Shown piece after piece: positions 1 to 32,500 of a DNA stretch of 32,500 nt; position 1 is the stretch's first letter; each line of letters begins with the position of its first letter. This DNA is from Neocallimastix lanati (nom. inval.) (lineage: Eukaryota; Neocallimastigomycota; Neocallimastigomycetes; Neocallimastigales; Neocallimastigaceae), in assembly GCA_016946835.1 (NCBI GenBank), contig JACVTC010000096.1:515001-547500 (forward strand), given 5' to 3'. The notes beneath the pieces were generated by a model, which did not search any database, was not told where the DNA came from, and saw nothing but the letters and a program-made list of their open reading frames with translations. A program made the translations under genes and the position numbers.

Positions 1-1960
1 AAACATATAATTGATAAGAGGAATTAATAATATAATCTATTTTTTTTTTTTTTTTATTAAAAAAAAAAAAGTAATAAATAAATTAGTAAAAAAAATATAA
101 ATTTATACTTATTAATCAATATAATATTGATAAATAATATATATAAATATAAGGAAAATTAAATAAACATACATATAAAAAAAAAAAAAAAAAAAAAAAA
201 AAACTTACACTAATAAAAATATTATAACTAAAATATTTTAATGCGGTTGAGGCTTGAACAGTGGTACTTTTGGGATCAAAGGTTTTCTCATAGGTATCAA
301 AAATGTTGACTTGATCAGCACAACGTTCTTTATCAATTGTACAATACTCATTATTTTCCCGACTATAGTATTCATTATTTTCCTTTTTCATGACACTACA
401 GTAGGTACAGACCTTTTTAGTGAGATTATAATTCAATATATTTAATAATCCACATTTTTTATGGTCGATAATACAATCCTTTTTTTTTTTTTTTTTTTTT
501 TTTTTGGTATTAATTTATTTTAAAAAAGATAAAGATTGTAATAATAGTAATAATAATGTATATATATATATATATAAATTTGTGAAATTTAATTTATCAA
601 AAACTGTAAAAACTTTAAATTTTTTTTTTATTATTTTTTTAATATATAAATAATACTTACTGTTCCATCAGAATTTCTTCCTTTTAATTTTATATCTGGA
701 TTAATTTCTACATTATCAATAGGTTCACACCATTTACAGTAATTGTCATTCTTTTTAATCATTGAATTTGTATCAAAGCAAAAACTCATATTTAAATAAC
801 AATACTATAGAATAAAAAAAAAAAATAAAATAAAAATAAAATAAAATAAAGTTAAAACGTTTAAAAATAACAAAAAAAAGTGTCATATATATATTAATTG
901 TATATTAATATAAAAATATTAATAATATTATTATTGATATTGTTTTTTATTTTTAATTTATATTTTTATTATTTTTATTGTTTATATTTTATTTTATATA
1001 ATAATATTATTATTAAGGAATATCTATTATTACCTGTCCATTTTCAAAACCATAATAGGTTTGACTTTTATTATCGAAACTAGAGAAGAAACAATATTTG
1101 CAATTTTGTTCTTCTTTTCTTCTATCTGATAAATTACCATAAGCCCTATTACAATAATCAACATCAATTTGACATTCCTATTAAAAAAATATTATTTATT
1201 ATATAGAAATAAATCATTATATAGAATAACATAAATATTTAATTATTTAGTTCAATAACTATTATTATTTATATATTAGTTAAATATAATATAATTTTAT
1301 TTTTTTATACATTTTAATTTAATATAATTTTATTTTTTTAAGTTGAAAAAGAAAAAAAAAAAACTTACGGTATTATTTTCCCAGCCATAAAAAATATGAT
1401 TAACAAATACAGTAATCTGACATTTTTTACATGTATTAAAATATCCATCTCTGTAAACTCCTGTATTACATCTTTGTGGGTCAATTATGCATTCCTTTAT
1501 TATTGTTATTTTAAAATATAAATTTTAAAATTTGAATTTTGAAATTTGAATTTTGAAATTTGCAATTAATATACATTTATATAAATATATAATTAGATTA
1601 TTGTTATTGTTATTATTTTTTTAATTTATAAAAATAAAATTTTAAAAAAAAATAATGTATATATTGAATTTAAAAGCATTTCTAATTATAAATATAATTA
1701 ATAATTAAAAATGAAATTTTAATTTACCTCATTATTTTCCCATCCGTAATAAAATCCATTTTCATCTCTCGTTGATTTACATTCCTCACAAACATATATT
1801 CCCCAATTTATATGAACATATGAACATACTATTTATATATTAATATTTTAAATGAAAGTAATTTTAATATTATATATATATCGATATAAAAAATAACAAT
1901 TATTAATGTTGATAATCATTTATATTTACAAAAAAAGAGTATAAATACAAGTTTATTCAT
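1..1960 (-). CDS. Cysteine-rich modular secreted/membrane protein (3' end off window)
   Basis: I do not recognise a named family. Exons on the minus strand: 1960-1930, 1828-1728, 1494-1369, 1177-1034, 804-661, 478-209 and 36-1 (partial). All junction phases agree: the first intron is phase 1 and the rest are phase 0. Exon 1 encodes a short hydrophobic N-terminus (MNKLVFILFF), a likely signal peptide. Each following exon encodes about one module. Most modules start with the pattern (E/D/Y)C-x-I/L-x4-C, continue with a CxxC pair, and end near YYGWENN or a degraded form (YYGFENG, YYSRENN). About five full modules and one truncated module (YCTIDKERC) are visible. The last readable residues are hydrophobic (YNIFIS joined to IILLIPLINYMF), suggesting a transmembrane helix. 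At least 284 aa. Inference: a disulfide-rich cell-surface protein of unknown role. The pattern recurrence supports the model strongly; the final exon is the weakest part. Confidence 0.72.
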
Positions 1961-2435
1961 TTTTTTCTTTATTAGATTTGAATGGTAAAACAAATGATTA
2001 AATTGATATTTATGTTGTTATTTCTTAATATTTATTAAAAATCTTATGTAAAATACTTATTATATTATTAATTATTATTACGAAATACTATTAATTATAT
2101 ATTAAATATTATAATACAAATATATAGTTAAGTAATCTATTCAATTATTTAATCCTTTTATATATATATATATATTTTTTTTTTCTTTTTTTTTTTTTTT
2201 TTTTTTTGTATAAACAAAGTAATTTTAAATAAATAGAATATGAAATGTAAAATTAATTATTATTTATTATTAATTTTTTTTAATTAATTTTCATGATTTC
2301 ATTAATTTTTTTGTACATTTATTTATTATTTATAATTTCATTATCTTTAATTTTTTTTTTTTTTTTTTTTTTATACTTTTAATTGACTTATGTTAATTGA
2401 ATTTTCATATTATATAAAATATAAATATAAGAATG

Positions 2436-2467
<32 letters not shown>

Positions 2468-3639
2468 AAATAAAATATAAAAAATTAAAGAGAATGTATT
2501 TTGTATATTTATTATATGATAGCTGACACACTTTAAATTAAATGGAAAATTTTTAAAATTGTAATTATTATAAAAATAATAAATATTTCATAATATTGAA
2601 CTATAGAATAGACAATAAAACTATAAAATAAAGTTTATATTAAGAATGTTTTAATATTGAAACTAGTATTATTATTATATTAAAAAATATTATATGAATA
2701 TTTTATTTATTTATTTATTATATTTTTATTTATAATTAATATTTAAAAAAAATATAAAAATAAAAAATATTAATTAATATTATAGTATTAATTTTTAATT
2801 ATCCTATTTAATATTTAAAGTTTAATATTTAATATTTAATAATAATAATTATTATTATTATTATTATTATTAAAGTCTTTTTTGCTTATTTTCTATTCGT
2901 TAATTAAAGAATTTATTCATTTGTGTCTAATATTTAGGAATACTAAATAAGCATCAATGATTATTTAATATTATTTAATATTTAATAATAATAATTACGA
3001 ATTATTAATTATTAAATAATAAATATTAAAATTTGAAAATTATATTAAAATCAGAAACTCGAAATTCAAAATAAAATTTGTGTAACATTATTAAATCATT
3101 TTAATTCTAATAATGATAATAATAATAATAATAATAAATGTTACATATATCAATTATAAATTAAAAATATTTATTAAAAAAAAAATAGTAATAAATAAAT
3201 AAGTAAATAAATAAATTAATAAATATATTTAAATAAATAAATAAATATTTTTTTAATTGAAAAACAAATTTAATATTAAGCAATAATTAATACTAATAGG
3301 AATAGAAATAATAAATTGTAAAATAATTCAGTAAAAATTTTTATACAATTTCTAAAAAAAACATTTTATTTTCTATAAATATCAGTTGATATTTATTATT
3401 TATCTATAAAACTAATATATTAATTTCTATATTTTATTTATTAGCATAATTTGTACCATTAAAATTTTCATTATCTATTTAATCATTATTATTATTTAAA
3501 TTATAAACTTTTAATTTGTAATTTTATTTATTATTATTAGTAACAAAATAATTAATCCTATAAGTGTATTTAAGGGAGAGAAAGACCTCTTTTTAATCCT
3601 AGTTCAAAAAAAGAAAAGTAAAAAAAAGTAATTAAAAAA
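1961..3639. other. AT-rich intergenic DNA
   Basis: No gene is visible. The stretch holds long poly-T and poly-A runs (for example near 2176-2206, 2350-2372 and 2436-2464) and ATT/AAT runs near 2840-2872 and 3118-3137. It lies upstream of the cysteine-rich gene, so its first few hundred bases presumably contain that gene's promoter, but no specific element stands out. Confidence 0.6.
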
Positions 3640-4142
3640 TATAATTTATTTAAATTACATTTACTGACAGTTTCCCATTCATTATGGATTTGACAATGAG
3701 ATCGTGTAACAGTTTAATGAACAGCTTCGAATTTTAATTAATTTAAAGTTTTGTGTAACACAATTAAGAAATGTGGTTTTTGTTGCTGTTGTTGACCTTT
3801 TTAATATATATTAAATAAATTATTAAGAGTGAAAAAATAAACCAATAGTTTATATAGGACGATGTTCATCTTTTCAAGTGTTTTTTCCTATAAAGTGAAG
3901 TTGGTGTTCGCTTGTCATGGTAAGTATTCCTGTTGCTAGATTATATAATTGCTAGTGCAGAGAGCACTTGATTTGTGAGAAAATGAAGGTTCAATAAATC
4001 ACTTAAAAGAAGCCCGTCCTATAAAATGAAATATATGAATTGTCTTTTTTGTTAGCTTTGCTTAGAGAGAGGTCCTTGTCGACTCCGAAATGATATGGCA
4101 AAGAATCCAATATCCTCCCCTTTCGTTAATTACACAGACTAA
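3640..4142. other. Less AT-rich non-repetitive island, function unknown
   Basis: About 500 bp of mixed-composition sequence stand out sharply from the AT-rich flanks. No long open frame exists in any frame. TATAGGACG at 3853-3861 can pair with CGTCCTATA at 4015-4023, closing a loop of about 150 nt. The motif TCCTATAAARTGAA occurs twice (about 3887 and 4018). The right part is the first copy of the duplicated 116-nt element. On the plus strand a 25-codon frame starts at 3862 (MFIFSSVFSYKVKLVFACHG) and contains a good donor-like GTAAGT at about 3920; an acceptor-like TTTTGTTAG lies at about 4060. The island could therefore be a structured RNA gene, a small spliced gene or a decayed mobile element. 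Confidence 0.4.
3988..4103 (+). repeat. Unidentified 116-nt element, copy 1
   Basis: Runs from GGTTCAAT to GGCAAAG. It aligns without gaps to the reverse complement of 5121-5236, with 89 of 116 positions identical by hand count. Conserved blocks are GGTTCAAT, ATCACT, AAAAGAAGC, GTCTTT, CTTAGAGAGAG, GAAATG and GGCAAAG, separated by variable segments of equal length. No frame is open through both copies over the whole length. It might be a structured non-coding RNA, a short mobile element or a decayed gene family; I could not match it to a known snRNA, snoRNA, SRP, RNase P or tRNA pattern. The strand follows the GGTTCAAT-first orientation and is arbitrary. Confidence 0.6.
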
Positions 4143-5034
4143 AAATAAAAAAATTCAATAATTTCTATTTTTTTTTTTTTTTTTTTTTTTTTTTGTTTAT
4201 TATTTTTTATTATTTTTTATTATTTCATACTTCCTAATTATAAATTCTTAATTAGTATGAAATGATAATTATTAAAATTAGATTTAATTTTTATTGTGAA
4301 AATCAATCATTAACATAATTCATATGATATATAATTTAAATAACTAAAATAAAATGATTAAATTTTTGTAACATATAATTTAAATAATTAAAATAAAATG
4401 ATTAAATATTTGTAACAACATATAATATATAAATAGATTATAAGCATTATTTGGATTTGAAATAAATTTGAAATAAAAACATATAATAACTAATAATAAT
4501 AAATAATACTTTTTTAATTTTGTATTTATAATTTATTTAATTATATTATCATTATATTTTAACTTTATAATTAATTATTATTTAATGTGGTACTTTATAT
4601 TCTTCAACAGTAATTGTTAAGTAATATAATGTTCATACCATAATCTTCAACAGTAATTTTTAAGGATTTATTAACTATAACTGTAACTGTAAAGGTTTAA
4701 TTGTCATTCCTCATTTTCATAATTAATATTGTTATAATATGAATATGGACATTCCATGTATTGGATTTATTTTTTTAATTGCATTAATATAAAATATTAA
4801 TAAAATATTATTTATTTATAATATTTATTATAAAATTTATATTCCATCTATTCCATATTTTTATTATAAATAATAGAAAGATATAATATATAATATAAAT
4901 AATATTTATTATAAATAATAGAAAGATATAATTTATAATATAAATAATGGAATTAATGCCTCATATATACATATATATAATTTTTTTTTTCAAAATTTAT
5001 TATTTATTTATTTAATTAATTTTTTTTTTTTTTA
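4143..5034. repeat. AT-rich spacer with three short duplications
   Basis: No gene seen. Three local direct repeats are visible. A 44-bp unit is present twice at 4330-4373 and 4374-4417. A 21-bp sequence beginning TCTTCAACAGTAATT occurs at 4601-4621 and 4644-4664. A 45-bp unit containing AATAGAAAGATATAAT is repeated from 4861 and again from 4906. Poly-T tracts lie near 4169-4194 and 5021-5033. The duplications look like local slippage products rather than functional sites. Confidence 0.6.
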
Positions 5035-5245
5035 GATTGGGACTGATGAGAGGAGAGGATAATAGGTCCTATCATCCTCTTCTCTAATCTTTTCATTAAA
5101 TGTATCAGACTCATTGGGCCCTTTGCCTTACCATTTCTTCGTCTACATAGATCTCTCTCTAAGAAAAGCATATATGAAAGACATTAACTATATGTCTTTT
5201 TATATGACAAGCTTCTTTTCAGTGATCAATTGAACCATCTAAAAA
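5035..5245 (-). repeat. Unidentified element, copy 2, with strong hairpin
   Basis: The core, 5121-5236 on the minus strand, is the second copy of the 116-nt element found at 3988-4103. Next to it, positions 5049-5085 form a strong stem-loop: 12 paired bases (one G-U), one A-C mismatch, four more pairs and a GTC loop. On the minus strand an open frame of about 57 codons starts at an ATG near 5173 and runs through the conserved part into the A-rich flank (it begins MLFLERDLCRRR). In copy 1 the equivalent frame shares scattered residues (LER..CR.RN..AK.P) but has no matching start. Most differences between copies are not at third codon positions, so coding is not favoured. Confidence 0.5.
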
Positions 5246-5504
5246 GTTTTGAATATTCTTTTTATATATTAAAAAGATAATTACATATATATATTTACAA
5301 TTACATTATCATTAATTATCATTTATTAATGATATGTAAACATCATTAAAGACATCTTATTTGAATTTTTTTTTCATTCTTTATAATAATAAATTAATAG
5401 TAGAGTTTAATTTTGGTAATATTATTTTAATAGGTAGAAGAGAAAACTAATTTAAATATTCATTAAAAAATAATATAAAAGATTTCTAGGATAACCTAAT
5501 AAAA

Positions 5505-5539
<35 letters not shown>

Positions 5540-6289
5540 ATAGATAGATAGATAGAAAAATCTCATAATACAAATCATCATTATATACCAAAAATACTCC
5601 TAAGTTTTTTAAATCTTTGTCATAGTTCTAACCATATATATATTTTTTTTTTATATTTTGTATTTAAAATCTAAATTATTATTTTTTAACCAATAATCCT
5701 TCTTAATTTAATCACAGACTAATTCAATGTTTGGTTAGACTTTATTAAAGTTTATTTATATACAGTTTTTTTTTGTATCTGTAATATTATAATTAAGATT
5801 CATTTAATTGATTTTTAATTTATTATACTTTATATATTATAATATATTGTAATATATAATTAATTTTTTATAATAATAGAAATAAATAATTCTGAGTATA
5901 ATTTGATCTCATATATTGTAATTCACTATAATATATACACTTAATTAGGTTAAGCATAAAGCCATAGCATTTTCATTGATTTAATTAAGTTGGTTTAATT
6001 ATATAGTTTATATATATCATCCATTAATAATATACGACTTAAATAATAATGTATGGGAATAAAATTAAATAGAATTAAATGCCATATAAATAGATTATAA
6101 ATAAATTAATAATTATAAATTGACATTTGACATTTATATTTTGTATTGAATTTGTTTATTTAAAGAAAAGTTAAAATTCATCATTTAAATATAAAGTAAA
6201 TAATATGTAATTTAATTATAATTAAAGTGATTTTAAATATTAATATAATTAAATCTGAATATATAATTTTTAATTTTTTTGTATGTTGA
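5246..6289. other. AT-rich spacer with AAAT/GATA microsatellite
   Basis: No gene recognised. An (AAAT)n tract followed by four GATA units spans about 5501-5555. The rest is AT-rich sequence without long open frames. Confidence 0.55.
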
Positions 6290-7268
6290 ATATTTATTAT
6301 TTAATATTCAATTATTTATTATTTATTATTTATTATTTATTATTTATTATTTATTATTTATTATTTATTAATAAATACTCTTTTTATTATTTATTATTAT
6401 TTATTATTTATTATTTATTATTTATTAATAAATACTCTTTTTATTATTTATTATTTATTACTTATTATTTATTATTTATTAATAAATACTCTTTTTATTA
6501 TTTATTATTTATTATTTATTATTTATTAATAAATACTCTTTTTATTATTTATTATTTATTATTTATTATTTATTATTTATTATTTATTATTTATTATTTA
6601 TTATTTATTATTTATTAATAAATACTCTTTTTATTATTTATTATTTATTATTTATTATTTATTAATAAATACTCTTTTTATTATTTATTATTTATTATTT
6701 ATTATTTATTATTTATTAATAAATACTCTTTTTATTATTTATTATTTATTATTTATTATTTATTATTTATTATTTATTAATAAATACTCTTTTTATTATT
6801 TATTATTTATTATTTATTATTTATTATTTATTATTTATTAATAAATACTCTTTTTATTATTTATTATTTATTATTTATTATTTATTATTTATTATTTATT
6901 AATAAATACTCTTTTTATTATTTATTATTTATTATTTATTATTTATTAATAAATACTCTTTTTATTATTTATTATTTATTATTTATTATTTATTAATAAA
7001 TACTCTTTTTATTATTTATTATTTATTATTTATTATTTATTAATAAATACTCTTTTTATTATTTATTATTTATTATTTATTATTTATTATTTATTATTTA
7101 TTATTTATTATTTATTATTTATTATTTATTATTTATTATTTATTATTTATTATTTATTATTTATTATTTATTATTTATTATTTATTATTTATTATTTATT
7201 ATTTATTATTTATTATTTATTATTTATTATTTATTATTTATTATTTATTAATAAATACTCTTTTTATT
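6290..7268. repeat. Heptamer satellite (TTATTTA)n with embedded ACTCTTTTT markers
   Basis: Nearly a kilobase of the 7-bp unit TTATTTA is interrupted 14 times by the segment AATAAATACTCTTTTT (ACTC starting at 6377, 6434, 6488, 6535, 6624, 6671, 6725, 6786, 6847, 6908, 6955, 7002, 7049 and 7257). Apart from the first interval (57), distances between markers are 47, 54, 61, 89 or 208, all equal to 7n+5. Open frames across it only translate the repeat (LLFIIYY strings) and are not genes. Confidence 0.95.
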
Positions 7269-8460
7269 CCGAATAACATACAATCTGAATATATATATTT
7301 TTTATATGTTGAATATTTAATATTTAAAATTTAATTATTTATTTTTTATTATTTATTATATATTACTTTTTATTTATTATTTATTTATAATCTATTATTA
7401 TTTATTATTTATTATTTAATTATTTATTATTTATTTATTTTCAATTATTTATTATACATTATTTATTTATTTATTATTTATTATTTAATTATTTTATTAT
7501 TTATTTTATAATCCATTATTTATTATTAATTATTTATTGTTTATTAGTTAATATTTAAGGGAACAGTGCGAATAATGCAGTTATGAACCTGTGAGTGTAA
7601 TGAATCCATATGGCGATATTTTATGCATAAATGCAATGAAGCAGCACCAAATAACATATAACGCTATTATTTATTATTCAACTATTATTTAATATTTATT
7701 ATTTATTATTTATTATTCAATTATTTATTATTTATTATTTAAATATTTATTATTTATTATTTATTATTCAATTATTTATTATTCAATTATTTATTATTAT
7801 TATTTATTATTTATTATTTATTATTTACTATTTATTATTCAATTATTTATTATTTAATTATTTATTATTTATTATTTATTATTCAATTATTTATTATTTA
7901 ATTATTTATTATTTAATTATTTGTTATTTAATTATTTATTATTCAATTATTTATTGTTCAATTATTTATTATTCATTTATTTATTATTCAATTATTTATT
8001 ATTTATTATTTAAATATTTATTATTTATTATTTATTATTCAATTATTTATTATTCAATTATTTTATTATTTATTATTATTTATTATTTATTATTTATTAT
8101 TCAATTATTTTATTATTTATTATTATTTATTATTTACTATTTATTATTCAATTATTTATTATTTAATTATTTATTATTTATTATTTATTATTCAATTATT
8201 TATTATTTAATTATTTATTATTTAATTATTTGTTATTTAATTATTTATTATTCAATTATTTATTGTTCAATTATTTATTATTCATTTATTTATTATTTAT
8301 TATTTATTATTTATTATTTAATTATTTATTATTCAATTATTTATTATTCAATTATTTATTATTCAATTATTTTATTATTTATTATTATTTATTATTTATT
8401 ATTTATTATTCAATTATTTTATTATTTATTATTATTTATTATTTATTATTTATTAATAAT
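7269..8460. repeat. Degenerate heptamer satellite, TTATTCAA variant
   Basis: Continuation of the TTATTTA array in which units alternate with TTATTCAATTA and TTAATTATT variants and lack the ACTCTTTTT marker. Blocks of about 230 bp recur: the order Att-Caa, tttaatta, ttgttattt, ttgttcaa seen near 7830-8000 reappears near 8130-8290, which indicates larger duplications on top of the heptamer. An unrelated island at 7557-7672 interrupts the array. No coding potential. Confidence 0.9.
7557..7672. other. Non-repeat island inside the satellite
   Basis: About 115 bp of mixed composition starting GGGAACAGTGCGAATAATGC and ending AACATATAACGC, flanked on both sides by heptamer repeats. No open frame of useful length, no tRNA-like fold, no obvious terminal repeats. 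It may be the relic of the sequence into which the satellite expanded, or an insertion. Confidence 0.5.
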
Positions 8461-10273
8461 TACTTTTTTTATTATTTATTTTTAATATATTATATAAAAT
8501 AAGATTCTTTATTAATTATTTATTAATAATCCACTTATTTTATATTATTCATATATAATGTCATATATTATTTAATTATCTTTGTACTATTCGATAATTT
8601 CAATTTTTAATTATTATTTAATTATTTGTTTCTGTTGATGCTTTTACTCCATTTTATAAATTATCATATTATTTTTATTTGGATATTTATTAAATTATTT
8701 TAACTTTATTATTTAAAAATTTATTTAATTATTGAATAATATTGAATAGTATTATTTAATATTTTATTATTTAAAATTGAATATTTCATTTATAATTATT
8801 TAATTATTTAAATTTTAATATTCAATATTTAAACATATATATAAAAGTTTAATTTATAATTAACTCTTTTAATGAATTTATTTTACTTTATTTTATTTTT
8901 ATTTTTTAATATTTAATTTTGATTTTTAATTTTTTTATAATTATTTATTTTATTTTTAAAAGATAAAAATAATAATAAAAATATAAATTAACTTATTTTT
9001 TTCAAGATACATAATTTTAATTTATTTTATTTCATAAATATTATAATTTATCTTTAATTCAATTGAATAAAAAAGCAAAAAAAAAAAAAAAAAATTGATG
9101 CAATATAATTGTATAATCAATAACAATAAATACAATAATATTAAATGAACTTACATAATATTATCGATATAAATAAATGAAAGGAAACGGTATATAAATA
9201 AGTGGAGTATAAAATTCTCTTCCAAAACCAAAAGATAAATATATATAAAAACGTAATACATTATTTTTTTTTATATTTTACTTATTATATAATTAATAAT
9301 ATTGACTATATTAAATAATTGTTCTTCTTTTCTTTCTTTCTTTCTTTTTTTTTTTTTTTTTTTTTGAAAAAAACTCAATAAAGGTAAAAATTATTTCAAT
9401 AATATAAGAAATAGTAATTTTCGAATTAATGATACAAATACAAAAAGAAATAAAAAAGCTATATTAAAATATATATATATATATTTATTTTTTAAACAAG
9501 TTATATAAAAGAAAAGTGACAAAACAATTATAATTTTATTAAGCATAATAAAAAATAATTTTTAAATGAACAAAACATAAAAGATTGTTAAATTTTAATG
9601 TTTGTTAAATAAATGAATTGAATAATTTTTATTATTATAAACTTGATTAGACTATTATTATCTGGATAGATAAATACAATAAAATAAATAAATAAATAAA
9701 TCTAAAGTAAATTTTAAAAATAAATAATTAAATAATTTAGTAAATAAGGGTTTTGAATTTATATTACAACAAAAAGCAAATAGTCATATATCACATATAG
9801 TATAAATGAAAAATATATTAATATATATATATGAATACAATAAATAAATTTAAATATTAATACTGAATACTATATATTAAATTAATCATAAATTTAATGC
9901 TTGAAACGATAGTTCTAAAAAACTAATTTATTTTTCAATTTTTTTAATATACTTTTCTAGGTTTTATAGAATATATTGAAACGATGTATTTATATTAATA
10001 AACATAGATATTATAATAAAATTTAGAATAAAGAAGTTGAAAAAAAAAAAATATATATATATATATATAAAAGAAAAAACAATAATTTATTTATTTTTCT
10101 AGAGTATTATTAATTTTGTCAAAAAAAATATATTTTTTTTAAAAAAATAATAATTAAAAAAAGCATACAAAATATTTAAACAAAATATAAATTAAGAAAC
10201 CAACTAAGTTGTAAAAAAAATAAAAAAAAAAAATAAAAATATAAAAGAAATAAACTTTCAAATAGAAAGAAAA

Positions 10274-10324
<51 letters not shown>

Positions 10325-10344
10325 ATAGAATATAATAAACAAAA
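8461..10344. other. AT-rich upstream region of the CYRI gene
   Basis: No gene visible. It contains poly-A at about 9079-9093, a CTTT/poly-T tract at about 9326-9365 and an ATAA microsatellite of about 14 units at 10270-10326, ending some 18 bases before the CYRI start codon and therefore likely in its 5' UTR or core promoter. TATA-like strings are everywhere, so no single TATA box can be assigned. Confidence 0.5.
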
Positions 10345-10441
10345 ATGGGGTCTTTAGTATCAATTATGCAAGGTTCAAGTGAAAATGATCCAGATATTTA
10401 CTTAGATTTTGAAAGTATGTTATATTAACAATTGAGATAAA

Positions 10442-10487
<46 letters not shown>

Positions 10488-12056
10488 AGTTAAGAATTAT
10501 GAAAAATTTAATTATAGAACCCAATTCTAATATATAAAATCTATAAAATATTTTTCAATATATAATAATTTTAAAATATTTATTAAAATAAAGATTCACA
10601 ACCAACACCAGAAGAAGAACAATTATACCATTATGTTGTTGAACTTTTAAATCGATCCAATGCTATATTACAATCATTAAGACAATATACAGGATGTGGA
10701 GAACTTATACGAAAGGTATGTATATATATATATATATTTTTTTTTTTTTTAATAAATTAAAGAAGAAATAATAATTATAAAGTAGAAGAAGAGCCATAAA
10801 TTTAATTACATCATTATAATATATATATATATTACATAAAATATAGGCTATTTCAAATCCAAGTCCACAAACAGAAGAGGATGCTTGGAATGGTTTATGT
10901 CCATCAGCTGTAAAGCTTAAGAAGTATTATGAATTTTCTCAAAGAATAGAAGATATTTTCCCAAGAATTTTATATTTATTATGTATTGGAAATATTCCTC
11001 AAAATTTAGAAAAATATCAAGCTACCACTCGTAAATTAGCTGATTTATTGAATTTTGTACTTCAATTTGATGACTTAAAGGTACTTTATTATATTTCCTT
11101 AATTTTAAATAACGATTTCATTAAAATAGTAATAATAATAATAATAATAATAATTATTATTATATATATGTATATTTAAAAAATTAGTTTAATAAAATTT
11201 TTATTTTTTTATTTTATTTTATTTTATTTTATTATATTTAATATATATATATTAATTTAATATATATTAATACAATATATATTGTGTTCTCAATATTAGA
11301 TGACAAATCCTTCTATACAAAATGATTTTTCATATTATCGTCGTTTATTAAGTAGAGTCAAGAACAATTACAAGGTAAATAATTTTTTAATGTAATTTAT
11401 TAAAAAAAATTATATATATATATATATATATGTCAAAGATTAAATATTGAAAAATTATTTGTAAATTTTTGTAATAATAAATATAAATATTTTTTTCTTA
11501 TTTATAATTTAGATAAATAAGCAAAATATACCAGTTAATGATGAATTAGCTAATAGAATGTCTTTATTCTATGCTTATTCAACTCCAATGTTTAAGGCTG
11601 TAACTGATTCTACTTTAACTTTTGTTGACCCAGTAAGTTTAAATATAAATAATTTTAATATTTTGTTATTTACACACATTAAACATTAAACATTAATAAT
11701 TATCAATTTATTAATTTCCATTTTTTTTTAATTAACAATAAAAAAAAATTAATAATAAATTAACTATTTATTATTAATTTTTTGCTTATTTTGATATATA
11801 TATATATTTTCTTTTTATTTATTTATTTATTTTATCATCATTAATTAATAGAATAGTAAATCAAATGTTTCAGCTAGTCAAGTTGGTGAATGCTTGTCCT
11901 TATTAACTTGTATTTGTTATAATGCTGTTTCAAAATATAGAGTTCAGTCCCAACCAATGATTGCATTTTGTCTTCGTGTTATGGTTGGATGTATCGTTTT
12001 ATTTGACCATATTGATCCAGATGGTGCTTTTGTAAAGAATTCTAAGATTAATGTAT

Positions 12057-12093
<37 letters not shown>

Positions 12094-12460
12094 ATATATA
12101 AATATTTATGAATTTATTGCTATAATTAATGTTGTTGTTAATATATAGATGTTTGAGTTATAATTATAATTGATATAAGATTTTTATTATATTTCTTTTA
12201 ATTTTTATTATAAATATATAATTTTTAATTTTATATTTTTTAACAGTAATCTAAAAATTTATATATATATATATATATAAATATATATGAATATATTATT
12301 AAAAATAATTATATTTAAAAAATAGATAAGAAGTTGTATTCGTTTAATACAAGGTTCAGCAGGTGTTGATGCCGATTCATTGTTAAATACAATTAGATTT
12401 ACTTCAAAGCATTTGAATGATGATACAACTCCAAAAAGTATAAAGAATTTATTAAACTAA
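10345..12460 (+). CDS. CYRI: CYRI (FAM49) family Rac1-binding protein
   Basis: Exons: 10345-10414, 10594-10715, 10847-11080, 11300-11374, 11513-11632, 11852-12052 and 12326-12460, giving 318 aa (about the animal family length of 324). CYRI proteins bind active Rac1 and oppose activation of the SCAR/WAVE complex at the leading edge. Visible hallmarks: N-terminal MGSLVS with Gly2 and Ser6, a plausible N-myristoylation signal; LDFENSQPT near residue 20; [13 protein letters not shown] near 95; [15 protein letters not shown] at 143-157, whose paired arginines (156-157) match the Rac-binding pair of mammalian [17 protein letters not shown]-like [25 protein letters not shown]; and a C-terminal [16 protein letters not shown] helix. 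The start is fixed by the myristoylation motif and family alignment. Intron 1 holds a poly-A run of about 45. The gene lies upstream of a RhoGEF and SCAR/WAVE. Confidence 0.96.
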
Positions 12461-15400
12461 TTTACTAATTACATAATTCTTTTTATTTTTGGATTTATAT
12501 AAATATAATTATTATCTTGTTTGGAGAAAAAAAAATAAAATAATAAAAAGAAGAAATAATAAGTTGCCTTTTTTTTTTTTATTTAATTATTATTATTTTT
12601 TTTTTTTTTTAAAAAAAAAAAAACTATTAAAAAAAAATCTATTAAAATCTGTAATCAAGTCAACATAAATTAATACTATAAAACGATTTTTTTTTTTTTT
12701 TAATTTTATTAAACTTTTTCAGTAATTTAAAATAAAATAAAAAGTAAAAGTATAATAGTATATACAATTTTATTTATACTTTATAATAAAAATAATGAAT
12801 AATTAAAAAGTATAAAAAATAAATTTATATATTTATTTTTATATGAGAATTTATAATTTTAATTTTTTATAAAATAAATAAATAAATAAAAAATAAATAA
12901 ATAAAAAATAAATATATAAATAAATAATAAATTAACATATTAAGGAATGACAGGTAAATAATAAATAATAATAGTAATAGTGAACAGAAATAGCAATAAT
13001 AATAATAAATATAAATAATAATGCAATAGTTGCAATAGTGAATAGAGAAAATAATATTAATAACTTCAATTACAATAATAAATAATAAAAATAGATAAAT
13101 ATTAATAATTAATAATAACTATTATAGTTAATTAAAAAAAATTTTTTATTTTTTTATTTTTTTTTTTTTTTTTTTGGTTATTGATTTTAATTAATATATA
13201 TTATTCCTTTTTTAGAAAATTAGTATAAATTTAATCCACCAATATTTTTTATTGAAAACTTTAAATTTATAATCACCATTTTTTTTTTTTAAATCTCCAA
13301 TCTATTATAAATGACTTTTAATAAAAAAAAAATATAATTGATTTCTTTACAAAATAATGTTAAATTAATAATAATGTTAATAATAGTAATAAAAAATTTT
13401 TTTGTTTCTTTTTAAAATAATGTTTGAATAATAATAATAAAAATAATAATAATAAAGCAACGACGACAATGACAATAACAATAATAAAAGGAAAAAAAAT
13501 CATTTATTTCTTTTCAAAATAATGTTATAATAATAATAATAATAATAATAATATTAATAATAATAATAATAATAATTATAATTATAATTATAATAGTAAT
13601 AATAAAAATTATAATAATTATTATAATAATTATAATAATAATAATAATAATAAAAAGACAATTCGTTTTTTTAGTTTACTTTATGTGATATAATGAATTT
13701 ATGCTTGTAAAGTTAATGTTTTTTAGATTAGCCTATATATATAATTATATATAATTATATTATTTTAATTTTTCTTTATTTTTATTTTAATATTATTTTT
13801 AGTATATATTTTTATTTTTTTTTATTTTTTTTTTTTTTTATTTTAAATTTAATTATTAAAAAATTCATAATTAAATATAACATATTAATATTTTTAAATT
13901 AATAATTCACTAACAAAAAAAAAAAAAAAAAAAAAAATTAAAAAAATAAAAAATATTTAAAATTTAAAATAGGTTGATAGCAATTGACATATAAATTAAA
14001 AAAAAAAAATTAATACCAATTTACAGAAAATTTTAAAAATATTTAATATATAACAGACGTAACTAACCAAAAAAATAAAAAGTACCTATTTTAGTTATAC
14101 ATATAATGTATAATTTATTGATTTGTTTAATTAAATGATTATAGAAAAAAGTATGCTAATAATGATAAATTTTTAAATCTAAATATTATAATATTACATG
14201 AAAATAAAAACTATTGTTAGAAAAAATAATAATAATAATAATAATAAAATAAAACTAAAAAAATTTTTTATAAAGAATCAAATAATAATACTTGTATTAA
14301 TTAATAAAAAAATAAAAATAAAACTAAAACTAAAAATTTTAGAAAAAAAAATAATAATAGTATTAATTATAACTTTGTTTTAATATATCAATATATAATA
14401 CAAAAGATAAAAAAATAAAACAGTTTATTGTTTAGATGTATAATATAAATGATTAAATTTAATTTTACTTTACTACCACAATTAAGGAATCTATACCATA
14501 CGAATAACTATAAAAATTATATATATTAAAAATATAATGTTATCTTCATTTAAAATATATGACCATGATAGTATAATTAATTAAAAAAATTCATCAAATT
14601 TATATTTTAAATAAGTTAAATATTATAATTAAATAATATAATTATACAAAATTAAAAGAAATTAATAACAAAAAAAAAAAAGGATGTAATTTTTTTTTAT
14701 TATATAATTGGATACAATAGAAATATACTCAATATATTTATTATATTTATTTATATTTATGGAAAATAAATAATAAAAAAATAAGGATATAATGATTAAT
14801 CAATAATCACCAATATTTATATATATATATATACATATATAAGATTTTTGAAAGGTTGGAAACTATATTCATAACAGTATTAGTAAATTAATATATTTAA
14901 TAAATATTAGTATATTTTATAGATGATATATTTTTTTAAATTTTATAAAATAAAATAATGAAGTAATTAAAGAATATATAGAAATAATAATAATAATATA
15001 CATAGAAATAATAATAATATATAGAGAAATAATAATAATAATAATAAAAAACAAAAAGAAAAATAAAATAAATTAATTTATAAATTAGGAAGAAATATAT
15101 ATATAAATTGACATAGAACAAAAATTTGAACTCTCAATTATTACTGTTATAAAAATTTTTGATATAATATTACACAAAGTACCATCAAAGATCAAAGAAT
15201 AATAAATAAAATATAATACATTGAAATATAGAAACAAAATTTCTAATTAATTTTATAATAAATAAATAAATAATATTAAACATAGCATAAATAATTAAAT
15301 ATTAAAAAAATAATAGTAATTATAAAAGAAGAAATAAAAATAAAATTAAAAAAAAAAAAATGTGGATTCAGTGTAAATCAATAATTTATAAAAAAAAAAT

Positions 15401-15536
15401 TTTTTTTTTCTTTTTTTTATTTTATAAAAGTGACTAGCATATTAGTATAATTAATGAATATAAAAATTTTTATTTTTATATAATAACAAGAATATTAGAA
15501 ATATGGATTTAATATAAATATTATGAATTAAAGAGA

Positions 15537-15630
<94 letters not shown>

Positions 15631-16134
15631 GATTTATACAATAAAAGTTATAATAAAATTTGACAGCATCATAATACAATTTTTTGTTCAATAATTATAA
15701 TAAAAATATTTCTTTTTGAACTTTGAGAAAATTATTTTAAATAAAGATTAAAAGTGAAGAATATCATTAGAGAACATTAAAATCAACTAATATAGAAAGT
15801 GCTAAACAATAAAAAATAAAAGAAAACATTATAAAAAAATATATATGAAATTGAATAATATTTACTAACATATTATTTTTTTCTTTTTCTTTATATAATA
15901 TTAAATTAATATAACTCCTTAAGTATATTATTGTTATATACAATATTCAAATAATAATTAATTCATTATAAAATTCAGGAGATTCAAAAATCAATATAGA
16001 AATATAAAAAACATAAATTAAAAATAATATATTAATATTTATTTTACCAATCTTCTATGTATGTATATAATAACATTTATATATTAATATATAAATATTA
16101 ATATAAATATTTATATAAAAAAGGTAAAATAAGC
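12461..16134. other. Long AT-rich intergenic region
   Basis: About 3.7 kb between CYRI and the RhoGEF region with no recognisable gene. It contains AAT/ATA microsatellites (near 13527-13640 and a long one at 15538-15630), homopolymer runs and no stretch of exon-like composition. Short frames here translate to N, I, K and Y only and are compositional artefacts. Confidence 0.6.
15538..15630. repeat. (ATA)n microsatellite, about 31 units
   Basis: Uninterrupted trinucleotide repeat in intergenic DNA; likely length-polymorphic. Confidence 0.95.
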
Positions 16135-16242
16135 ATGGATGATGAAATAAATGATTATACTTATGTACGAGAAAATTTAGTGCATTCTGACAATAGTTTG
16201 TGTGAAGATTCGCAACTATCAATAGCTGTATTGATCAGATAA
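16135..16242 (+). CDS. Candidate small ORF or 5' exon of the RhoGEF
   Basis: A 35-codon frame, MDDEINDYTYVRENLVHSDN and onward, has ordinary amino acid composition in a region where everything else reads as N, K, I, Y and F. A donor-like GTATTG at 16228 follows the codon GCT in phase 0. At 17234 an acceptor-like AAAAG precedes an open frame (ENNIKRTKAF) that is in frame with the RhoGEF ATG at 17291 and open through to it. This could therefore be the RhoGEF first exon with an intron of about 1 kb. That intron would be longer than any other here and the donor is weak, so an independent micro-ORF or chance remains possible. Confidence 0.35.
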   Translation: MDDEINDYTYVRENLVHSDNSLCEDSQLSIAVLIR

Positions 16243-16558
16243 TTAATTTTTATTTTATATATATATTTTATTTTATTTTTTATATTTTATTATATTATTA
16301 TGATTATTATAATTATAATTATTATTATAATTTTTTTTATAGTTGATTTAATTTAAAATTAATTTTTTTTTTTTTTTTTTTTTTTATGTTAAGTTTTAAA
16401 AAAAAAAAAAAGTTATATATAGTAAATTTTTTTTAATTATTATTATAATTAATTAAATAACAGATTTAATTATTATTAACAAAAATTAGTAAATTTAAAT
16501 TTATTTTTATATTTATATCACCATTTCTATTTCTATTTTTATTTTCTATATTTTATGA

Positions 16559-16602
<44 letters not shown>

Positions 16603-17290
16603 GATAATTATAAACTTTAATAGTATATAAAAAATTTTTTTATCATTATTTATTTAATTAATATTAAAATTATTAAAAAAAAAAAAATTTTTTTTCTTAA
16701 ATTTTCATTTTTTTTTTATAAATAATTTAAAACATTATATATTATATAAAAATATCATATTTTATCTCATACATTTAAAAATATATAAAAGAAAATAATA
16801 ATCTTTTAATAATTAATATTAATAAACTTTTTTATTTTTTTTTATATGTATAATTTTGTATAATTGTTAATTTTTATTTATATAATTAATATTAATATAT
16901 ATTTTTTTTATCTTATAAAACATTTTCTATATGTATTTTATGCAACGAAAAAATAAAAAATTTTTTACTTAAAAAAAAAAAAAAATAAAATACAAAATAC
17001 AATAAAATCATATATAATATATATATAATATATATAATATTTATTCCATCAATATCAAAATAAATATCCAAAACAATACAAAATAAATAAAATAAATACC
17101 TAAATATTCTTTAATTTGATATATCGCTTTCTTTTTTTTTTTTTTTTTTTTATTTTATTTTATTTTATTTTTTTTGTTCTTGTTTTTTTGTTTTCTCTCT
17201 TTTTATTATTTTTTTATTTCTCTAAATATATAAAAGGAAAATAATATTAAAAGAACAAAAGCATTTCAAAATATAAATGATCCATTTAAT
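16243..17290. promoter_or_regulatory. Upstream region of RhoGEF with pyrimidine-rich tract
   Basis: AT-rich DNA with several poly-T runs (about 16366-16385, 16567-16596 and 17132-17150), followed at 17151-17222 by a T-rich tract with TTTTCTCTCT. This strongly T-biased block directly before the coding region probably marks the core promoter or 5' UTR, or the pyrimidine tract of an intron if the 16135 exon is real. No defined box can be assigned. Confidence 0.3.
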
Positions 17291-18227
17291 ATGTCAATTC
17301 AAGAAACAAACGCAGATGGAATAAATATTCCAACTTTAAAAATAACAAAAGAAAATGATGAATTTTTAGAAACGGATAATATGGTATTACAACCTCAGGG
17401 AAATGAGCGTACATTAAAATCGATGTTATTCGATACCGAGGAAGACAAGGAAAGGTATGTAAGGCAAAATTATGCTGCTAAAAAAATTCAAAATCAATTT
17501 AGACAATACAAGTAATAATCATTAAACTATATTAATAATAATATTATTAATATGATTATTATTATTATTATTATTATTATTTATTGTATTAGTTAGAAAA
17601 TATTATTAAATATTATATAAGATAATATAAGATAATATAATATAATAATATAAAATATATATAAATATATAATATAATTATATTTATTTATTTTTTCTGG
17701 AATTTTTAATAAAAAAAATAATAATAATTCAATATATATATATATATATAATTTATATATTAAAAATATTATTTTTGTATATTATATTTATACTAATTAA
17801 ATAATGAAAAATTTCATTAATAAAATAATAATTTTTAACAAAAATCGAAATAATTAAATAAATATAATTATAATAATAATAATTATAATTATAAACATAT
17901 AATATATAATACACAAAGAACTCTGGTGGATAATACTATTTTTGTACAAACTCGTTTAAGAACAAAATTAGCAAAGAAAGAATACAAACAAATGAAAGTG
18001 ATTAAAAAATTGAGTGCACAAAGAACTCAAGTAGTAATGGAATTATATGCAACTGAAATTAATTATGTTTCTAATTTAGAAAAAATTGTTAACGTAATAA
18101 TATAACCTCCTATTATTTTTATTTCTATTTTATTTTACTTTTTTACTTTTACATATTAAAAATTTTTTCAATATGAAAGAATAATAATAATATAATAAAT
18201 ATATATTTGTATATTTATATAAAAGAA

Positions 18228-18278
<51 letters not shown>

Positions 18279-19473
18279 AACATTTATACTTAATATATAT
18301 TTCTTTTATTATATAAAAATTATTAGTGTTTTATGAAACCTTTAAGGGCTATTTTTGATGAATCGAAAAAGGGAGGAATTAGTAAGTTTATAATATGATA
18401 AATTTAAATATATATTATTCTTTATATAAGATAATTGTTTTATAATAACAAGAAGAAAAGAAATTAAAAAAAAAAAAAAAAAAAAGGCATCATAAATGAT
18501 AATTAATTTTTTTTTTTTAAAAAAATATTATATATATTTATATATATATATATATATAAATCATTAATGACTATTAATTTTTGTAGCAAAGGAAAATATT
18601 GATAGTATATTCTGTAATATAGAAGATATTTTAGTAAGACATCAAAATTTTCTGAAAAAGTTAAAACAAGTTGTTGACCAGTGGAGTAATGAAACTCTGC
18701 TCTCACCTGTAATTATTAAAAAAATAATAATAATAATAAAAATAATACATATACTTTTTCAAATAAATAATATATATGTATATATATACTTCAAATTAAT
18801 AATATATATATAATTCTTTTTTTTTGAATTTCAAAAAATGATATTTATTTAATATATATTGATTGTATAAACAATTTTACTCTCTTTATCATTTTCACTT
18901 ATATCGATAGTTGTTTGAAAACATTGTAAGTTGATTTTTAAACAATTAAAATATAAATAAAATAATATTTTTAATTTGTATGCTTTTGTATATATATAAA
19001 TATAATAATAAATATTTTAATAAACATTTTACTTAAATGTATTATTTTTATTAAATTTTATTAAAAAAAAATTATTTAAATAGCATGAATATATTTCTTT
19101 CTATATTCCATATTTTAATAATTATGAAAATTCATATGATACTATAGAAAAATGTATGAAGGTTCCAGCATTTGAAGAGTCAATTAAGATGGTTGAAGGT
19201 GTTAAAAAATTAGAAAGAAATGATTTAAAATCTTTATTAATTCTTCCGGTTCAAAGGTCATTATTTAAATAATATATATTAATAAATAATATATTAATTA
19301 TAATATTTTTTTTTTTTTTTTAAAAAAAATATTAAAAATAAGTATATATATTTGTTAAATTTATAATATTATTTTATTTTTTATTTAATATTTAATTAGA
19401 ATTCCAAGATACATTTTATATTTAAAAGTAAGAAATTGAATATTTTTATATTCATAAGAAAATATTTTATAAT

Positions 19474-19506
<33 letters not shown>

Positions 19507-19527
19507 CAAATTCAAATATAATATAAA

Positions 19528-19562
<35 letters not shown>

Positions 19563-19912
19563 TATTATTATTATTTTATCATAAACATATATTAATTTAA
19601 ATATTTTAAATAATTAAAAAAAAAAAACTTTAATTTATTTAATACCATTAAAGGAAATTTTGAAACACACATGGCCATCTCATCCAGACTATGATGGATT
19701 AAAAATAGAAATTTCAAAAATTGATGAAGATATAAAGGTCTTAAATAGATGGAAAAAATTCTCGGAAAGCAAAGGAACAATTGAATTACTTCAAAACCAA
19801 ATTAAAAGACAAAATGTAAATAACTTTATTCATTTTTTTTTATTTTATATATATTTCTTATTATAATTAAAACTTATTTAAATTTTTTTATTTAAAACAA
19901 CAACAACAACAA

Positions 19913-19963
<51 letters not shown>

Positions 19964-21723
19964 AGAAGTAGAATTAAAAGTAGAATTAGAAAAATAAATG
20001 TAAATAGAAATAGAAATAGAAATAAATTAAAAATAATATATATATATATTAGAAAAAAAATAATAAAAATATTGAACAAAAATTATACTAATATAATAAT
20101 AATTTCTGATATTTAATTAAATTAATATTATATGTTCATTATAATTAATATAATCTAAATGTTTATATTTAAATAAATAAATAATTAATATATGTTATTT
20201 TTATTACTAATAATAGATTGAAGTTAAGGGTAAAAAATATATATCCGAAGGACAAGTATTATACCAATATTCTACAATGAAAGAATCATTAAAGGCCCCA
20301 CTTCCTTCTTATATATATTTATTTAATGATATGTTATTACTTACAAAGAATTCTGTTAGTAAATTTACAAGAATATCCAGATTATCCATTATTAAAGCTA
20401 TACCTTTAAATGGTATTCAAATTGGAGATCTTAGCCAAACCAGTAATCCTGGTATATATAACTAATTTTTTTTTTTTTTAAAATAATAATAATAATAATA
20501 ATAATAATGAAAGAAATTTATTTTTTAAATTATTTTTATAATAATTAAATATACTTTTTTAATATTTATTTAAATTTATAATATTATATATACAAAAAAA
20601 AAATTCAAAATTTTATTTTATTTGTATTAAAATATAATATATATATATATGTAATATATTTTAATAAATAATTAATTTTTTTTTATTAGAATTTCAACAT
20701 TATTTATCCCTTACTATGCAGGATCATTCTATATTAACTCTTTATTTAGAAAATAATGAACAAAAAGATAAATGGTATGATGATTTTCAACGTGTTCTTT
20801 ATCATATTCATTCCGATATGTCAGACTTAATGACCATTGGAGATGATGAAACTTCATTTCCTAATAGTCAAACTGTTAGTATGAATGGTGATGATGAAAA
20901 AGATACACCTAGAACTTTACATAGTAGTAGATTAAGTGAAGTAGATGAATCAGACATTAATTCTCCAACTATAAAACCATTTAAAATAAATTCTGCAATT
21001 GAGAAGAAAAAGGATGATTACTTCTCTGAAGAGGAATCCCCAAGATCTCCTGATAAAAAAAGAGATACAACTAAAAGGAAGAAGGGTAAAGAAAAAAACT
21101 CACCTGATGGAAAAGAAAAAGGTTTCTTCTCCCATATGAAGAACTTATTTGATGAAAAATTGGAAAGAGGTAGTGTGGAGAGTTTGAATAGTCCAGTAGA
21201 TAAGAAACTTTCAAAATCAAATAGAAAATATAAATCTAAAGATAGTCTTATTATTAACAATTTTAATGAAGGAGATTCCACCATTTATGGTAGTTACAAT
21301 AGTATTGTAAGTGAAACCGATGGAGCTTTTCGACCAAGAAGTAGAAGTAAAAAGTTCAGTATTCGTGATAATACCTTTGGAAGTCAACATAGCGTTGACA
21401 AAGGAGACGAAGACAAAGACAGTACCAGTACTAGGGTTAGAGATAATACAGAAACGAGTTCAATACTAACTAATGATTACAATCCAGGAGATGAACATAT
21501 ACATAGTAATGAAATAAGAAATAATAATCCTATAAAAGAAGATGAGGGTGAATTAAAAGATGATGACAAATCTAATATATCTGGAAGGAGAAATGGTCAA
21601 GGAAATATAATTATTGATCAAAAACAATTAAATGAATTAATTAATAAAGAAGGATTAGAAGAAACATCTCCAGAAGGAGTATCCCCAAATATATATAAAA
21701 CTCCAGTTAGCGAAAATGAATAA
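17291..21723 (+). CDS. Rho guanine nucleotide exchange factor (IQ-DH-PH)
   Basis: Exons: 17291-17511, 17919-18093, 18327-18381, 18587-18708, 18911-18925, 19084-19256, 19400-19427, 19654-19815, 20217-20451 and 20690-21723; 739 aa, all phases consistent. Residues 60-74 (YAAKKIQNQFRQYK) form an IQ-type calmodulin-binding motif. The DH domain spans about 108-300: RTQVVMELYATEINYVSNLE at its start, then CFMKPL, and LLILPVQRIPRYILYLK in the conserved QR-P-RY helix. A PH domain spans about 318-438: an EGQVLYQYS strand, YIYLFNDMLLLTK, and the C-terminal helix NEQKDKWYDDFQRVL. The last 300 residues are Ser/Lys/Asp-rich and probably disordered, with SP sites and a short amphipathic stretch FFSHMKNLFDEKL at about 541-553. 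DH-PH proteins catalyse GDP/GTP exchange on Rho-family GTPases; the target (Rac, Cdc42 or Rho) cannot be read from sequence, but the CYRI and SCAR neighbours make Rac attractive. Two exons are only 15 and 28 nt. The N-terminus may extend upstream. Confidence 0.93.
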
Positions 21724-21949
21724 AAAAAAAAAAAAGGAAAAAAAAAAAAAAAAAAAGGAAAAAAAGAAAAAATAAAATAAAAGATGAATATAAATTAATA
21801 TAATTAAAATCATAAAAAAATAAAATATAAATAATAGATTATTTTGATTTTAAAAAAAAAAAAAAAAGTAAAGAATAAAAATAAAAATAAAAATATATAT
21901 ATATAAATAATATTAAAATATTATTATTAAATATATTCATATATATTAA

Positions 21950-21994
<45 letters not shown>

Positions 21995-23016
21995 AAGATA
22001 AAATGAATATGATATTGATAAATCATTTATAATATTTTTTATATATTAAACAAAAAAAAATATTATATATTATAAACTATCTTTTTTTATTTTTCTTTTT
22101 TTTTTTTTCTTTTTTTTTTTTAAATATTTAAATTATTGAAAAAAAATTTTTTTTTTCTATTATATAACTATATAAAAATTATCTTTATACTAATATATAT
22201 TATCTGTATTTTTTTTATTTTATTTTATTTTTATTTTATTTTTTTTTTTTTTTTTTTTTAGAATATTAATATGTTAATAATAAATATATAAAAATTTGAA
22301 GTATCAACAAAAAATTAAAAAGAAATTAATTATTAAAGTAGAAATAAATAAATAAAAAAAAAATAATAAAAAAAAAAAAGATAAAAAATTAAAATAAAAA
22401 ATAAAAATATTATAATAAAAAAAAAAATAAAAATAAAAAAAATAAAAAAAAAAAAAAAAAAGAAATTAAATAGTAATGACAAATAATAATAATTAATAAT
22501 AAAAAATCCCTAAATCAAATATTATTATTTTATTTTATTATATTTTATTTTGTTAATAAAATAAATAATATTAATAATAATAGAAAAAAATATAAAATAT
22601 AAAATATTAATTAATAAATTAGAATTAGAATTATCATGTAATATAATTGATAATTTTTTTTTTACAAAAAAAAAACTCTTTTATTAATAATCACATAAAA
22701 CAATCAATTAAAAAGAATATTTATAATAATTTTTTTCGTTCGAGTAAACTTTTTTTTAAAAAAAAGTTTACTTCAAATTTAAACAAATTAAATAATAATA
22801 TGAATAAATAATATTATATATCTTTTATCTAAAAATTTAAAATTTGTTACATATAATATATAGTATGTGTCAATCTTTATTGATCTTTATTGGATTTTTT
22901 AATATATATAATATAAACAAGAAGTATATGAATGAATACTTTTATCTCATTTTATATTGATATAATAATAATAATAACAATAATTTAATAATTATTGAAT
23001 TAAATAAAACATTTTT

Positions 23017-23056
<40 letters not shown>

Positions 23057-23416
23057 AAAAAAATCTACATATTAATATTATATTAATGAATAAAAATATT
23101 CATTGTATTATAAGTTTATAATACTTAAATAATTAATTACCTAATTTTCTAATATGTTATAAATTTATTTTAAATCTTTTTTTTTTTATTTTATTTTATT
23201 TTATCTTAATAAAAAATATTAGAAAATTATATATGATAACAAGTTTAATATATACATATATCTTGTATTATATTTTTGTTGGCTTCGAATTTATTTTATT
23301 TATTTATTTTATTTTATTTTATTTTTTTTTTTTTTTTTTTAATTTTTTCTTTGTTACTATTGTTGTTTATTTATTAAATTATTATAAAAATATAATAATT
23401 TTCAAAAAGGAGTGGT
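21724..23416. other. Convergent intergenic region between RhoGEF and SCAR
   Basis: Both flanking genes end here. The sequence is A/T homopolymers (A runs at about 21951-21991, T runs at about 22087-22118, 22240-22259 and 23022-23052) and short AT repeats, with no gene. A perfect palindrome lies at 22743-22772. Frames near 23233 are phenylalanine-rich poly-T artefacts. Confidence 0.6.
22743..22772. terminator. Perfect 30-bp palindrome between convergent genes
   Basis: AGTAAAC followed by eight T, then eight A followed by GTTTACT: each 15-base arm is the exact reverse complement of the other, with no loop. It sits between the 3' ends of two convergent genes, about 1.0 kb from one stop codon and 0.65 kb from the other. 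It could form a cruciform or a hairpin in either transcript. A role in transcript separation is inference. Confidence 0.35.
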
Positions 23417-23789
23417 TTAATCCCAGTCATCATCAGAGTCTGAATCCGATTCTATTAAAATATTAATTTAAATAAAAATTAAATATTAACAATAATAAAA
23501 TAAATATCATATATTCTTCAAAAAAAAAGGGAAAAAATTACTAATAAATAAAACTTTTACCTTCTGATTCACTAGAATCACTATCTTCCAAAGCAACTCT
23601 TCTAATTAATAATGCAGCAACATCATTTCTACCTTCTAAATCATCTTTTTGTTTTCTATTTTCATTAATTTCAACTTTTCTAAGTTTAAACTATTTTTTT
23701 TTTTAATATTAAATAATTATTATTAATAAAATTATTTTAATATAATATATATATAATATTAAATATAATTAAATAAATTTAAATAATAA

Positions 23790-23867
<78 letters not shown>

Positions 23868-26330
23868 TTTAAAAATAAAATAAAATAAAATAGATTTCTA
23901 AAAAATACATACACCACCCATCTTAATATTACTTAATAAATCATCTCTTGAGTCAGTTGGAGCAAGATTATTACTTGTTGCTGGTTTAAGTTGTGGTCTT
24001 TGTTGTATAGCACTTAATAAAGAATTTGTATTTGATGGTGGAAGTGGTGCACCACCTGATGGAGGTGGTGGTGGTGGTGGAGCATTTGTAGCCATTGGGG
24101 GTGGAGGAGGTGGTGGTGGGGCATTAACAGCTGGTGGAGGTGGTGGTGGTGGAGCGTTTGTAGCAGCTGGAACTTGTGGAACTTGTGGCATACTCATAAA
24201 TTGAGGTGGTGGTGGTGCACCTTGGTTTAAAGCTGGTGGTGGTGGTACCGCTGTGGAATTCATGTTTGACATAGTAGGCACGGATGGTGGCATAAAAACA
24301 GATGGAGGATGTGGTACACTTGATGTGGTGTTGCTACTTTGATGTGCCGTTTCTGATTCATGAGTACTTGATTGAGACATTCTACTTAATCTAGATTCTC
24401 TCTTCCTCTCTTGATCTAATTTTTGAGTAATAACTTCACCATCTTTATTATATTGCTTTTTAGAAATTTCATTAATTTTCTTTTCTTTACGTAACTTGAC
24501 CTAACATTATTTATTATATATTTATTTATCATGATTATAATTATATTTTTGATTACGTTTTTAAATTTATGATAATATTATTAATCAGTTATTTATTATT
24601 TTTATTTTTATTATGATTTATGATTTATAATTTATGATTTATGATTTATATATATATATATATATTTTAATATTGATTTATAATAAATTTAATATTATAT
24701 TAATTATATATATAAATATATATATATTTATATATATGAATTTAAAAATAAATAAAACATAATTAGTTCATTTTCTTTTTTTTTCTTTTTTTTTTTTTTT
24801 AAAAAAAAAAATACTATTTTATTTTTGATTATTAATAATTAATATACCTTATCCTTCTTTCTTTCTTCTTTCCTCTTCTTTTTAATTTCAATATCTTTAT
24901 TCATTTTATCAGTATATTCTTCAAGGAAAAAGTTTGGATTGGAATAAAGCTTTAAATATATAATTCAAATAAGAATAAATTATTATATCCAATTCAAAAA
25001 TTAAAAATAAAAAAATAAAAATTAAAAAATTAAAAAATTAAAAAAAAAAAAGAAAAGATAAAAATAAAAATAAAAATAAAAACTATTTATTATAAATTAT
25101 GTTAATTTCTAATTTTTATACTTTAGAACATTTATTTCCATCGGTTCTTAAGTTATCAATTTCTGTAAAATCTGGTAAATTTTCACATTTTTGATAAGCT
25201 TCACTAATAGCAAATGGTTGTGACTGCTTGGTAAAAAGATTTGCTTCTGGAACATTATCTTGTTGTTTAAATTCCAACACTTTTTATATAAAAATAATAA
25301 TAAAAATAATATTATTGATATTAACTATTGTTATCTAAATCTAAATCTAAATATATATAATTATATCATTTCTTTTAAAAATAATATATATATATATATA
25401 CATTCAGGATTAGGAGTATTTGTTACTGTCATCATTCCCATTTTCTTTTCAACTTGGCCAATATTACTATTAATTGCATTAATTCTTGCTTTAATATTGT
25501 TAATTCTTTCAGAAGTTTCATTAGTTTGCTTTATTAAATCTTTAATGTATTGGTAAATATTAAATGACAATATTTTCAATAATCATTCACAAATATTATA
25601 TCAAAGAATAATTTTAAAAAATATAGAAAATAGTATAGTATATATATATATATATGCATTATAAGAACAAAAATTAATTTTCTATTTGATAATTTAAATA
25701 TATAGGTACAAAATATATTAATAATATAACATTATATGATCTCATATAACTTTTTTTTTTTTTTTTTTTTTTTTTTTAGTTTTGCTTTGTTACTTGTTTA
25801 TTTATTTGTATTAAAAAAAATATTGATATTAACCAGTAAATAATTCATGTGCATATTGAGAGATATTACTCAATTGACCTAATAATTGCGTTAATTGAAT
25901 TATATTCGTCTAAATGATATAGATATTTCAAAGTTTATATTTATATAGAATTTGATAGATAATATTTATATATATATATATATATATAAGATTTAATATA
26001 TAATATATCATAATAATTATAAATAAAATATTAAAAGTAAATATATATATATATATATATATAAGATTTAATATATAATATGACATAATAATTATAAATA
26101 AAATATTAAAAGTAAATATATATAAATATATATATATATATATATTGAAGCGTTTTGTTAATAATACTAAAGTAAAATTGTTGTTTATGAATGCTAACTT
26201 TTTTAAAAGATTGTTCCCTTGTAATTGATGGCTCTTGATTAAGTTGAGGAGAAATTAACGATTCTAATGTCAATTCCTTTTTCTCTGTAACAGGTAATGG
26301 GACTTCAATCTTACGTCTCGTTAATGGCAT
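23417..26330 (-). CDS. SCAR: SCAR/WAVE family Arp2/3 activator
   Basis: Exons on the minus strand: 26330-26199, 25909-25834, 25539-25402, 25279-25122, 24949-24848, 24500-23913, 23690-23561 and 23451-23417; 452 aa, phases all consistent. SCAR/WAVE activates Arp2/3 downstream of Rac as part of the five-subunit WAVE complex. N-terminal SCAR homology domain (about 1-170): MPLTRRKIEV like MPLVKRNIEP of animal WAVE, LTQLLGQLSNISQYAHELF, a coiled-coil heptad stretch ERINNIKARINAINSNIGQVE, then EAYQKCENLP. Exon 5 has LYSNPNFFLEEYTDKM, the family's Y-T/S-NPS-FF site, followed by a Lys/Arg-rich basic segment. A proline-rich region with runs of 7-8 prolines (about 270-375) would bind profilin and SH3 proteins. 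The C-terminus is a WH2 (RDDLLSNIKMGGFKLRKVE), a connector (NDVAALLIRRVALEDSDS) and an acidic tail ending in DDDWD with the key tryptophan. Exons 1 and 2 use unusual GTTAGC and GTTAAT donors. No WASP-type GBD or WH1 is present. Confidence 0.95.
23788..23866. repeat. (AAT)n microsatellite in SCAR intron 6
   Basis: About 26 uninterrupted trinucleotide units between the exon carrying the proline-rich/WH2 region and the connector exon. Expected to vary in length; no effect on coding. Confidence 0.95.
25988..26137. repeat. 75-bp tandem duplication in SCAR intron 1
   Basis: Two nearly identical 75-bp units start at 25988 and 26063, each beginning AAGATTTAATATATAATAT and ending in a TA dinucleotide run. 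They differ mainly at ATCATAA versus GACATAA and in TA-run length. A recent local duplication within the intron. Confidence 0.85.
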
Positions 26331-26712
26331 TTTTTATGCTGAAAATAATGTAAAATAATGTGAAAAAAAAAATAAAAAATAAAAAATAAAAAAATAAAAA
26401 AAAAAAAAAAAGGATACATATATATAATTGTTCCATAATTGTATTATTAGTATTTGAATAAACATAATATTTATAATAGTATAGTTTTTGCCATTCAAAA
26501 TGATATAAAAATAAAAATTTTATATAGAGTATTTATTCTATTACACTTACATATTATAATTACTATAAGAAGGTAGGTAGTTTTTTTTACAAAAAAATAT
26601 ATATAGATCTTATAGTAATATTAATAAATATATAATTATTAATATTTCTTTTTAAATATTTTTTATTAATAGTATTATTATTCTTTGTATTATTCTTATT
26701 ATTAATTTTATA

Positions 26713-26746
<34 letters not shown>

Positions 26747-27180
26747 CAAAAATAATTTTTTTTATAAGTATATTATATAAATATTTTCTTTCTAATATAT
26801 ACTGTGCTTTATTAAATTATAAAAATTATAATCCATATTATAATTTGTTATAATATCTAAAAGTTTAATTCTTATTTTTTATAATATAAATATTAAATAT
26901 ATATATATTAAACTTATTTATATTAATGTTTAATAACAAACTTTTTTATTTACTTTTCATAATTATTATTTATTATAGTTTTCTTCATTGTAAATTACCA
27001 AATACAATAATATTAATATTTATCATTTTTTTATTTAAAAAATTGATTTGATATATTACTATTATTATAAATAATCGACTAAAATATAAAAGCTGTAGAA
27101 TTAAAAAAAAAAAAAAAGAAAAAGAGTAAATTGAAAATTTTGAAAATTTTATAATTTTTTAAATCCATAACAATTGAAAA

Positions 27181-27211
<31 letters not shown>

Positions 27212-27860
27212 AAAAAGAAATAATGTATATCAAATTTAATATAATATCTAATCATTATATTAATTATTTATATTTATTCTTATAAAAATAACAATTAATA
27301 AAATTAAATGTTAATATGTATTATTTAATAAAACTAAAACTAAAATTAAAATAAAAAAAAAAATAAAAATAAAAAAAAAAAAAATAAAAATAAAAAAAAA
27401 AAAAAGAAATAAAGAAAAATAATACTTAAAAACAAGAAATAGTAATACTAATACCATAAAATAAAGATATTCATATAATTTAAATTAAATTTACAATAAT
27501 GGTAATAAAAAATAAAAACAATTATATAATTTAATAATAAGGTTTAATAGTAATTAAAGAGATTGATAGAAATAGTAGAGTTTAAAGTAAAAACAATTAT
27601 TATAATAATAAAAATTATAATAACATTTATATTAATAACAATTAATATTAAAGCATTTACTTATTAAAGAAAATACTTAAAAAATATTATAGTTAATATT
27701 ATTAGAATAATGATGATATTAATAAAATAGATACATGTGTAGTAAATAATAATAAAGGAATATTTTAATGAGTAATTAAAGATATTTCCTATTTCATTAT
27801 TATATTTTAATTTTTTATGGTGTTTCGGAGTTTATTTTTGATTTAAAATAGTTAAAAGAA
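26331..27860. other. Upstream region of SCAR, AT-rich
   Basis: No gene seen. Homopolymer runs include T at about 26718-26746 and A at about 27183-27209. The SCAR promoter must lie in the first few hundred bases, but no distinct motif can be singled out. Confidence 0.5.
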
Positions 27861-27878
27861 TGTGGATTACTAAATATG

Positions 27879-27989
27879 ATCCTTTTAGGTTAATTTATAT
27901 TTATGTAAAAGGATTGTACATTATTACATTAAATGTACATTACATACTTTATAAACTTTAACAGGATAAAGTTTAATAAACTTAATCCT
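27879..27989. other. Row of three potential hairpins
   Basis: Three inverted repeats follow each other. ATCCTTTTA at 27879-27887 pairs with TAAAAGGAT at 27906-27914. TGTACATT at 27915-27922 pairs with AATGTACA at 27932-27939. AGGATAAAGTTTA at 27963-27975 pairs with TAAACTTAATCCT at 27977-27989 with one mismatch and a single central base. The first two stems abut exactly. The surrounding 27790-27990 is slightly less AT-rich than its flanks. It could be a structured RNA or a decayed palindromic element; no family recognised. Confidence 0.4.
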
Positions 27990-28220
27990 ATTCAATTATT
28001 ATTATATTATTAATTTAAATCAATTAATAGTATATATATACGTATATATATACATTTCTTATTAATAATTGGAATTATTTATCCTTTTATTTTTACTTTA
28101 TGTAAATATATCCAAATACTAAAAAATGTTTATAGTCATATTATATAGTATTAAATTTCTGCTTTATTTAAAAAAATATATATTATTCATTTATTATCTT
28201 ATTAATCATTTTAAATATAT
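27990..28220. other. AT-rich spacer with alternating TA palindrome
   Basis: Nothing gene-like. A 24-bp alternating purine-pyrimidine palindrome, GTATATATATAC twice in a row, lies around 28031-28054. Confidence 0.5.
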
Positions 28221-28440
28221 AAATAATAAATAATAGAAAGAGTATTTATTAATAAATAATAAATAATAAATAATAAATAATAAATAATTGAATAATAAAT
28301 AATAAATAATAAATAATAAATAATTAAATAATAAATAATAAATAATAAATAATTAAATAATAAATAATAAATAATAAATAATAAATAATAATTAATAAAT
28401 AATAAATAATAAATAATAAATTATTGAATAAATATAATTA
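28221..28440. repeat. Inverted short copy of the heptamer satellite
   Basis: AATAAAT units (the reverse complement of the TTATTTA array at 6290-8460) with one AGAGTATTTATTAATAAATAA marker at about 28239, the reverse complement of the ACTCTTTTT marker segment, and AATTGAATAATAAAT units matching the TTATTCAATT variant. Both sub-types of the large array are thus present here in opposite orientation about 20 kb away. Confidence 0.85.
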
Positions 28441-29493
28441 TATAAAAATTAAGTAAATAAACAAATAAACAAATAATAAATAGTAAATAAATAAAACTTT
28501 ATAAATATAATTTATTGAATAAAAAACTTTATATAGATTTGAATATAATTTATTTATATTATATTAAATAGATTTATGATAAATGATTTAATTAAAAACA
28601 AATTCTAAAAAAAAAGGATGATATAAAAATCAATATTATTTTTATTTTTTTTATTTTTATTTTCTTTTTTTATTCAATTTTTATTGTTTTTTCTATATTT
28701 GAATTTAATAAAAGTATAATTTAAAAAAAAAAAAGTAAAAAATAAATAAATAAATAAATATAGTAGTAATTCAAAAAAGTACGTATTCTATGTAAGATTG
28801 ACTTATAATAATTAAAAAAAGAAATAAATAAAGGAATAAATCATTTAATATAAAAGTAAATAAAATTATAAAGTGGTTGGAAAAAAAAATAATAAAAAAA
28901 ATAATCTGATGTTAATAATTAATATTATATAATAATAAATAAATTAAATTAAGTTTCAAGCGATTAAAACAAAAAATGTTAACTGACGCGTATTGAGATT
29001 GAAATATAAAGTTTAAAAAAAGAATTAAATATTCTGAGTTAAATATAATGTACATAGAAAGTTAAAAATAAAAAAAATAAATAAAATAAAAATAAAAATA
29101 AAAAAAAAAGAAAGGGCGTGGAATTGACAAAGTATGTGGGTAATGGGAAAGGAAAATTATAATATTAAATATTTTGTAGAAAAGAAAGGAATTCAAATAT
29201 ATCAAAATAAAAAAAAAAGAAAATTAAATAATTTTGAGGTGAATCATTCGTTATAATAAGTACCATACTTAGTGATTAAAAGACATGAAACGTAAAAAAA
29301 AATAAATTAAAAAAGAATTATAAACAATTATAAAGAATGATCTAAACTTAAAAAGAATAAAACAAATAAATATTAAAAGGAAAAAAAGAAAAAACAATAT
29401 TGTAATAAATTAAATTGATTTGATTTATATTGATCTAAATAGAAAATTGTAAAGGAAATATATTAATTGTTGTATTATAACAATAAAAATTAG
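28441..29493 (+). promoter_or_regulatory. Upstream region of the SR protein gene
   Basis: From about 28960 the sequence becomes less AT-rich, with patches such as AACTGACGCGTATTGAG (about 28980), GGGCGTGGAATTGACAAAG (about 29114), GGTGAATCATTCG (about 29238) and AAGTACCATACTTAGTG (about 29259, an imperfect palindrome). No open frame is seen, so this is probably promoter and 5' UTR. Specific factor sites cannot be named. Confidence 0.35.
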
Positions 29494-31650
29494 ATGTCTG
29501 GATCAAGAATCTATATTGGACATCTCTCTGGAAGAGCTGAAAAGAGAGATGTTGAAAAGGTATGATAATATTTATTTAAATTGATTTATATAACTAATAT
29601 AACTAAATCAATTTTAAATTTGAAAAATTTCAATATTAAATAGTTTTTCAAAGAATACGGTGAAATCAGAGAAATTAACTTAAAGAATGGTAAATATTAA
29701 ATAATAATAATATTAATAAAATAAATATATTTTGTGTAATAACACAATTAAAATAATATCACCAAACTAAATGTTTTTTTTTAATTGTTTTTGATTTTTT
29801 TTTTCTATATTAATAAATAGGCTTTGGTTTTGTGGTTAGTTGATATATTTGGTATACTTCTTTTGTGTTTTCATTTTGTCTTTTTCCTAAATAAAAAACT
29901 ACTTAGACTTAGATAGATTCAAACTACTTTTTTTGGTTAAAGAATGTTTTAGTGGTTATAGTGATTTAGTGGTTTTAGTTCAAAAAAGTTTTTATTTTTT
30001 TTTTTAAAATGAAACAAGAAATTGTGTACGTTCTTAGTAATTAAATATTAACTCTCTTAGGAATTTAAAGATTATCGTGATGCTGAAGACGCCGTAAAAG
30101 ATTGTAATGGAAGAGAATTCTTCAACCATAGGTAAATGAAAAATATTATTTAAGGAATATTTTGATTATTGAAATAAATTTTAATTTTATTATAATTTAA
30201 AAAAAAAAAAAGAATTATTGTTGAAATTGCCAAGGGTGAAAGAAGAGGAAGAAGAGATTATGACAGAAGGGATTATGATAGGTATTTATTTATTATTGTA
30301 TATTTGTTAAAGAAATTTAAATATTAATTTATAGTAATATTAATATTTATAATTATTATTCATAAATTTAGTAGACGTAATAATAATGCTCCACAAAGAA
30401 CAAATAACAGAATTTATGTTGAAAACATTGCTTCTGATGTTAGCTGGCAAGTAAGTTATTTAAATTTTTTTAAAAAAATATATAGAAATATATTAATATT
30501 AATGATTTAATATAAAAATTATTAATTATATTTTATTTGTGTTATAGGATTTAAAAGATTTCTTCAGATCAGCCGGTAGAGTTACTTTTGCCGATGCTCA
30601 TAAGAGAAATGAAGGAGAAGGGTAATTATATAAAATTAATTAATATATATATAAATAATAAAAAATATTGTTAAATAATACATAATTTTATTTAAATAAT
30701 TAAATATAATTTAATAATAATTATTTATTTGTATAATAGTATTGTTGAATTTGAATCTTATGATGATGTTAAAGAAGCACTTCGCACTCTTGATCGTGCT
30801 GAATTAAGAGGACAAAAAATTTACTTAAAGGATGTAAGTTATTTGTTTTTTTATAAAATTATTTTTAACAATAACAAAAGAAAAAAATTTTTTAAAGTTT
30901 TATTATTTTATTAAAGTTTTGTTTTTTTTTTATTTTATTTTTTTTATTTATTTATCTTGTTTTTTATTTTTTCTTTTCTTTTTTTTTTTAATTATTAATA
31001 ATTATTTAGTAATTATTTGAAAAATAAATATAAATATATATATTAATTCAAAAATACTTTAATGGTTTATATTATTAATTATTAATCATAATTATTATTA
31101 TTATATTAAAAAAATGTAGGGTTCAGGTTCAAGACGCTATAGCAACAGCCGTAGATACAGTAGAAGTAGATCAAGATCCAGATCCAGAAGAAGTTACTCA
31201 AGAAATAGAAGATATTCACCAAGAAGATCTGATAGATCCTCTAGAAGATCCAGATCCAGAAGTAGATCCAGAAGTAGATCTGCCTCAAGAACTAGATCCA
31301 GATCTAGATCCAGATCCAATTCTAGATCTAGCAGATTTAGAGATCAAAGTAGATCCCGTTCACCATCTCAAAATTATAATGATAAGGATAATAACAATGA
31401 TAATCGTTCTCCATCACAAGGTTATAACGATAAGGATAACAATAACAACGATAACCGCTCTCGCTCTCGCTCTCGTTCTCGTTCCCGTTCTCGTTCTCAA
31501 TCCCGTTCTCCACGTTCTCCACGTTCTCGTTCCCATTCTCGTTCTCGTTCACAATCTAAGTCACCAGAAAGACAATCTGGTAATTCACCACGTGAAGCAT
31601 CACATTCTGTTGAACGTCGACAATCTAGATCCCCAGAAAAAACTGATTAA
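29494..31650 (+). CDS. SR splicing factor, two RRMs plus RS domain (SRSF4/5/6 type)
   Basis: Exons: 29494-29559, 29644-29689, 29821-29834, 30061-30131, 30213-30281, 30372-30450, 30548-30621, 30740-30833 and 31120-31650; 347 aa. RRM1 (about 4-75) has RNP2 RIYIGHL and RNP1 GFGFVEF, the latter split over a 14-nt exon. A Gly/Arg/Asp linker follows. RRM2 (about 100-171) is the SR-type pseudo-RRM with the diagnostic SWQDLKD heptapeptide and the ADAHKRNEGEGIVEF stretch that places it with SRSF4/5/6 and fungal Srp2 rather than SRSF1. The RS domain (172-347) is rich in RS, SR and SP dipeptides, expected targets of SRPK/CLK kinases. SR proteins bind exonic enhancers and recruit U1 and U2AF in the nucleus; a need for them fits the many short introns here. 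The RS domain contains a duplicated QxYNDKDNNNxNDNRS linker and switches from AGA to CGT/CGC arginine codons after it. Confidence 0.95.
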
Positions 31651-32500
31651 GTTAAAATAGCATAATATTATTAAAACACCTTTTTATATATATTTAAATT
31701 TAATTTTATAAAAGAAGAAGAATAAGAAGAAGAAGAAGAAGAAGAAAAAAAAAATTAAATTTATCAAACCTATTTAATAATATATTATATATATATAATT
31801 ATTAATTCTAAAGTTAATTTTTTTTTTTATAAATCATCATAGTATAATTCATTTTATTATTAATTATAAATCTTTTATATTTTTATTTTTTATATTTATA
31901 ATCTTTTTATTTTATTTTATTTTATAAGTAAAATTAAAAATAAAAAAAAAAAAAGAATATTTTATTTTTATTTATAAATATTATATATATATATATATAT
32001 TATTTTATTTTATTTTATTATTTTTTTTTTTTTTTTCAAGTATAGTTTGAAAAAATGAAAAAGAATTAAAGGGAAAAAAATAATAATAGTAAATATTTAT
32101 TAAATATGAAATATTTTTTTTTTTATAAATAAGGAATTTTTAAAAAGCTTATATATCAATAATTATTATTATAATTATAATAAATAAACATATTAAAAAA
32201 AAAAAAAAAAAAAAAAAAACTTCTTTATTACTTTTATTTTAAATAATACTTTATATTTTATGATACTATACTATTTTAATATATAATATTATTATTATAT
32301 TACTATTTAATAATATTTTTTATTGGTTGATTTTATATATTTTTTTACTACTTCTTTTCTATATTTTCATACTTTTACATTATTATATTATATTATTTTA
32401 TTTTTATTAATACCTATTTGTTTTATTATTATTAATACTTTACTATATTATTTTATGAAATAGTGATACTGAAAATAGAAATATTAATATTAGTGATAGA
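31651..32500. other. AT-rich 3' flank
   Basis: Downstream of the SR gene: a GAA-rich tract at about 31713-31746, TA runs, poly-T at about 32021-32036 and poly-A at about 32194-32219. No gene recognised up to the window end. Confidence 0.55.

Follow-up and report, generated by a model that had tools for sequence, protein, structure and literature searches.

CYRI, RhoGEF and SCAR/WAVE genes side by side in Neocallimastix lanati: conserved Rac-SCAR pathway orthologues, probably neighbours by contingency

CYRI-B/FAM49B acts in a negative loop on Rac1-SCAR/WAVE, and the accessible part of Yelland 2021 (PMC7955166) lists the residues of its Rac interface, including R160/R161. A consensus myristoylation site is recorded for CYRI in the accessible part of PMC6682259. 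In chytrid fungi, the presence of WASP plus SCAR is a signature of alpha-motility, according to the portion of Fritz-Laylin 2017 (PMC5461030) at hand. The terms neocallimast, piromyces, orpinomyces and anaeromyces do not occur in its text.

The window, by which is meant the whole stretch of 32,500 nucleotides analysed here, comes from the AT-rich, 199-Mb genome of the fungus Neocallimastix lanati. On its contig, C759, genes for CYRI, a RhoGEF (called GEF below) and SCAR/WAVE adjoin (Table 1). The models are predictions, spliced by hand from the sequence alone. The three-gene span, 10345 to 26330, extends exactly from the ATG of CYRI to, on the minus strand, the ATG of SCAR.

Table 1 Predicted features of the window, in window coordinates.
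Feature	Position	Strand	Description
CYRI/FAM49 gene	10345..12460	+	7 exons, 318 aa; Pfam PF07159, PDB CYRI-B match, Rac-interface residues
Dbl-type RhoGEF gene	16135..21723	+	11 exons, 788 aa; DH-PH, putative IQ, charged low-complexity tail
SCAR/WAVE gene	23417..26330	-	8 exons, 452 aa; WAVE1 match in two stretches
SCAR/WAVE parts			N-terminal WAVE homology domain, basic and polyproline regions, WH2-central-acidic tail
SR-type splicing factor gene	29494..31650	+	two RRM stretches and an RS tail; SCAR is its divergent neighbour

An earlier note on this DNA described three complete and consecutive genes, and this holds. All three are present and whole as spliced models, and every one of the 23 model introns (6 in CYRI, 10 in GEF, 7 in SCAR) is of the GT...AG type and keeps the frame. 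When codon usage is scanned with these genes themselves as the training set, no coding segment rises above threshold between the three, so that they are indeed consecutive. CYRI and GEF lie in tandem, and GEF and SCAR lie tail to tail (intergenic gaps of 3,674 and 1,693 bp). This order leaves no 5' region that is common to the three genes.

The CYRI protein matches Pfam PF07159 (DUF1394) at 377.4 bits, with residues 17-314 aligned to profile positions 1-301 of 301, and CYRI-B in the PDB at E 6.7e-85. It is identical to CYRI-B at 12 of the 13 Rac-interface residues, the exception being Q68, which is S here. The conserved RR pair that had been reported is found as R156/R157, equivalent to R160/R161 of CYRI-B. 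The protein may bind Rac-GTP. It begins with MGSLVS, a putative N-terminal myristoylation site that matches the consensus MGxxxS.

Three CYRI loci are detected in the genome (C759, C757 and C257), and the C757 copy and the C257 exon fragments keep the same 12 of 13 interface residues. C700 does look like an unmerged copy of C257, given 99.6% DNA identity across 7.6 kb. Viral and prokaryote contigs were also probed for CYRI, in case of stray fungal contigs. A single-protein query gave 28 pattern matches on viral contigs and 138 on prokaryote genome contigs, and a two-row alignment query gave 493 and 251; no CYRI relative was confirmed in any of these sets.

The claim of a DH-PH exchange factor is borne out by a DH domain at residues 161-337 (148.2 bits against Pfam RhoGEF, PF00621), followed by a PH-like region that scores 24.5 bits, just under the 25.1 cut-off, and is therefore borderline taken alone. 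The IQ candidate, IQNQFRQYK, was picked out by eye, and Pfam gives no IQ match at E 0.1. The part of which the model is least sure is exon 1 (16135-16227), followed by an intron of 1,009 bp; there is an in-frame ATG in exon 2. The best solved relatives in the PDB, among them ECT2, P-Rex1, BCR, intersectin and Vav, are mixed in specificity and comprise GEFs for RhoA, Rac and Cdc42; the GEF of the window may act on Rac, as the earlier note suggested, or on another Rho-family GTPase. The DH domain is 33% identical to ECT2 across 201 aa (95 bits) and 32% identical to a reference segment taken as RASGRF1 across 218 aa (101 bits). Since that reference segment is provisional and its score is hardly above that of ECT2, no RASGRF1 subfamily, or any other, is claimed. 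An Ile that corresponds to Tiam1 I1187 was considered as a clue to specificity and set aside, since it does not decide the matter. High-identity matches to this protein occur on C759 only, which makes one detected locus in the 199-Mb genome.

SCAR matches WAVE1 in the PDB at E 5.5e-25, in two stretches (chains of 7USC and 3P8C). Residues 45-207 align with WAVE1 30-186, the N-terminal WAVE homology domain. Residues 384-444 align with the WH2-central-acidic tail of WAVE1 and the C-terminal end is DDDWD, in agreement with the WH2-connector-acidic tail described before. The WH2 alone reaches 20.5 bits in Pfam, below the 23.1 cut-off. Matches to the SCAR protein are also found on C759 only, again one detected locus. 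Judging by the predicted proteins, CYRI and SCAR retain the residues and domains required by the known Rac-SCAR axis.

Other members of the pathway are found elsewhere. A Rac1-like gene (82% identical to a reference sequence taken as human) is on C741, CYFIP on C699 and Nap1 on C246. In the Rac search, 16 of the 39 rows, with identities of 27-46%, were judged Ras/Rab-like by eye and dropped before counting. Weak WH1-domain loci on C201, C157 and C68 (E 1.4e-5 to 3.1e-4) are WASP candidates. RhoGEF loci number about 47, of which 46 are away from the window; this is a lower bound obtained by merging all 50 rows, and a gene whose fragments are more than 5 kb from each other would be counted as two. 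A search of the genome for Abi gave no match, and 14 controls were equally silent.

When the 72 pathway loci are compared pair by pair, a distance of 20 kb or less occurs three times, always inside this window. Placement trials used 71 loci, with C700 excluded as a near copy of C257. Under random placement any three loci fall within 16 kb in about 0.1% of trials (0.0010). For three classes, of which at least two are not GEF, the figure is 0.00019, and for CYRI within 14 kb of SCAR it is 0.00038. The triple is thus unusual for this pathway, yet the pathway was picked after the fact. Many other pathways could have drawn notice as clusters. In the literature, CYRI-SCAR linkage is absent from the titles and abstract openings among the matches listed, which came from searches not aimed at gene order.

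The nearest CYRI paralogue, on C757, is 89% identical and lies inside a collinear duplicated block. Besides CYRI, the two contigs share fragments of the SR protein (76% identical), of a PPGG-motif protein (86%) and of an RMDK protein (73%), in addition to a weak fifth collinear match of 31 aa. Between the CYRI copies dN is 0.062 and dS 0.548 (dN/dS about 0.11), and both look constrained. On C757 the SR-gene paralogue is the first gene identified beyond CYRI, across a gap of 14.4 kb, against 17.0 kb on C759. Of this C757 gap 9.4 kb is readable, while C757:662501-667500 (5 kb) falls outside the searched sequence and is long enough to contain a SCAR copy or the greater part of a GEF. In the readable sequence of C757, C257 and C700, tblastn gives no row for GEF or SCAR at E 10; identical commands recover the window exons, with 13 rows for GEF and 10 for SCAR. 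Searching the readable C757 gap alone, with its smaller search space and other settings, yields three rows for GEF (E 0.41, 1.2 and 2.1) and one for SCAR (E 1.9 or 4.5). All are short and AT-rich, and are taken as chance. The readable gap also holds two coding-like segments on the minus strand, 657736-657897 and 658770-658991. On C759, retroelement-like frames are common to the left of the window.

What the window contains is probably a set of ordinary orthologues of the conserved Rac-SCAR pathway, adjacent by contingency, with an adjacency that most likely has no function. The region lies in a duplicated block, and the readable sister has CYRI and the flanks without a sign of GEF or SCAR; for this reason the adjacency is most likely historical, and the grouping probably an accident of gene order. 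The three genes, each with its own 5' region, simply sit side by side. The Dbl exchange factor would load a Rho-family GTPase, Rac-GTP would bind CYFIP in the WAVE complex and free the SCAR tail for Arp2/3, and CYRI would compete for Rac-GTP and so limit SCAR activation, presumably in the crawling zoospore. Against neutrality stand the three placement figures, by which the triple is improbable for this one pathway, and the uncovered 5 kb of the C757 gap; the linkage may also be old and conserved across species. As to how such a contingent order arose, there is about an even chance that CYRI-GEF-SCAR-SR existed before the duplication and was kept by inertia, the C757 copy having lost GEF and SCAR. 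The collinear flanks, the CYRI-SR gap that still measures 14.4 kb on C757 against 17.0 kb on C759, and the single detected loci of GEF and SCAR favour this, although the readable 9.4 kb holds no convincing remnant and 5 kb is uncovered. A post-duplication insertion of GEF and SCAR on C759, with CYRI and SR on either side, is rather unlikely. It would fit the lack of any trace in the readable gap, and also the retroelement-like frames, but two oppositely oriented genes need a joint insertion or two insertions, and the many introns kept in both models argue against retroposition.

C757 and C759 could also be diverged alleles, the missing genes being haplotype variation or an assembly matter. In favour are the large size of the genome and the apparent pairing of some RhoGEF matches, whose scores and frame lengths are alike (C223/C290 and C49/C738). 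However, a CYRI dS of about 0.55 and 11% amino-acid difference make this highly improbable; the near-identical C700/C257 pair provides the contrast. The earlier note suggested that the linkage may be kept for co-expression, and this part is not supported, unlike the identities, the physical linkage and the CYRI and SCAR residues and domains. Selection for zoospore co-expression, acting through a shared chromatin domain and not a shared promoter, is improbable: the adjacency is rare under random placement and the three products belong to one known pathway, but the orientation is tandem and convergent, the readable part of the sister block shows no sign of the linkage even though CYRI there looks constrained, and Rac, CYFIP, Nap1, the WH1 loci and the other RhoGEF loci are dispersed. 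The abundance of pathways that might have been noticed counts against it too. Quite improbable, too, is a co-regulated cassette of anaerobic fungi in which a Rac-specific GEF would be the activator, SCAR the effector and CYRI the brake, the C757 CYRI being free to take on another expression pattern. Were the linkage conserved, it would be a rare eukaryotic signalling cluster, and would mark this GEF, so far unstudied, as what activates Rac for pseudopod formation in early-diverging fungi.

The window CYRI is 45% identical to CYRI-B/FAM49B over its whole length and shares with it the RR pair and the interface residues listed in the accessible part of PMC7955166, except for S instead of Q at position 68; the three loci in this genome are a further difference from that system. 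SCAR is like WAVE1 in its N-terminal domain and its WH2-central-acidic tail. Unlike WAVE1, its first 44 residues are unaligned, and an additional WH2-like stretch, seen by eye only, lies ahead of the aligned WH2. The GEF differs from Dbl-family relatives such as ECT2, P-Rex1, BCR, intersectin and Vav in its weak IQ candidate and its long charged C-terminal tail. Neocallimastix lanati holds CYRI, SCAR, CYFIP, Nap1, WH1-domain loci, Rac and RhoGEFs in number, which is much of a crawling toolkit. SCAR is shared with the alpha-motility signature, as given in the available portion of PMC5461030, and the three weak WH1-domain loci are candidates for its WASP part. That portion deals with gene presence and not with gene order.

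An earlier note described three complete, consecutive genes here, encoding a CYRI (FAM49 family) protein, an IQ-DH-PH RhoGEF and a SCAR/WAVE protein, and took them for a Rac-actin pathway cluster, its linkage perhaps conserved for co-expression in zoospores. The genes and their order are confirmed. All 23 introns of the hand-spliced models have GT...AG borders, and exons are readily told apart because coding GC (28-34%) is far above the 9.7% found in the remainder of 9001-29400. Trained on the same three models, a codon-based scan across the window finds no extra above-threshold coding segment at 12460-16123 or 21723-23417. The three genes are therefore consecutive. From 26352 to the next gene, which encodes an SR-type splicing factor (SR-protein), the scan's sole signal is a set of weak segments at 29109-29153, overlapping on the two strands.

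Features in the window
Feature	Position	Strand	Description
Cys-rich coding signal	242-1805	-	multi-segment; repeated YYGWENN-like motifs
Inverted repeat	3985-4111 and 5113-5239		127 nt, 76% complementary, 1.0 kb apart
Tandem array	6291-8493		2.2 kb, very AT-rich, unit TATTTAT; upstream of CYRI
CYRI gene	10345-12460	+	7 exons, 318 aa
RhoGEF gene	16135-21723	+	11 exons, 788 aa
SCAR/WAVE gene	26330-23417	-	8 exons, 452 aa
SR-protein gene	29494-31650	+	divergent neighbour of SCAR

The inverted repeat is possibly the ends of a degenerate DNA transposon. The Cys-rich signal has no Pfam match, its motifs resembling divergent fungal dockerin-like repeats by eye. LTR-retrotransposon-like reading frames, also judged by eye, are nested left of the window, at 480-512 kb of the same contig (C759).

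The protein identities proved right as well. CYRI matches PF07159 (377 bits) and the CYRI-B structure (E 6.7e-85, 45% identity). The available text of PMC7955166 gives 13 CYRI-B residues as Rac contacts or shared interface, and 12 of these 13 are identical in the window CYRI, Q68 being S (CYRI-B numbering). SCAR aligns with WAVE1 (E 5.5e-25) in two stretches, the N-terminal domain and the tail; its WH2 is below the Pfam cut-off. The RhoGEF has a DH domain (148 bits), a PH slightly below cut-off and a putative IQ motif recognised by eye alone. It had been proposed as a Rac activator. Its best solved relatives are ECT2, P-Rex1, BCR, intersectin and Vav, among which GEFs for RhoA, Rac and Cdc42 are all represented.

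The window occupies positions 515001-547500 of C759 in the home genome assembly (199 Mb, 762 contigs), which was searched for further copies. SCAR matches are confined to C759, as are high-identity matches to the window RhoGEF; other DH proteins are at most 32% identical. CYRI genes are found on contigs C759, C757 and C257, the C257 gene being of a third type. Contig C700 (10.7 kb) shares 7.6 kb with C257 at 99.6% identity and is probably an unmerged copy. An additional PF07159 match on C699 adjoins the CYFIP matches and is taken as a portion of CYFIP. On C757 the CYRI gene is intact; its seven exons match those of the window gene in length, and the two copies agree at 284 of 319 aligned positions, counting the stop (dN 0.062, dS 0.548). 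It and the C257-type exon fragments keep the same 12 of the 13 interface residues listed in that text.

Other pathway genes lie elsewhere: a Rac1-like gene on C741 (82% to human Rac1), CYFIP on C699 and Nap1 on C246. WH1 matches, all weak, are on C201, C157 and C68, and of the 47 loci with RhoGEF domains 46 are outside the window. Among 72 pathway loci there are 3 pairs within 20 kb, all from this trio, against about 0.5 expected. Within 50 kb the count is 4, with 1.3 expected; Nap1 and a Rho-like (Rho-family) GTPase, 47 kb apart (C246:1.19 and 1.24 Mb), make up the additional pair. Within 100 kb it is 5, with 2.6 expected. When 71 loci are placed at random, 0.10% of trials bring any three of them into 16 kb, 0.019% bring together three different classes of which two or more are not GEF, and 0.038% put a CYRI no more than 14 kb from SCAR; all these figures are after the fact and for a single pathway. 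They are compatible with a function for the adjacency. Across the many pathways a reader might notice, one such triple would be unsurprising.

CYRI and RhoGEF are in tandem with a 3.7 kb gap, RhoGEF and SCAR are tail to tail with a 1.7 kb gap, and the SR-protein gene is SCAR's head-to-head neighbour at 3.2 kb. No pair within the trio has a common 5' region. Co-regulation, if any, would have to act at domain level.

C757 is collinear with C759 for CYRI, the SR-protein gene (fragments 76% identical), a PPGG-motif protein (86% across a 93-aa stretch), a protein that begins MDNP (31 aa matched weakly, at E 0.004) and, in opposite orientation, an RMDK protein (73% across 106 aa). On C759, RhoGEF and SCAR sit between CYRI and the SR-protein gene. 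On C757 the gap between these two genes measures 14,354 bp; the search covered 9,354 bp of it, all but C757:662501-667500 (5 kb). In those 9,354 bp, a search of all paralogous sequence retrieved gave no RhoGEF or SCAR row at E 10, and a search of them alone gave chance-level rows only (E 0.4 and above). As a positive control, the window gives 13 RhoGEF and 10 SCAR rows. The trio's linkage is thus not seen at the sole other readable place with this CYRI neighbourhood, over 9,354 of 14,354 bp of gap; the other 5 kb may hold a SCAR copy or most of a RhoGEF. The proposed co-expression cluster is not established, and is weakened by this sister block.

The searched portion of the gap also has two coding-like segments on the - strand. 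Some 17.5 kb to the left of CYRI on C757 there is a gene with CBM_10 and esterase domains, which, taken with the very high AT content, is consistent with an anaerobic gut fungus. The collinear duplicated blocks span C759:525-563 kb and C757:654-685 kb and differ in detected content, RhoGEF and SCAR being on C759 only. Look-alike pairs also occur among RhoGEF matches (C223/C290, C49/C738). Blocks and pairs together hint at large or whole-genome duplication.

As to function, the GEF would yield a GTP-bound Rho-family protein, Rac-GTP would act via CYFIP on the WAVE complex, exposing the SCAR tail to Arp2/3, and CYRI would compete for Rac-GTP. Release of the SCAR tail is a step of the known Rac-WAVE axis. 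Going by conserved residues and domains, we infer that the known Rac-SCAR axis is the best reading for these proteins. The axis of Rac, WAVE complex and CYRI is described in the available text of PMC7955166 and PMC8305917, and that of PMC5461030 describes pseudopod crawling by chytrid zoospores with WASP and SCAR.
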